Source of the DNA: Alphaproteobacteria bacterium
GTDB lineage: Bacteria; Pseudomonadota; Alphaproteobacteria; ATCC43930; CGMCC-115725
NCBI GenBank assembly: GCA_028871455.1
Contig: JAGWNF010000009.1
Coordinates: 1 to 64,000, forward strand
Direction of reading: 5' to 3'
Length of the DNA stretch: 64,000 nucleotides
A model generated the notes under the pieces. The model had not been told where the DNA came from. It searched no databases and was given only the letters and a program-made list of their open reading frames with translations. Below, in pieces: positions 1-64,000 of this stretch (the stretch's first letter is position 1; every line of letters starts with the position of its first letter). Both the position numbers and the translations under genes were made by a program.

Positions 1-4
1 CTTA

Positions 5-955
5 GAGCCGATCCAGAAAGTTAGGATTCAGGAGCAATGAGCTGGCCGGGTCAGGCGTCGGAGCATGATTCGGATCATAGCGAGACGGACAAAGGCGGCG
101 GCGGTTCGTGCGTAGCGCTCGAAGTCGCGCGCGAGGCGTCGATTGTGGCTGATCCACGCCAGGGTTCTTTCGACGATCCAGCGCTTTGGCAAGACGACGA
201 AGCGGTGCAGTTCGTTGCGCTTGACGATCTCGAGCTTCCAGGTTCCGGTTTTTGCGATGGCCGCGGCCATCTTGGCGCCCTGGTAGCCGGCATCGGCGAA
301 GATGCGCTCGATGAACGGGAAGCGGCGACGCGTGCGTTGATCGAGAACCAGCCGGGCGCCGTCGCGATCCTGCACATCGGCCGAATGGACGACGACGTTC
401 AGCAAGAGGCCGAGCGTATCGACGAGAATATGCCTCTTGCGGCCCGTGACCTTCTTGCCCGCATCAAAGCCCTGCGGGTCGAGCGCGGAGCCCCCTTTTG
501 AGCGGCCTTGGCCGTCTGGCTGTCGATGATCGCAGCCGAGGGGCTCGCTTCGCGGCCGTCGCGCTCGCGCGTCGCGACGTAGAGCAGGTGGTGGATGCGC
601 TCGAGCGTGCCATCCCACTCCCACAGCATGAAGTAATAATGCGCCGTGCTCTTCGGCGGCAGGTCCTTCGGCAACGCTTGCCATTGGCAGCCGGTGGAGA
701 GCACGTAGAAGATCGCGTTCAGCACCTCGCGGACGTTCACTTCGCGCCGCCGGCCGCCGTGCTTGGCCGGCGGGATCGCTGGCTCCACCAGTGCCCACTC
801 GGCGTCGGTCAGATCGCTGGGATAACGCAAGCCGCGGCGCTCAGCGGCGCAGCGGTGTTCAGGCTTCCACATCGGGCACCCTTCGGCAAAAGTCCGGGTG
901 CTCGACAATGAATCACAACCGATTCTTCCGACTCAACAACTTTCTGGATCGGCTC
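5..955. mobile_element. IS5-family (IS427-like) insertion sequence
   Basis: A complete insertion sequence of about 951 bp. The ends are perfect 18-bp inverted repeats (5-22 and 938-955, reading GAGCCGATCCAGAAAGTT inward on each side). They are flanked by a 3-bp direct repeat TTA (2-4 and 956-958), taken as the target duplication; the shared base after it leaves the exact junction ambiguous by one base. The only gene inside is a two-frame DDE transposase. Size, TTA-type target and overlapping-frame transposase match the IS427 group of IS5. The perfect ends suggest a recent insertion. Confidence 0.9.
28..872 (-). CDS. IS5-family DDE transposase made by -1 frameshift
   Basis: The transposase is split between two overlapping minus-strand frames. 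The first runs from MWKPEH at 872 (an upstream in-frame start at 908 is less likely) and carries the N-terminal DUF4096-type domain and the first catalytic Asp in IIDSQ. The second frame continues with GRKRHILVDTLG, the second Asp in DAGYQG and the Glu in RWIVERTLAW, ending at 28. The frames join at the slippery run AAAAGGGGG (minus strand, 499-491), and the geometry requires a -1 shift. Programmed frameshifting at such runs is usual in the IS427 group, so the gene is probably functional rather than broken. Confidence 0.85.
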
Positions 956-1042
956 TTAGAATGTCCGAAGCCGCCGGCCTTTACCAGTCCAGAGCCGCCC
1001 GGCGGCTGCCGGAAAGCCCTTGATCCGGCTCGACGATTTGCG

Positions 1043-1073
1043 GCCACCCGGCCCGCGAAATCGGGCGGGTGGC
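1043..1073. other. Strong GC hairpin in the AT-rich gap after the IS
   Basis: The gap 959-1229 holds no convincing gene. A hairpin lies at 1043-1073: arm GCCACCCGGCCCG, loop CGAAAT, arm CGGGCGGGTGGC with one bulged base. No T-run follows on either strand, so it is not a classical intrinsic terminator. The following 1080-1220 is markedly AT-rich and includes a TTGACT hexamer near 1173, which may belong to a promoter for the small gene at 1230. Confidence 0.3.
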
Positions 1074-1229
1074 GTTAACGTTGCGGACCGACATTTACTT
1101 AACTGGACGTGAAAATTAATTATAATTCCGCGAGTCGGCCGCGCTTTATTTGGTTAATTACAGTATTTACCTTGACTTCTACTTGAATTTTTCGAAATCT
1201 ATTGGTGTCAAAAAATAACTGCGCTGCCA

Positions 1230-1451
1230 ATGACGCCGCACTTCGATCCCACCAATTTCCTCGGCGCCGAGGAAACCGCACGCATTGCCGAAGATCTCGC
1301 CGCCAAACACGGCCGCGGCGCCCTCATTCTCGCCGCGACGCGGGCACGCCGCGCCAGCGAGGTCGGCGACGAGCTTGCCTACGCCGCCTGGGCGGCGGTG
1401 CTCGAGGCGACCAACGAGCTGCTCGACCGTTCGCCCTGGTGCTATCTCTGA
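1230..1451 (+). CDS. Small hypothetical protein
   Basis: A 73-residue reading frame with an amphipathic, Ala/Glu/Arg-rich helical composition (ETARIAEDLAAKHG, ASEVGDELAYAAWAAVLEAT). Third-position GC bias matches the surrounding genes. It follows an AT-rich stretch that could hold a promoter and lies 65 bp upstream of the crotonase gene in the same orientation, so the two may be co-transcribed. No strong ribosome binding site precedes the ATG, and a longer overlapping frame (1202-1468) competes. No family was recognised and no function is proposed. Confidence 0.45.
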   Translation: MTPHFDPTNFLGAEETARIAEDLAAKHGRGALILAATRARRASEVGDELAYAAWAAVLEATNELLDRSPWCYL

Positions 1452-1516
1452 TCCCCGCATTTCGCTGAGCCGCCAAGTCGGTTGACGGCCCGCAGCGCCG
1501 CCGCCACCCTCCGGCG

Positions 1517-2311
1517 ATGGCGCCGGATTACCAAACCCTGCTGGTCGAGACGCCTGAGCCGCACCTGCGGCTGGTGACGCTCAATCGGCCACAGGTTGCG
1601 AACGCCTTCGATACCCGCATGATGCAGGAACTGCTCGACCTTTGGACCGGGCTGGTCGCCGATCCCGGCGATACACGTTGCGTTGTGCTGACGGGCGCCG
1701 GCGACCGCGCCTTTTGCGCCGGTGCCGATCTCAAGGAGCGCAACGGCATGACCGAGGCGGCGTGGTTCGAGCAGCACGCCATCATCGAGCGCGAACAGGA
1801 GATGCTGCTGCACGTGCCGGTACCGGTCATCGCCGCGGTCAACGGCGCCGCTTTTGCCGGTGGACTCGAGCTCTTGCTGGCTTGCGATTTCGCCTATGCG
1901 GCGACCACCGCCCGCTTCGCGCTGACCGAGACGACGCTGGGCCTCATGCCGGGCGCCGGCGGGACGCAAACCCTGCCGCGCACCGTCGGCGAACGCCGCG
2001 CCAAGGAAATCGTGCTGACCGGCCGGCCTTTCGACGCCGCGCAGGCGCTGGCCTGGGGGATGGTCAACCGGCTGTGCGCGCCGGACCGGCTGATGGTGGA
2101 AACTTTCGAAGCGGCGCGGACGATCGCTGCCAATGCGCCGCTGGCGGTGCGTCAGGCGAAGAAATCGATCCACAGCGGTCTGCAGCTGCCGCTCGCCGAA
2201 GCGCTGCGCTTCGAGATCGAATGCTACGAGAAGCTGGTTGCGACGGCGGATCGGCGCGAAGGCATCGCCGCATTCAACGCGAAGCGGAAGCCCCGCTTCG
2301 TCGGGCATTGA
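1517..2311 (+). CDS. Enoyl-CoA hydratase/isomerase (crotonase) family protein
   Basis: A 264-residue crotonase-fold protein, the usual family length. The CoA/oxyanion-hole segments are visible at AFCAGADLKE (65-74) and NGAAFAGG (109-116). Both acidic residues used by true hydratases are in place: E118 in GGLELLLACDF and E138 in ETTLGLMPGAGG. Hydration of a trans-2-enoyl-CoA is therefore the most likely reaction, but the substrate cannot be read from sequence; methylglutaconyl-CoA hydratases and other crotonases share these motifs. The ATG at 1517 fits the family N-terminus. The CDGSH gene follows in the same direction after 131 bp. Confidence 0.88.
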   Translation: MAPDYQTLLVETPEPHLRLVTLNRPQVANAFDTRMMQELLDLWTGLVADPGDTRCVVLTGAGDRAFCAGADLKERNGMTEAAWFEQHAIIEREQEMLLHVPVPVIAAVNGAAFAGGLELLLACDFAYAATTARFALTETTLGLMPGAGGTQTLPRTVGERRAKEIVLTGRPFDAAQALAWGMVNRLCAPDRLMVETFEAARTIAANAPLAVRQAKKSIHSGLQLPLAEALRFEIECYEKLVATADRREGIAAFNAKRKPRFVGH

Positions 2312-2442
2312 CGGATTCGGCACGAAACCCGGTCCTTCCAGGTGACGCCGATCTCGACCTCTCGACCAACCTGGTGCTGGCCTATCTGGCCGAGGATGTG
2401 CTTGGATTGCCGCGCTCTTAATTGACCCCAAGGTAAATCCTG

Positions 2443-2682
2443 ATGGCCACGCCGATTCCCGCGCAGAAATCGCCTTATGGCGTCACGCTCGAGGCCGGCA
2501 AGGAATATTGGTGGTGCGCCTGCGGCCGGTCGAAAAGCCAGCCGTTCTGCGACGGTTCCCACAAGGGCACCGGCCTGTCGCCGGTTGGTTTCAAGCCGGA
2601 GAAGAGCGGCGAGCATTGGCTCTGCGGCTGCAAGTCGACCGGCACCAAACCGTTCTGCGACGGCACGCACAACCGGGTTTAG
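2443..2682 (+). CDS. Tandem CDGSH iron-sulfur domain protein
   Basis: A 79-residue protein made of two CDGSH (mitoNEET-type) modules. The first has C25, C27, C36 and H40 in [18 protein letters not shown]. The second has C61, C63, C72 and H76 in [18 protein letters not shown]. Each CxC...CDG[ST]H set is the known 3Cys-1His ligand set for a redox-active [2Fe-2S] cluster. Short two-module bacterial versions are cytosolic and usually of unknown role, with electron transfer or cluster transfer suggested. An AAGG ribosome binding site lies just before the ATG. It follows the crotonase gene and may share its transcript. Confidence 0.9.
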
Positions 2683-2736
2683 CGGCGGCTCAGCCGCGTC
2701 CATCGCCGTCCCCCACGGAGGAAAGCGGAAATGCGG

Positions 2737-2934
2737 CTAGGCCGCGGCCTCGGTGCAGCAGGCGCGGGTCAGCCGACGGTGCCTCAGAGTTTCTCTCGCC
2801 CGCTCGACCGCGGCAAGCACATCGGCGACCGCGATACCGTCACGTTGCCGCAAAAGCTGGGCGATCGGATCGTTCACCAGGTCGTGGATCGTCGGCTCGG
2901 CGTTGCCGTGGAAGAGTTTGTCGTGCATGGGCAT
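2737..2934 (-). CDS. Small hypothetical protein
   Basis: A 65-residue frame on the opposite strand to the CDGSH gene, convergent with it. The first 50 residues look like a folded helical protein (TIHDLVNDPIAQLLRQRDG, VADVLAAVERARETL). The C-terminus is basic with two adjacent cysteines. No family was recognised. Coding bias is plausible, but the frame is short and a plus-strand frame overlaps it completely, so the call is tentative. Confidence 0.35.
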   Translation of the reverse strand: MPMHDKLFHGNAEPTIHDLVNDPIAQLLRQRDGIAVADVLAAVERARETLRHRRLTRACCTEAAA

Positions 2935-3020
2935 CTCCGTTCGTTGACCGCAGGATGCACCGGCGGCGATGACACGACGGAGTCAAACCTTGGGCAAAGT
3001 TGTGGCTTTTACCGAAAATT

Positions 3021-3653
3021 TCAGAACCTGATCATGCTGTAACGTGTCAGCGTCGACAGGCCGCCAACGCGCGGCGCGGCCGTGAAATTGTACGCAACGT
3101 AGAGCTCCTCGAATGGGTTGGGTGCCGACACGCCGTCGATCGGCACGACCACCTTGAACCCGCGCAGCGTCGCCTCGTCGCCCGTGTGCAATACGGCGCC
3201 CTGCGAGAAGGTTCCGGCCACGATCACGGTCTTAATGCCGTGATCCTTGAGGATTTTCTCGAGGTCGGTGCCGAGGAACTTGTCGGGTCCGGATTGGATC
3301 GCCGGTTCGCCCGGCTTGGCGACGACTTCGGGTAGTGTGTCGCCCATCGTGCCGCCGGAGACATAGCTGTAGATCACCAGCATGTGGTGGGCGCGCGCTT
3401 CGGCGAGGAATTTCTTCGTCGCCGGCAGCGTCGCGGTGCAACGCGGATTCCACGTACAGGTCTGCTTGAGGAAATCGAGCAGCAGCAGCGCGGTGGTCTT
3501 CGGATCGACCGTGACTTCTTTAAGCGCCGGCGCTGGCGGAATCCGGATGCTCGACCACTGGTCGATGATGGTCGGCTGTGCGCTGGCGGGCGCGGTGGCG
3601 GCGATAAACGTTGCTAAAGCGACGCCGGTGACTATCCAGAACTTTGATTTCAT
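3021..3653 (-). CDS. Exported isochorismatase-fold protein lacking the catalytic Cys
   Basis: A 210-residue protein with a Sec signal peptide (hydrophobic residues 7-21, likely cleavage after ASA at about 25) and an isochorismatase-like (cysteine hydrolase) domain. The family triad Asp-Lys-Cys is only partly kept: D60 in LLLLDF and K125 in GPDKFLGTDLEKIL are present, but the position expected to be Cys reads Ala (A153 in AGTFSQGAVLHT). Active members hydrolyse amides, isochorismate or related groups in the cytoplasm. Export plus loss of the nucleophile suggests a binding or changed catalytic role. The gene stands alone. Confidence 0.8.
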   Translation of the reverse strand: MKSKFWIVTGVALATFIAATAPASAQPTIIDQWSSIRIPPAPALKEVTVDPKTTALLLLDFLKQTCTWNPRCTATLPATKKFLAEARAHHMLVIYSYVSGGTMGDTLPEVVAKPGEPAIQSGPDKFLGTDLEKILKDHGIKTVIVAGTFSQGAVLHTGDEATLRGFKVVVPIDGVSAPNPFEELYVAYNFTAAPRVGGLSTLTRYSMIRF

Positions 3654-3962
3654 CGTTCTTCCTCCCTTACACCATTAGTCACGACCACGGAGCGGGCAGC
3701 TACGTGGCTTCATGGTTCCAAGAAATCCCTCAGTCGCCCGCCTTTGACGCTTCTTCAGCGCACATCCAGGAATTACCATTCTGCTCGTTTCGCTTTTAAC
3801 GGCGATGTCGGCTGGAGTTATTTTTGTTGGAATAGCCCGAATGGTTCGTGAATACATGAAGTAGTAATGCGATAGGCGGCTCGCCATAGTGTATTTCAGG
3901 AGTGTTTGCATATCTAGCTGAGGGCAAAGCCAAGTACGTGCTGTTCGGGCACGAGCAAAAAT
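3654..3962. other. Intergenic, no supported gene
   Basis: About 309 bp of lower GC content than the flanks. A 78-codon minus-strand frame (3675-3911) is present but has no recognisable domain, no ribosome binding site and a composition unlike its neighbours. I see no hairpin terminator. It marks the start of an AT-richer stretch (about 3.65-5.4 kb) that looks acquired. Confidence 0.4.
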
Positions 3963-4589
3963 TTATCGCTTGTCAACCGTGAGTGAAAACTCAGTCAAAA
4001 AATGGACGATTGTCGGAAAGGGCAGGTTCTTAATTGTCGTTACCGAATGAAAGTTCGCAATCCCGCAAAACTTATCATCTGCCAGATAGCCCGTCGCCTG
4101 TCCTTGTATCACCGTATCGGAGTCAAATCCGAGCACCCGAGATTTCCATTGCAAAAGATCATAATAAACCTGACCTTCTCGCAGTTCGTAAGAACCAAGA
4201 ATTTCAAAGACAGATGGTTTTGCCGCATCTGTCGAGATCGTTTCGTCAAGGCAGACATATTCAAAGTCATCCAAATGGACCGCTTCTAAGAACGGCCTCA
4301 TTTCTTCGTGTGGTGGGTGCCACGACACACGCGCTCTAATTCGGGAAGATTCATCCCTCCATATTTTCCCGCCCTTTACGGTGGATTGAATGCCGATCAT
4401 TTTGGCATTCTGCGTCTCCAGCGCCGCCATGGCTGCAGAAGGGATTTGCAGTTTTGTCTCAATAGTTATTTCGAGCTGCTTGTTCCACCCGCCGACGATA
4501 ACGGCCGCGCCGCGAAAGCCTGGCGCAAGCGGAGTTCTCAGATCGACTTGGGGCCGAATACAATCGCGGCGGATCGCAAGAGGACTCAA
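3963..4589 (-). CDS. Hypothetical protein, likely 3' half of a frameshifted gene
   Basis: A 208-residue frame beginning with TTG at 4589, overlapping by four bases the stop of the HsdR-N-like gene upstream. No domain was recognised; the middle is rich in beta-type segments and the sequence appears soluble. Inserting a single T in the TTTT run at 4591-4588 (minus strand) fuses it in frame to the upstream protein without any stop, and the junction (ALAGF-LSPLAIRRD) reads naturally. It is therefore either a translationally coupled partner or the second half of one protein of about 355 residues broken by one indel. Function unknown. Confidence 0.6.
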   Translation of the reverse strand: MSPLAIRRDCIRPQVDLRTPLAPGFRGAAVIVGGWNKQLEITIETKLQIPSAAMAALETQNAKMIGIQSTVKGGKIWRDESSRIRARVSWHPPHEEMRPFLEAVHLDDFEYVCLDETISTDAAKPSVFEILGSYELREGQVYYDLLQWKSRVLGFDSDTVIQGQATGYLADDKFCGIANFHSVTTIKNLPFPTIVHFLTEFSLTVDKR

Positions 4590-5026
4590 AAGCCGGCGAG
4601 GGCTTGAGCAAGCTCCGGGCCCGAGTTGATCGTTAGATCGAGCAGCGGTTCGTCATTTGAGGTTTGGCTTGAATGATAGAGAACAAAACGTCGGCCATTA
4701 AGAACACCGGCATAATGACCCGAAACTTCCGGATGCCGAGCGTAAGATGTAGCCTGATCGATATCGTCGCGGGTTATTTCTTGATCAGGCGGCTTTGTCT
4801 CCAATATCCATCGGGTAGCTCCGGCGACGGTTAGGAGGTAATCAGCATCTCCACCTTGCGGGAGCGGAAGATCATTTTGTTTCTTTCGCCCCAATTGCAT
4901 AGCCGCATAACGAAGCCTGTGCTCGCGTATAATATCGTTCGCCGTCCCGCTTTCGTAGCCAAGTGCTTTAAGAAACGGAGTTGCAATCTCCTCCCGGACA
5001 TCTTGTTCGTTTCTGAGCAGGGCCAT
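4586..5026 (-). CDS. Type I restriction HsdR N-terminal-like protein
   Basis: A 146-residue protein starting at MALLRNEQ (5026), chosen because GAGGTGG lies just upstream; the same frame runs up to 5236 but the extra residues look non-coding. It resembles the N-terminal nuclease domain of HsdR. After a helical start (DVREEIATPFLKALGY), the PD-(D/E)XK core is seen as D in GGDADYLLTV followed by ETK in RWILETKPPD, then DIDQATSYARHP. Stand-alone proteins of this type are common in mobile DNA; their targets are unknown. The downstream frame overlaps its stop and may be its missing C-terminus. Confidence 0.65.
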   Translation of the reverse strand: MALLRNEQDVREEIATPFLKALGYESGTANDIIREHRLRYAAMQLGRKKQNDLPLPQGGDADYLLTVAGATRWILETKPPDQEITRDDIDQATSYARHPEVSGHYAGVLNGRRFVLYHSSQTSNDEPLLDLTINSGPELAQALAGF

Positions 5027-5453
5027 TTTAATTCCACCTCTCAGAGTGCAAGTCAGAAAAATTGCAACTAGCGCAAAACTACTCCCACTCGATCGTGCTC
5101 CACACACTGCGAGCCCTGTAAAATAAGCGTTCTGATAAAATAGAGATGCAGTTTTACCGGCGTCCATACCGACGATTTTTAGTGATGTTGATTTCATTGA
5201 GAAATATGAGAAGCATGAATGACATGCACTCTTCACATCTATTCATATCAATTCAGAACAGAAGAGACCATACACCATATCGAATGCACCGCATGCACGC
5301 GCTTCTCCATCGATGACGGTATTCTACATTGCATTGAGCGCGTCTCAAAACGCATCAGGTTGATACTCCGCGTTCGAAACTGCGCCATTGCCATGGAAGG
5401 CCAGACTCCTTCTCGATTGCAGCCGTCTTCGCCCAATGTCGCTCGCTGCGATT
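5027..5453. other. Intergenic, AT-rich, no supported gene
   Basis: This 427-bp stretch between the HsdR-N-like gene and the 3' end of hipA has lower GC content than most of the window. Short frames on both strands lack coding bias and ribosome binding sites. The promoter of the HsdR-N-like gene should lie near 5040-5150, but no convincing -35/-10 pair was fixed. Confidence 0.4.
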
Positions 5454-6734
5454 TTATCCAATGACGCGACGGGCCGCCGCGCGTTCGGCATGTTCAAAGG
5501 CGTCGGCGAACTGATCGAGCTCTTGCTCGGTCATACCGATGGAAAGGCCTGTTTCCCGCCAGGTGGCAACGGCCCGCTCCACTTCGGCAAGGATGGCCTT
5601 GGCGCGCTTCCGCGAGATTCTGAAGTATGGCGTGACGGACATCAGGCCGTCGATCCTCGCCTCCGGTCCCGCATCTTCAGAAATCCAGGTTTTGAACTCA
5701 CGGAGGCGTTCGGGTGACGGGTTCAGATCAAACGCCGGCGACAGACGCCATAATTCACCGCTCTCGTGGAGGAAGCCGTGGTTAAGCAGGTGGTCGTCGA
5801 TGTTGGTGATGAGCACGGAGAACGCGATGCGACGCCAGAGCTCGTCGATGTCTGCCTGTGCGTGCGCGCAATGGATGCGGATCGCATCGACGATTTCCGT
5901 GTAGGAATGGTACTCTCCGTCGCGGCGTTCCACGCCCATCATGGTGGCCGACGAGACAAACAGTATCCGGCGGTCGCCGACGCGGTCGAAGCGCCGTACA
6001 AGTGCGACGGGCGAACCGTTGCTATCCACGAGCCGCGCATCGGCGGCGGTGATGCCCGCTTCCTTGGCAAGATGCAGCGCAAGAACCTCCCCTTTGGTCA
6101 CCGCGCGTTCGTCGGACACGCTCGGAAATTTTCCGATAGCAAGGTGACCGTCGTCATCGATGACGCTGCATTTGGGGCGCAGACCGCCGAGGGAGGTTCC
6201 GCGTCCGCGCAGGTAGGCGAGATCCGCAGCCGTTTCGCTGTGAGTCTCGACCGCGCGGGACGCGGCGAGCAATGTGCCGAGTTCGATCAGCGGCGGAGCG
6301 GTGCGCCGTCCTTGTTCGGGCGCGCGCTGAAAGATGCCTTTCTCGTCTTGAAAGCGCAGCGCGCCGACGCGGCTTGCATCGTCCACCGCCAGCAAGAAGT
6401 CGAGTGCGTTAAGGGCTGGCGCATCCACATCCTCGCCCGCCTCACGTGCTTCCTGCCGACGTTTGGCATAATCCCGCCTGATGACCTGGCGTCCCCAGCC
6501 ATCAGGCTCGCAGTCGGCAATGACCGCAGGAAAGACGGAGCCGTCGGCAGTCTTCTTATGAAATTGCGGTCCGGCCACGAGCGGCAGGTTGGGTTCAAGC
6601 GTATGGCGCCCTCTCTCCGCGAGCCATTCGGCGGTGTATTCGAAGGCAGCATTCTCCCGTCGGCCTTGCACGTCGTAGTAAAGCGTTCCGACCTGTGGCC
6701 CGTCGCCCAGGAAGATGCCAATGGTGCGCTTCAT
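5454..6734 (-). CDS. hipA: HipA-like Ser/Thr kinase toxin
   Basis: A 426-residue HipA-family kinase, the toxin of a type II toxin-antitoxin module. HipA of E. coli phosphorylates GltX and blocks translation; the target here is unknown. The N-terminal subdomain (1-100) is followed by the glycine-rich segment GTSLGGLRPK (179-188), the lysine segment AIGKFPS, the catalytic loop NIDDHLLN (311-318) and the metal-binding PAFDLNP (333-339). All key kinase elements look intact. Its start overlaps the stop of the upstream hipB-like gene by four bases (ATGA), so the two are translated from one message. Confidence 0.9.
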   Translation of the reverse strand: MKRTIGIFLGDGPQVGTLYYDVQGRRENAAFEYTAEWLAERGRHTLEPNLPLVAGPQFHKKTADGSVFPAVIADCEPDGWGRQVIRRDYAKRRQEAREAGEDVDAPALNALDFLLAVDDASRVGALRFQDEKGIFQRAPEQGRRTAPPLIELGTLLAASRAVETHSETAADLAYLRGRGTSLGGLRPKCSVIDDDGHLAIGKFPSVSDERAVTKGEVLALHLAKEAGITAADARLVDSNGSPVALVRRFDRVGDRRILFVSSATMMGVERRDGEYHSYTEIVDAIRIHCAHAQADIDELWRRIAFSVLITNIDDHLLNHGFLHESGELWRLSPAFDLNPSPERLREFKTWISEDAGPEARIDGLMSVTPYFRISRKRAKAILAEVERAVATWRETGLSIGMTEQELDQFADAFEHAERAAARRVIG

Positions 6735-7063
6735 GCCTTGCTCCGGCGCGGCTTCATATGGACGCGCTTGGGCAGGCGCTGCTCATCGAGCAAGAGGCCG
6801 GTCTCATCCTTGGAAGGGTCCACGAGGTCGCGGAACGCATCGCCAAAGCCGAGCACGAAAAGCGCCATCGCATAGACGCCGAGCGTCACCGTAGGATCGC
6901 CCTTTTCGACGCGCAGGTAGGTGCCCTTGGAAACGCCCATGCGCTCGGCAACGGCGGCGACCGTCAGGCCGCGCTTACGGCGGGCCGTAGCGAGGTCGGC
7001 CCCCAATTTGGTAAGGGAACGTTTGACCGTGCCCGGCAGAACGTCTAGAACGGCGGAGCGCAT
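6731..7063 (-). CDS. hipB: HipB-like XRE antitoxin
   Basis: A 110-residue protein with one XRE-type helix-turn-helix (about residues 20-75; RRKRGLTVAAVAERMGVSKG then TYLRVEKG) and a basic C-terminal tail (KRVHMKPRRSK). It precedes and overlaps hipA, the normal antitoxin-first order. HipB-type proteins bind HipA and repress their own promoter. A sigma70-like promoter sits immediately upstream, with a dyad-like AT-rich element covering its -35 box, which fits autoregulation. Confidence 0.85.
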   Translation of the reverse strand: MRSAVLDVLPGTVKRSLTKLGADLATARRKRGLTVAAVAERMGVSKGTYLRVEKGDPTVTLGVYAMALFVLGFGDAFRDLVDPSKDETGLLLDEQRLPKRVHMKPRRSKA

Positions 7064-7077
7064 GCTAAGACCTATGT

Positions 7078-7105
7078 ATGATACTTATCTCAATTCACAG
7101 TGCAA
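7078..7105 (-). promoter_or_regulatory. Probable hipBA promoter
   Basis: On the minus strand a -35-like TTGCAC (7105-7100) is followed after 16 bp by a -10-like TATCAT (7083-7078), ending 15 bases before the hipB start codon. The -35 lies in an AT-rich element (7101-7125) whose ends, TGCA and TGCA, are symmetric, a possible operator for HipB. The rest of the 7064-7429 gap shows nothing else I can support. Confidence 0.4.
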
Positions 7106-7429
7106 TATATAGAACCTTATATGCAAACGTCAAGATGGCGGCGCTGGAAACCGTATGGGGCAAAATCGGCCACGGCGCGGTGGCACGTTGCACCTTGGCC
7201 GCACCCTCTCCGGGACCGTTCCGGGATAACCCTGCAAGAGAAGGCTGCAAGGGAGTTCGGAACAGCCAAGCCGCAGCACCGTCCTTGTAAGTATCTGCTG
7301 TCCCCGGCGGCTTGGCTAAGAACGCAGTCTTTACTAGCGGCGGAAGTTGGTCATGAAGTCGTTCCAAGCGGTGGCGTTGAGCCAAGTCAGGAACCTATGT
7401 CGAAGCGCATGGAGTATTAGAGGTTTGTC

Positions 7430-7846
7430 GTGAGTCCGGAACTTGAGCGAGAACTCGTCAACAAATATCCAAAGCTCTTTGACGATTACGGCACTGCCCC
7501 GAGCCATTCGCCCATGGCATTCGGTTTCGAGTGCGGGGACGGCTGGTTTGATCTACTCGACACCTTGTGCGGTGAACTAGCGGCGCTCGGACCTTGTGGC
7601 GGCGATGGAGATGCTCACCCGCTTCGAGCCATGCAGGTCAAAGAGAAATACGGAACTCTGCGGTTCTACCTGGGTCCGGCTACGGACGAAGCGCTGGCAT
7701 TGGTTGCCTTTGCAGAGGCGTTGAGCGCGCGCATCTGCGAGACGTGCGGCAACAAAGGGCGCACGCGCGGTACGACCTGGCTCAAGACGCTGTGCGATCC
7801 TTGCGCGGAGAAACAAGGGTACACGGACGCGGTGGAATCTCTCTGA
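7430..7846 (+). CDS. Hypothetical protein with a C-terminal cysteine cluster
   Basis: A 138-residue protein starting at GTG (7430) with AGAGG nearby. Near the C-terminus, CETCGNKG and LCDPC give two CxxC pairs about 20 residues apart, suggesting a small zinc ribbon. The segment VKEKYGTLRFYL precedes it. No signal peptide or membrane segment. I do not recognise a characterised family; similar small proteins occur in phage-like and mobile regions. It lies between hipBA and the conjugation operon and is transcribed away from both. Confidence 0.6.
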   Translation: MSPELERELVNKYPKLFDDYGTAPSHSPMAFGFECGDGWFDLLDTLCGELAALGPCGGDGDAHPLRAMQVKEKYGTLRFYLGPATDEALALVAFAEALSARICETCGNKGRTRGTTWLKTLCDPCAEKQGYTDAVESL

Positions 7847-7939
7847 CTGGATGCCGCCAGTGTACAGAGAAATCAGAAAGATGGCGCGGCCAAGATTGTC
7901 ACGAGACACGGTGATACCATCTGTCTGAAGATGTCTGGA

Positions 7940-8293
7940 TCAGTTGGACGATGTATCGCCGTGGCCGTCAGTTTTTCCCATCTTTCGCCGGTTCCACACG
8001 AGCTGCGCCGTGCTGCCATCCTCCGACGGGAACAGCGCGGCACTGATGGGCTCGGTGAGGCTCGGATCGTCGAGCCGGACGCGCAGATATTCCTTTGACT
8101 TGTCACCGTTCGAGCGTGCCTCCCAGGCGTCGCCGATGCGGGACTGGCCCGCGAACACGCGGAAGGCCGGTGCATTGTCGTTGTCGCGGTTATCGTTGGG
8201 GACGAAGCGGAGCCGTGTGTGAATCGTCAGCGTGTGGATGCTGCCGGTCCAGCCGCCGTCCCTGGCGGGCGTGAAGGTTCCAATCGAAGACAT
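7940..8293 (-). CDS. DUF736 family protein
   Basis: A 117-residue DUF736 protein, recognised from the N-terminal pattern IGTFTPARDGGWTGSIHTLT and the segment SKEYLRVRLDDPSL. DUF736 proteins are small, beta-rich and of unknown function, and are nearly confined to alphaproteobacterial conjugative elements. This copy is the last gene of the trb operon, 2 bp after the DUF2274 gene. A second, shorter DUF736 lies at 35258; the two are clearly diverged (this one has an acidic C-terminal extension). Confidence 0.85.
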   Translation of the reverse strand: MSSIGTFTPARDGGWTGSIHTLTIHTRLRFVPNDNRDNDNAPAFRVFAGQSRIGDAWEARSNGDKSKEYLRVRLDDPSLTEPISAALFPSEDGSTAQLVWNRRKMGKTDGHGDTSSN

Positions 8294-8295
8294 GG

Positions 8296-8598
8296 CTATT
8301 CCTCCGTTTCGCTGGGTGGTGAGGATTCAGATGATGTTCTGCGGATGCGCCGCCGATGCTCGGAGTTCGGCGGCATGTCGGGTAGGCCCTGCTTCCGCGC
8401 CTTGGCGAAGCCGCGGTCACTTTCGAGGAAGGCGTCGAGCATGAAGGGAACGAGCTCGGCGATGGACTCCGCTTCGCCGTAGGTCGCGCGGTAGAGGCTC
8501 GCGTACTCGCGCAGCGCTAGGTGCAAATCCGGCGACACCGTGATGCTGATCTTGACGGGCGTCCGGTCGGGGAGCTTTCCGAGCTTCAATTCGGGCAT
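8296..8598 (-). CDS. DUF2274 family protein
   Basis: A 100-residue protein of the DUF2274 family: LGKLPDRTPVKISITVSPDL followed by a helical stretch (HLALREYASLYRATYGEAES) and FLESDRGFAKARK. The layout resembles a ribbon-helix-helix protein, so DNA or protein binding is possible. It always accompanies trbI in this type of element and here follows trbI by 12 bp with good coupling. The C-terminal 30 residues are charged and likely disordered. Confidence 0.85.
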   Translation of the reverse strand: MPELKLGKLPDRTPVKISITVSPDLHLALREYASLYRATYGEAESIAELVPFMLDAFLESDRGFAKARKQGLPDMPPNSEHRRRIRRTSSESSPPSETEE

Positions 8599-8610
8599 GA
8601 TGTGCCTCCG

Positions 8611-9837
8611 TCAGCCGCGATACGGTCGCAAGATGAGGTCCTTGTGGACGATGACGCGCAGCGGCCAACCGGGGCGGACCGTGATCGTCGGCTGAATGTT
8701 GAGATCCTTCTCGACGATGCGCTGGCCGGCCTGGTTGGTGCTTTCCTGCGTCGACTCGCGGATCGCCTCGACGAGATTGCTCTGGTCGCTGCCGAAGGTG
8801 ACCTGGGTGCCGACGCCCAGAAGCGTCGACATCGCGATGCCTTTCAGAAGCGTCCAGGTGTGATAGTCCACCTCGTCCTTGAGCCCGGCATAGCCGGCGG
8901 GATCGGTGGCAGGCAGATTGTCGATCTGGATGGATGAGCCGTCCGGCATGACGATGCGCTGCCAGACGACGAGCGCCCGGGACTGGCCGAAGGCGACAAC
9001 GCTATCGTACGAACCGATGAGCCGCGAGCCTTGCGGGATCAGAAGCACGCGGCCGGTGACGGAATCGTAGACGTTCTCGGTCACCTGCGCGGTGACGAGA
9101 CCCGGCAGATCGGAGTTGAGGCCGGTGAACAGGCTCGCCGCGATGACCGTGCCTGCCAAAACCTCGTAGGGCGAGGCCGGCGTCTGCAGCGCATGATCGT
9201 TGTAGATGCTGCGCGCTGCCTTCTGATTCACGAAGTCGATCTTGCGCTGCTGGTCGTTCTGGTCGCGCACGAGATCGAGATTGAGCTTATTGCCGTTCGT
9301 ACCTTCGGCACTCGGCGGTTGCGCCGTTGCCACCACCGGCGTTGCGGTTACCTTCGGCGTGGTCGCGGCGGCGCGGTGCTGCGTGAGGCGGAAGAATACG
9401 GCAGACTCGCGGGCCTGCTGCGCCTGCTGGGCGAGGCGCAACCGCTCGGCGCGCGCGGCCTGGTCCTCGGTGTCCGGACCCGAGGGCTTGACGCCGAGCT
9501 GCTTTTCCCGCTGCACGATGCCAAGCCCAAGATCGCCCGGCAAAGGTGGGCCGAGCTTGGGTTTTTGCATCTCCCCGTAATTGCCGGGCAGCTTCGAAAG
9601 CGCATCCGGCTCCGGCTTATGCTCCGTGCCCGGCGACTGGCCGCTGTTCACAGCGATCCGAAGATGGGGCGTCCTGAGCGCCATCCAGGTGATGCCGAAG
9701 ATGGCGATACAGCCGATCGCGGCGATGCCGATCAGGAGATTGCGCTTGAAGCGGACCACGCGGCGGGGCGCGGCTTTCAGAACCAGCGCTTCGGGATCAA
9801 CCTTGGGCGGTTCGGGCGGCGGGGTCGAGTCGCTCAT
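8611..9837 (-). CDS. trbI: Conjugal transfer protein TrbI (VirB10-like)
   Basis: A 408-residue VirB10 homologue. The start MSDSTPP (9837) is preferred over an upstream in-frame codon at 9855 because it fits the family. A short cytoplasmic N-terminus, one membrane helix (about 40-60; LLIGIAAIGCIAIFGITW), a proline-rich periplasmic stretch, then the conserved beta-barrel domain with LIPQGSRLIGSYDS and GLKDEVDYHTWTLLKG. VirB10 proteins span the envelope and relay energy from the inner-membrane ATPases to the outer-membrane pore of the type IV secretion channel. Its stop is near the DUF2274 gene; trbG ends 11 bp upstream. Confidence 0.93.
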   Translation of the reverse strand: MSDSTPPPEPPKVDPEALVLKAAPRRVVRFKRNLLIGIAAIGCIAIFGITWMALRTPHLRIAVNSGQSPGTEHKPEPDALSKLPGNYGEMQKPKLGPPLPGDLGLGIVQREKQLGVKPSGPDTEDQAARAERLRLAQQAQQARESAVFFRLTQHRAAATTPKVTATPVVATAQPPSAEGTNGNKLNLDLVRDQNDQQRKIDFVNQKAARSIYNDHALQTPASPYEVLAGTVIAASLFTGLNSDLPGLVTAQVTENVYDSVTGRVLLIPQGSRLIGSYDSVVAFGQSRALVVWQRIVMPDGSSIQIDNLPATDPAGYAGLKDEVDYHTWTLLKGIAMSTLLGVGTQVTFGSDQSNLVEAIRESTQESTNQAGQRIVEKDLNIQPTITVRPGWPLRVIVHKDLILRPYRG

Positions 9838-9848
9838 TGCTACCCTCC

Positions 9849-10847
9849 TCACCACGTAAGGCTTGAAGCCGAGGCGACGCCATCAGTGCGGGAAATCCGC
9901 ACGATCTGCTGTGGCTTCTCGCCGAGGCGAAGCTCGGCCGCGGCGAAGAGCCGATCGACGATGTAGTAGTTGCCCCGCACGCGGTAATTGACGAGCTGGT
10001 TGCCGCCTTGCGGGCCGACCACAAAGAGCGGCGGCGCCTCGCCCTGATCGATCCGTCGCGGGAACTCGATATAGACCTTGTGGCCATCGTCGAACGCGCG
10101 TATCGGCCGCCAGGGCGGACGGTCGCCGCTGATCGCGTACCGGAAATTGAGGTCCGACAGCGACACGTTCTCGGCGATGGGCGCAATAGACTCTGCTCGA
10201 TCGTTCTGCTGCTTGAGCGCCACAAGCTGGTCCTCGGGATAGGTCCAGGAGATCGCCGCCATGGACGTGTGCTCGGTGCTGACCAGCTCCAGGTGATAGC
10301 TGCGCCGGTCGGTCATTATGACGAGGTTGGTCTTGAGGCCCGGCGCGAAGGGCTTGACCAGCACATGCATCTGCTTGTCGTTGCCTGTGCCGCTTGTGGT
10401 ATCGCCGACCACCCAGCGCACCGTGTCGCCGGCCGAGATCGAGCTCAGCGTCTCGCCCGGCTGCAGCGCGATGTCCGTCACCTGCTCCGGCGCGGCATAG
10501 AGGCGATAGAGCGCGCCCTGCACGAAAGGGTAGATCTGGATGGCATTGACATAGCCGTGCTTGGTCGGCTCGAGGAGTGCGGTTTTGTTGGCGGCCGCGA
10601 CGCGCTTTGTCGGCAGCGTCGTGTCGTGGCTCTCGTGATCCGACGGCGGGGGCTGCAGCTGGCCGGGCAGCGGCAGGGGCTTTGACAGGGTGACGATCTT
10701 GACCGGCTTGGGCGGTTCGGGCTCGACGACCGCCTGCTTGAAGTCGCCGCTGTCGTAGGAGATCGCCGGCGGCGGCACCTTGCCGGCGCAGGCTGCCAAG
10801 GCGAGAGCCGAAGCCGAAATGACAAGCGCGGTGCGGACGGTTCGCAT
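9849..10847 (-). CDS. trbG: Conjugal transfer protein TrbG (VirB9-like)
   Basis: A 332-residue VirB9 homologue with a lipoprotein-type signal (hydrophobic 8-19, lipobox LAAC with Cys at about 20). The C-terminal domain has the VirB9 pattern (DNKVYIEFPRRID-like segment, VGPQGGNQLVNYRVRGNYYI, then LFAAAELRLG). Its partner TrbI is immediately downstream and TrbF upstream. VirB9 builds the outer-membrane ring of the channel with VirB7 and VirB10. Carrying its own lipobox may stand in for a separate VirB7 lipoprotein, which I do not see here. Confidence 0.92.
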   Translation of the reverse strand: MRTVRTALVISASALALAACAGKVPPPAISYDSGDFKQAVVEPEPPKPVKIVTLSKPLPLPGQLQPPPSDHESHDTTLPTKRVAAANKTALLEPTKHGYVNAIQIYPFVQGALYRLYAAPEQVTDIALQPGETLSSISAGDTVRWVVGDTTSGTGNDKQMHVLVKPFAPGLKTNLVIMTDRRSYHLELVSTEHTSMAAISWTYPEDQLVALKQQNDRAESIAPIAENVSLSDLNFRYAISGDRPPWRPIRAFDDGHKVYIEFPRRIDQGEAPPLFVVGPQGGNQLVNYRVRGNYYIVDRLFAAAELRLGEKPQQIVRISRTDGVASASSLTW

Positions 10848-10859
10848 GACTGACCTCCT

Positions 10860-11558
10860 TCAATTCTTGGCGCCGGCGTCGAACTCGCGCGACCAGGCGA
10901 TGCCGTCGACGTAGACGCCAAGCGGGTTCCGGCGCAGCACGTCCTCGGTGCGCGGCGGCTTGATCAGGATGGTGAGAATGGCGGTCCAGCGGGTCGTCGA
11001 GACGAGGCTGCCCTCCTGGTAGGCCTGCTCGGTCCACTTCACCTGGAACGACTTGTCGGAGGCGCGCACCACGCTCGTCACATCGACTGCGACGCTGCGC
11101 TTGCCGACATCCGCAAACGGATCATGGTCTTGCGCATAGCCGTTCAGGAAGACGGCCGCGTGATCCGTGGCAAAGTTGTAGGCCTCCAGCCAATTCTTAC
11201 GCACCAGCACCGGGTCGATCGAGAGCGAGCGCACATAGGTGATGAAGCGGCCGAGATACCAGGCGATCTCGGCGTCGGTCGGCTGATAGTGTTGAACGGC
11301 GGGTGCCACCGCCTGCACCTCGCCCAGCTTGTCGACCTCGACGACGAAGGGTGTCACGCGGCTTTGCGCGGATTGCCAGATGAGACCACCGGCCAAGCCC
11401 AGCGACAGCGCGAGGCAACCGAACGCCATCAGCCGCCAGTTCCTGGCCTGCACGCGCGCGGAGCCAATGCGCTCGTCCCAGAGCTGCGCCGCCTTCTGGT
11501 AGGGCGTGACCGGCTCGGGCGTCTTGCCGTAGCGTTGAACGGCGCGCTTGAAGAGCAT
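10860..11558 (-). CDS. trbF: Conjugal transfer protein TrbF (VirB8-like)
   Basis: A 232-residue VirB8/TrbF protein: cytoplasmic N-terminus (YGKTPEPVTPYQKAAQLWDE), one membrane helix at about 43-63, then a periplasmic NTF2-like domain (PFVVEVDKLGEVQAVAP, FITYVRSLSIDPVLVRKNWL, KWTEQAYQEGSL). It is an inner-membrane assembly factor of the type IV channel. Spacing to trbL upstream is 3 bp and to trbG downstream 12 bp, so all three share one transcript. Confidence 0.93.
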   Translation of the reverse strand: MLFKRAVQRYGKTPEPVTPYQKAAQLWDERIGSARVQARNWRLMAFGCLALSLGLAGGLIWQSAQSRVTPFVVEVDKLGEVQAVAPAVQHYQPTDAEIAWYLGRFITYVRSLSIDPVLVRKNWLEAYNFATDHAAVFLNGYAQDHDPFADVGKRSVAVDVTSVVRASDKSFQVKWTEQAYQEGSLVSTTRWTAILTILIKPPRTEDVLRRNPLGVYVDGIAWSREFDAGAKN

Positions 11559-11561
11559 CGT

Positions 11562-12917
11562 CTATTCCTCCCCCGCATCGAGCTCGGGATTGGCGCCGGT
11601 GCCAGGCCGGTCGCCTTCCTTGATTGCCTGGGCCGTGGTCTGTCGAACATGGCGGACGCGCTGCTCAGCCTGAAGGCGACGCGCCCAGACGGGTGGCCCG
11701 GAAGCCGTGTCGGTGACTGCCGTGCCGGTCGCGCTCGCCGATGATCCGGAAGAGGTCGCGCCGCCCGTTGCGCGCCATGCGGCTTGCCGTCCGGCCTCGG
11801 CGCTTTCGGCAAGCGAAGCGCCGGCCCGCGCAAACATGGACCGTGCGCCTTGCATCGCGGCACCGCCGCCGGCGCGGGCGACGCCGCCGAGCCCGGCGGC
11901 AACGCCGGCCATGCCGGATTCGCCCGCGCTCGCCTGCCCGAGGGCGTAAGCCGTTGAGACCCCCGATCCGAGTGCCGTGCCGGCGCGGATGGCGGCAAGA
12001 CCGCCGGAGCCCGCGGCGCCGAGAAGCCGTGCACCGCCGAAGGCCGCGCCGCCCGCGAGCATCGCCGTACCGGCGACCGCACCCGCCGTGCCGATCGCCG
12101 CGCCGGCGCCGAGCTGAGGCGCGCCCGACACGAGGCCGGTGGCGATCGCCGGGCCGAAGATGCCGAGGCCGAACAGCGTGAGCGCCGCCAGCACCAGCGA
12201 CATGGCGGAGGCAAGATTCGGCTGCTGGCCCTGGGCGGCGCTCGTGAAGCTCGTAAACAGCGTCGAGCCGATGCCGATGATAACGGCGAGCACCATCACT
12301 TTGACGCCGGCCGAGACGACATTGCCGAGCACGCGCTCGGCCAGAAACGCCGTCTTGTTCCAGAGCGCGAACGGCACCAGCACGAAGCCCGCGAGCGTCG
12401 TCAGCTTGAACTCGAGAACGGTGATGAAGAGCTGGATCGCGAGGATGAAGAAGCTCAATACAACGACCAGCCACGCGATCAGCAGCACGACGATGGTCAC
12501 GAAATGCGTGAAGAAGCTGGTGACGCCGATCAGGTCGCCGGCCTGCTTGAGGAGCGGCCAGGCGGCCGAGAAGCCCGTCGCGGCGAGCTTGCCGGGCTTC
12601 AAGAGGTCGGCCGCCGTGAGACCCGTTCTCGTGGCGTCGAGTCCGAGCGTCGAGAACGAGTTGAAGACGATGGTCGAAAGGTTCTGGAAATTGCCGATGA
12701 TGAAGGCGAAGGCGCCGATATAGAGGGTCTTCTTGATCAGGCGCACCAGCACGTCGGCATCGGGGTCGAGCGCCCAGAACAGACCCGCCAGCGTGATATC
12801 GATGCCGATCAAAATCGAGGTCAGCGCGACGACATCGCCGTTCAGGAGTCCGAACCCGCTGTCGATGTAGCGGATGAAGGTCTGCATAAACTGGTCGATG
12901 ACATTCAGGTTGTTCAT
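11562..12917 (-). CDS. trbL: Conjugal transfer protein TrbL (VirB6-like)
   Basis: A 451-residue polytopic inner-membrane protein of the TrbL/VirB6 family. After a short N-terminus (NVIDQFMQTFIRYIDSGFG) come about six to seven hydrophobic segments (roughly 30-50, 60-85, 150-175, 178-200, 205-230, 235-265). A long low-complexity Ala/Gly-rich tail with charged residues follows, which is typical of TrbL. VirB6-type proteins line the inner-membrane part of the DNA path. It lies 27 bp after trbJ; no trbK entry-exclusion gene fits between them. Confidence 0.92.
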   Translation of the reverse strand: MNNLNVIDQFMQTFIRYIDSGFGLLNGDVVALTSILIGIDITLAGLFWALDPDADVLVRLIKKTLYIGAFAFIIGNFQNLSTIVFNSFSTLGLDATRTGLTAADLLKPGKLAATGFSAAWPLLKQAGDLIGVTSFFTHFVTIVVLLIAWLVVVLSFFILAIQLFITVLEFKLTTLAGFVLVPFALWNKTAFLAERVLGNVVSAGVKVMVLAVIIGIGSTLFTSFTSAAQGQQPNLASAMSLVLAALTLFGLGIFGPAIATGLVSGAPQLGAGAAIGTAGAVAGTAMLAGGAAFGGARLLGAAGSGGLAAIRAGTALGSGVSTAYALGQASAGESGMAGVAAGLGGVARAGGGAAMQGARSMFARAGASLAESAEAGRQAAWRATGGATSSGSSASATGTAVTDTASGPPVWARRLQAEQRVRHVRQTTAQAIKEGDRPGTGANPELDAGEE

Positions 12918-12944
12918 GTCGCCCGTGTCCGATCCCGTCGCCGA

Positions 12945-13670
12945 TCACTGCGGCGTGTAGGCGTTGCTCGTGCCGATGAAGTCCTGGAAGGCGGCACGGC
13001 CCTCTTCCTCGGCTTCCGCATTGTTGGCCTCGGTCAGGGCGTCGGCCCGGCCTTGCGCGGTCATCAGGTTCTCGATCTGGAGCTGCTGCTTGATCGAGAG
13101 CGCGAGAAGCTGGTTGGTCGCCTGGCTGACCTGGAGATTGCCGGTGGCGCCTTGCGAGGCATTGACGAGCGTGGCGAGCTTCGTCGAATCGGTTTGCACC
13201 GTTTGCGCGATCTGCGACTGGACCAGCATGGTTTGCTGGAAGGCGTCACGCGCGTTCTGCCAGCGGGCGTCGGCATCGCGCACGAGCTGCGGAATGGTGG
13301 TCGCGGCGCCGTATTGCTGCGGATAGCGCTGCTCGAACGCCGTCTGCACCGACTGGACATCGAAGGCGATGCCCTGGGCCCGGTTCATCAAATTGCTGAT
13401 CTGTTGGAGATCGCTGGTCATGCCGCCTAACTGCGAGGCATTCAGGCTCTGAAGATTGCGCGCCATGTTTTGCAGCATGGTCGCTTCGTTCTGAAGCGAG
13501 CGGATCTGGTTGTTGATCTCTTCCAGGAGCCGCGCCGACTGGACGACGTTCTGGGCGAGATTGGAAAAATCGATCACCGGCCAGGCCGCGCGTGCCGGCA
13601 GCGGCGCAAACGGCAACGCGATCACGATGGCGGCGGCCGCAGCCGTCGCCCGCAAACAGCAGACTCTCAT
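12945..13670 (-). CDS. trbJ: Conjugal transfer protein TrbJ (VirB5-like)
   Basis: A 241-residue exported protein starting at MRVCCLRAT (13670), where the ATG overlaps the trbE stop (ATGA). The signal peptide spans about 1-28 (cleavage near ARA). The rest is heavily helical with coiled-coil character (LLEEINNQIRSLQNEATMLQ, NLQSLNASQLGGMTSDLQQI), the VirB5/TrbJ pattern; these proteins form minor pilus or tip components. Longer upstream codons in the frame would run into trbE and were rejected. Confidence 0.9.
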   Translation of the reverse strand: MRVCCLRATAAAAAIVIALPFAPLPARAAWPVIDFSNLAQNVVQSARLLEEINNQIRSLQNEATMLQNMARNLQSLNASQLGGMTSDLQQISNLMNRAQGIAFDVQSVQTAFEQRYPQQYGAATTIPQLVRDADARWQNARDAFQQTMLVQSQIAQTVQTDSTKLATLVNASQGATGNLQVSQATNQLLALSIKQQLQIENLMTAQGRADALTEANNAEAEEEGRAAFQDFIGTSNAYTPQ

Positions 13671-16129
13671 GGCGAAGCTCCCTGTTCGGATGGAAAGCGG
13701 CTCAAGAGATCGGCCGCCCACTCCAGACCGGCCGAGGCGAGAAAGGCCTCGGCGAAGTTTTCCTTCCCGCCCTCGGTAAGCACCCGGTCGATGCGCTGCT
13801 GGTCGGCGGGCGACGAGGCACCGCACAGCGCAAGCGCGATGGGACCGAGACCGAGCTCGAACAATCGGTTGCCCTGGCGCGATTGCAGGTAGTAGTGGCG
13901 TTTCGGCGTGGCGCGCGCGATCAGCTCGATCTGCCGCTCGTTGAGACCGAAGCGCTCATAGGCAGCGCGCGCCTGCGGCTCGATCGCGCGGTCGTTGGGC
14001 AGGAAGATGCGCTGCGGACAGGATTCGATGATCGCCGGTGCGATGATGCTGTCGGCGATGTCGGCAAGCGACTGAGTGGCGAAGACGACGGCGACGTTCT
14101 TCTTGCGCAAGACCTTCAGCCATTCGCGAATGCGCGCAGCAAAGAGCGGATTGTCGAGATAGACCCAGGCCTCGTCGAGAATGAGCAGCGTCGGCCGCCC
14201 GTCGAAGCGATCTTCGAGCCTATGGAAGAGATAGGTGAGCACCGGGAGCACGGCGCCGTGCTCGGCCCCTTGCAACAGCTCCTCGGTCTCGAAGCACTGG
14301 ACCGAGGTCAGGGCGAGACGGTTCTCGGCGGCGTCGAGCAGCCGGCCGAACGGACCGTCCAGAGTGTAAGGCATCAGTGCCGCCTTGAGCGCGTTCGATT
14401 GCAACAGGACCGAGAGACCGGTGAGCGTGCGCTCGTCTTCCGGCGCCGAGGCGAGGCTCGAAAGCGCCGACCAGACCGCTTCCTTCACCTCCGGCGTGAC
14501 GGCGACCTTCTCATGGGCCAGGAGCGCCGTGATCCATTCCGCGGCCCAGCTCCGCTCGACCGGATCGTCGATAGACCGCAGCGGCTGGAAGGCGAGCGCG
14601 CCGCTCGCGCCGAGCGCATGGTGCTCGCCGCCCATGGCGAGGACGGCGAACCGCGCCGAAAAGCCCTTGTCGAAGAGGTAGAGCTGGGCACCGGCGTAAC
14701 GCCGGAACTGCAAGGCGATCAGCGCCAGCAGCACCGACTTGCCGGCGCCGGTCGGCCCCACCACCAGCATATGCCCGACGTCCCCGACATGGGTGGAAAA
14801 GCGGAACGGGGTCGAGCCGCTGGTCTCGGCGTAGAACAGCGGCGGGCCGTCGAGATGCGCGTTGCGCACCGGCCCTGCCCAGACCGAGGAGAGCGGCACG
14901 AGATGGGCGAGGTTCAGCGTGTGGACGATCGGCTGGCGGACATTGGCATAGGCGTGCCCGGGCAAGGAGCCGAGCCAGGCCTCGACCGCGTTGACGCTCT
15001 CGCGGATCGAGGTGAAGCCCGCACCGTTGACGACACGCTCGACGGCGCGCAGCTTCTCATCCGCTTGCAGCCGGTCGGGATCGGTCACCGTGATGGTGGT
15101 GGTGAGGTAGCCGAAGGCGACGTGGTCGCCGCCGAGCGCCTGAAGCGCCAGATCGGCATCGACCACCTTGTTGTCGGCGTCAGAATCGTAAAGCTGGACC
15201 GGCTGGTTGTAGAGCACCTCGCGCAACAGCGCGGTGATCGACTTCCTCTTGTTGAACCATTGCCGCCGCAGCTTCGTGAGCGTCTTCGTGGCCTCGGTCT
15301 TGTCGAGGGCGATGAAGCGCGTCATCCAGCGGTACGCGAAGTCCTGGTGATTGAGCGCGTCGAGAATTCCCGGCTGCGTGAGGTTCGGAAAACCCAGCAC
15401 CGTGATCGTGCGCAGGTGCTGCTCGCCCAGCATCGGCTCGATGCCTCCGCTGAGCGCCGAGTCGGCCAGGATGGCGTCGAGATAGAGCGGCGTCTCGGGG
15501 ACGGCGACATGGTGCCGGCGGGTCGAGACCGTGTTGTGCAGATAGGTGAGCGTCCCAGCATCGTCGAGCGCGGCGACCTCGGGCATGAAGCCGGAAAGCA
15601 GGTCACGAACCCGCTCGGTCTCGGCCACAAACGCGGCAAGCTCGCGCCGCCAGTCCCGTCCCGTCTCGGGCTCGGCGCGTTCCAGAAGCGCCCGCTCTGC
15701 GCGGGCCACCTGGTCCGCCGGCGGCATATAAAGAAGTGTCAGATGATAGGCGCTCTCGTAATGCGGCCGCTTTCCCCGTGCGAGCAGCGGATCGGTGCCG
15801 GTCTCGAAGCTCGCCCGACGCTCCTCGTCCACCAGCCAGGATGCTGCATCCGGAAACTGCGACTCCGGATAGCCGGGCGCCTCGAAACGCTCGGCCTCGA
15901 AGAACAGTACCCAGCCCGAGCCGAAGCGGCGCAGCACGTTGTTGAGGCGGGCGCACGCGCCAACGAGCTCGGCCTCGGTCGCGCTTTCGAGATCGGGGCC
16001 GCGAAACCGCAGAGTGCGCTGAAAGCTGCCGTCCTTGTTGAGAACGACGCCGGGGGCCACGAGCGCCGCCCAGGGCAGATGGTCGGCAAGCCGGTCGGAT
16101 TTGGAGCGGTATTCGGCGAGGTTCAGCAT
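13667..16129 (-). CDS. trbE: Conjugal transfer ATPase TrbE (VirB4-like)
   Basis: An 820-residue VirB4-class ATPase, full length. The start MLNLAEYRSKSD (16129) was chosen from the family and overlaps the trbD stop; upstream residues in the frame are an artefact of trbD read out of frame. Walker A is GPTGAGKSVLL at about 457; Walker B is LLILDEAWVYL near 645, followed by VVFATQSLADIADS. VirB4 ATPases sit at the inner face of the channel and power pilus biogenesis and substrate transfer. It is the central enzyme of the operon. Confidence 0.95.
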   Translation of the reverse strand: MLNLAEYRSKSDRLADHLPWAALVAPGVVLNKDGSFQRTLRFRGPDLESATEAELVGACARLNNVLRRFGSGWVLFFEAERFEAPGYPESQFPDAASWLVDEERRASFETGTDPLLARGKRPHYESAYHLTLLYMPPADQVARAERALLERAEPETGRDWRRELAAFVAETERVRDLLSGFMPEVAALDDAGTLTYLHNTVSTRRHHVAVPETPLYLDAILADSALSGGIEPMLGEQHLRTITVLGFPNLTQPGILDALNHQDFAYRWMTRFIALDKTEATKTLTKLRRQWFNKRKSITALLREVLYNQPVQLYDSDADNKVVDADLALQALGGDHVAFGYLTTTITVTDPDRLQADEKLRAVERVVNGAGFTSIRESVNAVEAWLGSLPGHAYANVRQPIVHTLNLAHLVPLSSVWAGPVRNAHLDGPPLFYAETSGSTPFRFSTHVGDVGHMLVVGPTGAGKSVLLALIALQFRRYAGAQLYLFDKGFSARFAVLAMGGEHHALGASGALAFQPLRSIDDPVERSWAAEWITALLAHEKVAVTPEVKEAVWSALSSLASAPEDERTLTGLSVLLQSNALKAALMPYTLDGPFGRLLDAAENRLALTSVQCFETEELLQGAEHGAVLPVLTYLFHRLEDRFDGRPTLLILDEAWVYLDNPLFAARIREWLKVLRKKNVAVVFATQSLADIADSIIAPAIIESCPQRIFLPNDRAIEPQARAAYERFGLNERQIELIARATPKRHYYLQSRQGNRLFELGLGPIALALCGASSPADQQRIDRVLTEGGKENFAEAFLASAGLEWAADLLSRFPSEQGASP

Positions 16130-16383
16130 GTAAGCCACCCCCGCTGCCTGAGATGCCGCACGACGACGGCTGCGAAATCGGGATCGCGCTTGGCAGCGAA
16201 GACGCTCAAGGAGTGGCCGAGGACCCAGAACAGGAGCCCGGCCAGCCACACCTGGAGCCCGAGGCCGAGCGCGGCGGCGAGCGTGCCGTTGAGAATCGCA
16301 ATGCCGCGCGGCGCGCCGGCCAATAGGATCGGCTCGGTGAGCGCGCGGTGCAGCGGCACCTCGAAGCCCTCGATCCGCGCCAT
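16123..16383 (-). CDS. trbD: Conjugal transfer protein TrbD (VirB3-like)
   Basis: An 86-residue VirB3-type protein: EGFEVPLHRALTEPILLAG at the N-terminus, one or two membrane helices (about 27-58) and a basic C-terminus with the family pattern AAKRDPDFAAVVVRHLRQ. Its ATG overlaps the trbC stop by one base and its stop overlaps trbE, so translation is coupled throughout. VirB3 works closely with VirB4 at the inner membrane. Confidence 0.92.
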   Translation of the reverse strand: MARIEGFEVPLHRALTEPILLAGAPRGIAILNGTLAAALGLGLQVWLAGLLFWVLGHSLSVFAAKRDPDFAAVVVRHLRQRGWLTC

Positions 16384-16718
16384 CAGACAAGCGCTCCCCC
16401 GCCGAAATTGAAAAACGACAGAAAGAAGCTCGACGCCGCAAAGGCGATCGAGAGCCCGAAGACGATCTGGATGAGCCGCCGGAAGCCACCGGCGGTCTCG
16501 CCGAAAGCGAGCGTGAGACCCGTGACGATGATGATCATCACCGCGATGATCTTGGCGACCGGGCCTTGCACCGAATCGAGGATCTGCTGGAGCGGCTGCT
16601 CCCACGGCATGTTGGAGCCGGCGGCATAGGCCTCCCCGCACATAAGCAGCGTGGCGCCGGCTGCCGATGCGAGAACCCGCAGGATGCGGGAAGATGAAAC
16701 GGGCAGAGAGAAACGCAT
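16383..16718 (-). CDS. trbC: Conjugal transfer pilin TrbC (VirB2-like)
   Basis: A 111-residue prepilin with a long signal sequence (cleavage probably near AYA-AGSN at about 33) and two hydrophobic segments (about 55-72 and 82-105) separated by a short basic loop, FGETAGGFRRLIQ. This is the VirB2/TrbC major-pilin layout. In the RP4 TrbC system the pilin is cyclised by a TraF peptidase; a TraF-like S26 peptidase is encoded at 34290, so the same maturation is plausible. Confidence 0.92.
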   Translation of the reverse strand: MRFSLPVSSSRILRVLASAAGATLLMCGEAYAAGSNMPWEQPLQQILDSVQGPVAKIIAVMIIIVTGLTLAFGETAGGFRRLIQIVFGLSIAFAASSFFLSFFNFGGGALV

Positions 16719-16735
16719 GGGGTCGGTCCTTTCGT

Positions 16736-17728
16736 TCAGAGCGCATGCAGGCGATGCGGTGCGAGGTCGGTGACGGCGTAGTCGCCGTCCATGTCGAGGC
16801 CGGTGACCTCGCTGATGGTCTCGACGCGCCGCGAAGTCCCGCGGCCGCGGATGAAGACGACGAGATCGATCGCCTCGGCGATGAGCCGACGCGGCACGGT
16901 GACGACCGCTTCCTGGATGAGCTGTTCGAGCCGGTAGAGCGCGGCGCGCCCGGAATTGGCATGCACCGTCGCGATCCCGCCGGGATGGCCGGTGTTCCAG
17001 GCCTTCAGCATGTCGAGGGCTTCAGGCCCCCGCACTTCGCCGACGATGATGCGGTCGGGCCGGAAGCGCAGCGTCGAGCGCACGAGATCGGCAAGTGTGG
17101 CCACGCCGCGCTTGGTCCGGAGCGCCACGCAATCGGGCGCCGCGCATTGCAGCTCGCGCGTATCTTCCAGGATGATCACCCGCTCGTCGAACCCGGCCAT
17201 CTCGGCAAGCAGTGCGTTCGCGAGCGTGGTCTTCCCGGTGCTCGTGCCGCCGGCGATGAGGAGATTACTATGATCCCACAGTGCATGGCGGAGCGCGGTC
17301 GCCTGCACGGGCGAGAGGATGCGGTCATTGACGTAGTCGTCGAGCGTGTAGATGCGCGCCGCGGGCTTGCGGATGGTGAAGCACGGCGCGAGCGCCACCG
17401 GCGGCAGGATGCCTTCGAAGCGCTCGCCGGCCACGCCTTCGTCGCGCGGCGGCAACTCAGCGGAGACCACCGGATTGCCGGCATGAACCTCGACCCGGAC
17501 ATGGGAAGCTACCAGCCGGATGATCCGTTCGACCTCGGCCTGGCCGAGCCGCACGCCGGTATCGGTTCGGCCCTCGCCGAGGCGGTCGAGGCGCAAGGCC
17601 CCGTCGGGATTGACCATGACCTCGATGACGGCGGGATCGGCGAGCGCCGTGGCGATATCCGGGCCCATGGCGGTGCGCAGCATGGTGCGGCGGCGGTCTT
17701 CGGCTTCCGGATGCGAGAGGCCGCTCAT
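16736..17728 (-). CDS. trbB: Conjugal transfer ATPase TrbB (VirB11-like)
   Basis: A 330-residue VirB11 ATPase, the usual length. Walker A is GGTSTGKTTLANALL near 160. The Asp box is VIILEDTRELQC, Walker B RPDRIIVGEVRGPEALDML and the His box WNTGHPGGIATVHAN. These hexameric traffic ATPases act at the base of the type IV system. Its start lies within the last bases of the copG-like gene (17725-17728 overlap), making it the first trb gene of the operon. Confidence 0.95.
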   Translation of the reverse strand: MSGLSHPEAEDRRRTMLRTAMGPDIATALADPAVIEVMVNPDGALRLDRLGEGRTDTGVRLGQAEVERIIRLVASHVRVEVHAGNPVVSAELPPRDEGVAGERFEGILPPVALAPCFTIRKPAARIYTLDDYVNDRILSPVQATALRHALWDHSNLLIAGGTSTGKTTLANALLAEMAGFDERVIILEDTRELQCAAPDCVALRTKRGVATLADLVRSTLRFRPDRIIVGEVRGPEALDMLKAWNTGHPGGIATVHANSGRAALYRLEQLIQEAVVTVPRRLIAEAIDLVVFIRGRGTSRRVETISEVTGLDMDGDYAVTDLAPHRLHAL

Positions 17729-18156
17729 GCCGTACCTCCCGCGCCGTTGTGCCCGTCGTGCTCGGCATTACCGAGCTCGCGCCCGATCGTGCGGCCGCCG
17801 GCGATGCGGCGTCCGACCTGCTCGATGAAGGCCTGGTAGCGGTCTTGCGCCACCGCCCGCGCCGCGGCCTGCTCGGAGTCTGGCAAGGGTGCGGTGACGG
17901 TGAACTCGTAGCGGACGAAGAGCGCGAGCGTCTCAAGGAGGATCTGGATGTCGCGCTCCATGCGGCCGAGCTGCGTGGTCACGCGGTCGAGGCGCACTTT
18001 CAGAAGATCGTCGAGCTCCTTCGCGCCACGGCGCGCGAGATAGGCGCGCAAGGCGTCCGCCACGATCGCGGATTTTGAGGTGCCGGGTTTCGACGCGAGC
18101 GCATCGAGCTTCGCCGTCAATTCGTCGTCGAGATAGAGGTGGTGGCGCGGCTTCAT
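17725..18156 (-). CDS. CopG-type ribbon-helix-helix regulator
   Basis: A 143-residue protein with an N-terminal ribbon-helix-helix (RHHLYLDDELTAKLDALA then GTSKSAIVADALRAYLARRG, residues 3-45) followed by a helical middle (VTTQLGRMERDIQILLETLA). It lies between traG and trbB in a fixed position of this element type. CopG-like genes here are thought to repress the transfer operon or to assist the relaxosome; neither can be shown from sequence. It is 13 bp after traG and overlaps trbB. Confidence 0.85.
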   Translation of the reverse strand: MKPRHHLYLDDELTAKLDALASKPGTSKSAIVADALRAYLARRGAKELDDLLKVRLDRVTTQLGRMERDIQILLETLALFVRYEFTVTAPLPDSEQAAARAVAQDRYQAFIEQVGRRIAGGRTIGRELGNAEHDGHNGAGGTA

Positions 18157-18169
18157 TCATGCACCTCCT

Positions 18170-20215
18170 TCAGAAATCCGGCAGGAGATCGCGGTCTGGA
18201 TCGCGATGCGGCTCGGCCTCGTTCATCGCGTGGGCACGGCCGACCGTGCCGAGACCGCGGAGGCGATCGACCACGGCCTTGTCGGCGGCGACATCGGATT
18301 CGTCGTCGAGGGCGGGATCGGTTGCGTGCTCGTGCTCGTTCGGCTTGGAGACCTCTTCGCCCGGCACGCCCGGATGGCGCTGACGCTGGAGCCCGCCTTC
18401 GTCCTCGGGGGCGCCCGCTTCCTCGTCGATCGCGGCGGCAAGGCGGAGATGCAGCCCCCGCACCTGGCCGCTCCAGTCGTCGGGGCGTGGTGCAGGCCTA
18501 TCGCGATAGCCGTCGTCGGCGAGCATCGGCGCCGAGGCGACGCGGGCGGTGAAGTTGCCGTCCTCATAATAGCGCAGCTTCTTCGCGCGGATTGGCGGAA
18601 GGCCCGAGACCATCACTAGCTCGTCCGTGGGCGGAAGCTGCATCACCTCGCCCGGCGTCAGCAGCGGCCGCGCCGTCTCCTGCCGGCTGACCATGACGTG
18701 ACTTAGCCAGGGCGAGAGCCGGTTGCCGGCATAGTTGCGCTGCGCGCGCAACTCCGTCGCCGTGCCGAGCGCATCGGAGATGCGCTTTGCCGTGCGCTCG
18801 TCGTTGCTGCTGAATGCGATGCGGACATGGCAATTGTCGAGGATTGCGTTGTTCTCACCATAGGCCTTGGAGATCTGGTTCAAGGACTGCGCGATCAGGT
18901 AGGCGCGGATGCCGTAGCCGGCCATGAAGGCGAGCGCAGTCTCGAAGAAGTCGAGCCGCCCCAGCGCCGGAAACTCGTCCAGCATCATCAAAAGCTGATG
19001 CTTGCGCCGCTTGCCTGGATCGCCTTCGAGCCGCTCCGTGAGGCGCCGCCCGATCTGGTTCAGCACCAGGCGCACCAGGGGCTTCGTCCGCGAGATGTCG
19101 GAGGGCGGAATGACGAGATAGAGCGAGACCGGCCGCGCGGCATCGACGAGATCGGCGATGCGCCAGTCGCAGGCGGCGGTGGTCGCGGCCACCACCGGAT
19201 CGCGATAAAGGCCAAGGAATGACATCGCCGTGGAAAGCACACCGGAGCGCTCGTTCTCGGACTTGTTCAGCACCTCGCGCGCCGCCGAGGCGACGACGGG
19301 ATGAACGCGGGGATGCTCCTTCGTGCCGAGATGGTTGGTCCCCATCATCCGGCGCAGCGTGTGCGCGAAGCTGCGCTGGGGGTCTGAAAGGAAGGTTGCG
19401 ACGCGCGCGAGCGTCTTCTCTTCCTCGGCATAGAGAACATGCAGGATGGCGCCGACCAGCAGCGAATGGCTGGTTTTCTCCCAGTGCGAGCGCCGTTCCA
19501 GCGCGCCTTCGGGATCGACCAGGATGTCAGCGATATTCTGGACGTCGCGGACCTCGTCCGGGCCCTTGCGCACCTCGAGAAGCGGGTTATAGCGCGCCGA
19601 ACGCGGGTCGGTCGGATTGAACAAGAGGCAATGCGAGAACTTCGCCCGCCAGCCGGCCGTCAACTGCCAGTTCTCGCCCTTGATGTCGTGGATGACCGCA
19701 CTGCCGGTCCAGGACAGAAGCGTCGGGATGACGAGACCAACGCCCTTGCCACTCCGGGTCGGCGCAAAGGCCATGACATGCTCCGGCCCGTCATGGCGCA
19801 GATACCGCCCGCCGAGCCGACCGAGGAAGACGCCGGCAGAACGGAACAGCCCGGCCTTCTCGATCTCGCGGCCCATCGCCCAGCGCGAGGAGCCGTAGGT
19901 CGTGACCAGCCGGTTCTGCCGCGCCCGCCAGAGCGAGCCGATGATAGCGACAATGCAGCCCAAGAAGCCGCTCGATGCCGCGATCGCGCCCGCCTTGTTG
20001 AACAGTGCCGGCGCATAGGCGTCGTAGGCGTACCACCATTCGAACAGCCGCCACGGGTAATAGAACGGGACGCCGGCGAGCTCGAACCACGGCGCCCCGA
20101 GTCGCGGCTGGAATCCCAGCGCGGCGGCACACCATTCCGTCGCGAACCAGACGCCCGCAGTCACGATCGCGAAGACGATCAGAATCTGGCCGATCAGAAA
20201 TTTGGTGGGCGTCAT
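18170..20215 (-). CDS. traG: Type IV coupling protein TraG (VirD4-like)
   Basis: A 681-residue coupling protein. The start MTPTKFLIG (20215) has GGAGACAG upstream and removes five extra residues of the open frame. Two N-terminal membrane segments (about 5-28 and 65-95), then the ATPase domain with Walker A APTRSGKGVGLVIPTL at about 150, Walker B in LLMMLDEFPALG, and YLIAQSLNQISK. VirD4/TraG proteins bind the relaxosome and pump the DNA strand into the channel. It heads the minus-strand transfer operon. Confidence 0.95.
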   Translation of the reverse strand: MTPTKFLIGQILIVFAIVTAGVWFATEWCAAALGFQPRLGAPWFELAGVPFYYPWRLFEWWYAYDAYAPALFNKAGAIAASSGFLGCIVAIIGSLWRARQNRLVTTYGSSRWAMGREIEKAGLFRSAGVFLGRLGGRYLRHDGPEHVMAFAPTRSGKGVGLVIPTLLSWTGSAVIHDIKGENWQLTAGWRAKFSHCLLFNPTDPRSARYNPLLEVRKGPDEVRDVQNIADILVDPEGALERRSHWEKTSHSLLVGAILHVLYAEEEKTLARVATFLSDPQRSFAHTLRRMMGTNHLGTKEHPRVHPVVASAAREVLNKSENERSGVLSTAMSFLGLYRDPVVAATTAACDWRIADLVDAARPVSLYLVIPPSDISRTKPLVRLVLNQIGRRLTERLEGDPGKRRKHQLLMMLDEFPALGRLDFFETALAFMAGYGIRAYLIAQSLNQISKAYGENNAILDNCHVRIAFSSNDERTAKRISDALGTATELRAQRNYAGNRLSPWLSHVMVSRQETARPLLTPGEVMQLPPTDELVMVSGLPPIRAKKLRYYEDGNFTARVASAPMLADDGYRDRPAPRPDDWSGQVRGLHLRLAAAIDEEAGAPEDEGGLQRQRHPGVPGEEVSKPNEHEHATDPALDDESDVAADKAVVDRLRGLGTVGRAHAMNEAEPHRDPDRDLLPDF

Positions 20216-20649
20216 GTTCGCTGTCTCCACCGGGCAGCGCCAAGCGCGTGTCCGGGCTCTGAGACAGGAATCCGGCAGATCGCCGGAAAGAGAAATCCGC
20301 TTTATCTACGCCCAAATGGGTTTATGTGCGCCTTGCCCAACACATCGTTACTCGAAGAGCTGAAATGAAGTTCGCCTTACGGGTCGAGCGAGCCTTATCG
20401 GGCTCGTTCTTGCAAAAGGCAAACGTGTTAAGAACGTTGCTTCTTCTCCGGTCCTGAGGCTGTCGATCTCGACGAGCTCGTAACCAAATTCCTCATTCCC
20501 AAACTATGGTGTTGGGCGCGCGGGATCGGCAACCGAAGGGCCGAAATCCGCCTAGCGGGAACTCGGCAGGGCTTGGCGAGCGACGCAAGCCTAGCGCCGT
20601 ACAACCCGGTTCCGGCCTGTGGTCGGTCGCGTCCGGACGTGAATCTGAT

Positions 20650-20698
20650 TATGTTTGATTTTCGAACATACTCGTGCTACGCTGTCTGTAAATCAGAC
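20650..20698 (+). promoter_or_regulatory. Promoter with overlapping dyads for the island operon
   Basis: A -35-like TTGATT (20655-20660) and a -10-like TACGCT (20678-20683) are separated by 17 bp. An inverted repeat TATGTT-N9-AACATA (20650-20670) covers the -35, and a second perfect dyad GTCTG-TAAAT-CAGAC (20684-20698) sits just downstream of the -10. The first gene starts at 20711 after AGGTGG. The dyads are natural binding sites for the XRE protein at 21055, implying autorepression. The remainder of the gap from 20216 shows no gene; the traG promoter should lie in it on the other strand. Confidence 0.5.
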
Positions 20699-20710
20699 AT
20701 AGGTGGACCC

Positions 20711-21055
20711 ATGACACCTGTCACGACAGCCGAACGCAAGACCGTACCGTCCTTCCCGACCGGGGAGATCGAAGCCTGCATCCGTGATTTCCTGGCGGAC
20801 GAAGGCGCGATGCAGGCCGCATTGCACGGCGGCGCTGCACCGGCAGGCGGCCCCGGCAGCGCGATCGGTCCGCAGCCGGTGATCGATTCGCTGGTCGTCG
20901 TCGAAGTGCTGCTTGAAATCGAGCCGAAAGTGCCGTTCGCGCTGCCCGATAGCCTGGTGCGGGCCGGCGGCTACGACAGTGTCGATGAGGTCGTCCAGCA
21001 TCTCATGCCGCAACTGGAGCGGCGGTGGCGCAAACATCACGAGGAGAAGAATTGA
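20711..21055 (+). CDS. Small protein with an acyl-carrier-like DSL motif
   Basis: A 114-residue protein, first gene of the island operon, with AGGTGG before its ATG. The C-terminal half reads like an acyl/peptidyl carrier protein: IDSLVVVEVLLEIE places Ser in a DSL motif at the start of a helix, followed by LPDSLVRAGGYDSVDEVVQHL, similar to helix III/IV of carriers. The N-terminal 40 residues do not fit. No phosphopantetheinyl transferase or acyl-activating gene is nearby, so the likeness could be structural chance. Its stop and the next start share TGATG. Confidence 0.55.
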   Translation: MTPVTTAERKTVPSFPTGEIEACIRDFLADEGAMQAALHGGAAPAGGPGSAIGPQPVIDSLVVVEVLLEIEPKVPFALPDSLVRAGGYDSVDEVVQHLMPQLERRWRKHHEEKN

Positions 21056-21447
21056 TGACGGACAAAGGTAGGCGCGGCGAGTCCCGGACGGACGAAGCAA
21101 TCGACCGGCAGAAGCTCGGCGCGCGTCTGCGTGAAGCGCGGGAGTACCTGGGACTGTCGCAGGACGAAGTGGCGAAATACCTGGGGATTCCGCGGACGGC
21201 GTTGTCGCATATCGAGAGCGGGCAGCGCCGCATTGACGCACTGGAGCTGAAAAAGGTCGCGCTGCTCTATAAGCGCCCTTTGGCGTATTTCACGGGGGAG
21301 GCGCAGGCCGACGCGAGCGTGCCTGACGACGTTGCGCATCTGGCGCGCGCGGCTGCCGGTTTATCGGAAAGGGATCGGCAGGAATTGAGCCGGTTCGCCG
21401 ATTATCTGCGGGCGCGCGCGCAAAGCGAGAGGTCGTCGGATGGCTGA
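21055..21447 (+). CDS. XRE-family repressor
   Basis: A 130-residue protein with a clear XRE helix-turn-helix at about residues 18-72 (LGARLREAREYLGLSQDEVA, YLGIPRTALSHIESGQRR). A second helical segment near the end (LARAAAGLSERDRQELSRFA) may dimerise. It is followed by, and overlaps by 8 bp, an ImmA/IrrE-type peptidase. In ICEBs1 the ImmA peptidase cleaves the ImmR repressor encoded beside it. The dyads at 20650-20698 are candidate operators. Confidence 0.85.
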   Translation: MTDKGRRGESRTDEAIDRQKLGARLREAREYLGLSQDEVAKYLGIPRTALSHIESGQRRIDALELKKVALLYKRPLAYFTGEAQADASVPDDVAHLARAAAGLSERDRQELSRFADYLRARAQSERSSDG

Positions 21448-22456
21448 TGTGCGCTCGGCGATTCTGAGAGGCAAGCGTGCAGCCGGCCGGCTACACCGCT
21501 CGTTCGGGATGCGGGAGCGCATCGAAGCGGATGGCGGCCGGATCGACGTGTTCGACACCATCGTCCGGTCGGGCGTGCCGCTCCTGTTCAAGCCTCTCGA
21601 CGGGCTGCTTGGCGTTTTCATCAACGAGCCGATGCCCGGCATCATGGTGACGACGAAGCGCGGCCTGAGCGTCCAGCGTTTTACCGGCGCCCATGAGCTG
21701 GGCCATTGCGCCCTCGGCCACAGTCCGAGCCTCGATGACGAATCGATTCTGCGGCGGTCGCCGTTTAACAGCGCACCCGATTATGCGCAGCAGGAACTCG
21801 AAGCGGACGCGTTCGCCACAGAGTTCATGATGCCGCCCTGGCTGTTCGCGGCGCATTTCCAGCGGCACGGCTGGACGCCCGCGGTGATGACAGACCCGAT
21901 GACGGTCTATCAGCTCTCGCTGCGGATCGGCGCGAGCTACGAGGCCACATGCCGGTCGCTGATGCGGCCCGGGGTCGCCGTAATAGCGAGAAAGACAGTC
22001 GATAACCTGCTCGGTGTACAGCCCAGGACAATCAAGAAAGCCTTGCTCGGCGACTATGAGCCACCCGACTGGCGGCGCGATGTCTGGCTGCTGACGGAAA
22101 AGGACGAAGGCGCCGTCATCGAGGGCAGCCGTTCGGACTTGTTTGTGCTCAATCTGACGGAGCATAGCGGGTCCGGCTATGTCTGGACCTTCGACGAACT
22201 CAACAAGGCGGGTTTCGCCGTCGTGCGCGACGAGCGCGAAGGGCCGGACGGCCAAACGGTCGGTGGGCACGTGATGCGCTCGATCACGGCGCGCTCCGAG
22301 GGGCCGCAGCACGGGCGAATGGCTCTTGCAGAGCGGCGGCCGTGGCTAGCCGATGGCGCGCCGCTGGCCTCGTTCTGCGTACACTATGATCTGAGCGGCC
22401 CGGAGGGCGAAGGTATCTCACAGGCCGAACGCAGGCGCCTCCTGGAGGCCGCCTGA
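21440..22456 (+). CDS. ImmA/IrrE-family metallopeptidase
   Basis: A 338-residue protein whose N-terminal half is an ImmA/IrrE (COG2856) peptidase: HELGH at 85-89 provides the HExxH zinc site, and QQELEADAFATEFMMP about 30 residues later supplies the further acidic ligand and typical helix. The C-terminal 150 residues (EGSRSDLFVLNLTEHSGSGY, VWTFDELNKAGFAVVRDERE) look like a separate beta-rich domain, possibly a sensor. Characterised members cleave a partner repressor after a stress or signal. It overlaps the XRE gene upstream and the cysteine peptidase gene downstream. Confidence 0.85.
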   Translation: MADVRSAILRGKRAAGRLHRSFGMRERIEADGGRIDVFDTIVRSGVPLLFKPLDGLLGVFINEPMPGIMVTTKRGLSVQRFTGAHELGHCALGHSPSLDDESILRRSPFNSAPDYAQQELEADAFATEFMMPPWLFAAHFQRHGWTPAVMTDPMTVYQLSLRIGASYEATCRSLMRPGVAVIARKTVDNLLGVQPRTIKKALLGDYEPPDWRRDVWLLTEKDEGAVIEGSRSDLFVLNLTEHSGSGYVWTFDELNKAGFAVVRDEREGPDGQTVGGHVMRSITARSEGPQHGRMALAERRPWLADGAPLASFCVHYDLSGPEGEGISQAERRRLLEAA

Positions 22457-23157
22457 TGGAGGTTACTGTCGAATGCGACCTGCGTCATCAGTTTGGCCCG
22501 GCGCGCGACCAGGGCGCGCGGCCAACCTGCATGGCCTTCGCGGCGAGCGATGCTCATGCGGCTGCCCGGTCAGGCTGGGTCCCGCTTTCGTGCGAATACG
22601 CTTATTTCCACGCTCTGAAACGGGACGGCGGCTACCCGGATGACGGGACAACGCCCGGCGCGATGCTGGCGGCGATAAAGGAAAACGGCCAGCCGCCGGA
22701 AACGGCCTGGCCGTACCTGAGCGGCGTGCCTTCCAATGTGACGTTGTGGAAGCCGCCGGCAAACGTCGGTACGGTTTACCGGCGTGCAAGCGCGCATGAC
22801 AGCGCGTCCCTCGCAGCGATCCGCAAACGGCTGGATACCGGATTGTCCGTGATCGTGATGATGAGCCTGTCCGATGCGTTCTACCGGCCGGACGCCAACG
22901 GAATTATCGACGCTGCCGAACCGCCCGATCCGCAGCGACGGCATGCGGCTATTGCAGTCGGGTACGGCACGCGGAACGGCAGACGGCTGATCCTGGTACG
23001 GAACAGCTGGGGTGCGGACTGGGGCGTCGATGGTTATGCATGGGTGAGCGAGGATTATCTGGCGCCTCGCCTTTACGGTTTCGCGGAAATGAAAGAGGAC
23101 ATGACGAATGTATCTGCCGATTCCAACGCAGCAAACATGCGCAGCAGCGTGGCTTGA
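22456..23157 (+). CDS. Papain-like (C1 family) cysteine peptidase
   Basis: A 233-residue protein of the papain fold, with no signal peptide, so cytosolic. The oxyanion Gln and catalytic Cys are Q19 and C25 in RDQGARPTCMAFAAS. The catalytic His is H163 in RRHAAIAVGYG and the Asn is N183 in VRNSWGADWG. The full catalytic set is present and no propeptide is visible; the N-terminus is nearly that of the mature enzyme. Its ATG overlaps the ImmA/IrrE stop (TGATG). Intracellular papain-like enzymes are rare in bacteria; in this context it may process a toxin, regulator or carrier protein. Confidence 0.85.
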   Translation: MEVTVECDLRHQFGPARDQGARPTCMAFAASDAHAAARSGWVPLSCEYAYFHALKRDGGYPDDGTTPGAMLAAIKENGQPPETAWPYLSGVPSNVTLWKPPANVGTVYRRASAHDSASLAAIRKRLDTGLSVIVMMSLSDAFYRPDANGIIDAAEPPDPQRRHAAIAVGYGTRNGRRLILVRNSWGADWGVDGYAWVSEDYLAPRLYGFAEMKEDMTNVSADSNAANMRSSVA

Positions 23158-23911
23158 GGCCCTGGCGGCGGTTAATGCCGCGGCCGGCCATGAAGCGCAC
23201 AACGTGATTATCGACATTGCCGATCCGCTCACGCAAACAGATGCCGATGCGCGCGTGATCGGGATCGCCGACGGGTTTCTTCGGGCGCACGGCGCACTGC
23301 CGCTGCAATCGGTGGCGAACACCATCTTCCCGCAGGACCTTTACAGGCGGCATGGCGCGCCAGGTTTTTATGACGTGTACGGACAGGTTTACGAGCGCGT
23401 CAAGAAGAAGCAGGGCGACTGGGGTCGGTATTTCGAGCGGATGATCCGCCGTCCGACCGCAGACGACAGAAACATCAACCCGCTTGCCGACATGGTCGCG
23501 AAAATGAGGCAACATGTTCACGGCGGCGGCAAGACATTTCGCAACATTTACGAGCTGACCGTCTCCGATCCGGCCCTCGACGTGCCGATCTACGATCCCG
23601 AGCGTGACGCCGGTCCGGTGATGAACCGGCAGTGCCTGAGCTTCTTGAGCTTCAAGCTCGATCACGAAAACCGCGTAATGCTGACCGCCCTTTACAGGAA
23701 CCATTATTACATCGAACGGCTGCTCGGCAATCTGATCGGCCTTGCCTGTCTGATGGCATTCGTTGGGCAGGAAGCCGGCGTACCGGTCGGCCCCCTAACT
23801 GTCATCTCGACACATGCAGTGATCGATACGCCCAAATCAACCAGGCGCGGCGACATAGATCAGCTTCTTGCGGAGTGTTTCGCCGCGCGGAATACCAGTC
23901 AGGCGGCATAA
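23108..23911 (+). CDS. Thymidylate-synthase-like protein
   Basis: A 267-residue protein overlapping the peptidase gene by 50 bp, with AGAGG before its ATG. The C-terminal half lines up by eye with thymidylate synthase: NRQCLSFLSFKLD has Cys (C176) where the nucleophile sits in APCHAFFQFYV; LTALYRNHYY corresponds to LSCQLYQRSCD; GNLIGLACLMAFVGQEAGVP to FNIASYALLVHMMAQQC, keeping the substrate Asn (N208); and STHAVID to DTHLYSNH (H236). The N-terminus also has WGRYF where the enzyme has its glycine/tryptophan segment. A pyrimidine-modifying enzyme, or a catalytically changed relative, is likely. Confidence 0.6.
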   Translation: MYLPIPTQQTCAAAWLEALAAVNAAAGHEAHNVIIDIADPLTQTDADARVIGIADGFLRAHGALPLQSVANTIFPQDLYRRHGAPGFYDVYGQVYERVKKKQGDWGRYFERMIRRPTADDRNINPLADMVAKMRQHVHGGGKTFRNIYELTVSDPALDVPIYDPERDAGPVMNRQCLSFLSFKLDHENRVMLTALYRNHYYIERLLGNLIGLACLMAFVGQEAGVPVGPLTVISTHAVIDTPKSTRRGDIDQLLAECFAARNTSQAA

Positions 23912-23957
23912 CGCGAGAAGCTGCGGAGATCACCAGAAGTTACAATCCCGGACAATC

Positions 23958-25250
23958 ATGCGTTTCGATTTGCCCCGCACAATTGACGACCTTGCAGCCT
24001 ATTTTCCGGCGTTTCTCGACCTCAGCGGCGGCACACGCTGGTGGAGGCGTGTGGATCAGCTTTACGACGAAGGGAAAAAGTCGCCCTTTCTGGCAAAGAT
24101 TATGTCCGATCACCACTGGCTGGAGCTGGAGCTAAGCGCCCAGATCGCCATCTGGCAGGAGCATGCGCGGCTTCTTCCAGGGGAGGTATTTCCTCGATCA
24201 ATGGCGGCTCTTCTTTTCGCGGGCATGACTGTCGAGGCGCATAAGCAATTGGGGGCCGAGGGCCGAAACAATCTTCAAGGGCGGTTGCGCGGCGCGCTGA
24301 AAACGGATTTCGCGGGCCTCTACCTCGAACTAGATGTCGCGCTCGGGCTAATCGATCAGGGTTTTGATGTCGAATTCCCCGACCTCGAAGGGACGGCGGC
24401 GTACGATATTCGCTTTGGCAACGGGAACATTGTCGGCGAAGTCGAGTGCAAGAGCCTCTCGGCCGACGCGGGCCGCAAGATCCACCGTAAGGACTTTTAC
24501 CGGTTTATCGACGCTCTCGGTCCTAGCATCACGGAATATGCGAAGCGCTCATCTCCGGCCGTGGTGGTCATCACACTTGATGACCGCCTGTCGGCCGACA
24601 CAACGAGCCAACGCGCCCTTCGAACAGCAGTATCGCGTGTCCTGACAGAGGCCGGTGTCACCCAGTTCGTAGGACCCAATTTTCAGATTGAGCGGGAACC
24701 ATATGAACGGCGCCTTTTAAGAGCGAATTTCGCAGACTCGAAGGAACTCTATGCCGCCTGCTCCGAGGCGTTTGGCGCTAACTGCCATGTATCGGGGGTC
24801 ATGAATGAGACCGGAGGCTGTTTGGTGGTTGTTCGAAGTCGCCGGGAAGACGATCATTCCAAACCGCAGCTCGAAGCTCTGAAAAAGGCTACGTCGCAGC
24901 TCTCCGGCGATCACCCTGGCTTCGTGGCCTTGCAGTTTGAGGATATCGAGCCGCCGGACCTCACACTACCTCATGTCCGGCGTCGCGCCGCGATCCTTGC
25001 CAATGCGGTGTTCCATTCCAAGGAGAGTTCGCATCTTGCAGCCGTGTACCATACGGCCTATGGCGGCCTTCATCCGGCGGAAGGTTTGCTGGCAAAACCG
25101 GCCTTCGTCTTCTGGAATCCCAGATGGACAGGCACCGCCGATGGACTGCCTTTCCGGGCCGGAATGAGAAACTCGGAGTTCGCGCTTAGCCTCGGCGTTG
25201 ATCCCGCCAAGACTGATCCCGATGGCTACATCTACGGTCGGGACGTTTGA
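23958..25250 (+). CDS. PD-(D/E)XK-type nuclease-like protein
   Basis: A 430-residue protein starting at MRFDLPRTID (23958); the frame extends upstream into the previous gene but that part is not coding-like. A nuclease-like core is seen at about 135-170: GFDVEFPDLEGTAAYDIRFG gives D150, and after a strand IVGEVECKSLS gives E163-x-K165, the D...ExK pattern. The N-terminal 120 residues are helical and the C-terminal 250 residues show no known domain. It ends the plus-strand island operon, 46 bp after the thymidylate-synthase-like gene. Cleavage of DNA is an inference from the motif only. Confidence 0.6.
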   Translation: MRFDLPRTIDDLAAYFPAFLDLSGGTRWWRRVDQLYDEGKKSPFLAKIMSDHHWLELELSAQIAIWQEHARLLPGEVFPRSMAALLFAGMTVEAHKQLGAEGRNNLQGRLRGALKTDFAGLYLELDVALGLIDQGFDVEFPDLEGTAAYDIRFGNGNIVGEVECKSLSADAGRKIHRKDFYRFIDALGPSITEYAKRSSPAVVVITLDDRLSADTTSQRALRTAVSRVLTEAGVTQFVGPNFQIEREPYERRLLRANFADSKELYAACSEAFGANCHVSGVMNETGGCLVVVRSRREDDHSKPQLEALKKATSQLSGDHPGFVALQFEDIEPPDLTLPHVRRRAAILANAVFHSKESSHLAAVYHTAYGGLHPAEGLLAKPAFVFWNPRWTGTADGLPFRAGMRNSEFALSLGVDPAKTDPDGYIYGRDV

Positions 25251-25328
25251 TGTTGCGCGCGGCCGCTGCGATCCTGACCCGCTCCTCACAGGCCGGAGCG
25301 AGCGGCACGCCGATCCACGTCGCGCCAT

Positions 25329-25973
25329 TCAAATCTGGGATTGAGACAATAACCCGTATGCCTCGTTCATGCCACGGATGAAGTCCGATTGACCGCCATA
25401 GCTCGGGTGGCGGACGGGAACAGAATCGAGGCTGAGGTCGGCAAGCGCCAGTTGCGCATCCCGTCCGATAGCGACAAGGCGCCGCGGGCGCAGCATTTGC
25501 AAGAGCGCGAAGAGAAGATCGCGGAAGACATCGCGCTCAGTGCGGGTGTGGCAGCGGTTGGATAACGGATCGCCCGGTTCGTACGGATGCAAGGGAAAGA
25601 TATTCCACAGGAAGACCGGACAATCGATCTGGGTCAAAACCTTCCAGATTATGGCTGCTGTCCGCTCCGCCATGGGCGGGCCTTTGGTCGCGCGTGAGAG
25701 CGACAACCCGTAAACCTCGCTGAAGGTTTTCAGGTGAATTTCATCGGTGAGCGGCAGCCCGGTACGCCGGCCGCCACGGTAGCCGAGATCACGCGCAATC
25801 CATATCGAATCGACCTCGTCATCGCAGACAGATTCGAGAAAGGCGCGCAGGTTCGCACGGCGCCTCTGTGGGGCGTCAACGCGGTCATGGACCGGACACC
25901 GATCGCTGTAGGGATTAAAAACAGCGTCGAGATGGACAGTACTCAACGCATCGACGAAAGCGGACGGTTTCAT
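25329..25973 (-). CDS. Uracil-DNA-glycosylase-like superfamily protein
   Basis: A 214-residue protein of the UDG superfamily. The pattern of family members (GEAPGYRG..TG.PFT-E) appears as WIARDLGYRGGRRTGLPLTD (58-77). The middle LWNIFPLHPYEPGDPLSNR (122-140) and the C-terminal AIGRDAQLALADL and VRHPSYGGQSDF (187-198; H189, S191) fit well. The first motif has ARDLG instead of the usual EAPG, so the water-activating residue may be changed and true uracil excision is uncertain. Its ATG overlaps the stop of the MazG-like gene upstream. Confidence 0.75.
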   Translation of the reverse strand: MKPSAFVDALSTVHLDAVFNPYSDRCPVHDRVDAPQRRRANLRAFLESVCDDEVDSIWIARDLGYRGGRRTGLPLTDEIHLKTFSEVYGLSLSRATKGPPMAERTAAIIWKVLTQIDCPVFLWNIFPLHPYEPGDPLSNRCHTRTERDVFRDLLFALLQMLRPRRLVAIGRDAQLALADLSLDSVPVRHPSYGGQSDFIRGMNEAYGLLSQSQI

Positions 25974-27208
25974 GCGGGAAGCTTCTCAAATGTTATGGTT
26001 CGTTCATTCAGATCGGCAATGACGACGCCGCGCCTGTGTTGGCGCAGAGCGCGGAAGACCTCGTAGCCTTTTAGGATTGCCTCTTCCCATAGCCAAAGCG
26101 GGCAACGTTCCGCTTCGAATCCTGCGACCAGAGACCGCGCAGCCTTAAGCAGGCCGTATTCGACGCTCGTCAGATTCTCGAAAAAATTGAGAGGCGCGGC
26201 GTGATTGAAAATCCAAGTCGAAACGCCTTCTTCAATCAGTATCGCGCGGGCACCGTCTTCTGCTTCGTCGATGGCGGGCCTGCTCTTGCGCTTGACCCGG
26301 AAGAGTGCCCGCATGACCGGTGACCAGCCAAGAATGGCCGCGTAAGCGAGATGGAACACGTCGTGAAACCTGTACTCGTCCTTCTCCAGCTTGTTATCGG
26401 TCAACCGGTCGCCGATATTGATGTCGTTGCAGCGCAGGAACACGTAGGTCTTTTTGTTCACGGTCTTCTCGAAAATATGCATCTCAACGCGACGGGGAAT
26501 CTGCTCGCCCCGATCACAACCGTCGTCAAACAGAGGCGGGTAAATTCGCTCCTGCGGCCAGCGGTCGTAAATTTTGGCGAGATTGCGATGTGCCGCCTCG
26601 CCCAGACTGACACCGGCGTTATTGGCGGCCTCTATCAGAGCACGGAAAATCGCTTCCATATGATCCGACAGGCGATCGGAGCCGGCCGCGATTCCACCTG
26701 CCGAAAAATCGGCGACCAGCTTTCCGATTTCGCCGGCCAGACGGATTAGCGTTGCCTCGAATGCGGCCTCGGCTGCCGGTCCCGTGACCGACAAAGAAGG
26801 CTGCAGGCTCGCAAGGGCCATGTCAGGCGCATCACCGTCCGAAATGCGGCCGTTGATGCGATGGGCGAGCGTCGGGAGCTTGATCTGCGCGCGTGTAGCC
26901 AGGTTGGCGAAATACCACAGAACGTCCCCCAGTTCTTCGATGACGGACGCCTGATAGCCGAAATAGGAATCGGCATCGCGCTGCTTCTTCTTGAGTTCCG
27001 ACAGGAGGCTTCCCGTTTCGCCAAACAGCCCCAGCAGGGGGAAGGAAAGGCCTTCAGGCTTTCGGTCTGTCCCGTGCGACAGGTCTTGGTACTGCCCGAC
27101 AGTCAGCCTGTGGTGAGGCGCCGCCAGAACGGCCGCGAGAGAGAGCGCCGTTCTTGACTGCGCGTTGTGCGCCGCGCGGTGCCTGCTCTTCGTCGCGGTT
27201 CTGCTCAT
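25970..27208 (-). CDS. MazG-like nucleotide pyrophosphohydrolase
   Basis: A 412-residue protein starting at MSRTATKSRH (27208). Residues about 55-105 form an all-alpha MazG domain: FPLLGLFGETGSLLSELKKK then VIEELGDVLWYFANLA, supplying E64, E71, E92 and D95. MazG enzymes hydrolyse (d)NTPs to monophosphates. The C-terminal 200 residues (INIGDRLTDNKLEKDEYRFH, DVFHLAYAAILGW, ILIEEGVSTWIF) form a second helical domain with His/Glu-rich helices, possibly another metal-dependent hydrolase unit. It lies 43 bp after the methyltransferase gene and overlaps the UDG-like gene. Confidence 0.75.
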   Translation of the reverse strand: MSRTATKSRHRAAHNAQSRTALSLAAVLAAPHHRLTVGQYQDLSHGTDRKPEGLSFPLLGLFGETGSLLSELKKKQRDADSYFGYQASVIEELGDVLWYFANLATRAQIKLPTLAHRINGRISDGDAPDMALASLQPSLSVTGPAAEAAFEATLIRLAGEIGKLVADFSAGGIAAGSDRLSDHMEAIFRALIEAANNAGVSLGEAAHRNLAKIYDRWPQERIYPPLFDDGCDRGEQIPRRVEMHIFEKTVNKKTYVFLRCNDINIGDRLTDNKLEKDEYRFHDVFHLAYAAILGWSPVMRALFRVKRKSRPAIDEAEDGARAILIEEGVSTWIFNHAAPLNFFENLTSVEYGLLKAARSLVAGFEAERCPLWLWEEAILKGYEVFRALRQHRRGVVIADLNERTITFEKLPA

Positions 27209-27251
27209 CGGATCTTTGTTTTTTGCGAAATCATTGCGCTGAACGTTCCTC

Positions 27252-29099
27252 TTATGCCGCCTCCGCGCTGGCCTCTTGCCGCCGCAGCGATCCCGTCTTG
27301 CGATCGATCGCGTAGCCTGCCTTGCGCAGCGCAACCAGCACGTCGCCGAGATGCATGTCGTCGAGAAGCAGATGCTTCTGGATCGCCTTGGTCAGGATGT
27401 GCGCATAGACGTAGCTCGGGTTCCGGGCGTCCTCGCTCGACAGGTCGGCGACAGCCTCGCGGATCAGTGTTGCCGTGTCCCCGTTTGACAGAGGCCGGGC
27501 GTTGTCCGCCGACTCGGATCGCGCCGGCTTCTGCACCGTCAGGATCAGATCGACCGTGACCACGCCTTCCGAGCCGGAGTTCAGCCCCTTCACCGAACGC
27601 TGGCCCTTGTCCAGAATGGCGACATGCGCGGGAGCGGCCTTGAAGCCGGCGTCGCGCAAGGCGCGTTGAACGAGGCCCCATATACGGCCGCTGCTGTTAC
27701 CGAATACGACGGACATGTAACGTCCGGGCTTGAGAATCCGGAACGCCTCCGAAAACGCGCCGCGCAGCAATTCCTCATAACGCTCGGCGGCGCCGTTCTT
27801 GCGCCTGCCCGTCGTGTGGACCACCGCTTCGTGTTCGTTGTCGGTGGTGCGGCCGAGCCATGCCTCATGGAAGAGGCTCATGTCGCTATAGAAGATGTTG
27901 CTGCCGAATGGCGGATCCGTGAACACGTAATCGACGGAAGCACCCTTAAGGTGCGACAGCGCGTCCGCCGACGCCAGCTCATATGAAACATCCCGCGCCG
28001 CGGCGGGGCGGAACAGTGGCGCGTCGCCGCCGCCGAACAGGTCCTGATCGGCGCGCAGCGCCGCCTCGACCTTGCGGTTGAACAGCTCGAACACGTTCCA
28101 TTCGTAATAAACGGGCGCGATGTAATAGGTCTGGTTCTGCGCATTGAGGGGCCGCTTCGCGCTCCACTGATAGCGGCGCGACGCCCGCGGCAGAATGGCC
28201 GTGAAGGCAAAGCGCAGCTTGCGGCGGATATCTTCGTGATCGACGGCATTGATGGCGCGCCACAACTCCAGCAGCGCAATCCCGTTACGGGGCGAAAAGA
28301 ATTGCGCCGTGTCGGTCAGCCCGGCCTTGCCCAGCCCCGAACGGCTGTACATTTCGCGGTGATCCTCTATGGCAAGCGAAGGCACGTCCTTCCGGCGCGG
28401 GTCAGAAGCCGCCGCTGCGATCATCCTGCGGTCAAAATCGGACACGTCCTGCGGCGCGAGCCGGCCGCTCTCACCGGCAACGACGACTTCGACCGGCACG
28501 TCTTCGCCGCGCGGCCAGTTGCGGCGCGCAAACGGCCCGCCGCATGACGGGCACGCCTTCGGCGGCGCGCCGCTCGGCGAAATGTGCTCGTAGTAAACGA
28601 TCTGAGCGGCGCAGGCCGGGCATTTGTAGGTGAAGGACCAGACGGTGCGGGTCAGTTCGTCCACGGCGCCATCGGAAGCACGTTTCGTGTTGTAAAGTTC
28701 GCCCAGGGCGCCTCGGGCGGTCTTCATAACCGAGTCGGCCGTCGCGCGCAGCGCGGCCGGCGAGACTTTGGCGAGGTAGCCGGTTGCGATATGCTGTCCG
28801 AGCACGGAGATGTCGCTCAAGACCGCCTTGCGTCCCGCGGTGAGGGCGGCGAGGCCGGTCATGCCGGAGCCCGCGAAGAAATCGACGACGGTTTCTCCGG
28901 GTGCGGAGAATGTCTCGATGAAGGGCCGTATGGCGGCGACCGGCACCTTCGTCAGATAAGCATGGCAGTTGTAGATGGCGTCCGTACGCGGCGCCGTTAT
29001 GGCTTCGGGTAGCGAATCAAAATCGGGCGCCAACGTCTTTCTCCTGCCTCGAAAAGTACCAGATGGGTAACGCCGAGTCTGTAGACTCATTGTTGGCAT
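27252..29099 (-). CDS. DNA N6-adenine/N4-cytosine methyltransferase
   Basis: A 615-residue DNA methyltransferase. Motif I is VVDFFAGSGMTG with FAGSG at 75-79; motif IV is FTDPPFGSN at 393-401. The long stretch between them carries a zinc ribbon (C160, C163, C183, C186) and probably the target-recognition domain, so the order I-TRD-IV resembles alpha-class amino-methyltransferases. The ATG at 29099 was preferred over 29105 because AGAGG then lies 8 nt upstream; this leader is one arm of a 25-bp near-palindrome shared with the divergent XRE gene. It heads an operon with the MazG- and UDG-like genes. Confidence 0.85.
   Translation of the reverse strand: MPTMSLQTRRYPSGTFRGRRKTLAPDFDSLPEAITAPRTDAIYNCHAYLTKVPVAAIRPFIETFSAPGETVVDFFAGSGMTGLAALTAGRKAVLSDISVLGQHIATGYLAKVSPAALRATADSVMKTARGALGELYNTKRASDGAVDELTRTVWSFTYKCPACAAQIVYYEHISPSGAPPKACPSCGGPFARRNWPRGEDVPVEVVVAGESGRLAPQDVSDFDRRMIAAAASDPRRKDVPSLAIEDHREMYSRSGLGKAGLTDTAQFFSPRNGIALLELWRAINAVDHEDIRRKLRFAFTAILPRASRRYQWSAKRPLNAQNQTYYIAPVYYEWNVFELFNRKVEAALRADQDLFGGGDAPLFRPAAARDVSYELASADALSHLKGASVDYVFTDPPFGSNIFYSDMSLFHEAWLGRTTDNEHEAVVHTTGRRKNGAAERYEELLRGAFSEAFRILKPGRYMSVVFGNSSGRIWGLVQRALRDAGFKAAPAHVAILDKGQRSVKGLNSGSEGVVTVDLILTVQKPARSESADNARPLSNGDTATLIREAVADLSSEDARNPSYVYAHILTKAIQKHLLLDDMHLGDVLVALRKAGYAIDRKTGSLRRQEASAEAA
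29075..29088. promoter_or_regulatory. 14-bp perfect palindrome inside the methyltransferase 5' end
   Basis: GAGTCT-GT-AGACTC is a perfect dyad located in the first codons of the methyltransferase gene and upstream of the divergent XRE gene. The AGTC/GACT half-sites recall operators of restriction-modification controller (C) proteins, though the arrangement is not the classical one. It could be a second site for the XRE protein encoded at 29139. Confidence 0.35.
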
Positions 29100-29106
29100 A
29101 TTCATA

Positions 29107-29131
29107 GCCTCTATGCAACCCTGCAAGAGGC
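29107..29131. promoter_or_regulatory. 25-bp near-palindromic operator with a ribosome site on each arm
   Basis: Arms GCCTCTATGCA and TGCAAGAGGC flank a 4-bp centre; 10 of 11 positions pair. Read on the plus strand, the right arm gives AGAGG (29126-29130), 8 nt before the TTG of the XRE gene at 29139. Read on the minus strand, the left arm gives AGAGG (29112-29108), 8 nt before the methyltransferase ATG at 29099. The site thus covers both translation starts and is the obvious binding place for the XRE protein. The promoters must lie further back, inside the opposing gene's 5' end. Confidence 0.65.
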
Positions 29132-29138
29132 GTTCGAG

Positions 29139-29375
29139 TTGAAGACAAATAAACCGAAAGAAATACTCGCACAGAATTTACGCCGCCTAAGGAAATCGAC
29201 AGGATTATCCCAGGAAGAACTCGCTGACCGCGCCGGTCTTCACAGAACCTATATCAGCTCGATTGAGCGCTCCGAGCGCAATGTCTCGATCGAGAACATA
29301 TTTTTACTCGCGGAAGCGCTGGGCATAGAGCCGGGCGACCTTCTCAAGCCGGTTGAAGACAAGGATGCCGGCTGA
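29139..29375 (+). CDS. XRE-family regulator (controller-protein-like)
   Basis: A 78-residue single-domain helix-turn-helix protein (LAQNLRRLRKSTGLSQEELA, GLHRTYISSIERSERNVS) ending with the family-typical LAEALGIEPGDLLKPVED. Size and domain match the C proteins of type II restriction-modification systems, which delay nuclease expression. The start is TTG at 29139 with AGAGG 8 nt upstream. Its stop overlaps the next ATG (TGATG). The gene lies between a methyltransferase and a candidate nuclease, as C genes do. Confidence 0.85.
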   Translation: MKTNKPKEILAQNLRRLRKSTGLSQEELADRAGLHRTYISSIERSERNVSIENIFLLAEALGIEPGDLLKPVEDKDAG

Positions 29376-30847
29376 TGGGATTCAAGGTCGATACCAGCTT
29401 CCTGCGATTCCTGACGATGGGCGCCCTCGGCGTGCGCCGTGTCGCGGAAGAACTTAGAGCCCGCGGCTTCGAGCCGATCGAACTGGAGCGCTACTGCGCC
29501 TCGAACAAGATATGGGCGACGAAGGTCAAGCGGCTGCGCCTGCCCGACCTGCTCTGTGTGCGGACAGGCCTGCGGGCGGAAGTGCGCGCGAAGAGCGACC
29601 TGAAAATCCGCATGAGCGATGCGCCGAACAATCCCGACCGGACATGGGACGCCGGCTGCCGCAACGAAGATGTCGTGGCGCTGATCGCGTGTACAGAGGG
29701 TCCCGACGGGCCGATGCCCGCTGACGGGGCGGTATACTTCTCGGTGCGGGCGCTGCGCGAATCGGTTGCGCAATCGAAGCTGGGACCGCCGAAGTCGGCC
29801 TCGGAAGGCGCGGAACGCGACCGGACCTGGCCGGCCACGATCCCGAGCCGGCCCGGAAAGGTGCTGTCCGTCAATCACGAAAAACTGGTCGTGATGATGG
29901 AAGGCGACGGCAAGGATCCGCGGAAACAGACCTACACGCTCAACGGCAAGCACGCCTACGTGAAGGCGGGGGACCGGTTCGCCGCCGATATCACGATGCT
30001 CGCAGGCGCGCCGCAGGCGCTTGCCGACCTGAACCGTCACCTCGGCGATTCGTACAATCCTCTCGACCATCTGGCCGCTGAAAGCCCTATGGACCGCTAT
30101 GCCGCAGCGAAGGCGCTGCGGTTCCGGACCGATCTTCACGAGCGCGCCGTGCCGGCTCTCGAACGCATGCTGGATACGGAACAGGAAATCCGCGTAGCGC
30201 TCGAAGCCGCGGGCAGCGCCGCCGTACTCGGATCGGGCAAAGGCGAAGAGCGGATCGCCACGGTCCTGTGGGACAAGGACCATGCGGAAATGAGCATGGA
30301 AGCGATCCTGATTCTGACCGAGCTGAAAACGGCTTTCGCCAGCGACCAGCTGCGCCGCGCGGCTTCGGATGCAAGGTTCGCCGGCGACGAGCGGCGCCAG
30401 GCCGCGATTTGGGGACTCGGAAAGGCCGGCCTGAAATCGTACGGCGATCTTGTGGCGTTCATTGGCGACAACGAAGAAAACGCCGCCTTTCACGCCATTG
30501 CCGGATTCGGGAGCGATACGCCGAAACCCGTCATCGCGGAACTGATCGCCATTCTGATCGAAGGCGATCCGCGCAGAGCGCCCGCCGCCTCGGAAGCGCT
30601 GCGCGTGATCGACAGCCCTACCGTGCTGGAACCGCTCGTTGAGGCAACCAACACCGCCACGGGACATACCGATTGGGTACTGGCAACGATCGGCCGCCTG
30701 TCGCCGGATATGGTGCGCACTCATCTCCGGGGTTCGGCGCTCCTTGAACGGCTCGAACCGATGCTGCTTCTCGCACAAGGAGCAAACTGGCTGGCGAAGG
30801 AGGAAGTGGCAACGGACATGGCATTCCTGCTAAAGCAAAGTCTCTGA
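29375..30847 (+). CDS. Candidate restriction nuclease with HEAT-like repeats
   Basis: A 490-residue protein coupled to the XRE gene. The N-terminal 100 residues include LRLPDLLCVRTGLRAEVRAK: PD at 57-58 and E69 with K73, suggestive of a PD-(D/E)XK core though the ExK spacing is not exact. After RTWDAGCRNEDVVALIAC comes a beta-rich middle (VLSVNHEKLVVMMEGDGKD). From about 225 on there are repeated helical pairs (YAAAKALRFRTDLHERAVPA, QAAIWGLGKAGLKSYGDLVA, EENAAFHAIAGFG) that look like HEAT repeats. No family was recognised. Pairing with a controller gene and a methyltransferase suggests a restriction role. Confidence 0.6.
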   Translation: MGFKVDTSFLRFLTMGALGVRRVAEELRARGFEPIELERYCASNKIWATKVKRLRLPDLLCVRTGLRAEVRAKSDLKIRMSDAPNNPDRTWDAGCRNEDVVALIACTEGPDGPMPADGAVYFSVRALRESVAQSKLGPPKSASEGAERDRTWPATIPSRPGKVLSVNHEKLVVMMEGDGKDPRKQTYTLNGKHAYVKAGDRFAADITMLAGAPQALADLNRHLGDSYNPLDHLAAESPMDRYAAAKALRFRTDLHERAVPALERMLDTEQEIRVALEAAGSAAVLGSGKGEERIATVLWDKDHAEMSMEAILILTELKTAFASDQLRRAASDARFAGDERRQAAIWGLGKAGLKSYGDLVAFIGDNEENAAFHAIAGFGSDTPKPVIAELIAILIEGDPRRAPAASEALRVIDSPTVLEPLVEATNTATGHTDWVLATIGRLSPDMVRTHLRGSALLERLEPMLLLAQGANWLAKEEVATDMAFLLKQSL

Positions 30848-31164
30848 CACCACTACGGCTGCGGCCGGTCCGCGCTTGCCCTTTTTATGAGGTCGTCGAT
30901 GCGGGTATGGTCGCTGCGTAGAAGCCAACAGTGCGCTTGACGATCCCTCACAATAGGAAAGCGAGCTTAGGAGAGCTTGCGCATCGAAGTCAGCGCGAAT
31001 GCTTGCAAGATGACGCTCATATATTTCACGCTTGTAGAAAGAATCTTTTTTAGAATTGCAGCCAGTTCTCGTGCGATAAGGATACATTTTATCTTCACTG
31101 ATCCTGATCCAGAGACATACACGACGAATTTCCCCAACGAAGAAGAAATAGCTGAACCTTCCGG
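30848..31164. other. Intergenic boundary of the island, no supported gene
   Basis: About 317 bp between the HEAT-repeat gene and the 3' end of the relaxase gene. Base composition drops to AT-rich around 31010-31150. A minus-strand frame (30830-31207) spans it but overlaps the relaxase C-terminus and lacks any recognisable pattern. I see no intrinsic terminator. This is the right-hand junction between accessory island and conjugation backbone. Confidence 0.4.
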
Positions 31165-33153
31165 TTACGAAACCGACGGGCCGCTCCGCTGCCGACCGAC
31201 GGTCCACGAAATCGTCTCACCGCGGACGATCCCCGAGACTGGCTTGCCGAGGCTGCGCTCCAGCACCGGCCGCCAAGGCACCAGCGTGAATTCTCGGCTT
31301 TTCTCAATAACGGCGAAGCGTCCGCTCGCGAGGTCCAGCGAACGACGATAGACGCCTTCAACCCGTTCGCCGCTTTTTGCCTCCACATACTCGAGCCCGA
31401 GTTCGCCGGAAAGCTGACCGGCGACACGGGTCAGTTCCCGCCGCTCCAGCATGCGCAGCATGTTGGCACGATAGATCGTGCGGCCCTGCTCCTCACGCGC
31501 CAACTCCTGCTCGATCAGCCACTGCCGGCGGCGTGCGAGGGCGTCGCGCACCTCACGTCCGAAGCCGCTGTCGCGCAGCGGTACGGGCAATTCCCCGACC
31601 AACTCGCGGTCGAGCCAGGTGGCGCCGTTGGAATTCAGCTGCCGTTCGAGCGGCAGTGTGGACAGCGTCTCCACCACGACCGGCGCGTCCCTTGCCTGGC
31701 GCCCTTCGTACGCCGCGGCGCGCTCGAGATGATCGGGCGCGATGATCCATGTCCCGTCAGCCTCCCGCTCGACGCCACCGGTAACGCGCCGGATAGCTTC
31801 CAAGCGGCGCACATGCGTTTCAGCGAACGTCGCACTCGCGGTGGGATCATGCCGGAGATGGATATCGACGCTGTAGCGCCCGTCATTAGCGACAGCGATC
31901 TCGACGACGGTGCGATCGACGGCGCGAGGTTCCATGCTCCTCGGCGAAATCGCAACTATAGCGTCTTTGGGAACCGGTTCCGCCGCATCGCCTTTGCCGA
32001 TCTCGACGTAATGGGTTCTTCCGTCCACGCCATCGACGATCAGGTAATGACGATCGTTGATCTCGTCGGAAAGACCGCGCCGGACGAGCCGGCCGACGAT
32101 CGGCGACGTCTGTGCATCGACCGGATCGTAGATGGCGTAATCGGCAGCGGCGCGAGACATGCCCTTCTCGGCAAGATCGCGATGCAGAGTCTTGATGATG
32201 TCACCGCGCTCGCCCATGCGCCTCAGGGTGGGCTCCAACTCCGATGAAAGGCGCCACTGTCCGGGCGCAGTTTCTTCGGCGAGACCGAGCCGCCGGAGCT
32301 TCTGTAGCCGGCCCGCTCGCAGACTCTGCTGAAGCGCATCCTTGTGCGTTGCGCGGAGAAGCCCCTCATTGTCGCGCTCGCGCAACAGCGTGCGGTCGAT
32401 GCTCGTGAAGCGGGCCTGGTTCACCTCTTCCCGGAACCGGTCCTCGATCTCGACATCCGAGCGCGGACCGAGGTCGAGGCGCACGATCTCGGCGGCACGC
32501 TCACGCATGCCTTCGGTGACGTACTCGCGGGCGATGATCAGGTCCCTGTTGCGGTCGGTCTTGCCGCGGACGATGACATGGCTGTGCGGATGGCCGGTGT
32601 TGTAGTGATCGACCGCTACCCAATCGAGCTTCGTGCCGAGGTCTTCCTCCATCTGGCTCATCAGACGGCGGATGAAGGGCCTGAGGTCGTCATACTCGAC
32701 GCCGTCCTCGGCGGAGACGATGAAGCGGAACTGGTGCCGGTCGCCATCGCCGCGCGTGAGAAACGCCTTGCCATCCGCACGATCCTCATCCGCCGAATAG
32801 AGCGCGCCGGGCTCGCCATCGCGGGTGACGCCGTCGCGCTGGATATAGCGCAGATGCGCCTGCGCGCCCTTGATGCCCTTGCCGGCCAGCTTGACGATGC
32901 GCGATTTGATGATGACCCGTCGCTGGCGATAGGCGGCGTAGCGGTCACGCGCGGCGAGCACACGCCCGACGCCGGCGCCGCGGCCGATCCGGCTGCCGTT
33001 GAAGGTCGAGCGGCGCGACGAACCACCGTTACGCTGAACGCCGCCGGCAAGCGCCACCGCGCGTAGCACTTGATGCAGATAGCGCGGGCCGCGCTTGCCG
33101 CCGCGGGCGCGGATCTTTCCGAGCTTGGGTTCGAAGTCGTCGTCGCGTGTCAT
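31165..33153 (-). CDS. Relaxase/mobilisation nuclease (VirD2-like, DUF3363)
   Basis: A 662-residue relaxase. The His triad that holds the catalytic metal is in HYNTGHPHSHVIV (183-195; H188, H190, H192 plus H183). IKGAQAHLRYIQRDG (95-108) is the segment with a Tyr (Y103) that may attack DNA. The N-terminal 70 residues are Arg/Gly-rich. The C-terminal half matches the DUF3363 extension found with VirD2-type relaxases of these elements. It should nick oriT and pilot the strand to TraG. The upstream non-coding stretch (33154-33606) is a candidate oriT. Confidence 0.9.
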   Translation of the reverse strand: MTRDDDFEPKLGKIRARGGKRGPRYLHQVLRAVALAGGVQRNGGSSRRSTFNGSRIGRGAGVGRVLAARDRYAAYRQRRVIIKSRIVKLAGKGIKGAQAHLRYIQRDGVTRDGEPGALYSADEDRADGKAFLTRGDGDRHQFRFIVSAEDGVEYDDLRPFIRRLMSQMEEDLGTKLDWVAVDHYNTGHPHSHVIVRGKTDRNRDLIIAREYVTEGMRERAAEIVRLDLGPRSDVEIEDRFREEVNQARFTSIDRTLLRERDNEGLLRATHKDALQQSLRAGRLQKLRRLGLAEETAPGQWRLSSELEPTLRRMGERGDIIKTLHRDLAEKGMSRAAADYAIYDPVDAQTSPIVGRLVRRGLSDEINDRHYLIVDGVDGRTHYVEIGKGDAAEPVPKDAIVAISPRSMEPRAVDRTVVEIAVANDGRYSVDIHLRHDPTASATFAETHVRRLEAIRRVTGGVEREADGTWIIAPDHLERAAAYEGRQARDAPVVVETLSTLPLERQLNSNGATWLDRELVGELPVPLRDSGFGREVRDALARRRQWLIEQELAREEQGRTIYRANMLRMLERRELTRVAGQLSGELGLEYVEAKSGERVEGVYRRSLDLASGRFAVIEKSREFTLVPWRPVLERSLGKPVSGIVRGETISWTVGRQRSGPSVS

Positions 33154-33222
33154 AACATCTCTTCGAAGGCACTCAGCATCGCCTCAAATACGAACATGGC
33201 ATCGAAACCACCGCTCGAAAAT

Positions 33223-33357
33223 CGGCGCCATTTGCCGTCAAGAAGATCAACGGCTTGCAGGCGCGTGGCGCCATGTGCCGAACCATGGCGCCATAGGCGA
33301 TGCCGAGAAAGGATGTGCAGACAGACACTTGGGCGGCATCTTCCGAAGATGGCGCCA
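33223..33357. repeat. Four phased copies of GGCGCCA upstream of the relaxase gene
   Basis: TGGCGCCA, itself an 8-bp palindrome, occurs at 33266-33273, 33286-33293 and 33350-33357, and a fourth copy (CGGCGCCA) at 33223-33230. Offsets of 43, 20 and 64 bp are close to whole helical turns. The copies lie in the non-coding gap 33154-33606, between the relaxase and lytic transglycosylase genes, where oriT or relaxosome sites are expected. A plus-strand frame (33300-33680) overlaps but is not convincing as a gene. Confidence 0.5.
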
Positions 33358-33606
33358 CTATTTCATCTTGCCTTACGCGGCACCCCTGTCACTCATCGTC
33401 CGTCCTGCGCTCATCTACGACCACGCGGCCTCGCGCCCAAAACGACACGGGGGAATTCCTCGTTACGAGCGCACAACTGGCAAGCTGGATGGCGTGCGGA
33501 ATGACAGTCGCGGCGGCACAAATCAGAAGCGCTTTCGCTCACCGAGAGCAAATTCTTTCGATGCGTCACAAGGCCAAAGTCGATGCAAATTTCAGCGGAT
33601 TATACG

Positions 33607-34302
33607 TCACCGCGAGTGCCGCCCTGGAACTCTTGGAGGGTACGAATTCGATGATTGCACGGCTTCTGGAAGAATGTTGAGCGGCACGAAAAGGCGACGC
33701 GATGACGGTTGCGAGGACGAATTTTGTGTGGTCCCAACGGTCGCATGGAGCGGGAAGAACAGGCCATTTCCCGGTGCTGCAAGGGTGGTGCGCGGTGTAT
33801 CGAAGACGGGCTGATCAAGCCGCGCGAGATAGGCCAGAGTCTCGGTCGGCAAGGGGCGGCCGTGCAAAAGATGTTCGTCGAAGCGCCGTGGGCCGGTGTT
33901 GTAGGCGGCGAACAGATTGGGATAGCCGTAGCGCTCATAGAGCTCTCGCAAGTAGGCGGTGCCCGCCAGAATATTGGCGCGCGGATCATAGGGATCGGCA
34001 TCCAGCCGGTAGCGGGCGCACAATCCGGCCCAGGTATCCGGCATGATCTGCATGAGGCCCATTGCGCCTTTTGGCGATGTTGCACGCGGAACGCCGCTGC
34101 TTTCCGCCTGCATCACGGCGCGTATCCAAGTCTCTGGAATGCCGAAGCGGTGTGACGCCTCCGCGATGAAACTCCGCCAGCGTACAAATGATGGCGCGTC
34201 TGCGATGTCGCGTGCAGCGGCCGGCGTGGTGCCTGAAAAGGCACAAGCGGCGATTATAGCGGCTGCCAGCGCGCCGCGGATTGAGCGCACTACTTGAGCC
34301 AT
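33607..34302 (-). CDS. Lytic transglycosylase (VirB1-like)
   Basis: A 231-residue exported SLT-family enzyme starting at MAQVVRSIRG (34302), with a signal peptide (about 1-30, AAA-type cleavage). The catalytic Glu is E67 in IRAVMQAESSG; GAMGLMQIMPDTW, ANILAGTAYLREL and NLFAAYNTGP are the standard SLT motifs. It opens the peptidoglycan for the conjugation channel. The last 60 residues are low in structure and not conserved. Its start overlaps the traF stop by 13 bp. Confidence 0.9.
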   Translation of the reverse strand: MAQVVRSIRGALAAAIIAACAFSGTTPAAARDIADAPSFVRWRSFIAEASHRFGIPETWIRAVMQAESSGVPRATSPKGAMGLMQIMPDTWAGLCARYRLDADPYDPRANILAGTAYLRELYERYGYPNLFAAYNTGPRRFDEHLLHGRPLPTETLAYLARLDQPVFDTPRTTLAAPGNGLFFPLHATVGTTQNSSSQPSSRRLFVPLNILPEAVQSSNSYPPRVPGRHSR

Positions 34303-34817
34303 AGCGACACCAGCTTGCCGATGACGCTGCGCGCCGGAACCGGCCCGAAATACCGGCTGTCGAAAGAGTCCGGTACGTCTTCCATCAGGAGGAAGACCTC
34401 GCCCGGATGCAGCGTGTCGCAGCCGGTCCACGCTGGCAGCGGTCGGCCGAGATGGTCCGCCGCGAGCCGATTGGCGACGAGATATCCGTTGATGGTGACG
34501 ACGCGGCCGACGGCGCAGACCCTATCGCCGGAAAGCGCCGCGATGCGCTTCACCAGCGGCACGGTGCCGGGAAGGTACCCGCGTTTTGCCGCAAGCGTGC
34601 GCACCGGGGCCGGCGTGCGTACCAGCACCAGATCGCCGCGCTGAAGCGTTCCGACGGGCAGCACGCGGTAGAAGCCGACCGGTGCGCTGGCGCTCGCGTT
34701 GTAGATAACGATGGCTGTCGGCCGCCAAATTGCCGCGAGCGCTATCAAGCCAAGACCAGCGATGCCGAGAGCGAGAACCGCGCGCGGCCGGACGCGACGG
34801 ACGACAGGATCACGCAT
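34290..34817 (-). CDS. traF: TraF-like S26 signal peptidase (pilin maturation)
   Basis: A 175-residue S26-family peptidase starting at MRDPVVRRV (34817), chosen because GGAGG lies 5 nt upstream and a longer start would overlap more of the regulator gene. One membrane anchor (about 11-33). The catalytic Ser is S44 in YNASASAPVGFYRV and the general-base Lys is K90 in GTVPLVKRIAALSGDRV; FLLMEDVPDSFDSRYFGPV is the box-E region. TraF of RP4 cyclises the TrbC pilin, and a trbC gene is present at 16383, so that role is likely. Confidence 0.88.
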   Translation of the reverse strand: MRDPVVRRVRPRAVLALGIAGLGLIALAAIWRPTAIVIYNASASAPVGFYRVLPVGTLQRGDLVLVRTPAPVRTLAAKRGYLPGTVPLVKRIAALSGDRVCAVGRVVTINGYLVANRLAADHLGRPLPAWTGCDTLHPGEVFLLMEDVPDSFDSRYFGPVPARSVIGKLVSLWLK

Positions 34818-35082
34818 CGGAGCCTCCGCCATCGGAGCGCCCCGCCGCTGCTTTGCCGGGCTCGTGCGTCCAGTTGCGGCTGCGCTCTTCCGACCAGGCG
34901 TCGAGGTCGGCGATGTGGTAGCGGACGTAACGGCCGTGCTTGCGATAGCGTGGTCCGCGTCCCTGCCGCCGCATTTTTTCAAGCGCCTGCCGGGAGAGGC
35001 CGAGGTAGTGCGCGGCCTGGTCGGTGTTGAGGAACGGGCTGCCTTTTCGAGCCTCGGCAGCGTGGACGATGTCGTCATCCAT
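34810..35082 (-). CDS. AlpA/excisionase-type helix-turn-helix protein
   Basis: A 90-residue DNA-binding protein of the AlpA/MerR-like class: FLNTDQAAHYLGLSRQALEK, then MRRQGRGPRYRKHGRYVRYH and DLDAWSEERSR. Such proteins act as excisionase-like factors or transfer regulators in integrative elements. It overlaps traF by 8 bp. In related elements genes for DUF2840, ParA and RepA usually sit between traF and this gene; they are absent here. Confidence 0.82.
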   Translation of the reverse strand: MDDDIVHAAEARKGSPFLNTDQAAHYLGLSRQALEKMRRQGRGPRYRKHGRYVRYHIADLDAWSEERSRNWTHEPGKAAAGRSDGGGSDA

Positions 35083-35217
35083 GATCGGCCTCGTCGTCTC
35101 GGTGTGTGTGGCGACGGCTCAGTGCGTCGCGTCACGGACGAAGTTGGACGAGGACGGCCGGTGGCGGGACGCTCGGATTCGACCACCCCCCGAAATCGAT
35201 CCCCCAAGCGCGCGAAA

Positions 35218-35242
35218 GCCCCCGCGCCGGAAGCGCGGGGGC
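35218..35242 (-). terminator. Intrinsic terminator after the DUF736 gene
   Basis: A perfect 10-bp stem, GCCCCCGCGC and GCGCGGGGGC with a 5-base loop, lies 16 bp beyond the stop of the minus-strand DUF736 gene. On that strand it is followed by TTTCGCG, a short weak T-run. Confidence 0.6.
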
Positions 35243-35257
35243 ATGATCGCGGTCCGC

Positions 35258-35584
35258 TCAGTCGGCCGGGTTCCAGATGACGGCGAACACGTCGTCGTCA
35301 TCCTGGCCGGCGGCGCGGCCGAGATTGGCGTAGAGCTTGCGCGGGCCGAACTCGGGCGCGGCGAGGCTCAGCGAGACGTAGTCCTTGCCGGAGGTCTCGC
35401 CCTTGCGCACCCAGCCGGCGCCGATCTCGTAGCCGACCTTGGTCAGCACCCGGAAGTCGGGCTGGTTGTCGGCCGACTTGGCCGCGTTCGGCACGATGTC
35501 GATGTCGGCGCGGATGGTGAGCGTCTTGAGCTGACCCTTGTAACCGCCGTTCTGCTGCTTGGTGACGTATCCGATGGCAGGCAT
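35258..35584 (-). CDS. DUF736 family protein (second copy)
   Basis: A 108-residue DUF736 protein: IGYVTKQQNGGYKGQLKTLT, then NQPDFRVLTKVGYEIGAGWV, DYVSLSLAAPEFG and AVIWNP. It is the more typical of the two DUF736 copies in the window (the other is at 7940). GGAGACAG precedes the ATG. A terminator hairpin follows it and a 40-bp repeat also found before the ArdC gene lies about 80 bp upstream of its start. Function unknown; the family is a marker of these conjugative elements. Confidence 0.88.
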   Translation of the reverse strand: MPAIGYVTKQQNGGYKGQLKTLTIRADIDIVPNAAKSADNQPDFRVLTKVGYEIGAGWVRKGETSGKDYVSLSLAAPEFGPRKLYANLGRAAGQDDDDVFAVIWNPAD

Positions 35585-35662
35585 TGCTCTGTCTCCTGTT
35601 GCTGTCGCCGGGGACCATCCCCTGCGATGGCGAACCGGTCATGGGCGCGCCCGCCGCCCCGA

Positions 35663-35702
35663 ACCCGAAGGGCCGGAGCGTCAGCGGAGGACCGGAGCGG
35701 AC
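35663..35702. repeat. GC-rich repeat shared with 45373-45412, in a gene-free gap
   Basis: About 40 bp (ACCCGAAGGGCCGGAGCG, then a GGAGGACCGGAGCGGA-like segment) that recurs imperfectly at 45373. Each copy lies 80-100 bp upstream of the start of a minus-strand element gene (DUF736 here, ArdC-like there), so a role in a shared promoter or leader is possible. The rest of the gap 35585-36242 holds no gene I can support; frames on both strands are GC-driven. Confidence 0.45.
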
Positions 35703-36242
35703 GGCTTTTTTGGAGCGAAGCGGCCGCGAGGAAGCCGCCGAAGGCGGTGGGGAAAAAAGCCGGACGCGATGGTTTTGGAGGCGGCGGCGACGCCTATAGG
35801 TTCCGCCCCTTCGAGCAGGGGATGTCCCGGCCCCAGCGAACGGAACAGAGCGATCCGGCAGCGGCGTCAGCACGCGTGAACGGCGCGCACACAGGTCAGC
35901 GTAAGACGCAGACCGCCGCCAATCGACGCATCGAACGGCGCCGTTCAGGCCGACGATCAGGCGCGATTCAGGCTGATCCGAGGTCTTCGACGCGCGGGAA
36001 AAGCTGGCGCGAACGCGCGAGACTTCCGGCATGGAATGCGGTTCGCCCACCCCGCTGCGATGTCGCCCACGCACTCGACATGCTTTCACGCCGCGCCGCC
36101 GGTCAGGCGACGAAAACCGCCGTCGCAAGGGCCGCCAAAACAAGCGTACCAACTATAATCAGACTAGCGCTCATCATCGGGTTTCGGCTCGACGCACGAA
36201 GGGAATCGCAAACTTCAGATCACGGAATTCCGGGTTGCAGCT

Positions 36243-36644
36243 CTATCCGGCTGGCAGCGCTGTCTGCACCTCGTGAAGCCACCACAGCACGCCGGCCGGA
36301 TCGATCATCTGAGCAACAGTGGCGCCCCAATCCGCTCGATGAGGCGCTCCTGTCTTAACCCCATAGCGCCTCGCGAGACCGGCAGCGACAATACGATCCC
36401 ACCACGGGCGCAAATCGGAGACGTAGAGGTGAATTACGAAATTGTCGGCCCAGTCGCGGACATAGTAATTCTGGAGAACGAACGAACAAGCGCCGAGGCT
36501 CATTTCCGCGAGGTCGTCGGTTAGCATTTTCGACTGAAAACCGAGGTCGCTATAGAACTGCTTGCTGGTCATGAAATCTTTCGCGGGCACTATCGGCCGC
36601 GTTGCCAAAACAGTTCTCGCCAGATCGTTCGCTTCGACAGTCAT
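36243..36644 (-). CDS. VOC (glyoxalase/bleomycin-resistance) family protein
   Basis: A 133-residue single-chain VOC-fold protein starting at MTVEANDLAR (36644). Two beta-alpha-beta-beta-beta units are visible: TRPIVPAKDFMTSKQFYSDLG up to CSFVLQNYYV, and FVIHLYVSDLRPWWDRIVAAG up to MIDPAGVLWWLHE. Members bind or modify small molecules or sequester drugs; metal ligands cannot be assigned with confidence. The gene is isolated, at the left edge of a metabolic cargo segment between the conjugation genes and ParB. Confidence 0.75.
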   Translation of the reverse strand: MTVEANDLARTVLATRPIVPAKDFMTSKQFYSDLGFQSKMLTDDLAEMSLGACSFVLQNYYVRDWADNFVIHLYVSDLRPWWDRIVAAGLARRYGVKTGAPHRADWGATVAQMIDPAGVLWWLHEVQTALPAG

Positions 36645-36753
36645 GCGCCTTGCTCCATTAGTGTGGCGAAGATCCGCAACCCACGGCGCGCTCTGCGTGG
36701 CACGCCCACTCGTGACACACCGTGTGCAGACGAGGTAGGCGACCCTATCACAA

Positions 36754-38091
36754 TCAAGTCGAGCTCGGTGCCGTCGCGAGCGCGAACTGCAAGTTACGGA
36801 AGCCCAGAGCGCCACTTTCAGTCACGCTCAATCCCGCGGCTTCGAGCATTGCGACGATGTCGTCGAGCTTTACGTGGCCATGGCGGTGGATTGCGCGAAG
36901 GAAGCCCTTCGGCTCCGCCCGCGGAGCGAAGTCCACGGCGACAACGCGGCCGCCCGGTTTCAGAACCCGCCGCATCTCCTGCCCACACTGCTGCCGTGCC
37001 GATCGTGACAAGTGGTGAAGCATGACCGTGGTGAGCGTCACGTCGAATTGTGCCTCCGGGAACGGCAACGCCTGAGCGGGAGCTTGCTGGAAAGCCACTT
37101 CGGCGCCAGCTTTTGCGGCCTTCTTCCTGGCTCTGGCGATCATCTGGGGGGAGGCGTCAATGCCGTTGACGATGCCCGTCGGCCCGACATGCCGTTTCGA
37201 TGCAATGGCAAGACTGCCTGTCCCACACCCGACATCGAGCACCGACTCGCCAGGTTTCAGATGCGCCAAACCGAGAATCTTTTCACGAAATGCCTGCTCG
37301 CGACCGAGCGTCATCAGCCAGACCGTGAAATCATACAGTCTGGCCTGATGGAGGACCAAGCCCGGCGCTTTGGAATGTGAATTCTCAGGTGCGGCGCGTG
37401 CCATGTCACCCTCTCCATGCGTTTGTGTATGCCGTGGATTGCGGTCGGCGAGGAAGGCCTTACCGTGCCGGAAAGCAACCGTGCCGCCGGCCGCATGGAC
37501 GCCCAGCGTGACGATGAATTTGAGCACGATGAATGCGAGGACGGCGTCGGCGCCCCACTTAGTCCATGCGGCGGTGGCGAGTGCCGCGCCGAGCAGGCCG
37601 AGATGAGCCGCGATGGCGACGGCCGCAACTGCGGCCAAGGCGATGTCGCGGGCGAGTCGCGGCCTCCACCGGCCCGCGACCCTTCCATCAGCTACGGGAA
37701 CACGGCTGGGGATTTCGGCGGATTGACCGATGGGCTGAGAGGTTGACGGTCGCCAGTGAATGGTGAGGTGCTCGCGATGGCCGAACGTCTCCAGCCGATG
37801 GGCAATGCCGTCCTGGAGCCGGCGCAGGGCGGTCTCGGTGCCGGCTTCAACGCGCAACAGCAACGCGTTGTCGTCGGCCTGCAGAATGCACCGGCCCTCG
37901 CCGAAGCGGATGGTTCCGATGGCGTCGGACCATTCGACGTGCCGTACCGGCGGGGGTGTATCGCCGGTATGGCCGGATCGAGGGAGATGGCCGCTGCGCG
38001 GGCGCTGGCCCATCTTGCTGGTGTGGCGGCACAGCTGGGCGAGATAGCGGGCGGCGTGCTCCGTGGCGATGCGGGCTTCGGCCGTGTGCAT
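36754..38091 (-). CDS. DUF2218 protein fused to a SAM-dependent methyltransferase
   Basis: A 445-residue fusion. Residues 1-115 are a DUF2218 domain (ARIATEHAARYLAQLCRHTS, FGEGRCILQADDNALLLRVE). After a linker come two membrane segments (about 150-205). From about 230 a class I methyltransferase follows, with motif I VLDVGCGTGSLAIA, VNGIDASPQMIARARKKA and VLKPGGRVVAVDFA. At 37404 an internal ATG preceded by GGAGAGGG begins MARAAPENS, just where the methyltransferase starts, so it may also be made alone or have been a separate gene. A TetR gene diverges from its start. Confidence 0.75.
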   Translation of the reverse strand: MHTAEARIATEHAARYLAQLCRHTSKMGQRPRSGHLPRSGHTGDTPPPVRHVEWSDAIGTIRFGEGRCILQADDNALLLRVEAGTETALRRLQDGIAHRLETFGHREHLTIHWRPSTSQPIGQSAEIPSRVPVADGRVAGRWRPRLARDIALAAVAAVAIAAHLGLLGAALATAAWTKWGADAVLAFIVLKFIVTLGVHAAGGTVAFRHGKAFLADRNPRHTQTHGEGDMARAAPENSHSKAPGLVLHQARLYDFTVWLMTLGREQAFREKILGLAHLKPGESVLDVGCGTGSLAIASKRHVGPTGIVNGIDASPQMIARARKKAAKAGAEVAFQQAPAQALPFPEAQFDVTLTTVMLHHLSRSARQQCGQEMRRVLKPGGRVVAVDFAPRAEPKGFLRAIHRHGHVKLDDIVAMLEAAGLSVTESGALGFRNLQFALATAPSST

Positions 38092-38202
38092 AAGAAATTC
38101 CTTGGGTGCTTTCCGATCTGATCCCGCCCTTGCGAAACAGCACACGATGTACGATAAGGGACGGCACGTTCAAAATCCTTTTCCCGGACGGTGCCGGCAA
38201 TC

Positions 38203-38832
38203 ATGCCCGTTACCAGACAAAAACAGCGATCTGACCAGGAACGCAGAGCCGTGGCGAAACGGCCGATCGACCGCCGCGTCGCACGGACACGCGAAACCCT
38301 GCACCAGGCGCTGCTCTCCTTGATCCTAGAAAAGGGGTACGAGGCGACCTCAGTCGAAGAGGTTTGCGAACGCGCCAACATCGGCCGCTCCACCTTCTAT
38401 GCTCACTTCACGAGCAAGGACGATCTCAAGCGGAGCGGCTTGGACCATCTGCGTCGGAAGCTTCTCGAGCGCCACCGCAGCGCATCAGCGTCAATGCCGG
38501 CCGGCACTCGGCTTCTGGGATTCAGCCTGCCGATGTTCGAGCATGCGCGCGACCACATAGACCTCTACCGGGCGCTGATAGGAAGCAAAGGGGGCGCGAT
38601 TGCGCTCGATACCATTCGTCAAACGCTTTGCGATTTCGTTCGAGGTGAACTAGCGACAACTAAAGGCAAGGACGCGACAGGCATCCCACGCGAACTCGTC
38701 GTGCAGCACATCGTTGGCGCGTACATGGCGGTGTTGATCTGGTGGCTCGACGACGGTGCGAAGCTGCCGCCGGGGCAGATGGACGAGTTCTTTCAGCGTT
38801 TGATGAGCGAGGGCATTGCGTCATATTCGTGA
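38203..38832 (+). CDS. TetR/AcrR-family regulator
   Basis: A 209-residue TetR-type repressor. The DNA-binding head is TRETLHQALLSLILEKGYEA, then TSVEEVCERANIGRSTFYAH (about 25-70). The C-terminal ligand domain is helical (FSLPMFEHARDHIDLYRALI). ATG at 38203 is used; GTG at 38191 is in frame. It is divergent from the DUF2218-methyltransferase fusion, its likely target, with the shared promoter region at 38092-38202. Confidence 0.85.
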   Translation: MPVTRQKQRSDQERRAVAKRPIDRRVARTRETLHQALLSLILEKGYEATSVEEVCERANIGRSTFYAHFTSKDDLKRSGLDHLRRKLLERHRSASASMPAGTRLLGFSLPMFEHARDHIDLYRALIGSKGGAIALDTIRQTLCDFVRGELATTKGKDATGIPRELVVQHIVGAYMAVLIWWLDDGAKLPPGQMDEFFQRLMSEGIASYS

Positions 38833-38879
38833 GCGCGATGCGGTCGATCCGATGATGTCGGTGGCCATCCGGCGCGCCA

Positions 38880-39854
38880 TCAAGAGCTGTTCGCGCCGCG
38901 GAGCTTACGTGTTCTTCGGGCGTTTGTTCGGTCGGGCGGCGCGTTGGCACTCTGATATTTAACGTGTTCGATGAATGCGCGCAGTTTGGGCAAAACCTGA
39001 CGTTTCCCGGGATAGTACAGAAAAACCCCCGGTGTTGTGACGGCAAAGCGCGTCAGCAACGCTTGCAATCGGCCGTCGTCGATGGGCGTTTTGGCGAGCG
39101 GGCCCGGCACTTGCGCAAGTCCCACGCCTTCAATTGCTGCTCCGATCAGTGTGGGGTAGTCGTGCGCAATGAGCGGCCCGGAGACGATGGCTTCGACCGC
39201 CTTGTTGCCGTCGACAAAAGACCAAGGCGCGATCGATCCGTTGGAGCGGCGCATGCGCAGACACGCGTGATCACGCAGATCGTCGATGCGCTCCGGTCGC
39301 TGGCGCCCGCGTAGATAGTTAGGGCTGCCGACGACCACGAACGGGAATGGCTGTGTCAACCGCACAGCGACCATGTCGGCCGCGATGAACTGGCCGAGAC
39401 GAATGCCGGCGTCGAAGCCTTCGGCCGCAAGATCGACCAACTCTTCGCTTGCCGCAATCTCCACCTCGACCTCGGGATAGGCCTGGTTGAAGGACGCAAT
39501 CAGCGGCTCCAGCAGGATCGGCACTACCGCGCGCGGCACCGAAAGGCGCAACAGTCCGGCGGGCCTCTGTCCGAGATCGCGTGCGACCGCGCTGGCGGCG
39601 ACGAGCTCCTCGAAGGCGGGTTTTGCGCGTGAAAGGAATCGTTCGCCGGCTTCGGTCAGCCCGACACTGCGCGTCGTGCGAAGGAAGAGCGCCGCGCCGA
39701 CGCGCGCCTCGAGTGCGCGTATCGCCTGGCTGATCGCCGATGGGGTCACCCCGAGTTCCGCAGCTGCCCGGCGAAAATTGCGGTGCTGGGCGACGCTCAG
39801 GAACGCCTCCACGCCGTCGAGCGCGCCTTGCCTGACTGTGAAGTTCTGCTTCAT
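38880..39854 (-). CDS. LysR-family regulator
   Basis: A 324-residue LysR-type regulator. The winged helix-turn-helix is at about 11-70 (ALDGVEAFLSVAQHRNFRRA, AELGVTPSAISQAIRALEAR). The effector domain follows (RLSVPRAVVPILLEPLIASF, FDAGIRLGQFIAADMVAVRL). It is divergent from the small alpha/beta-barrel gene at 39938, 83 bp away, which is the expected arrangement for a LysR protein and its target. Confidence 0.9.
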   Translation of the reverse strand: MKQNFTVRQGALDGVEAFLSVAQHRNFRRAAAELGVTPSAISQAIRALEARVGAALFLRTTRSVGLTEAGERFLSRAKPAFEELVAASAVARDLGQRPAGLLRLSVPRAVVPILLEPLIASFNQAYPEVEVEIAASEELVDLAAEGFDAGIRLGQFIAADMVAVRLTQPFPFVVVGSPNYLRGRQRPERIDDLRDHACLRMRRSNGSIAPWSFVDGNKAVEAIVSGPLIAHDYPTLIGAAIEGVGLAQVPGPLAKTPIDDGRLQALLTRFAVTTPGVFLYYPGKRQVLPKLRAFIEHVKYQSANAPPDRTNARRTRKLRGANSS

Positions 39855-39937
39855 GGCCCATCGACATTATCGCGGATAGTCGCTCACGGGAAGCGGCCGT
39901 ATATCTGACGGGCAAAATCCTGAACGGAGCTTTCCCG

Positions 39938-40291
39938 ATGACCGGTCAATCTCACGTCCAGACTCAACCTTCCATTTCAACGGCCACAGGTGTCTTTGCG
40001 CTGCTGAAAGCAAAGCCCGGCGTAACACGCGAGCAGGTCATGGCCATCATGCCGGCTGAGATACGCGCGACGGTCCAACTCTATCTCGATGGGAAAATCC
40101 GCGACTGGCACGCACGGGAAGACGGCAAAGGAGCTGTTTTCCTTCTGAACACGAAAGACGTGGCCGAGGCGCGTTCGATCATGGAGGCCTTGCCGCTCGC
40201 GCAACAGAATCTGATGGACCACGAGTACATTTCCGTCGGCCCGCTGATGCCGTTGCGTCTGCTCATCGGAACGCAGGCGGCCAAGCAATAA
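39938..40291 (+). CDS. Small dimeric alpha/beta-barrel protein (YCII/muconolactone isomerase-like)
   Basis: A 117-residue protein with a ferredoxin-like alpha/beta pattern: TGVFALLKAKPGVTREQVMA, LYLDGKIRDWHAREDGKGAV, LLNTKDVAEARSIMEALPLA, LMDHEYISVGPLMPLRLL. The layout resembles muconolactone delta-isomerase and YCII-like proteins, which form dimeric barrels. No catalytic residue can be named with confidence. It is divergent from the LysR gene and followed by two membrane-protein genes in the same direction. Confidence 0.6.
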   Translation: MTGQSHVQTQPSISTATGVFALLKAKPGVTREQVMAIMPAEIRATVQLYLDGKIRDWHAREDGKGAVFLLNTKDVAEARSIMEALPLAQQNLMDHEYISVGPLMPLRLLIGTQAAKQ

Positions 40292-40390
40292 CGCAGCCCC
40301 GTGACCCAATGCTAATCGGCCATTGTGGCCGTGGTGTTCGAAGCTGCGCCAATCAACATCTGATCTAACGGCCTATCTGGAGAACCGCCG

Positions 40391-41239
40391 ATGACCGCCG
40401 CCGCTATTCCCGCTGGTATCGCTCCGCCGCGCCCCGCTTGGCGCAGCCTGCTTTGGATCGCGCCGCTCACGCTGCTGTGGATACTGCTGACCGACTGGCA
40501 GCCGGCGATTTCCGGCGGTGGTGCTCCAATCGTGGCCCACCAGTTGATCGCCCATGGGCTTATCGCACTCGGTTTGTGGCTCGGTCTCGAAAGCACCGAT
40601 CTGGCGCCAGACCAACGCCGCACGGCCTGGCTGGCGATCATGATCCCCTACACGCTCTGGTTCGCTGTCGCCTGGAGCGCGGCGATCGATGGCGCCTTCC
40701 GCGCGGACGCCTCGCCCTTACCGGTGCTGCCGCTGGCGATCTTCCTGCCGGTGATCGTCGGCGCGCCGCTGTTGCTATCGTCGAAGCGGATGGGCCAGGT
40801 TCTCGACGCGATGCCGGCGAGCTGGCTCGTCGCTCTTCAGCTTTACCGCATATTCGGGAGCTGGGCGCTCGTTGCCTGGCTGCATGGGTCGCTGCCGGGC
40901 GTGTTCGCGTTGCCGGCAGGAATTGGCGATACGCTGACCGGCCTGTTCGCCGTGCCCACGGCGATCGCCGTGGCGACCGGCACGGCTCAGGGCCGCAGGG
41001 CCGCGATCGTCTGGAATATCTTCGGCCTCGCCGACTTCGCCGTCGCGATCACTTTGGGGATGATCACCACGCCCGGCCCGTTGCAGTTGATCGTCCCGCA
41101 TGTGCCGAGCATCGGCGCCGGGGCTTATCCGGGTGTGCTGACCCCTGCTTTCGTGGTGCCGAGCTCGATCCTGCTGCACCTGCTTTCGCTGCGCCAACTG
41201 CGCCTGCGCCACCGGGCTGAGGCATCGAAACCGCGCTAA
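40391..41239 (+). CDS. Polytopic membrane protein of unknown function
   Basis: A 282-residue inner-membrane protein with about eight hydrophobic segments (for example SLLWIAPLTLLWILLTDW, WLAIMIPYTLWFAVAWSA, LAIFLPVIVGAPLLLS, VFALPAGIGDTLTGLFAVPT, PSSILLHLLSLRQL). No transporter or enzyme motif was recognised. It ends 11 bp before a second membrane-protein gene and is likely co-expressed with it and with the small barrel protein upstream. Confidence 0.7.
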   Translation: MTAAAIPAGIAPPRPAWRSLLWIAPLTLLWILLTDWQPAISGGGAPIVAHQLIAHGLIALGLWLGLESTDLAPDQRRTAWLAIMIPYTLWFAVAWSAAIDGAFRADASPLPVLPLAIFLPVIVGAPLLLSSKRMGQVLDAMPASWLVALQLYRIFGSWALVAWLHGSLPGVFALPAGIGDTLTGLFAVPTAIAVATGTAQGRRAAIVWNIFGLADFAVAITLGMITTPGPLQLIVPHVPSIGAGAYPGVLTPAFVVPSSILLHLLSLRQLRLRHRAEASKPR

Positions 41240-41250
41240 TAGGACTCCAA

Positions 41251-41790
41251 ATGTCACCGGCAACAGTCTTCAATATCCATCTCCTTCTCGGTTACGTCCC
41301 GTGGCTGCTTTGCTTCGGCGCCTATTTCTGGCCCAAGCTCAAGGCGATGGACCGGATCGAAGCGCAACGTGCCATCGCGACGCTGCACAGTTTTCGCTTC
41401 TTCGGGCTCGTTTTCATCATCCCCGGCGTTGTCGGGCCAAATTTGCCCGCCGGGTTTGCTGAGTTCGCAGCGTATGGCGACTTCGCGACCGGTCTGCTGG
41501 CCATGCTGGCGCTCCTCACCGTCAGGATGCGTCCCTTCTTTTGGCTGTTCGTCGTCGCCTACAATGTGGTCGGCGCGGCCGACATCCTGATCGACTATTA
41601 CCACGGCACGATGCTTGATCTTCCAGCATTATCGGGACAGTTGGCCGGCACATACTGGATTCCGATCATCTATGTGCCCTTGCTCATGATCACGCACGTC
41701 GCCGCGTTGTATTTGCTGGTGCGCCCTCAGTCCAAAGTGGCTTCGAAACTCGCCGGGGCAGTGGCCATATCGCAGATTGGGTCGGATTAA
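41251..41790 (+). CDS. Four- to five-helix membrane protein of unknown function
   Basis: A 179-residue membrane protein (FNIHLLLGYVPWLLCFGAYF, FRFFGLVFIIPGVVGPNL, FATGLLAMLALLTVRM, FFWLFVVAYNVVGAADILID, IPIIYVPLLMITHVAALYLL). Conserved-looking His and Asp residues lie inside helices (IDYYHG, THVAAL), but no family was recognised. It follows the larger membrane protein by 11 bp. A bidirectional terminator separates it from parB. Confidence 0.7.
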   Translation: MSPATVFNIHLLLGYVPWLLCFGAYFWPKLKAMDRIEAQRAIATLHSFRFFGLVFIIPGVVGPNLPAGFAEFAAYGDFATGLLAMLALLTVRMRPFFWLFVVAYNVVGAADILIDYYHGTMLDLPALSGQLAGTYWIPIIYVPLLMITHVAALYLLVRPQSKVASKLAGAVAISQIGSD

Positions 41791-41810
41791 AGCCGTTACA
41801 GAGAAGGAAG

Positions 41811-41843
41811 AAGCGGGCGACGGTTCGCACCGCCGCCCGCTTT
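41811..41843. terminator. Bidirectional intrinsic terminator
   Basis: A GC stem AAGCGGGCG(A)CGGT with loop TCGC and partner ACCG(C)CGCCCGCTTT; one internal mismatch. It lies between the converging membrane-protein gene (ends 41790) and parB (ends 41849), with A and T runs on the outer sides, so it can stop transcription from both directions. Confidence 0.65.
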
Positions 41844-41848
41844 GGTCG

Positions 41849-43573
41849 TCACTCCGTGAACAGCGAGCGCACGCGCACCCATTGCTCGGCGGTGCGCAAG
41901 CCGCCGCGATCCGTGTAGGCCCGCACCGGGAACTGCATCCAGCCGGGCAGCCAGGACGCGACCTTGGTCCGGCCGTTTTCGCCCGCAAGGCAGTCGCGGA
42001 TGATCTGCTTCTGCGTCTTGACCTTCTCCGCGACATTGCCGTCCGCTGCGGCCTTGCCCGCCACATCTACCACCATCGCGTTGATGACCTGCCGGTCGCG
42101 GATGAGGTCGAAGAAGGCATCGTCCGGCCGCCAGACGGCGCTCATGTCGAGCTTGAGATGGACGCCGACAGCCTCGACCACGGCGCTCCCCGCTTCCAGG
42201 GTCTCGCCCATGACTACCGCAAGAATGCGCAGCACATCCTCGTCGCCGAGCGCCAACAGCCGTGCGAAAACCCCTGCCGTGCCGTAGTCATCGCCATTGC
42301 CTCCGGCGACGGTCCCCTCCTCGCCGGAGAAGCCCAAAAGCTCCAGAACCGCACGGCGCTTCGTCGCGAAAGCCGCTTCCGAAGCGCTCGCGGCGACGCT
42401 GGCGGCAATGGCCTCGTTGCGGGTCTCCTGCGGCTCGGGCTTGACGCTCCACAGGCGCGAGCCGGTGATCGCGTGCGACACCATCAGCCGGGGCGCCACG
42501 CCCGGATGCTCGGCAACAGCCGCGCGCACGGCGGCGTGACGATGCAGATCGATATAAGTCTGCAAGGCGCTCGTGACCTCGGGGCGTGCCGTCTTCGGCG
42601 GCGTCGCGTCGGTATCCAGGTCGTCCTTGCTGCGCGCACGGCGGGCATCCTTGCGCGTGAGCCAGCCTTCATGGATTTCGACCTCGCCCCGATGCGAGAC
42701 GGCAATGAACACCTTGCCGCCCTTCTTCTTCGGCGTCTTCTCGTGCTCCCACGACTGGAAGTGCTCGCCCGGTTCGAGGATGACGACCTCGGGCCATCCC
42801 GCTTCAAAAAGCGCATCGCGCTTGGCGGCGATGGCCTCGTTCTGCTTCTGCCAGAACAGGTCCGCATCCGCGAAATAGCTGTCCTCGCCGAACAGGTCGG
42901 AGACGATCTGGTCGGGATAGTCCTCGACCGGGAATAGCGCCACCTTCGTTGAAATCGACTGCCCGCCGAACAGCCACTGCTTCAACTGATAGCCGCGCGG
43001 CGCGTAGTGCTCGGGATCGGCGAACAGGGCGAGCCATTCCTTCTGCTGTGCCCTGGAGGCGAGCGTCAGGTGGCGCACCGTCTCGGCGTCGATCTCGTCC
43101 TTGCGGTAGGCGTCCCTGATCTTCGGCAGAAGATTGCCGAGGGCGAGGCGCTGGCTGACCATGCGCTCTGTGATGCCGAAGGTCGCGGCGATCTCCGCGA
43201 CGCTGCGGCCTTCCTTGATGAGCCGCGCAAAGGTCTCCCATTGCGATACCTCGTCGGGATCGAGCCGGGCGACGTTTTCGATGAGCGAGGCTTCCAGCGC
43301 CGCCGCGTCGTCGCCCGGCTCCATCACGGCACAGGGCAAGGGCGCGATCTCGCCCCGCTCGTCCGCGATGGCGCTCGCCGCGAAATACCGCCGCCGCCCG
43401 GCGACGATCTCGAAGTGATCGGGCTCGCCGTTCGGCCGCACCAGAAGCGGCACCAAAACGCCGCGCGCCCGGATCGACGGTAGGATATCCGACACGTCCG
43501 GAGCCTTCTTGCCGTGCCGCATGTTGACGGCGGCGATGCTGAGCTTGCCAAGATCGATATGAGTGAGTTGCAT
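41849..43573 (-). CDS. parB: ParB/Spo0J-family partition protein
   Basis: A 574-residue ParB-family protein. The N-terminal ParB domain has the nucleotide-binding signature VAGRRRYFAA and the pattern ASLIENVARLDPDEVSQWET, followed by a helix-turn-helix (SVAEIAATFGITERMVSQRL). The C-terminal 350 residues are longer than in chromosomal ParB and typical of alphaproteobacterial mobile elements. It is the first gene of a block with DUF2958 and ArdC-like genes. No parA lies next to it, so either an external ParA is used or the protein acts as a regulator. Confidence 0.88.
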   Translation of the reverse strand: MQLTHIDLGKLSIAAVNMRHGKKAPDVSDILPSIRARGVLVPLLVRPNGEPDHFEIVAGRRRYFAASAIADERGEIAPLPCAVMEPGDDAAALEASLIENVARLDPDEVSQWETFARLIKEGRSVAEIAATFGITERMVSQRLALGNLLPKIRDAYRKDEIDAETVRHLTLASRAQQKEWLALFADPEHYAPRGYQLKQWLFGGQSISTKVALFPVEDYPDQIVSDLFGEDSYFADADLFWQKQNEAIAAKRDALFEAGWPEVVILEPGEHFQSWEHEKTPKKKGGKVFIAVSHRGEVEIHEGWLTRKDARRARSKDDLDTDATPPKTARPEVTSALQTYIDLHRHAAVRAAVAEHPGVAPRLMVSHAITGSRLWSVKPEPQETRNEAIAASVAASASEAAFATKRRAVLELLGFSGEEGTVAGGNGDDYGTAGVFARLLALGDEDVLRILAVVMGETLEAGSAVVEAVGVHLKLDMSAVWRPDDAFFDLIRDRQVINAMVVDVAGKAAADGNVAEKVKTQKQIIRDCLAGENGRTKVASWLPGWMQFPVRAYTDRGGLRTAEQWVRVRSLFTE

Positions 43574-43683
43574 GGTGGTCTACTCCTTCGGGGATGGATC
43601 GGCCCCTCTTTCCGCCAAAACTGGCCGTGCGATCTGTCCAGGATGGTCGGGGCGGAGCCGGGTTGCACCGGGATCGGCGCGGG

Positions 43684-44097
43684 TCATCCGCCTTGCGGCG
43701 GAATCTCTGGTCCGGCTCTGCTGCTCGCGCCGAGCGCGGCGGCAACCTGCGCGAGCAGCCGCTCGTCCTCGGTGATGTGGCTCGCGCGGCGCGCGGCCTC
43801 GGCATAGACGGAAAGCGGAAAGCGCGGCGCGAAAGAGAGATCGCGCTCGATGCCGAGGCCGAGCGGACCCGTTACACTCTCGATCTCGGCAAGGCTGACA
43901 TACCCAAGCTCGGGACAGCCGAAGCCCAAATCCGCGAGGCCGAACAGCGTATCGCCGTCCGCCATCATCTCGGTAATGATCCACGTTGCGGCCCCGCAGG
44001 GATTGAACAGCTTCACGACGGGCACGTGATCGGTTTCGCGTTCGGCGGCGCCATTGGCGAGAAGCCGGGCGCGGATGTCGTCGGGGATCAGGATCAT
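43684..44097 (-). CDS. DUF2958 family protein
   Basis: A 137-residue protein with the DUF2958 pattern: LIPDDIRARLLANG, HVPVVKLFNPCGAATWIITE, DTLFGLADLGFGCPELGYVS, LGIERDLSF. Members are almost always beside ParB and ArdC genes in mobile elements. Function unknown. The last 35 residues are helical and less conserved. It is 13 bp after the small gene at 44111 and 110 bp before parB in transcription order. Confidence 0.85.
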   Translation of the reverse strand: MILIPDDIRARLLANGAAERETDHVPVVKLFNPCGAATWIITEMMADGDTLFGLADLGFGCPELGYVSLAEIESVTGPLGLGIERDLSFAPRFPLSVYAEAARRASHITEDERLLAQVAAALGASSRAGPEIPPQGG

Positions 44098-44110
44098 GAC
44101 GGGCCTCCGG

Positions 44111-44323
44111 TCAGAACAGGTGAAGCTGGTTGCGCGCGTCCTCGTCGAACAAGCCGATGTTCAAGGGCTTCTGCGGCTTGCGCGGCGCAAGCGGTGCCGC
44201 CATCAGCAAAGCGAGGCGCTCGCGCGCCGTGATCGGGCGGACGCCGGGAATGAGCGTCTGCTCGCCTTCCGGCGTTCGCTCGGATTGCAGCGCGGCCATG
44301 TTGTCGGGATGTGGCGCGGTCAT
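44111..44323 (-). CDS. Small hypothetical protein between ArdC-like and DUF2958 genes
   Basis: A 70-residue protein starting at MTAPHPDNMA (44323), whose ATG overlaps the stop of the ArdC-like gene (ATGA). The sequence TPEGEQTLIPGVRPITARER and KPLNIGLFDEDARNQLHLF is typical of short proteins found in this position in related elements. No domain is known. Overlap on one side and 13-bp spacing on the other show it is part of the operon. Confidence 0.7.
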   Translation of the reverse strand: MTAPHPDNMAALQSERTPEGEQTLIPGVRPITARERLALLMAAPLAPRKPQKPLNIGLFDEDARNQLHLF

Positions 44324-45276
44324 GCCGAGGCCTCCATCACCTGCACGGTTGACGCGACGGATGACGCGGCCTCTTGCTGAAAGCCGAGGATGAAGTCCGC
44401 CGCTTTGCTGGCGAGGCTTGCGGCGCGGAAGATGGCGCGGTTGTCCTCGCGCAAAATCGCGAGCCATGCGGCGAGATAATCGGCATGGCGCACGGTCGGC
44501 ACGATAGCGAGGCTGGCGCAAAGGAACGCGCTCGCCATTTCGGCAACCAGTTCCTCGCGCCCATAGGATTTAGAGCCGAAGCGGCCCGACAGGTCGCGGT
44601 TCAGCCGATGGCTTGCGCCGCTCCAATGCGAAAGTTCATGAAAGCAGGTGCGATAGAAATTGATCTGCTCGAAGAAGGCGGGCTGCGGCGGCAGTTGGAT
44701 GTAATCGCCGTTTGGCGCATAGAAGGCGCGATCCCCGCCGATGCGGATGTCGGCACCGGTCGCCGCAACCAGCGCCTCGGCCTGCGGCACGATCTCGCGC
44801 GCGGGCAGCGGCTCAGGCTCCCCTTGCAGCCGCTCCAGCCCGTCGCATTGCGCGACGTTGAACACGGTAAAGCGCTTGAGGAACGGCACCGCTTCCGGCT
44901 CGTCGCCATCCTTCGCCGCGCGCTCGATCTCGGCTTTGGGAATGAAGCGGTCGGCATAAAAGACCGTCGTGCCGCGCTCGCCCTTGCGGACGTTGCCGCT
45001 CAAGTCCAGCGCCTGCCGGAAGGTAAGCCAATGCTGCGCGGCAAAGCCTTTCTCGATGACCGCGCCCCACAGGATCAGGATATTGATCCCGGAATAGCGC
45101 CGTCCCGTGGCCGCGTTCTTCGGCAGGCCCAGGCCCGCCTTGACCTTTCCCCAAGGCTGCACCCAGGGCACCCGCCCCGCTTCCAGCTCGGCGATGATCT
45201 TGTCGGTGACGTCCTGATAGAGGCTGCCCCTGTCGCGGCCTCGCCCGTTGCTCCGCTGCTTGCCGGTCTCGCTCAT
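44320..45276 (-). CDS. ArdC-like antirestriction protein
   Basis: A 318-residue ArdC-type protein starting at MSETGKQRSN (45276), with GGAGG upstream. The N-terminal ssDNA-binding domain (about 15-145; LYQDVTDKIIAELEAGRVPW, RYSGINILILWG, HWLTFRQALDLSGNVRKGER) is followed by a zincin-like metallopeptidase domain with HELSH at 213-217 and YGREELVAEMASAFLC downstream. ArdC proteins protect incoming conjugative DNA from host restriction. It heads the ArdC-small-DUF2958-parB block. Confidence 0.85.
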   Translation of the reverse strand: MSETGKQRSNGRGRDRGSLYQDVTDKIIAELEAGRVPWVQPWGKVKAGLGLPKNAATGRRYSGINILILWGAVIEKGFAAQHWLTFRQALDLSGNVRKGERGTTVFYADRFIPKAEIERAAKDGDEPEAVPFLKRFTVFNVAQCDGLERLQGEPEPLPAREIVPQAEALVAATGADIRIGGDRAFYAPNGDYIQLPPQPAFFEQINFYRTCFHELSHWSGASHRLNRDLSGRFGSKSYGREELVAEMASAFLCASLAIVPTVRHADYLAAWLAILREDNRAIFRAASLASKAADFILGFQQEAASSVASTVQVMEASA

Positions 45277-45372
45277 GCGCAAGCCTCCGCTCCGCAAAAC
45301 CTCGCGCGCCTTTCCCCGGAAGCGGGGTGGGCGGCGAGATGCGACCGGAAAGGCCCGCCGAAAGGCGGGCCG

Positions 45373-45412
45373 CACCCGAAGGGCCGGAACGAAGTGGAGG
45401 ACCCGGAGCGAA
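45373..45412. repeat. GC-rich repeat shared with 35663-35702
   Basis: The partner of the repeat at 35663 (ACCCGAAGGGCCGGAACG followed by GGAGGACCCGGAGCGAA). It lies 97 bp upstream of the ArdC-like start codon, in the gap 45277-45744, which otherwise holds hairpins but no supported gene. Confidence 0.45.
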
Positions 45413-45521
45413 GCGCAGGGTTGCGGCACGCCGCGGCGGGCCTAGAAGGGAGCGCCGCCCACCCCGCGCCACCGGGAAAGGCCAACGAACAAGTTCATCG
45501 CGTGAAGCGCGATGGCCTTGT

Positions 45522-45541
45522 GCCAAGCCGCAAGGCTTGGC
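45522..45541. other. Hairpin with a GCAA loop
   Basis: GCCAAGCC and GGCTTGGC form a perfect 8-bp stem closed by GCAA, a GNRA-type loop that would be very stable as RNA. It has no T-run. It lies in the non-coding gap upstream of the ArdC-like gene. Confidence 0.45.
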
Positions 45542-45613
45542 CCCACGCCATGCGATCGTCACCCGAATGGGCCGAGACGCCGCCGGAGCGAGGCGAAGGC
45601 GGCGGCTCGGTGG

Positions 45614-45637
45614 AGCTTGGGCAGCGTGCTGCCCAAG
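45614..45637. other. 24-bp palindrome
   Basis: GCTTGGGCAGC and GCTGCCCAAGC are perfect 11-bp arms separated by GT. The outer GCTTGG is shared with the hairpin 73 bp away. Perfect symmetry of this length in non-coding DNA suggests a protein binding site or a replication/transfer structure rather than a terminator, since no T-run follows. Confidence 0.5.
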
Positions 45638-45744
45638 CGGAATAGAGCGCGGTCGCGCGGCACGCGCGAGGCGCCCCACTATGCCGTCAAACGCGCCTGT
45701 TGCGACGAATGGCCGTCACGATGACGGCGTCAGAACATCCCGAG

Positions 45745-46353
45745 TCATCGTGCGTCGCGTTCCAGCCGCCAGCCTTTATCCGTCAGGGTCATCGCCTCGG
45801 TCTCTTTCCCGGGCGATCGCGAGAGGGCCGCCTTGATCCCGGGAAATGCTGCCGTAATGGCGGCAGTGCTGGTCCAGGACGCAACGCCCCTCAGTTCGAA
45901 ATCGTAGGTGACCTGCGAGACTTTCCGTCCCATGACCTGAGCGGGTTTCGTGAACGACTCGACCTTGGTGATCTTCCTTCGCGCAAAGCAGAGGTCCGTG
46001 CCGCCGAGGAAACTGTCGTGTCCGGCATGGACGAATGTCCTGTTGCCGGGCGCGATGCTGTAACGAATGCTGGCCGCCGGCTGGGCCGCGCCGGACTGGC
46101 CCGTTTCGGATTTCTTGAGGACGCCGGCCTTGGCCAGCGCGTCCAACTGCGGCCGCATTAACTCGAGTGCTCCGGTGCCGATGCTCGCGGGCAACGTGAC
46201 CGCCAGCGAGACGCAGACGGGATGGCTATCGTAATAGCTCTGCAATGCCTTCTGGAAATTGGCCGTCGATGCGGACCGGGAATCGTCGCAGGCGGCCAGC
46301 AACGCGAAGAGCATCACGAAGAACACCGCGCGTCCGTCAACCGCAGGCTTCAT
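45745..46353 (-). CDS. Lipoprotein of unknown function
   Basis: A 202-residue protein with a lipoprotein signal (FVMLFALLAAC, lipid-bearing Cys at about 22) followed by a polar linker. The mature part has SYYDSHPVCVSLAVTLPAS, IAPGNRTFVHAG, DLCFARRKITKVESF and MTLTDKGWRLER. Two further Cys could pair. No family was recognised. It lies between the ArdC-like and DUF2285 genes on the same strand. Confidence 0.65.
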   Translation of the reverse strand: MKPAVDGRAVFFVMLFALLAACDDSRSASTANFQKALQSYYDSHPVCVSLAVTLPASIGTGALELMRPQLDALAKAGVLKKSETGQSGAAQPAASIRYSIAPGNRTFVHAGHDSFLGGTDLCFARRKITKVESFTKPAQVMGRKVSQVTYDFELRGVASWTSTAAITAAFPGIKAALSRSPGKETEAMTLTDKGWRLERDAR

Positions 46354-46443
46354 CGGAAATCGTCCTCCTGTCTTCGCGTGATTCTGTCACGCCGATCTGT
46401 CGTCCACCTGCGAGATCTCTTTAGAGCGCCCATTTTGCAGCGC

Positions 46444-46983
46444 CTATTTCAAGAGCCGCCGGTATCCGCCGTGAACCAGCGTCTCGCCAAGCCGGATGAG
46501 GCGTTGGACGCGGCAGCGAAGATAGGCGGAGGCGCCGTTCCAATCGGCGTCGACGGTTGCCTGGCCAAACAGCGCGACCGCAATCTCACGGTGGCTCGCG
46601 CCCGTCGCGCGAGCATCCCATGCCCGCAAGGCCATCATCCAGCGGCGTGCACGGCGGTTTGCGGGAACGAGAGCCTGCGGAAAGCGATGCAACCGCATCA
46701 GGGCAATGAGGCGGCGCAAGGTCAGCAGCTTGGCGTCGACCGCCGCCGCCCCGGAAAGATCATAGCGAAAGCAGACCGGGCCGTTGAGAACCGTCCCGCG
46801 TGCAACATCGAGGCGAACCTGGCAGAACCCGTCGCCGATGAGCAGGTGTTCGACTCCATTGCGGCGCTTCAACACCAAGACTGGTGAAGCTAGACGCATG
46901 ACATCAAAGGCATCCGGATCATTTATGCTTGCCGCGGCGGCCTCGACGGTAACGACGGCAGGATCGCTATCAGCGCGCCACAT
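46444..46983 (-). CDS. DUF2285 family DNA-binding-like protein
   Basis: A 179-residue DUF2285 protein: LRRLIALMRLHRFPQALVPA, MMALRAWDARATGASHREIA, VALFGQATVDADWNGASAYL, RVQRLIRLGETLVHGGYRRL. The second half looks like a helix-turn-helix, and the family is annotated as DNA-binding-like. It overlaps by 14 bp the small gene upstream, a pairing seen repeatedly in these elements. Likely role: control of replication or transfer genes; this is by association. Confidence 0.82.
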   Translation of the reverse strand: MWRADSDPAVVTVEAAAASINDPDAFDVMRLASPVLVLKRRNGVEHLLIGDGFCQVRLDVARGTVLNGPVCFRYDLSGAAAVDAKLLTLRRLIALMRLHRFPQALVPANRRARRWMMALRAWDARATGASHREIAVALFGQATVDADWNGASAYLRCRVQRLIRLGETLVHGGYRRLLK

Positions 46984-47263
46984 CGCAAGAGTGGCACCTC
47001 CCAGATCGTCCAGGTACTGAACGAAAGTGCACGCCCCACGCGGCGAGATCGCCCTCCTCAGGCAGTGTCACGACGGCAATGGCTGGTTTGTTTCTGAGCC
47101 GGCGCACCATCGGTGCCGGACGCGATGATACGAGCTCGGCAAAATCCCGGTCTCGCCATAGGCATTGCGCGGCCCAGGCCCGGCGATCCAACGCCAGCAT
47201 GGATTCATAATCGGCACTGTTGCGCCAGTCCGGCAGACCTATGGACGTCTTTCCATCGCTCAT
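46970..47263 (-). CDS. DUF6499-like transcriptional-regulator domain protein
   Basis: A 97-residue protein starting at MSDGKTSIGL (47263). LPDWRNSADYESMLALDRRA, WAAQCLWRDRDFAELVSS match the short domain that precedes DUF2285 in related proteins; here the two are split into overlapping genes. Whether the split is a normal arrangement or a separated fusion cannot be told from the sequence alone. Confidence 0.7.
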   Translation of the reverse strand: MSDGKTSIGLPDWRNSADYESMLALDRRAWAAQCLWRDRDFAELVSSRPAPMVRRLRNKPAIAVVTLPEEGDLAAWGVHFRSVPGRSGRCHSCDVAR

Positions 47264-47509
47264 GAAACGCCTCCGCAATGTGGAAATACCAGCAACGTGA
47301 CGTGTGGCTTCTCTTGAGACGCTGCCATCGCCTGCTTCCGATCGAAGGGCGAGACATCGCGTTGGTGCGGCCAAAGCCGTACGCGCAGATGATGTCGACA
47401 ACGCCACGTTCAACGATAACGCGAACAGGCTGGCGCTTCTGTCACGCAGGGTCGGTGTTTGTCGCGTTCGGTTGAAAAAGTGGCGGCGCCGGGAGTTTGG
47501 CGATGGTAC

Positions 47510-47830
47510 TCAGTGAAGGTTCGCGCCGAGCGGCCTGCCCTCTTCGGCGGCCTGCTCGAGGAGCCGGCGGTAGCCCTGCGTCGTCATCCAGCGCGCGCGC
47601 GCGAGATGCGTTTCCCAGCAGCGACGCGTGCGCTCGAACTCGTCCGCCGGGTCCCGATGCAAGACGATGCGTGCGACCTCACACCAGTCGGCTCCTTCGG
47701 ACTCGGCGTCGAGCAGGCGCAGATAGGTGACCAGATGCTCCTCGTCATAAGGTGTCAGATCCTCTGACCACGGCACGCTGTCCGCAACATCGGGGTCAAG
47801 CTTCGCCGCGAGCGGCCGTTCGTTGGTCAT
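47510..47830 (-). CDS. DUF2285-like protein
   Basis: A 106-residue protein starting at MTNERPLAAK (47830). The sequence PWSEDLTPYDEEHLVTYLRL, LDAESEGADWCEVARIVLHR, DPADEFERTRRCWETHLARA, RWMTTQGYRRLLEQ resembles the short proteins annotated as DUF2285 in conjugative elements. It diverges from the XRE gene at 47944, with an inverted repeat between them. Confidence 0.7.
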   Translation of the reverse strand: MTNERPLAAKLDPDVADSVPWSEDLTPYDEEHLVTYLRLLDAESEGADWCEVARIVLHRDPADEFERTRRCWETHLARARWMTTQGYRRLLEQAAEEGRPLGANLH

Positions 47831-47887
47831 CCTTCCATCTCCCTTTGCACGGGTGCCGCTGGAGCCCGCCACAATATCCTGTTCTGG

Positions 47888-47910
47888 GATAATCCGGAAA
47901 CGGGATTATC
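47888..47910. promoter_or_regulatory. Probable operator between DUF2285-like and XRE genes
   Basis: GATAATCC and GGATTATC form perfect 8-bp arms around a 7-bp spacer, in the 113-bp gap between divergent genes. Position and symmetry fit a binding site for the XRE protein encoded at 47944, allowing it to control itself and the DUF2285-like gene. Confidence 0.6.
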
Positions 47911-47943
47911 GGAAGAGCCGGCTCCCACTGCGCGCCGGTCTTT

Positions 47944-48180
47944 ATGCCCAAATCGCTTCGCACGCCTCGACAGCAGCATTTACAACAATTGCTCATCAAA
48001 TTGCGCAAGTCGAGGAGTCTCACGCAGACCGATGTGGCCCGCAAGATCGGACGACCGCAATCGTTCGTTGCAAAGTACGAGGGTGGCGAGCGACGGCTCG
48101 ATGTAGTCGAGTTCGTCGAGGTAGCCCGGGCGCTGGGCGCCGATCCTTGTGAGGTCCTTGCCGAACTGCTTCGGCGGTGA
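47944..48180 (+). CDS. XRE-family regulator
   Basis: A 78-residue helix-turn-helix protein: LQQLLIKLRKSRSLTQTDVA, KIGRPQSFVAKYEGGERRLD, VVEFVEVARALGADPCEVLA. Single-domain XRE regulators of this size commonly control transfer modules of integrative elements. It is divergent from the DUF2285-like gene with a strong dyad operator between them. No clear Shine-Dalgarno was seen. Confidence 0.85.
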   Translation: MPKSLRTPRQQHLQQLLIKLRKSRSLTQTDVARKIGRPQSFVAKYEGGERRLDVVEFVEVARALGADPCEVLAELLRR

Positions 48181-48289
48181 TGAGCCTGAAACGTCCAGGC
48201 TGCGATCAGAGCAGGATCGAGCGCAACCAATCGCGTCTTTTTGGATTGCCGCGGCTTGCGAGAACGGCATCGGAAGACGAGCGCGATTC

Positions 48290-49252
48290 CTAGTGCCTGG
48301 AAGGGGTTGAACGGGACGGTGGGCCAGGGCGCGAACGGCGGTATTGGGCCGGTGTCGTCCCGACAAGCTTGCGGAAATTGAACGTCAAGTGACTCTGGTT
48401 TGCGAAGCCCACATCGGCGGCGATCTCGGCGATCGGTCGGGCATCGGTGAGTAGCAGCTGTCTCGCCCGCTGGATTCGCCGCTCGATCAGATAGCGATGC
48501 GGCGCAATGCCGGTGCTTGCTTTGAAGGCCTGCCCGAAATGATGCGCGCTTAGTCCTGCGAGGTTCGCCAGCTCGACGAGCGCGATATCGGCACCGAGAT
48601 GCGCCTCGATATAATCGAGAAGGCGACGAAGCAGAGCGGGCGGAAGCCCCCCGCGCGCCCGGCGTGGCTGCGCACGCCTCTCCGCGTAGCGGCGGAAAAG
48701 ATCTACGGTCAACGCTTCGGTGAGGCTCTCGAGGTAGAGGCGTCCATTGGCGCCCTCGTTGGCAAGCTCCTGCTCGAAAAGCGTGGCAAAGCATCGAATC
48801 GTCTGATCGTCGATGCCGATCTGCGTCGTCATATTGACATCCGTAAGCGCGAGGTCCGTTGCGGTCTTGGCCAGGAAATCAAGTTTGACGGCGACGATTA
48901 ACATGGACGCCGGCTCGGGCCAACGAACCCACCATGGCTCGCTCGCGGCGTCGATGAAAGCGCTTCCGGGCACGAGCATCTGTGACCGAAGAAGGTCGGA
49001 TTCCGGTGTCCGCCAGGAAAATCGCTGGGCGGGGCTGCGATAGATTGCGACGGTGAACAATCTGCCGCCGACGGGCATGCCGGGACTGGCCGCCACGAGA
49101 CTGTCCGCAACGACGATGCCGCCAAGCTGTATGCGACGCTTACGGAAAAGAATGAGCGCGTCGTCGGGATTGCTGGAAGTTATTCGATTCAGCCGCCGAG
49201 TTTTGCGCGGATCAGCGCAGGGAGGACCGTCCAGTGATTGGATTCCGTTCAT
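48290..49252 (-). CDS. AraC-family regulator
   Basis: A 320-residue AraC-type regulator starting at MNGIQSLDGP (49252), with GGAGAGGG upstream. The N-terminal sensor half (about 1-195) contains PRKTRRLNRITSSNPDDALI; the C-terminal DNA-binding half has two helix-turn-helices (IALVELANLAGLSAHHFGQA, PIAEIAADVGFANQSHLTFN). It diverges from the FTR1 gene at 49676 with an iron-box-like dyad between. A near-identical copy of about 100 bp of its 5' end lies at 59408. Confidence 0.88.
   Translation of the reverse strand: MNGIQSLDGPPCADPRKTRRLNRITSSNPDDALILFRKRRIQLGGIVVADSLVAASPGMPVGGRLFTVAIYRSPAQRFSWRTPESDLLRSQMLVPGSAFIDAASEPWWVRWPEPASMLIVAVKLDFLAKTATDLALTDVNMTTQIGIDDQTIRCFATLFEQELANEGANGRLYLESLTEALTVDLFRRYAERRAQPRRARGGLPPALLRRLLDYIEAHLGADIALVELANLAGLSAHHFGQAFKASTGIAPHRYLIERRIQRARQLLLTDARPIAEIAADVGFANQSHLTFNFRKLVGTTPAQYRRSRPGPPSRSTPSRH
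49113..49213. repeat. Direct repeat copy A (5' end of the araC gene)
   Basis: About 100 bp inside the AraC gene that recurs in the same orientation at 59408-59508 with scattered mismatches; the shared core includes AATGAGCGCGTCGTCGGGAT and GATTCAGCCGCCG. The two copies bracket the whole iron/flavin module. Confidence 0.75.
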
Positions 49253-49358
49253 GCTGCTTCCCTCTCCATGTGCCAACTGCCGGCGCGGGCGTGTCGCCCG
49301 GTGGTGAGGAGCCCGAAGGGCCGCTCCGGTACACGTAATTGTGAGTATATGCAAATAG

Positions 49359-49377
49359 TTCGCAGTTGCAATGCGAA
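49359..49377. promoter_or_regulatory. Iron-box-like palindrome upstream of ftrC
   Basis: TTCGCA-GTTGCAA-TGCGAA is a perfect 6-bp dyad spanning 19 bp, the width of a Fur box, and similar to known GCGAAT/ATTCGC-type Fur sites. It lies between the divergent AraC and FTR1 genes. The remainder of the 49253-49675 gap shows no gene. An Irr-like regulator is encoded at 55482. Confidence 0.5.
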
Positions 49378-49675
49378 TGCGTTTCAATTACACGTGAGAT
49401 TCCGGACGGGAGAGGGCGGGCCGGACGCAACAAACGTAGGGACGGGAATGCACGAACTAGTAAGCGCACCTCTGTTTGGCGTCCCGCCATGGGGAAGCCT
49501 CCAAAACGGCGCGAAATGCGGTGCAGCCGTCTCGACTTGGAGCCGACTGCTGCGGCGAAACGCCTGGGGGTGTGAAGGCGGCAGGAGGAAATCCGTCGAA
49601 TCCCCGGACGGCGTGGAGACCGATTCCACGCGTAAGGCGAAGCAAGGCGGCATACAGATCGAGGGATAAGACGAC

Positions 49676-50506
49676 ATGGCCGCAGCACTCATCATCGTTT
49701 TCCGGGAGGTCATTGAGGCCGGCTTGATCGTCGGCATCGTGCTAGCCGCGACCCGCGGCGTGCCCGGCCGGAGCCTGTGGGTCGGCTACGGGATTGGGGG
49801 CGGCGTTGCCGGGGCAGGCATCGTGGCCCTGTTTGCCGGTGCGATCGGCAGCGCGTTTGCCGGATCGGGACAGGAGCTGTTCAACGCGACGATCCTGACG
49901 ATTGCCGTCCTCATGCTCGGATGGCACAACGTCTGGATGGCGCGGCACGGCCGGGCCATGGCGGCCGAGGTCAAGGCCGTCGGCGAGGCGGTGGCCGCCG
50001 GCAACCGCACCCTTGCGGCTCTGGCCATCGTCGTGGGCATCGCGGTATTGCGCGAAGGCTCCGAAGTCGTGCTGTTCCTCTACGGCGTCGCCGTTTCCGG
50101 GAACGACACGGCCGCGGCCATGGGAACAGGCGGAGCCATCGGAGTACTGCTCGGCGCCGGAACGTCCGCCTTGATGTATTACGGTTTGCTGCGCATTCCC
50201 GCCCGCTACCTGTTCTCGGTGACGAGCTGGCTTATCGCCCTTCTCGCCGCCGGTTTGGCGGCCCAGGCAGCTGCCTTCCTGCAAGCCGCTGGTGTCGTTA
50301 CGGCGTTTGCACAAACGATGTGGGACACCTCGCGGATACTCGCGGACGGCAGCCTGCCGGGCAGGGTCCTGCACACGTTGATCGGCTACACGGATCGGCC
50401 TACGGCGCTGCAGCTCGCCGTCTATGTTGCCACGCTCGCGACCATCTTCGTGCTGATGCGGATGTTTGGATCGCAACCGCGCCAATCGAATGCAACGCGC
50501 GCGTAG
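49676..50506 (+). CDS. ftrC: FTR1-family iron permease (FtrC)
   Basis: A 276-residue inner-membrane permease of the FTR1/OFeT family with seven predicted helices. The two iron-binding motifs are FREVIEAG (R10-E11-x2-E14) and VLREGSEVVLFL (R126-E127-x2-E130). In the FtrABCD system this permease imports ferric iron produced from ferrous iron by P19 and cupredoxin partners. Here ftrB, ftrD and ftrA lie 6-9 kb downstream rather than adjacent. The region 50507-50834 after it holds a possible iron box but no gene. Confidence 0.92.
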   Translation: MAAALIIVFREVIEAGLIVGIVLAATRGVPGRSLWVGYGIGGGVAGAGIVALFAGAIGSAFAGSGQELFNATILTIAVLMLGWHNVWMARHGRAMAAEVKAVGEAVAAGNRTLAALAIVVGIAVLREGSEVVLFLYGVAVSGNDTAAAMGTGGAIGVLLGAGTSALMYYGLLRIPARYLFSVTSWLIALLAAGLAAQAAAFLQAAGVVTAFAQTMWDTSRILADGSLPGRVLHTLIGYTDRPTALQLAVYVATLATIFVLMRMFGSQPRQSNATRA

Positions 50507-50660
50507 GAATGGATCGTGCTTATGGGGGTATGGAGGACGTGCTTCACGAGCATACAAACAGGGCGAGATCACCCTTCGCGCCTTGCGCGTCGCCCTACTG
50601 CTATCTGCGCCGGAACGGGCGGCCGGTGTGGCCTGATCGGCGTGACGTGCGGAACCGGTC

Positions 50661-50677
50661 TATGATCATCATTCGCA
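50661..50677. promoter_or_regulatory. Possible Fur-type iron box upstream of hemP
   Basis: TATGATCATCATTCGCA reads on the other strand as TGCGAATGATGATCATA, close to the repeated NAT(A/T)AT hexamers of Fur boxes. It lies 160 bp before hemP. Symmetry is imperfect, so the call is tentative. Confidence 0.35.
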
Positions 50678-50834
50678 GCTTCGGCCCGGTCGTCATTTCG
50701 CACCTCTTGAGTATGGACGCTGCCGAGCCGAGGCCCGTGCCGAGTGACAGAGCAGGCCCGAGCGTTATGGAGTTTTGTGGCGACTGGCGCAGCAGCGGCC
50801 TGCCTAGCGCTCGACCTGGGGAACCGATGCAGCG

Positions 50835-51008
50835 ATGAGCACGGCCAATTTGAATCGGCTGGATCAAGAGCCGCCGACCGGACGAACGGTCCCGAAAGTC
50901 GCGAGCGAACAGATCATGCGGGGACAGCGCGAGATCGTGATCCAGCACGGCCCCGAAGAATATCGTCTCAGGATCACTGCAATGGGAAAACTGATCCTGA
51001 CGAAATAG
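50835..51008 (+). CDS. hemP: Haem uptake protein HemP
   Basis: A 57-residue protein, too short for routine calling. The C-terminal half is the HemP signature: GQREIVIQHGPEEYRLRITA followed by MGKLILTK at the end. HemP proteins are small regulators or accessories needed for expression of haem transporters in rhizobia and Burkholderia. It sits upstream of the porin gene and inside the iron module, which supports the call. Confidence 0.85.
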   Translation: MSTANLNRLDQEPPTGRTVPKVASEQIMRGQREIVIQHGPEEYRLRITAMGKLILTK

Positions 51009-51120
51009 CCGCGGGCGTATGCGCCCGTATCCATCGTAGCCAGCCACCCGCGCCCGCAGGGGCGTAAGGCAGCCAGCCAGAAACCCGATCCGCGCTGCGG
51101 ATCAGAACGGGAGGTTGGTG

Positions 51121-52707
51121 ATGCCCCTGCCACGAGAGAAGCCTCTTGCCTGTGAGGCGCCGATTGAATTGAAGGCGGAAACAGGCGCGAAAGCAGGTCG
51201 TTCGATCGTACTCCGATCGGTGTCATCGCTCGGAGCGACAGTTTTGATCGTCGGACTGTCGCTCCTAGGTGCGAGCGGAAACGAAGCGTTCGCCGCCGAC
51301 AACGCAGGCACCTCCGTAGCCGCGGCGCCGCCGTCGAACGAAGAGCTGCTCAGGGAAATGAATGCGATGAAGGATCGCATGCACGCGATCGAAGACCAGC
51401 TTCGCCGAAACGGCTCGCCGGGAACGGCGCCGAATGGACCGGCGACGGCCCAGACCGGGCCGTACGGTGGCCAACCGGCGGCCGGCAACAAGGACATCTT
51501 CGGTCTCTACAAGTCGCCGGTCGAGGGACTCAAACTCGGCGCCTACGGCGAGTTCAAGTTCGGGAGCATGCAGAATCCTGACGCTAACGGCCAATGGCAG
51601 AACGGCTTCGATGGCGGACGGCTGGTGTTGCTGCCAAGCTATCAGATCACCGACAATATCAGCTTCAACTCGGAGGTTGAATTCGAGCACGGCGGCATCG
51701 CGGCAGACGCCGACGACAAGTTGAACGGCACGGCCGAGATTGAGCAAGCGTTCATCGATTTCAAGGTCCGGCCCTGGATCAATTTCCACTCACCGGGGAT
51801 CGATCTCGTTCCGATCGGCTTCACCAACCAGACCCACGAGCCGACGACGTTCTACAGCGTTCAGCGACCTGAACTGGCAAACGGCCTGATACCCACCACC
51901 TTCTTCGTGCCGAGCTGGGGTACGGTCTATGGTCAGATCACGGATAATCTCGGCTACCAGTTCCAGGTCAGCAACAGCGCCGAAGACTTTGGCGACAGCT
52001 TCGATTCTCGGACGGATGCCAACACGGTTCCCACCGGCGCCTATGCAGCGGGGATCGACGGCAAGAACGCGCTCGGACTCTCGCGGCCGCCGGTCGGCGA
52101 TTTTCGCCAGCTCAACAACGACTTCGCCTACGCCGCACGGCTGCACTATACGCTTCCCTTCGCGCCGGGGCTGGCCGGCAGCTCGAGCGTGTACTTCACG
52201 CCCAACGTCGAGCCGCGTGGCGCCCATTCCGATGTCGGGACGAGCCTCGGCAATTCCAGCCTGACGCTTGTCGATTCAGAGCTCCGCTACCGCGTTCCAG
52301 ATACCGGCTGGGAGTTCCGCGCCGAATACGCGGAGGCCTTCTTCGGAAGTCCCGGAAATCTGCGCGCCAACAACGACAGCGACGCGACGAACAACGTCGG
52401 AGACACGATGTACGGCCTGTCCGGTGAGGTCGCCTATCACGTGCCGCTCGGCACGATCATCGGCAGCTCATGGGAAGCGGTTCCCTTCTACCGCTACACT
52501 TACGAGAACCTCCAGACGGGCGGCTTCAAGGGGACGGACGCAAACACGCCGACCGGCGCTGGCAAGCTGCAGTTCCACGATGTCGGTGTCGCCGTGTTCC
52601 CCAGTCCCAAGCTCGTCTTGAAGCTGAACTACACGCATGTCGAAAGCGATGAGTCGGGCGGCGCCAAGTCGGATTCGATCCTCGGCGCTGTCGGGTTCTT
52701 TTTCTGA
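51121..52707 (+). CDS. Outer-membrane porin
   Basis: A 528-residue protein starting at MPLPREK (51121) with GGGAGG upstream. An N-terminal extension (about 1-40) precedes a signal sequence (LGATVLIVGLSLLGASG, AFA cleavage). A short coiled coil (EELLREMNAMKDRMHAIEDQ) comes next, and then a beta-barrel of alternating strands ending in the aromatic GAVGFFF typical of outer-membrane insertion. The coiled coil-barrel layout fits phosphate-selective or carbohydrate porins. In this neighbourhood it may serve iron or haem entry, but the substrate is unknown. Confidence 0.82.
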   Translation: MPLPREKPLACEAPIELKAETGAKAGRSIVLRSVSSLGATVLIVGLSLLGASGNEAFAADNAGTSVAAAPPSNEELLREMNAMKDRMHAIEDQLRRNGSPGTAPNGPATAQTGPYGGQPAAGNKDIFGLYKSPVEGLKLGAYGEFKFGSMQNPDANGQWQNGFDGGRLVLLPSYQITDNISFNSEVEFEHGGIAADADDKLNGTAEIEQAFIDFKVRPWINFHSPGIDLVPIGFTNQTHEPTTFYSVQRPELANGLIPTTFFVPSWGTVYGQITDNLGYQFQVSNSAEDFGDSFDSRTDANTVPTGAYAAGIDGKNALGLSRPPVGDFRQLNNDFAYAARLHYTLPFAPGLAGSSSVYFTPNVEPRGAHSDVGTSLGNSSLTLVDSELRYRVPDTGWEFRAEYAEAFFGSPGNLRANNDSDATNNVGDTMYGLSGEVAYHVPLGTIIGSSWEAVPFYRYTYENLQTGGFKGTDANTPTGAGKLQFHDVGVAVFPSPKLVLKLNYTHVESDESGGAKSDSILGAVGFFF

Positions 52708-52811
52708 GGAGGCAGAACACTCGGATGCCGGCGGCAAGATTTTGGGACGTGTCACGCGATCTTCCGCCGGCTCCAGGTGATGGCCAAGTCTCCTAAGAGG
52801 AAAAAACAACA

Positions 52812-53369
52812 ATGACGGAATGGCTGAAATGGACAGCACCGCCCGCTATCGTTTTATCCGTCGCATCGCCAGTCTACGCGACCCAGTATGTTACCGTCGA
52901 ACAAGCCCAGAAGCTGGCCTTCTCGGAGGCAACACAATTCGTATGGGCGCCGGTCGTCTACACGCCGGCGCAAATCACCGCGATCGAGAAACTTTCGGGA
53001 CAGCGGGTCCTTACACGGGGCGAGCAGGTTTGGAAGGCCGAGCGGGACAAGCGGTTTCTCGGTTTCTTCATCGTCGACTACGTCATCGGGAAGCATCTCG
53101 CGATCGACTATGCGGTTGCCCTGGACCCGCAGGGCCGCGTCAGCCGGGTCGAAATCCTGAACTACCGCGAAGCGTATGGAGGCGAGATCAGGGACGCGGA
53201 CTGGCTGAAGCAGTTCGTCGGCAAGACAAGTCACGATCCTCTCGCACCCGGCCGGGATATCCGCATCATCTCGGGCGCCACGCTCTCCTCGCGGCACGTG
53301 ACCGAGGGCATCAAGCGCGTCCTCGCCCTTTACCAGATCGTTCTTAGGCACACTGCTGATGACAAGTAA
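52812..53369 (+). CDS. Exported FMN-binding domain protein
   Basis: A 185-residue protein with a signal peptide (about 1-23, VYA cleavage). The C-terminal half is an FMN_bind domain: GFFIVDYVIGKHLAIDYAVA, DPQGRVSRVEILNYREAYGG and the attachment motif IISGATLSS, in which T157 should carry covalent FMN. ApbE, encoded just downstream and overlapping by 11 bp, would attach it. Such flavoproteins pass electrons outside the cytoplasm; in iron modules they are proposed to drive ferric reduction. Confidence 0.88.
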   Translation: MTEWLKWTAPPAIVLSVASPVYATQYVTVEQAQKLAFSEATQFVWAPVVYTPAQITAIEKLSGQRVLTRGEQVWKAERDKRFLGFFIVDYVIGKHLAIDYAVALDPQGRVSRVEILNYREAYGGEIRDADWLKQFVGKTSHDPLAPGRDIRIISGATLSSRHVTEGIKRVLALYQIVLRHTADDK

Positions 53370-54264
53370 TATCCAGCGCGCGCGACCGCTGCTCGGCACT
53401 GTTGTCGAGATCATCGTCGCCGGCACGGCAGATCGTGACGGCAACGCAGCCGTCGACGCGGCGTTCGATGTCGCAGCGCATGTCCATCGCCTGATGAGCT
53501 TTCACGAGGCGGGCAGCGACGTGAGTTGGGTCAACCGCGAGGCCGAAAGGCACGCCGTCCAGGTTCATCGGTGGACCTATGACGTGCTCAAGACGGCGCT
53601 CGATCTCTATCGTCGTTCGCGTGGGCTGTTCGACATTGCGATCGCGCCCACCCTGCAGGCGTTGGAAGCTCTGCCAAAGATGGCCCGCGATGTCGCATCG
53701 CCGGCGACACCGCACGCCGGCAGCGCAGCGATCGAGCTGCTCCCGGACTGCCGTGTTCGTTTTCACGAGTCTGGGATCATGGTCGACCTGGGCGGCATCG
53801 CCAAGGGCTTCGCGGTCGACCGGGCGGTGGAAGCCCTGAAAGATCAGGGCGTGGCGTTGGGTTTCGTCAACGCCGGTGGAGATATCGCCGTCTTCGGTTC
53901 AGAGGCGTATCCAATCCAAATCCGCGATCCCCGCGAGCCGTGGCACACCGCCTTGCAGATCGATCTCAAGGACGAAGCTGTGGCATCCAGTGGCCCATCC
54001 TTCGATCCTGTCGTTGCGAGCCGTCCGACGCGTCCAGCAATCCTCGATCCGTTCCACCGGATTCCCGCGCATGCCATCGTCGGGGCCTCGGTCTGCGCCC
54101 CTTCCTGCATGGTCGCTGATGCCCTCACGAAGATCGTGATGCTGTCCGGCGAGCGGTGCGGCGAATTGCTCCGTCACTACAACGCCAGTGCAATGTTCGT
54201 CGCCGCCGGCGGGGAGATTCACATGACCAAAGATTGGCGAAGGGCGGTGCATCTTGCGGCTTGA
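53359..54264 (+). CDS. apbE: FAD:protein FMN transferase ApbE
   Basis: A 301-residue ApbE. Motifs: RARPLLGTVVEIIVAG at the N-terminus, DVSWVNREAE, GLFDIAIAPTLQALE, MVDLGGIAKGFAVDRAVEAL, LGFVNAGGDIAVFG and the metal/FAD site ADALTKIVMLSGE. It transfers FMN from FAD to a Thr of its target. No cleaved signal peptide is evident, so the site of action is uncertain. The FMN-binding protein before it is the obvious substrate. The next gene starts at a TTG within its last codons. Confidence 0.9.
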   Translation: MTSNIQRARPLLGTVVEIIVAGTADRDGNAAVDAAFDVAAHVHRLMSFHEAGSDVSWVNREAERHAVQVHRWTYDVLKTALDLYRRSRGLFDIAIAPTLQALEALPKMARDVASPATPHAGSAAIELLPDCRVRFHESGIMVDLGGIAKGFAVDRAVEALKDQGVALGFVNAGGDIAVFGSEAYPIQIRDPREPWHTALQIDLKDEAVASSGPSFDPVVASRPTRPAILDPFHRIPAHAIVGASVCAPSCMVADALTKIVMLSGERCGELLRHYNASAMFVAAGGEIHMTKDWRRAVHLAA

Positions 54265-54778
54265 TCCTCGTTTTCGGGCGGCAGTCTACATCGTCTTTGG
54301 CGTGCTCTTCGTCACGGGCGTAGCCTGGCTGCTCGTAGACCGTCGGTGGTCGGTCGGCTCAGGAGATACGTGGCAGACCGCGTCCGCGTACCTGCTCATG
54401 GTCCACGGCGGTGCGGCCATGGTGTTTCTGCTGCTCCTGGGCGCGATAATTTCGCTACACGTTCCGACGGTCTGGCGATCGCGCAAGAACCGGGCTTCCG
54501 GAACGGTCATGCTGGTGACCAACACTCTCCTCATCGTCTCCGCGTTCGGACTCTACTACGTCGGCGCGGAGACCCTCCGAAACTGGACGAGCGATCTGCA
54601 CATTGCGATTGGATTTGGCATGCCGGCCATTCTGGTTGCTCACGTGATCCTTGGGCGACGCAGCCTCCGGGTCGCACAACGCAATACTGCGGGCCGTGTC
54701 ATCGAACGCGACGGGCGAACGAGACTGCGGCGCGCCCGCGCAGCCTCGCTGACAAAGAGCACAGGAGAAGGCCGATGA
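54254..54778 (+). CDS. DUF4405-like four-helix membrane protein (possible haem b protein)
   Basis: A 174-residue inner-membrane protein starting with TTG at 54254 (AAGGG upstream). Four helices are clear: AAVYIVFGVLFVTGVAWLLV, ASAYLLMVHGGAAMVFLLLL, LVTNTLLIVSAFGLYYVGAE, LHIAIGFGMPAILVAHVILG. His residues inside or at the ends of helices (MVHGG, SLHVP, DLHIAI, AHVIL) could ligate haem b. DUF4405-type proteins accompany ApbE/FMN-binding proteins and feed them electrons. The tail is highly basic. Confidence 0.7.
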   Translation: MRLDPRFRAAVYIVFGVLFVTGVAWLLVDRRWSVGSGDTWQTASAYLLMVHGGAAMVFLLLLGAIISLHVPTVWRSRKNRASGTVMLVTNTLLIVSAFGLYYVGAETLRNWTSDLHIAIGFGMPAILVAHVILGRRSLRVAQRNTAGRVIERDGRTRLRRARAASLTKSTGEGR

Positions 54779-55275
54779 GCCGACTTGACCAGGAGTCCGG
54801 ACTGTCCCACGCGGCCGCATTTTGCGACCTAGCGGTCGCGGAGCGCCTGATCGTCTGGTCGTTTCGCTGCTGGGTGTCCGATTCCGAGCGTTGGCCGCTT
54901 GTTTGGCAAGAATTCACGCGGCAATTCCCGGCCGACTTGGCACGGCCTGCCATGCGCGCGTTCGAAGAGTTTGTCGCCGGCATTTGCCGGCGGGCGCATC
55001 GTGTCATCCACTATCACCAACCGTGCTGTCCATGCCTCGGTAGCGATGAGCTGCACGTCTTGTCGATCATCGCAGCAGCGCAGCGGAACGACATAGGCGC
55101 GGCGGAGAATGCCTGCCGGCGGCTCGTCTATGAGGATGGGGTCGAAGGCTTGTTCACGACGGCAGCGAGGTTGGGGCGGATCATGACATCGCGCGGCTTG
55201 CTGCTGCCGCGGCGCTTGGACGGCGCGGGCGACCCCGCTTGGATGGAAACGGAACCCCAGCAATGGCTTCATTAG
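54775..55275 (+). CDS. Hypothetical protein of the flavin/iron operon
   Basis: A 166-residue soluble protein whose ATG overlaps the previous stop (ATGA). It contains IHYHQPCCPCLGSDELHVLS, a His/Cys-rich patch with CCPC that may bind metal, in an otherwise helical sequence (VAERLIVWSFRCWVSDSERW, AFEEFVAGICRRAHR). Similar proteins occur beside FMN-binding and ApbE genes, but no function is known to me. Confidence 0.65.
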   Translation: MSRLDQESGLSHAAAFCDLAVAERLIVWSFRCWVSDSERWPLVWQEFTRQFPADLARPAMRAFEEFVAGICRRAHRVIHYHQPCCPCLGSDELHVLSIIAAAQRNDIGAAENACRRLVYEDGVEGLFTTAARLGRIMTSRGLLLPRRLDGAGDPAWMETEPQQWLH

Positions 55276-55481
55276 ACGGACGCGGAATCATGCCTCGCTT
55301 GCGTCATCCGCCATCGACGAGACCATGATGGGAAATGATGGCCGTGCCGATTTGGCTCTCGACCCCAGTCCTCAACTCATGCTTGGCAAGCGGAACATTG
55401 CCGATGAGCAGCCCCGCCTGAAGAAGCCGGTGCTAGCGATTCTTGCATGTGGTGAAACTGCATTCGCCCTGCGGAGGGACA

Positions 55482-55928
55482 ATGAAACGGACATTGGAGC
55501 AGCTCTGCACTGACATCGGGCTCAGAATGACCCGGCAGCGTCGAACGATCATCCAGGCGATCGAAAACGCAAGCGATCATCCGGACGCTTGGAGCATTTA
55601 CTTGCGCGCCGGAAAGGCAGATCCGCAGATTTGCCTCAGTACCGTGTATCGAACACTGCGGATTTTCCAGAACGCTGGAATCCTGGCCGGTCACCGCTTC
55701 AAGGATGGTTTGCACCGGTTCGAGCGGGATTCCGACGAGCGGCACGGTCATCTGATCGATCGGACGACGGGCAAGATAATCGAATTCCGTGACCGGGAAA
55801 TCGAGCGCCTGCAATCGGCGATTGCCGAACACCATGGCTATCGGCTGGTTGGCTATCGGCTCGAGCTCATCGCAACGCCACTTACGCTGAAGGAGACCGC
55901 CAAAGGTCGGGAGGATCGCGTTGGGTGA
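55482..55928 (+). CDS. Irr-like Fur-family iron regulator
   Basis: A 148-residue Fur-family protein starting at MKRTLEQLCT (55482), GGAGG upstream. The winged helix is MTRQRRTIIQAIENASDHPD then LSTVYRTLRIFQNAGILAGH. The metal region reads DERHGHLIDRTTGKIIEF, lacking the CxxC pairs of Fur and having the HLIDxxTG pattern of Irr. Irr represses or activates iron genes according to haem status in rhizobia. It could act on the dyads at 49359, 56732 and 58698. Not proven to be Irr itself; a second Fur-family paralogue is possible. Confidence 0.8.
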   Translation: MKRTLEQLCTDIGLRMTRQRRTIIQAIENASDHPDAWSIYLRAGKADPQICLSTVYRTLRIFQNAGILAGHRFKDGLHRFERDSDERHGHLIDRTTGKIIEFRDREIERLQSAIAEHHGYRLVGYRLELIATPLTLKETAKGREDRVG

Positions 55929-56065
55929 GGGCGTCGATCGTACCGTAGTGATCGCTCGTGAGCTGTTGAACCTGGCGCAGGTCGGTGTTCAGGACGGACA
56001 GACGCTCCGCCCACAGTAAGACACGACGTCTCATTCGAGCGGCGAGACCGGAATGGGAGTTCAAT

Positions 56066-56635
56066 ATGGGTGGCATTCAAAGAGACGGCACGAAGGTCGA
56101 CACGGTCGACGTGGCAGTATTGATGGTTACAACCTTTGATGCCCTGTCGATCGATGGGATCGTGAAGGCTCTGAGCAACCTTGGCGCACCGTCCTGGCGG
56201 CCTGTCACGGATGTTGTCGCGGGCGCGATTGACCGCCTCGTTGGCCAGAATCTCATCGCACCGCTCACGTCGCCGTCGGAGTCACCCGTGCACGAGACTT
56301 CTGTGCGCCTCGCGTCGACCCCGGCAGGGCGACATCGGCTGCCGGGTCTGTTGCGGGCACTGCCGCTTCCTGCCTACGGCTCGGACATCACCTACAGGCT
56401 GAAAGTCATGGGTCTCGATCTCTTGGACCGTCAGGATCGCGAATACCAAATCTCGGAGCTCGCAGGTCACTGGCAGGGGGTGCTTGCCCTATGGGAGCGG
56501 GCGCAGGAGCGGTGCCCGTGCATGCAGCCGACGGTCCGCCTGTGGATGAAGCGAAACGTCGCCCTGGCTCGGATGGAGATCGACTGGCTGCAGTCGGACT
56601 GCATTCAGCCAAGGAGCAAGATGTCCGTCGAGTAG
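56066..56635 (+). CDS. Winged-helix-like hypothetical protein
   Basis: A 189-residue protein starting at MGGIQRDGTK (56066), GGGAG upstream. The first half resembles a PadR-like winged helix (VDVAVLMVTTFDALSIDGIV, WRPVTDVVAGAIDRLVGQNL, RLASTPAGRHRLPGLLRALP). The second half is helical with a CPC pair (ERCPCMQPTVRLWMK). No clear match to a characterised family. It lies between the Irr-like gene and ftrB. Confidence 0.55.
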   Translation: MGGIQRDGTKVDTVDVAVLMVTTFDALSIDGIVKALSNLGAPSWRPVTDVVAGAIDRLVGQNLIAPLTSPSESPVHETSVRLASTPAGRHRLPGLLRALPLPAYGSDITYRLKVMGLDLLDRQDREYQISELAGHWQGVLALWERAQERCPCMQPTVRLWMKRNVALARMEIDWLQSDCIQPRSKMSVE

Positions 56636-56731
56636 CAGGGCCTGCTCGCCATGCGGCGCATAACGGACGGCGACTGCTTGCATCATCAGATCGGAATCGC
56701 GGATTCGTGGTTAGAACTGGCATCATGTGAT

Positions 56732-56752
56732 TGCAAATGAGACTTACTTGCA
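56732..56752. promoter_or_regulatory. Iron-box-like site upstream of ftrB
   Basis: TGCAA-N11-TTGCA is an inverted repeat containing AAATGAGA, one half of the usual Fur-box pattern. It lies 57 bp before the ftrB start, in an AT-rich promoter-like stretch. Confidence 0.4.
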
Positions 56753-56808
56753 GTAATGTGGCACCGCCACGGCGCGTTGCTTAGCCATCGCCTTCTGGAA
56801 AACGGACC

Positions 56809-57153
56809 ATGAAAATAATGAGGATAGCGTCCTGTCTTGCCCTGGCAATTTGGCTGCCGATGGTTGCTGGAGTCGCAGTTGCCGCCGAGGCACCTTCAGT
56901 TGTCATCGTCATCAAAAACCATCGCTTCGTCCCGCCGCAGGTCACCGTCCCCGGCGGCAAGCGCATCGAATTGATCGTCGAGAACCACGATTCGACGCCC
57001 GAGGAATTCGAGAGCACCGATCTGCGCCGCGAAAAGATCGTGGTCGGGAATGGCAAGACCTCGGTCTGGGTCGGCCCTCTGCCGGCCGGCACCTATGGCT
57101 TCTTCGGTGATTTTCATCCGACGACCGCTCAGGGAAAGCTAATCGTGAAGTGA
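56809..57153 (+). CDS. ftrB: Periplasmic cupredoxin-like protein FtrB
   Basis: A 114-residue exported protein (signal about 1-26, VAAEA) with a cupredoxin-like domain: VVIVIKNHRFVPPQVTVPGG, RIELIVENHDSTPEEFESTD, GPLPAGTYGFFGDFHP. In Brucella and Bordetella FtrB is proposed to oxidise Fe(II) bound by FtrA before uptake through FtrC. The gene precedes ftrD and ftrA. No classical type 1 copper Cys is present, which is normal for this family. Confidence 0.85.
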   Translation: MKIMRIASCLALAIWLPMVAGVAVAAEAPSVVIVIKNHRFVPPQVTVPGGKRIELIVENHDSTPEEFESTDLRREKIVVGNGKTSVWVGPLPAGTYGFFGDFHPTTAQGKLIVK

Positions 57154-57287
57154 GGCAATCGTGCGGGATACGCGCCTAACATGCTCGATGGCCGGACGGC
57201 GGCAGTTCCGCCTCGCGGGCGGTCGCGGGCGAGGCGACAAAGCCGGACAGAGAGACAAGCCCGGGTCCAACGTCATCCGAGGATCGC

Positions 57288-58679
57288 ATGACCATCGGAC
57301 GTAATGATACCATCGTGCCGTCGGCGTCGGGAACGATCACTCGTCGGATCGAAGCGGTGGTGATCCGTGCCCGGCCGTTCCTGCCCTTCGTTCATGCCAC
57401 GATGGCCGTGTTCTTCATTGGGCTCATCGCCCTTCCGGTTCTGTTGCCTCCGACCCACGTTACCAAAGTTCTCGCCGGCGCCGCCAATTGGCTCATCTGG
57501 GGTCTCTGGTTCCCACTGGTATTTCTCTCCGTGCTGTTCAGCGGTCGAAGCTGGTGCGGGGCGCTGTGTCCGATGGGTGCGGCATCGGAGTGGCTTAACC
57601 GGATCGGCTTGAAACGGCCGGTACCCCGATGGCTGCGCTGGGAGGGCGCACCGATCGTAAGCTTCCTGGTGATCACGATCCTTGGGCAGACGGTCGGCGT
57701 GCGGGACTACCCGGATGCGATCCTAGAGGTGTTTGGCGGCACGCTCGCGGCTGCCCTCGCCGTTGGATTTCTCTATGGGCGTGGACGCGAAAAGCGCGCC
57801 TGGTGCCGGCATGCCTGCCCGATCGGCCTTCTGCTCGGCGTGTTCTCCCGGCTCGGCATCGTCGATCTGATGCCGAAGCGGCCTGTAGCTGGCGGGGATA
57901 CGTACACGGAGCGTGGCCTGTGCCCGACCATGATCGATCTCAAGCGCAAGACCGAAAGCCGTCACTGCGTCATGTGCTTGCGCTGCGTCCAGCCAGATCG
58001 GGCCGGCGGGCTGCAGCTCCGCCTGCGGGCGCTGGGCGCGGAGGTGGCCGATATCGCCCATCATCATCCGGTCGCGTCCGAGCTGTGGTTTCTTTATCTC
58101 GGGACTGGTGCAGCGTTGGGCGGCTTCCTATGGCTGGCACTGCCGCAGTACCAGTGGCTGCGCCAGGTCATTGGCGCTTGGGCGATCGATCGGGGTTGGA
58201 CGTGGATCGGCAATCCTGGGCCGGCTTGGCTGATGGTCGTTCATCCGGAAGCGCGCGAGGTATTCGTCTGGCTCGATTTCTTTCTGATCGTGGGCTGGAT
58301 GGTCGGCGTCATGTTGGTGCTCGCCGCGGCGCTGGCGCTATCGAACGTCCTGACCGCGGCGCTCGCTGGACGGTTCGGTGCCGCCGCGCCGTTTCGCAAG
58401 CGGCTCGTCATCACAGGCTACCAGGTGGCGCCAGCCGCCATGGTTTCGCTGTTGCTCGGGCTTGGCATCGAGCTGTTCGGGCTGATGCCGGCCAACCTGG
58501 CCCGCGTGGTCGAGCTTGGATTGCTGGCGACCTCCGTTCTGTGGGGCGCGTCGCTCGGCTGGCGCATCCTTGGCAATCTCGGGCTGCAGGGTATCGGTCG
58601 CGTTGTCAGCCTGGTTCCGGGCATCGCCGCGAGCATCGGGATTGCGGCGGCATGGTGGCCGGCCATTGCCGGAAGCTGA
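57288..58679 (+). CDS. ftrD: FtrD-like membrane 4Fe-4S polyferredoxin
   Basis: A 463-residue inner-membrane protein with about eight helices and clusters of Cys: SWCGALCPMGAASEW, WCRHACPIGLLL, and further on HCVMCLRCVQPDR, consistent with NapH/RdxA-like 4Fe-4S sites. FtrD is believed to move electrons across the membrane for FtrABC-driven iron uptake. Its start lies 135 bp after ftrB and ftrA follows it by 66 bp. Confidence 0.85.
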   Translation: MTIGRNDTIVPSASGTITRRIEAVVIRARPFLPFVHATMAVFFIGLIALPVLLPPTHVTKVLAGAANWLIWGLWFPLVFLSVLFSGRSWCGALCPMGAASEWLNRIGLKRPVPRWLRWEGAPIVSFLVITILGQTVGVRDYPDAILEVFGGTLAAALAVGFLYGRGREKRAWCRHACPIGLLLGVFSRLGIVDLMPKRPVAGGDTYTERGLCPTMIDLKRKTESRHCVMCLRCVQPDRAGGLQLRLRALGAEVADIAHHHPVASELWFLYLGTGAALGGFLWLALPQYQWLRQVIGAWAIDRGWTWIGNPGPAWLMVVHPEAREVFVWLDFFLIVGWMVGVMLVLAAALALSNVLTAALAGRFGAAAPFRKRLVITGYQVAPAAMVSLLLGLGIELFGLMPANLARVVELGLLATSVLWGASLGWRILGNLGLQGIGRVVSLVPGIAASIGIAAAWWPAIAGS

Positions 58680-58697
58680 ATTTTTTTGAATGTGGAA

Positions 58698-58712
58698 TGC
58701 GATTGCGTCGCA
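58698..58712. promoter_or_regulatory. Small dyad before ftrA
   Basis: TGCGA-TTGCG-TCGCA, a perfect 5-bp dyad in the ftrD-ftrA gap, resembles half of the TGCGAA/TTCGCA dyad before ftrC. It may be a weaker regulatory site. Confidence 0.3.
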
Positions 58713-58745
58713 GTGTCATCAACAATCGACCAAGCGGAGGTACTT

Positions 58746-59276
58746 ATGAAACGGACTGGGATAATCGTTGCGTCTATGCTGATGCTGCTGGCGGCAGCCA
58801 GCGCCAACGCGGCAGAAACCGAAATCGGCAAGGCCGTTGCGAAGAACGGCATGGAGATCGGCGCAGTCTATCTGCAGCCCGTTATCATGGCGCCGATGAT
58901 GCCCGGCATGGACGGCAGCTACGACGTACATCTCGAAGCGGATATCCACGCTCAGAAAGGCAACAAGAATGGCTTCGGTCCGGGCGACTGGATTCCGTAT
59001 CTCGGCGTCACCTACCGTCTCGAGAAGCTCGGATCGGATTGGAAAACGTTTGGCGCCTTCATGCCCATGGTGGCGAACGACGGGCCTCATTACGGCGCCA
59101 ACGTGAAGCTCGATGGTCCGGGCAAGTACCGCCTGACCTACCGCATCATGCCGCCGCCATACCAGGGCTTTTACCGCCACACCGACAAGGAGACTGGTGT
59201 CGACGAATGGTGGTCGCCGTTCAGCGTGACCTGGGAGTTTCCTTTTGTCGGCGTAGGCAAAAAGGGAACCTATTGA
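58746..59276 (+). CDS. ftrA: Periplasmic iron-binding protein FtrA (P19 family)
   Basis: A 176-residue P19-type protein starting at MKRTGIIVA (58746), with GCGGAGG upstream and a signal peptide (about 1-22, NAA-type end). Family segments: LQPVIMAPMMPGMDG, DVHLEADIHAQKGNKNGFGP, FMPMVANDGPHYGANVKLDG and WWSPFSVTWEFPFVGVGKKG; Met and His residues bind copper and iron. P19/FtrA collects ferrous iron for the FtrC permease. It is the last intact gene of the module. Confidence 0.9.
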   Translation: MKRTGIIVASMLMLLAAASANAAETEIGKAVAKNGMEIGAVYLQPVIMAPMMPGMDGSYDVHLEADIHAQKGNKNGFGPGDWIPYLGVTYRLEKLGSDWKTFGAFMPMVANDGPHYGANVKLDGPGKYRLTYRIMPPPYQGFYRHTDKETGVDEWWSPFSVTWEFPFVGVGKKGTY

Positions 59277-59389
59277 GGGCCATTTGCGGACCTCGGCGCT
59301 GATATTCCTGCGGCTGGCGACAATGATACGGAAGTGACATGGAGTAGCGTGCGACGAGTTGAGGGCGCAGACCAAACAACGGGCCGATT

Positions 59390-59547
59390 ACATCGAGTTG
59401 CGCAATGACGATGCCGCCAAGCTGAACCCACCCTTCGCGGGAAAGAATGAGCGCGTCGTCGGGATTGCTGGAAGCTATACGATTCAGCCGCCGCGTTTTG
59501 CCTGGGTCGGCGAAGCGAGGATCGGCCCGTAGATGGAAACGGCTCAT
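59390..59547 (-). pseudogene. Remnant of an araC gene 5' end
   Basis: Only the N-terminal part of an AraC-type regulator remains: RFADPGKTRRLNRIASSNPD then DALILSREGWVQLGGIVIAQ, matching the intact gene at 48290-49252 (DPRKTRRLNRITSSNPDDAL, ILFRKRRIQLGGIVVADS). After about 50 residues the similarity ends and no DNA-binding domain follows. The rest of the 59277-59597 gap has no gene. Confidence 0.75.
59408..59508. repeat. Direct repeat copy B (araC remnant)
   Basis: The second copy of the repeat at 49113-49213, in the same orientation and 10.3 kb away, lying within the araC remnant. The central AATGAGCGCGTCGTCGGGAT block is identical in both. Confidence 0.75.
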
Positions 59548-59597
59548 AGCCTTCTCTTCGCGCTCAAAGCGCTTGGTATTGTCGTCCGTTACCAGGA

Positions 59598-60038
59598 TTA
59601 CTGCCTCTCACCCATGGACACGCCCTGATCGCTATCCGGCCTCAAAACGATGCTCCTTCGGACGACCAGGACACCGCCCGGCCCATGAACGGCTGCGAAC
59701 AAGAGGCCGGCAATGAAGGTGAAGTGATCCACGAAGAATCCGAATTCCGTCTGGTTGCCGCCCCAGTGCGATGGACCGTGAAAGGCGAAGGCCAGGAAGA
59801 GAACGTAGGCGGCGGCGAAAAGCGCCGCCTCCGAGAACAAGGCGCCGGTCCATAGGGCGATTGCGAGCGCGCACTCGAAGAAGGCGGCAATCCAGGCGAG
59901 CGGCAGCGCGAACGGAAACCCCGCTGCGGCGATGTAGCCGGCGGTCGCCCCCATCCCGAGAAACTTGAAGGCTGCCGCCATGGCGAAAACGCCGCCAAAG
60001 ATCAACCTTGCGACAAGGATTGCAGCAGTCTTTCCCAT
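59598..60038 (-). CDS. DoxX-family membrane protein
   Basis: A 146-residue membrane protein starting at MGKTAAILVA (60038). Four helices (ILVARLIFGGVFAMAAAFKF, AGFPFALPLAWIAAFFECAL, ALFAAAYVLFLAFAF, FTFIAGLLFAAVHG) and the FKFLGMGATAGYIAAAGFP pattern place it in the DoxX family. Members are linked to oxidative stress or thiosulfate oxidation, but most are uncharacterised. It is a single gene, convergent with the module upstream. Confidence 0.8.
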   Translation of the reverse strand: MGKTAAILVARLIFGGVFAMAAAFKFLGMGATAGYIAAAGFPFALPLAWIAAFFECALAIALWTGALFSEAALFAAAYVLFLAFAFHGPSHWGGNQTEFGFFVDHFTFIAGLLFAAVHGPGGVLVVRRSIVLRPDSDQGVSMGERQ

Positions 60039-60250
60039 CGGAGTGGTCCTTTCAAAGGTGCACGAGCCTGACATAGGACGCATAAGGAACGTCATTTCCG
60101 ACATCCTCCCCTCAAAATGGCGCGCCATCTCGACGGGCACCGTCGCCGCGGAGTCTGAGGCTCGACTACCCCGGCCATAAGCGAAGGAATGGCCTCCCCC
60201 GAAGCCTCGCCACGGTGATCGGTCCCTGGGCGCCGGGTGGCTTCGATGCA

Positions 60251-60898
60251 TCACCTCTGCTTTGTTACGATCAGGTGCGTGGCGTGGGGTGTCGAAACGC
60301 GATCAGCGCACGCATAGCCAAGGGCGGGCAGGTTGAGACCCGCGAAGAGATTCTCGCCGGCGCCGAGAAGGACCGGCGCCATGACGAGATGCGCCTCGTC
60401 GATCAGGCCGGCGTGCAGATACTGACGGACGGTCGAGACGCCGCCCCCGATCCGGATATCCTTGCCGCGCGCGGCGTCCTGCGCTTGCCGCAGCGCGGAT
60501 TCGATGCCGTCCGTCACGAAGTGGAAGGTCGTTCCGCCTTCCATGGGGATCGGATCGCGCGCATGGCGGGTGAGCACGAAGACCGGCACGTGGTAAGGCG
60601 GATTGGTGCCCCACCAGCCTTTCCAGCTCTTGTCTGGCCATGGACCTCGGATCGGCCCGAACATGTTTCGGCCCATGATCCATGCGCCGATATTCTCGAA
60701 GCTCCGCGCGGCGAACTCATCGTCGACATCGGTCTCGCCGCCCTCCTGTCCGAACATCTTCTTGAAGGTGCGTGTCCTGAACGCCCATTGGTGCAGGTTC
60801 ATCCCGTTCACGCCAAGCGGGTTCTCCCGGCTTTGGTCGGGTCCGGCGCCATAGCCGTCGAGGGACAGCGAGAAGGCGGCGACGCGTAATTTGGACAT
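60251..60898 (-). CDS. RibD C-terminal/dihydrofolate-reductase-like protein
   Basis: A 215-residue protein of the RibD_C/DHFR-like superfamily: RVAAFSLSLDGYGAGPDQSR, IGAWIMGRNMFGPIRGPWPD, VPVFVLTRHARDP, TFHFVTDGIESALRQAQDAA, DIRIGGGVSTVRQYLHAGLI, EAHLVMAPVLLGAGENLFAG. The GRNMFG and IGGG segments bind NADPH. Stand-alone members reduce unknown small molecules. Convergent with none; a frameshifted SRPBCC gene and an HxlR gene lie upstream. Confidence 0.85.
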   Translation of the reverse strand: MSKLRVAAFSLSLDGYGAGPDQSRENPLGVNGMNLHQWAFRTRTFKKMFGQEGGETDVDDEFAARSFENIGAWIMGRNMFGPIRGPWPDKSWKGWWGTNPPYHVPVFVLTRHARDPIPMEGGTTFHFVTDGIESALRQAQDAARGKDIRIGGGVSTVRQYLHAGLIDEAHLVMAPVLLGAGENLFAGLNLPALGYACADRVSTPHATHLIVTKQR

Positions 60899-60999
60899 GA
60901 AGACTCCTTTCGAACAGAGCTGTTACAGGTGTCGTCCACGGATCCACGACGAGATCGTTGCGGCTCCATACACTGCTTGAAGATCTCGCCCGTTTCCGA

Positions 61000-61454
61000 T
61001 CACCGCATGGCCTCGACCAGATTGTCGAGCGATGCGTTGTGTCCAAACTTCGCGCCGTTGAGCATGTCGTCTCCGGCGAGCGATGTCAGTTGTGCGGTAA
61101 CGACCACTTTTGTTCCGGCTCCCTCCGGTTCGAACGTGGTCGTTGACATCGTGATGAGCAGCTTCGTTCCCTGCGTTTCGACAACCTCGCTCGATACGAT
61201 GCGCTGGTTCGGCACTATGTCGTAGTACTTGGTCACGCCGCGATATTGCGGTTGCTCTTGTCGCCGCAGCGGAACACATCGACGCCGCCTTCACGAAAAT
61301 CAACCTCATCATAGACAAAAGCGGCCGTTTCCGAGGGAGCACCCCAACTCGCGCGTTCTGCCGGATTCGCAAACGCCGCGAACACGCGCTCGACGGGCGC
61401 GGCACAAACCCGCTCAAATACGAGCGTGGCATGTTTCAAACCCCGGCTAGTCAT
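61000..61454 (-). pseudogene. SRPBCC (AHSA1-like) gene with a one-base frameshift
   Basis: Two frames together make one START-like protein of about 150 residues. The first (61454 down to 61233) reads TLVFERVCAAPVERVFAAFA up to VFRCGDKSNRN, then stops. The second (from 61236) continues TKYYDIVPNQRIVSSEVVET to LTSLAGDDMLNGAKFGHNAS. Adding one C to the AACCGC run near 61249-61252 restores NPQYRGVTKYYDI, the expected family sequence. A recent mutation or a read error is equally possible. It diverges from the HxlR gene. Confidence 0.75.
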
Positions 61455-61498
61455 GGTTTCCGCCTCCTGGTCTCGGGCTGATCATCAAGCCATATCGA

Positions 61499-61523
61499 TT
61501 GCATATCACAACCAGTTGCATAT
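61499..61523. promoter_or_regulatory. Direct TTGCATAT repeats in the SRPBCC-HxlR intergenic region
   Basis: TTGCATAT occurs at 61499-61506 and 61516-61523, 17 bp apart, flanked by ATCATCA and TGATGATCAT segments. It lies between divergent genes and probably holds both promoters and the HxlR binding site. Confidence 0.45.
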
Positions 61524-61570
61524 GATGATCATCCGGTGCTAAATTGCAAGCGGTTTTTTTGGAGACGCGA

Positions 61571-62083
61571 ATGGACGTTGCTCACCGCTCGGGTTGCCCG
61601 ATCAACCTTTCCCTGGAGGTCTTTGGCGACCGGTGGAGCCTCATCATCCTGAGGGACATGATGTTCGGCGGGCGGCGGCATTTCCGGGAGCTGCTGACGC
61701 AGTCCGAGGAAGGCATCTCGTCCAATATCCTGGCCGATCGGCTGAAGATGCTGCTGGACCAGGGAATGATCACCAAGGCCGATGACCCCAGCCACAAGCA
61801 GAAGGCCATCTACAGCCCGACGGAGAAGGCGATCGCCCTCGTTCCCGTGTTCGCCCAGCTTGGCGCCTGGGGACGGCGGTACACCGCCGCGACGGAGGAG
61901 CTGAGCATCAGGGCGCAGCTTCTCGAGGAAGGCGGCCCTGTCCTGTGGAATCGGTTCATGTCCGAGTTGGCGCACGTCCATCTAGGACGCCCGCTCCGGC
62001 GGAAAGGCCCGACTGTCGCCGAGCGCTTGCAGGCGGCGTATGACGACCTGCGCGCCCGAAAGACGAAGCGCAAGACGACCTAG
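61571..62083 (+). CDS. HxlR-family regulator
   Basis: A 170-residue protein starting at MDVAHRSGCP (61571), GGAG upstream. The HxlR winged helix is full: CPINLSLEVFGDRWSLIILR, DMMFGGRRHFRELLTQSEEG, ISSNILADRLKMLLDQGMIT. The conserved Cys (C9) near the N-terminus may sense oxidants or electrophiles as in some family members. The extra C-terminal 60 residues are helical and basic. It is likely the regulator of the divergent SRPBCC gene. Confidence 0.88.
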   Translation: MDVAHRSGCPINLSLEVFGDRWSLIILRDMMFGGRRHFRELLTQSEEGISSNILADRLKMLLDQGMITKADDPSHKQKAIYSPTEKAIALVPVFAQLGAWGRRYTAATEELSIRAQLLEEGGPVLWNRFMSELAHVHLGRPLRRKGPTVAERLQAAYDDLRARKTKRKTT

Positions 62084-62166
62084 ATTTCTTCGGTCCGGGC
62101 GAATTCGGAGGAATGGATAACGGCAAAGTCGAGTAGCGGTGAGCCATCGCCTATGCGAACTGGATC

Positions 62167-62625
62167 TCAGCGGTGGGCGATATTCCAGATCTTGCGAAAA
62201 TACACGACCCTCTCCGTCTCCGAGAATCCCCAGCCGAGATGTGCCGCCTGTGATATACGATTGTCGATCTGCGTGTCTGAGCCGATTTCGTGAAATCCTC
62301 GTGCGGCCAGAAACGCCTCCAAATGCTTGAGCAGCCGCCTGCCGACGCCCTGGCGCCGGAATTGCGGATTGACCCAAATGCCTTCGAGAAACGGAACCGG
62401 CTGGGATTCGCAGCCGTTCGCATACTTCCTTAGCGCAACCTCAGCAAAACCTGCCGGAGCCGCATATGATGTCTCCGCGATGAAACCCCAGACGTCTTTG
62501 TCTTGGAGAACCTTGTCAATTGCTTCAGCATGCGCTTGAGAGGCCTCATCGGGCCAGAGCTGCGCTCGCATCTCTGCCCAAACAAGCTTGTCACGATCCT
62601 TCATTTCCCTGATCACGAAATCCAT
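62167..62625 (-). CDS. AAC(6')-like GNAT acetyltransferase
   Basis: A 152-residue GNAT protein closely following the aminoglycoside 6'-N-acetyltransferase type I pattern: LVWAEMRAQLWPDEASQAHA, GFAEVALRKYANGCESQPVP, FLEGIWVNPQFRRQGVGRRL (acetyl-CoA loop RRQGVG), FHEIGSDTQIDNRISQAAHL, GWGFSETERVVYFRK. AAC(6')-I enzymes acetylate amikacin, tobramycin and related drugs. It lacks integron or cassette features, so it is probably a chromosomal relative; activity on drugs is not certain. Confidence 0.78.
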   Translation of the reverse strand: MDFVIREMKDRDKLVWAEMRAQLWPDEASQAHAEAIDKVLQDKDVWGFIAETSYAAPAGFAEVALRKYANGCESQPVPFLEGIWVNPQFRRQGVGRRLLKHLEAFLAARGFHEIGSDTQIDNRISQAAHLGWGFSETERVVYFRKIWNIAHR

Positions 62626-62672
62626 GAACAGATCACCTCAGCAATAATGCACAGACGGGAGGGCGCTACGAT

Positions 62673-63917
62673 TTATCTCTCTCCTTCACGCTTCAGCCGG
62701 TCAAGATGCTGGCGGATATGAGCGGCCTCGGCGGGTGTATTGGCAAGCGCGATGGCGCGGTCGAAGGCGATGCGAGCCTCGGCTTTGCGGCCGAGCTGCA
62801 ATAGAAACGCGCCCCGTGCGCCGAAATAGTGAAAATAGCCCGACAACCGTTCCTCGAGCGGTTCGATCATCACAAGCCCGGCTTCCGGTCCGCGCAGCTT
62901 CGCCGTTGCCACGGCGCGGTTGAGTGTCACCACGGGTGAAGGCTGCATGCGTTCAAGAGCGCCATAGAGATGATCGATCTGCGCCCAGTCGGTTTCTTCG
63001 GCGCGTGGGGCGCGTGCATGGCTGGCTGCAATTGCGGCTTGAACCTGGTAAGCACCGGGACGATTGTGACGCATGGCCTTGTCGATCAGCGCCAGAGCTT
63101 CAGCGGTGAGCCTGGCATCCCACTGGCTGCGATCCTGGTCCTCAAGTAGGATCGCGTCGCCGTTGTCGTCAAAACGCGCAGGCAACCGCGCCTGCTGCAA
63201 CAGCATGAGTGCGGTCAGCCCCATGATTTCCGGCTCGGTCTGAAACAGACGCAACAGGAGGCGTGCAAGCCGAATCGCCTCTTCGCTCAACGGTGCGCGC
63301 GATTCGTCGTTGCCGGCGGAGTAGCCTTCGTTGAACAGCAGGTAAATCATCGCCGCCACCGCCGCGAGGCGCTCGGCGCGCTCAACGGGGCCCGGCGCCT
63401 CAAAGGGCACATTGGCACGCGCGATGCGCGCCTTGGCGCGAGTGATGCGCTGCTCCATCGCCGCTTCGCCAACGAGAAAGGCACGTGCGATCTGGGACAC
63501 GGTCAAGCCGGAGACGATGCGTAGCGCCAGTGCGATCTGCTGTGTGGCGGGTAGTTCAGGGTGGCAGCAGATGAACAACAGTCGCAGCACATCATCGCGA
63601 TAATGCGAACCGTCCAGCCGTTCAGCAACTGGCGTTTCGACATCCTCAAGGTCGGAGATCACATCGTCGGCCGGCAGGGGCTCCTGTTTCGCCGTCTTGC
63701 GGATACTGTCGAGCGCTGCGTTGCGCCCGACGAGAATCAACCAGGCTGCCGGATCGCGAGGCGGACCGTTTTGCGGCCAGCTTTTCAACGCGCGCAGCGC
63801 CGCTTCCTGAAAGGCCTCCTCCGCCATGTCGAGATCGCGGAAATAGCGCAGCAGCGCGCTGACGGCTTGCGGCCGCGCCGCGGTCAGCACGCCATCGATC
63901 CAGGAAAGTTCGTTCAT
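62673..63917 (-). CDS. ECF42-type RNA polymerase sigma factor
   Basis: A 414-residue ECF sigma factor of the long ECF42 type. Region 2 is ALLRYFRDLDMAEEAFQEAA, LRALKSWPQNGPPRDPAAWL, and region 4 is QIALALRIVSGLTVSQIARA, FLVGEAAMEQRITRAKARIA. The long C-terminal half (from about 190; MIYLLFNEGYSAGNDESRAP, LNRAVATAKLRGPEAGLVMI) carries the TPR-like extension needed for ECF42 function. These genes are co-transcribed with YCII (DGPF) genes, and the end of one overlaps its start here. Confidence 0.9.
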   Translation of the reverse strand: MNELSWIDGVLTAARPQAVSALLRYFRDLDMAEEAFQEAALRALKSWPQNGPPRDPAAWLILVGRNAALDSIRKTAKQEPLPADDVISDLEDVETPVAERLDGSHYRDDVLRLLFICCHPELPATQQIALALRIVSGLTVSQIARAFLVGEAAMEQRITRAKARIARANVPFEAPGPVERAERLAAVAAMIYLLFNEGYSAGNDESRAPLSEEAIRLARLLLRLFQTEPEIMGLTALMLLQQARLPARFDDNGDAILLEDQDRSQWDARLTAEALALIDKAMRHNRPGAYQVQAAIAASHARAPRAEETDWAQIDHLYGALERMQPSPVVTLNRAVATAKLRGPEAGLVMIEPLEERLSGYFHYFGARGAFLLQLGRKAEARIAFDRAIALANTPAEAAHIRQHLDRLKREGER

Positions 63918-64000
63918 ATGCTGCCGGCCCCTTGCCCCCGCCGTTCAGGGTTGTAAAGCGCGATCGGACGGATTTCGTAAGCACCGCCCGGATTGGCGTC
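63914..64000 (-). CDS. YCII/DGPF-domain protein, C-terminal end only
   Basis: The last 28 residues of a gene that begins beyond the window edge: DANPGGAYEIRPIALYNPE and a Gly/Arg-rich tail, stop at 63914. GGAYEIRPI matches the C-terminal strand of YCII-related (DGPF) proteins. The stop overlaps the ECF sigma start (ATGA), the normal partner arrangement. Confidence 0.75.
   Translation of the reverse strand, partial: DANPGGAYEIRPIALYNPERRGQGAGSI

Follow-up and report, generated by a model that had tools for sequence, protein, structure and literature searches.

The 64,000-nucleotide stretch of the alphaproteobacterial contig JAGWNF010000009.1 that was analyzed here (the window) raises the question of how the 5' end of an araC-family regulator gene came to lie on both sides of a 10.3-kb block of iron-uptake and flavin genes, and whether the block can be lost through recombination between the two copies.

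The araC repeat

The original prediction held that about 100 bp from the start of araC recur in the same orientation beyond the gene block. This repeat is real: positions 49106-49235 and 59401-59530 run in the same orientation and align with 84.0% identity over 131 columns (BLASTN, E-values of 2e-32 and 1e-31), so that chance similarity can be ruled out at E about 1e-31; the true span is slightly longer than predicted, and the copies have clearly diverged. No other pair was returned when positions 48001-60500 were compared with the window (E <=1e-3) or when the window was compared with itself (E <=1e-5). The same pair is the top self-match within the 112.5-kb contig, and a search of the entire genome with 188 bases around the first copy retrieved just these two places. 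The features involved are:

48293..49252, minus strand: araC (containing copy A), an intact 320-aa AraC-family regulator and the last core gene of the element described below (Pfam HTH_18, 1.5e-23; HTH_AraC, 6.4e-15)
49106..49252, minus strand: repeat copy A, the first 49 codons of araC (BLAST core 49106-49235; ungapped codon alignment to copy B)
59401..59547, minus strand: repeat copy B, a 49-codon 5' stub of an araC homolog (BLAST core 59401-59530; the sole remnant of a core gene detected in the cargo)

When read from the ATG codons at 49252 and 59547 on the minus strand, the two copies align without gaps through 49 codons, with 30 of the 147 bases different and a longest identical run of 33 bp; beyond codon 49, no similarity was detected by BLAST. 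The ATG is our choice of the araC start, and the open frame extends back to a TTG at 49387. The differences are clustered (shuffle p-values of 0.006 for the 147 bases, 0.018 for the last 120, and 0.009 by codons). The bias across codon positions is non-significant (p of 0.12 for codons 10-49 and 0.39 for all codons), which leaves separate evolution of A and B as working genes unproven.

A promoter scan yielded one promoter-like site before the intact araC (49371-49344) and none near copy B, where a terminator scan returned two terminator-like sites vs 0.9 expected. A known structured RNA was ruled out as the source of the repeats, since no Rfam match within 48000-61000 reached the gathering score, and the junction spacers gave 15-bp matches only to other loci.

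The guaA-integrated element and its araC gene

The window lies within an integrative and conjugative element (ICE) of about 100.5 kb that is integrated at guaA and for which excision and transfer are predicted from sequence. The 16-bp copy of the guaA 3' end within the window and its identical counterpart outside it, at contig positions 105572-105587, are 100.5 kb apart; the identity of guaA is upheld by Pfam, and a tyrosine integrase is encoded beside it (contig 104011-105252; Phage_integrase, 1.7e-21). The ICE-free site is seen in the same-genus genome G003, in which the left flank and guaA are 1.5 kb apart on one contig. Genome G002 is also devoid of the ICE, yet carries a second copy of the guaA end 0.8 kb from guaA. 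Window positions 3668-5082 have no counterpart in either genome, and thus the exact left edge of the ICE is less certain. The ICE features in the window, apart from araC, include:

5083..5098, plus strand: attL, a 16-bp copy of the guaA 3' end (BLAST E 0.001)
8611..20230, minus strand: conjugative transfer block (TrbI, 1.8e-63, at one end and a coupling protein, T4SS-DNA_transf, 3e-106, at the other; the remainder read by eye)
13667-16489: TrbE-like protein in the transfer block (CagE_TrbE_VirB, 9.2e-12)
31165..33153, minus strand: DUF3363 protein, the putative relaxase (Pfam DUF3363, 2.9e-153)
44320..45429, minus strand: ardC, an antirestriction gene belonging to the ICE core (Pfam ArdcN, 6.3e-41)
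46444..46983, minus strand: second DUF2285/RovC-domain protein (Pfam RovC_DNA-bd, 8.4e-20)
47510..47872, minus strand: short, QseM-sized DUF2285/RovC DNA-binding domain protein adjoining araC (Pfam RovC_DNA-bd, 8.2e-9)

Both DUF2285/RovC-type proteins score above the cut-off of PF10074, which presumably corresponds to DUF2285, and the protein encoded at 46444..46983 may be FseA-like. The comparison of FseA with RovC in the main text of PMC10359603 is in line with this correspondence. ICEMlSymR7A (FseA/QseM), as presented there, and the element described here are both conjugative elements with DUF2285/RovC-domain proteins, one of them short; the present ICE differs in its location at guaA and in the presence of araC beside the DUF2285 gene, and neither of the words AraC and guaA occurs in the main text of PMC10359603. 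Literature searches for ICE, DUF2285 and guaA together returned nothing, and a search for ICE, AraC, guaA and cargo returned just a review on Streptococcus suis. Two other elements, ICERspD18B and GIsul2, presumably also use guaA as their target. The word guaA occurs 13 times in PMC7775301, on the former, and 10 times in PMC9376610, on the latter.

The araC gene belongs to the ICE core and is separate from the iron module, because a short DUF2285/RovC-type gene is found near araC in all 7 testable relative loci, and stretches around ftr genes in five other genomes yielded neither a match to araC nor a stub of it. Counted for this linkage were the araC matches at E <=1e-40 together with three further loci; the eighth locus, L030, was excluded because its sequence ends inside araC. 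Regulation of the ftr genes by araC was rejected on the same grounds, namely, that araC travels with ICE genes. The best NCBIfam match of araC is a regulator named FtrA (75.8 bits vs a cut-off of 425), a name that we take to be unrelated to the iron protein ftrA.

In the window, the ICE core ends with araC, and about 56 kb of cargo follow. In L028 and L029, the DNA similarity to the window ends inside araC, at 48562 and 48631, respectively, with other genes beyond; in L033, L044, L045 and L046, araC is located away from the core/cargo border.

Neither a close A-type or B-type araC nor an intact parent of stub B was found in the sets of relatives (146 genomes), the order (43) and the class (385), which overlap and include the genome analyzed here. 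This genome contains a single other araC match at E <=1e-20, 42% identical, on contig C21. The araC relatives that match over most of their length reach only 34-44% identity with A, so that no closer kin of either copy was found than the other copy; the L030 araC is 59% identical to A, over 102 residues only. Copy B DNA was not detected in 60 other genomes, a scan of viral contigs yielded no araC relative, and a tblastn search of 1657 plasmid records gave no match of at least 60% identity, with the 15 matches listed at 29-36%.

The iron/flavin block

The gene names originally assigned between the repeats, ftrC through ftrA, are upheld by Pfam, and the frames of the block are:

49676..50506, plus strand: ftrC, FTR1 iron permease (FTR1, 9.6e-32)
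51115..52707, plus strand: 530-aa protein, porin-like by reading only (no Pfam or NCBIfam match)
52812..53369, plus strand: FMN-binding domain protein (FMN_bind, 5.1e-9)
53359..54264, plus strand: ApbE flavin transferase (ApbE, 4.2e-47)
54254..54778, plus strand: small membrane protein by reading, DUF4405-like at best (E 0.032, below the cut-off)
54775..55275, plus strand: possible 166-aa gene (open frame; the longer frame 54346-55275 is without a Pfam match)
55443..55928, plus strand: Fur-family regulator (FUR, 1.3e-32)
55985..56635, plus strand: AphA-like regulator (AphA_like, 1.9e-11)
56809..57153, plus strand: cupredoxin, ftrB-like (Cupredoxin_1, 1.3e-29)
57288..58679, plus strand: ftrD-like ferredoxin membrane protein (Fer4_5, 5.2e-11)
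58746..59276, plus strand: ftrA/P19 iron-binding protein (Iron_transport, 5.8e-59)

The permease, cupredoxin, ferredoxin membrane protein and P19-type families, a set known as the FtrABCD system, are all present, and iron uptake is the predicted function. Here, the flavin set and the regulators split ftrC from the other three genes, whereas the four are found together in G003, G095 and G085. The ftrA relative in G003 is 83% identical; ftrA matches were also observed in G068, G117 and G091.

The genes for the FMN-binding protein, ApbE and the small membrane protein are consecutive, a likeness to the ApbE/FMN-binding sets for extracytosolic electron transfer (PMC8238504), from which the present set differs in being carried by an ICE, where it separates ftrC from the remaining ftr genes. 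In four other loci, a relative of the small membrane protein always adjoins ApbE, and all three neighbors are present in three loci and two in the fourth. The flavin set could be a redox partner for iron. Because the ftr cluster and the flavin set occur apart in other genomes, the block looks assembled from separate sets. The 530-aa protein, with partial matches (29-38% identity) in 2 others of the 385 genomes, is uninformative as a module marker. No transposase family was identified among the Pfam-scanned frames of the block, which include some but not all of the small ones.

Origin of the repeat and fate of the block

With moderate confidence, we interpret the repeat as the scar of a recombination event where the ICE core meets the cargo. 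The intact araC would be an ICE core regulator; the ftrC-to-ftrA block would have recombined into the ICE at the 5' end of this gene, the event involving a second araC that had already diverged and most probably belonged to a related ICE; and, as the outcome, A would have been kept whole and B reduced to 49 codons on the far side of the block. Of the core frames tested, araC alone is represented in the cargo, by stub B, with no other core fragments detectable. Loci with DUF2285 genes are present on three contigs of the same genome, and therefore ICE-like partners coexist. We infer the derivation of B from another ICE, the joint arrival of block and stub and the order of events; nothing in the data shows a single event for this arrival. 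The similarity breaks inside araC in L028 and L029 favor the scar, whereas the location of araC in L033, L044, L045 and L046 and the lack of a close A-type or B-type araC in the genome sets searched count against it. The proposal that araC served as the junction of a duplication or insertion survives with respect to the junction, but the repeat is not a recent insertion duplication, the copies being too diverged (30 of 147 bases). Nor do the repeats look like those of a target-site duplication or a composite transposon: they share 84% identity and follow the codon register of araC, and no transposase family is present in the scanned frames.

The shared orientation and codon register of A and B, and their mutual closeness compared to the other near-full-length relatives (34-44%), would also be expected if araC had long ago been duplicated in tandem within this lineage of the ICE, with one copy later losing most of its length and the iron/flavin genes inserting between the two in a separate event. 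This history is possible but rather unlikely, with a second long araC DNA match found in none of the 7 relative loci (12.6-20.8 kb each); L033 contains three araC DNA matches of 26-39 bp, none of the 5' end. Still less plausible is entry of the block as a DNA circle via a single crossover in araC, which predicts a permuted order, with ftrA beside ftrC on closing. The order in G003, cupredoxin-ftrD-ftrA-ftrC, is the window order rotated, but by our arithmetic a rotation is expected in 3 of 23 cases if the orders are equally likely, which makes for weak support, and neither cupredoxin-ftrC-ftrD-ftrA in G095 nor ftrA-cupredoxin-ftrC-ftrD in G085 is a rotation. Furthermore, the circle must carry an araC piece, and none is present in the seven stretches around ftr genes elsewhere.

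On paper, looping out between A and B regenerates a chimeric araC, as originally predicted; this chimera is in frame and 320 aa long. Homologous excision of the block is conceivable on this basis and is probably rare because the longest identical run is just 33 bp. A present-day switch, with recombination between A and B so frequent that some cells of the population lack the 10.3-kb block, is very improbable: the in-frame chimera is compatible with such a switch, as is the clustering of differences, which could reflect gene conversion but may equally reflect protein constraint, and the identity of 84% across 131 columns argues against it. Ordinary mosaic evolution seems to describe the scar better than a functioning switch does. 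The presence of two full araC genes around the module in relatives had been proposed as a sign of simple decay of a paralog; no relative found in the 146-, 43- and 385-genome sets combines the iron module with a close araC, so that this comparison gave no case either way.

A large conjugative element thus carries a block of iron-uptake and flavin genes, and the scar offers a readable record of how cargo may have been added beside the ICE core. This is one case; should further ICEs show similar scars at the start of araC, these would point to a site of cargo exchange. A bolder scenario, which we consider improbable, is that the araC start is a self-repairing docking site, where related ICEs would swap blocks in the first codons, leaving a working regulator and a stub, with the stub permitting later loss of the block. 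In a plasmid DNA search with positions 58600-62700, the match begins right of the stub in the 8 records listed of 982.

A diverged pair of araC 5' ends

The sole significant self-repeat of the window detected by BLAST pairs 49106-49235 with 59401-59530 (84.0% identity over 131 columns, E about 1e-31). No self-match in the whole 112,527-base contig is stronger; five more are listed there at E up to 1e-6 (63-307 bases, 70-84% identity), all beyond 74 kb. The two copies are the only occurrences of the repeat in the same genome (3.0 Mb, 51 contigs):

48293-49252, minus strand, intact araC, the 5' end of which is copy A
59401-59547, minus strand, copy B

From the respective ATGs (49252 and 59547, minus strand), the two copies align without gaps for 49 codons, with 30 of the 147 bases differing, and show no similarity by BLAST past codon 49. 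Because nothing is shared beyond this ungapped alignment from the start codon, copy B is a 5' stub of an araC homolog; the intact araC, of 320 aa, begins with copy A.

For codons 10-49, dN and dS are estimated at 0.13 and 0.37, respectively. The third-position excess of changes is not significant (p 0.12 for these codons and 0.39 for all 49). The divergence between the copies is too great for duplication by a recent insertion. The differences are clustered: the longest stretch free of them spans 33 bp (shuffle p 0.006, or 0.018 when codons 1-9 are excluded), a pattern that could reflect conversion or protein constraint and carries no weight in the argument. As proposed in the original prediction, looping out of the DNA bracketed by the repeat would give a chimeric araC, the start of B and the body of A forming an open frame of 320 aa. 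This event is expected to be rare, given the 84% identity and a longest perfectly matched stretch of 33 bases.

araC and the integrative and conjugative element at guaA

The integrative and conjugative element (ICE) occupies about 100.5 kb of the contig, and a 16-bp sequence from the guaA 3' end occurs at both window position 5083 and contig position 105572 (E 0.001):

window 5083-5098, attL
contig 104011-105252, tyrosine integrase, adjoining guaA (GMP_synt_C in Pfam, 3.1e-44)

The ICE core encodes TrbI, a coupling protein, a TrbE-like protein, ParB_N, ArdC, two RovC/DUF2285-domain proteins and a DUF3363 protein that is a candidate relaxase. We took eight araC relatives (matches at E up to 1e-40 plus three further loci), of which one (L030) ends inside araC. 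In all seven with enough flank (L028, L029, L033, L034, L044, L045 and L046), a short DUF2285-type gene lies near araC, and five, all except L045 and L046, include ArdC; araC belongs to the ICE gene set. L028 and L029 retain the order of the window (araC, DUF2285, DUF2285, a lipoprotein-like gene, ardC) with other genes on the araC 5' side, and their DNA similarity to the window stops within araC, at 48562 and 48631. Core genes flank araC on both sides in L033, L044, L045 and L046, and non-core genes lie at its 3' side in L034, on another contig of the same genome. Given that the surroundings differ among the seven loci, the role of araC as border gene holds for the window arrangement and does not extend to the family in general. 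AraC and guaA are absent from the main text of a paper on DUF2285 (PMC10359603). We found no paper joining ICE, DUF2285 and guaA, and claim absence of the arrangement from print for the literature searched only.

In a genome of the same genus (G003), one contig carries a single att copy and has the left flank (to window 3667) 1.5 kb from guaA (9474 to 10975). In another (G002, contig C195), the flank is near guaA and the ICE is absent. The latter site is not simply empty because a second guaA 3' end piece precedes the gene by 0.8 kb (8802-8872 and 9612, within L062, 8802-9640), as would be expected if the same site held a small element or a remnant. The guaA contigs C165 of G001 and C60 of G002 stop short of the left flank and are uninformative on the ICE-free site. 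Window 3668-5082, the DNA directly outside attL, has no match in G003 or G002. The region around attL (3668-5236) is low in GC (about 53-54%), with a weak, below cut-off HSDR_N match at 4586-5236 (E 0.0008); the part outside attL may be left over from another insertion at the guaA site. Just inside attL (5454-7063), adjoining genes encode a HipA_C protein and a helix-turn-helix protein, likely a HipBA-type toxin-antitoxin pair.

The iron/flavin block and the origin of the stub

From 49676, the block encodes FTR1, a 530-aa protein without a Pfam match, FMN_bind, ApbE and a small membrane protein, followed, up to 59276, by a possible 166-aa gene, FUR, AphA_like, Cupredoxin_1, Fer4_5 and Iron_transport. 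The 530-aa protein (51115-52707), located between ftrC and the flavin genes, is porin-like by reading and has no NCBIfam match either. The four ftr genes occur together in G003, G095 and G085, in a different order in each; ftrC matches were not seen in the fetched stretch of G016, nor ftrC or cupredoxin matches in that of G079. Among 385 genomes of the class, four others encode an ApbE closely similar to this one (E up to 1e-40), adjacent to FMN_bind and the membrane protein in G343, G046 and G359 and to the membrane protein in G365, with no ftr matches within the 18-20 kb examined. Because the ftr and flavin sets occur apart in other genomes, the block appears to have been assembled from two sets, ftr and FMN_bind-ApbE-membrane protein.

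When the 56-kb cargo was searched for similarity to 48 script-picked core-side reading frames of at least 90 aa (neither all nor only real genes; araC and one DUF2285 gene were put in by hand), araC alone gave a match, to stub B. Under the simplest scenario, the block would have come in when this ICE recombined with a diverged relative within the start of araC; the main rival is tandem duplication of araC followed by decay. Such ICE partners can coexist in one genome, given that DUF2285 loci are present on three contigs here (C14, which includes the window, C21 and C30). No match to stub B at E up to 0.01 is present in the seven stretches that surround ftr genes in five other genomes. The only other araC match in the same genome, on C21, is 42% identical, and the C30 stretch has none. 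No intact gene from which B could derive turned up in the genomes searched, so that its inter-ICE origin is what we infer.

The two further loci, on C21 (L034) and C30 (L080), combine DUF2285 and ArdC, and the C21 araC neighbors what we take to be CoA-transferase-like genes. The remaining cargo, which lies outside the window (contig positions 64001-104000; L038, L039), looks like metal-resistance genes. By Pfam, two of its products are P-type ATPases for heavy metals (E1-E2_ATPase plus HMA domains) and a further one is a pyridine nucleotide-disulphide oxidoreductase, presumably a mercuric reductase; judging from the translations, we assume that several MerR-type regulators are encoded there as well.
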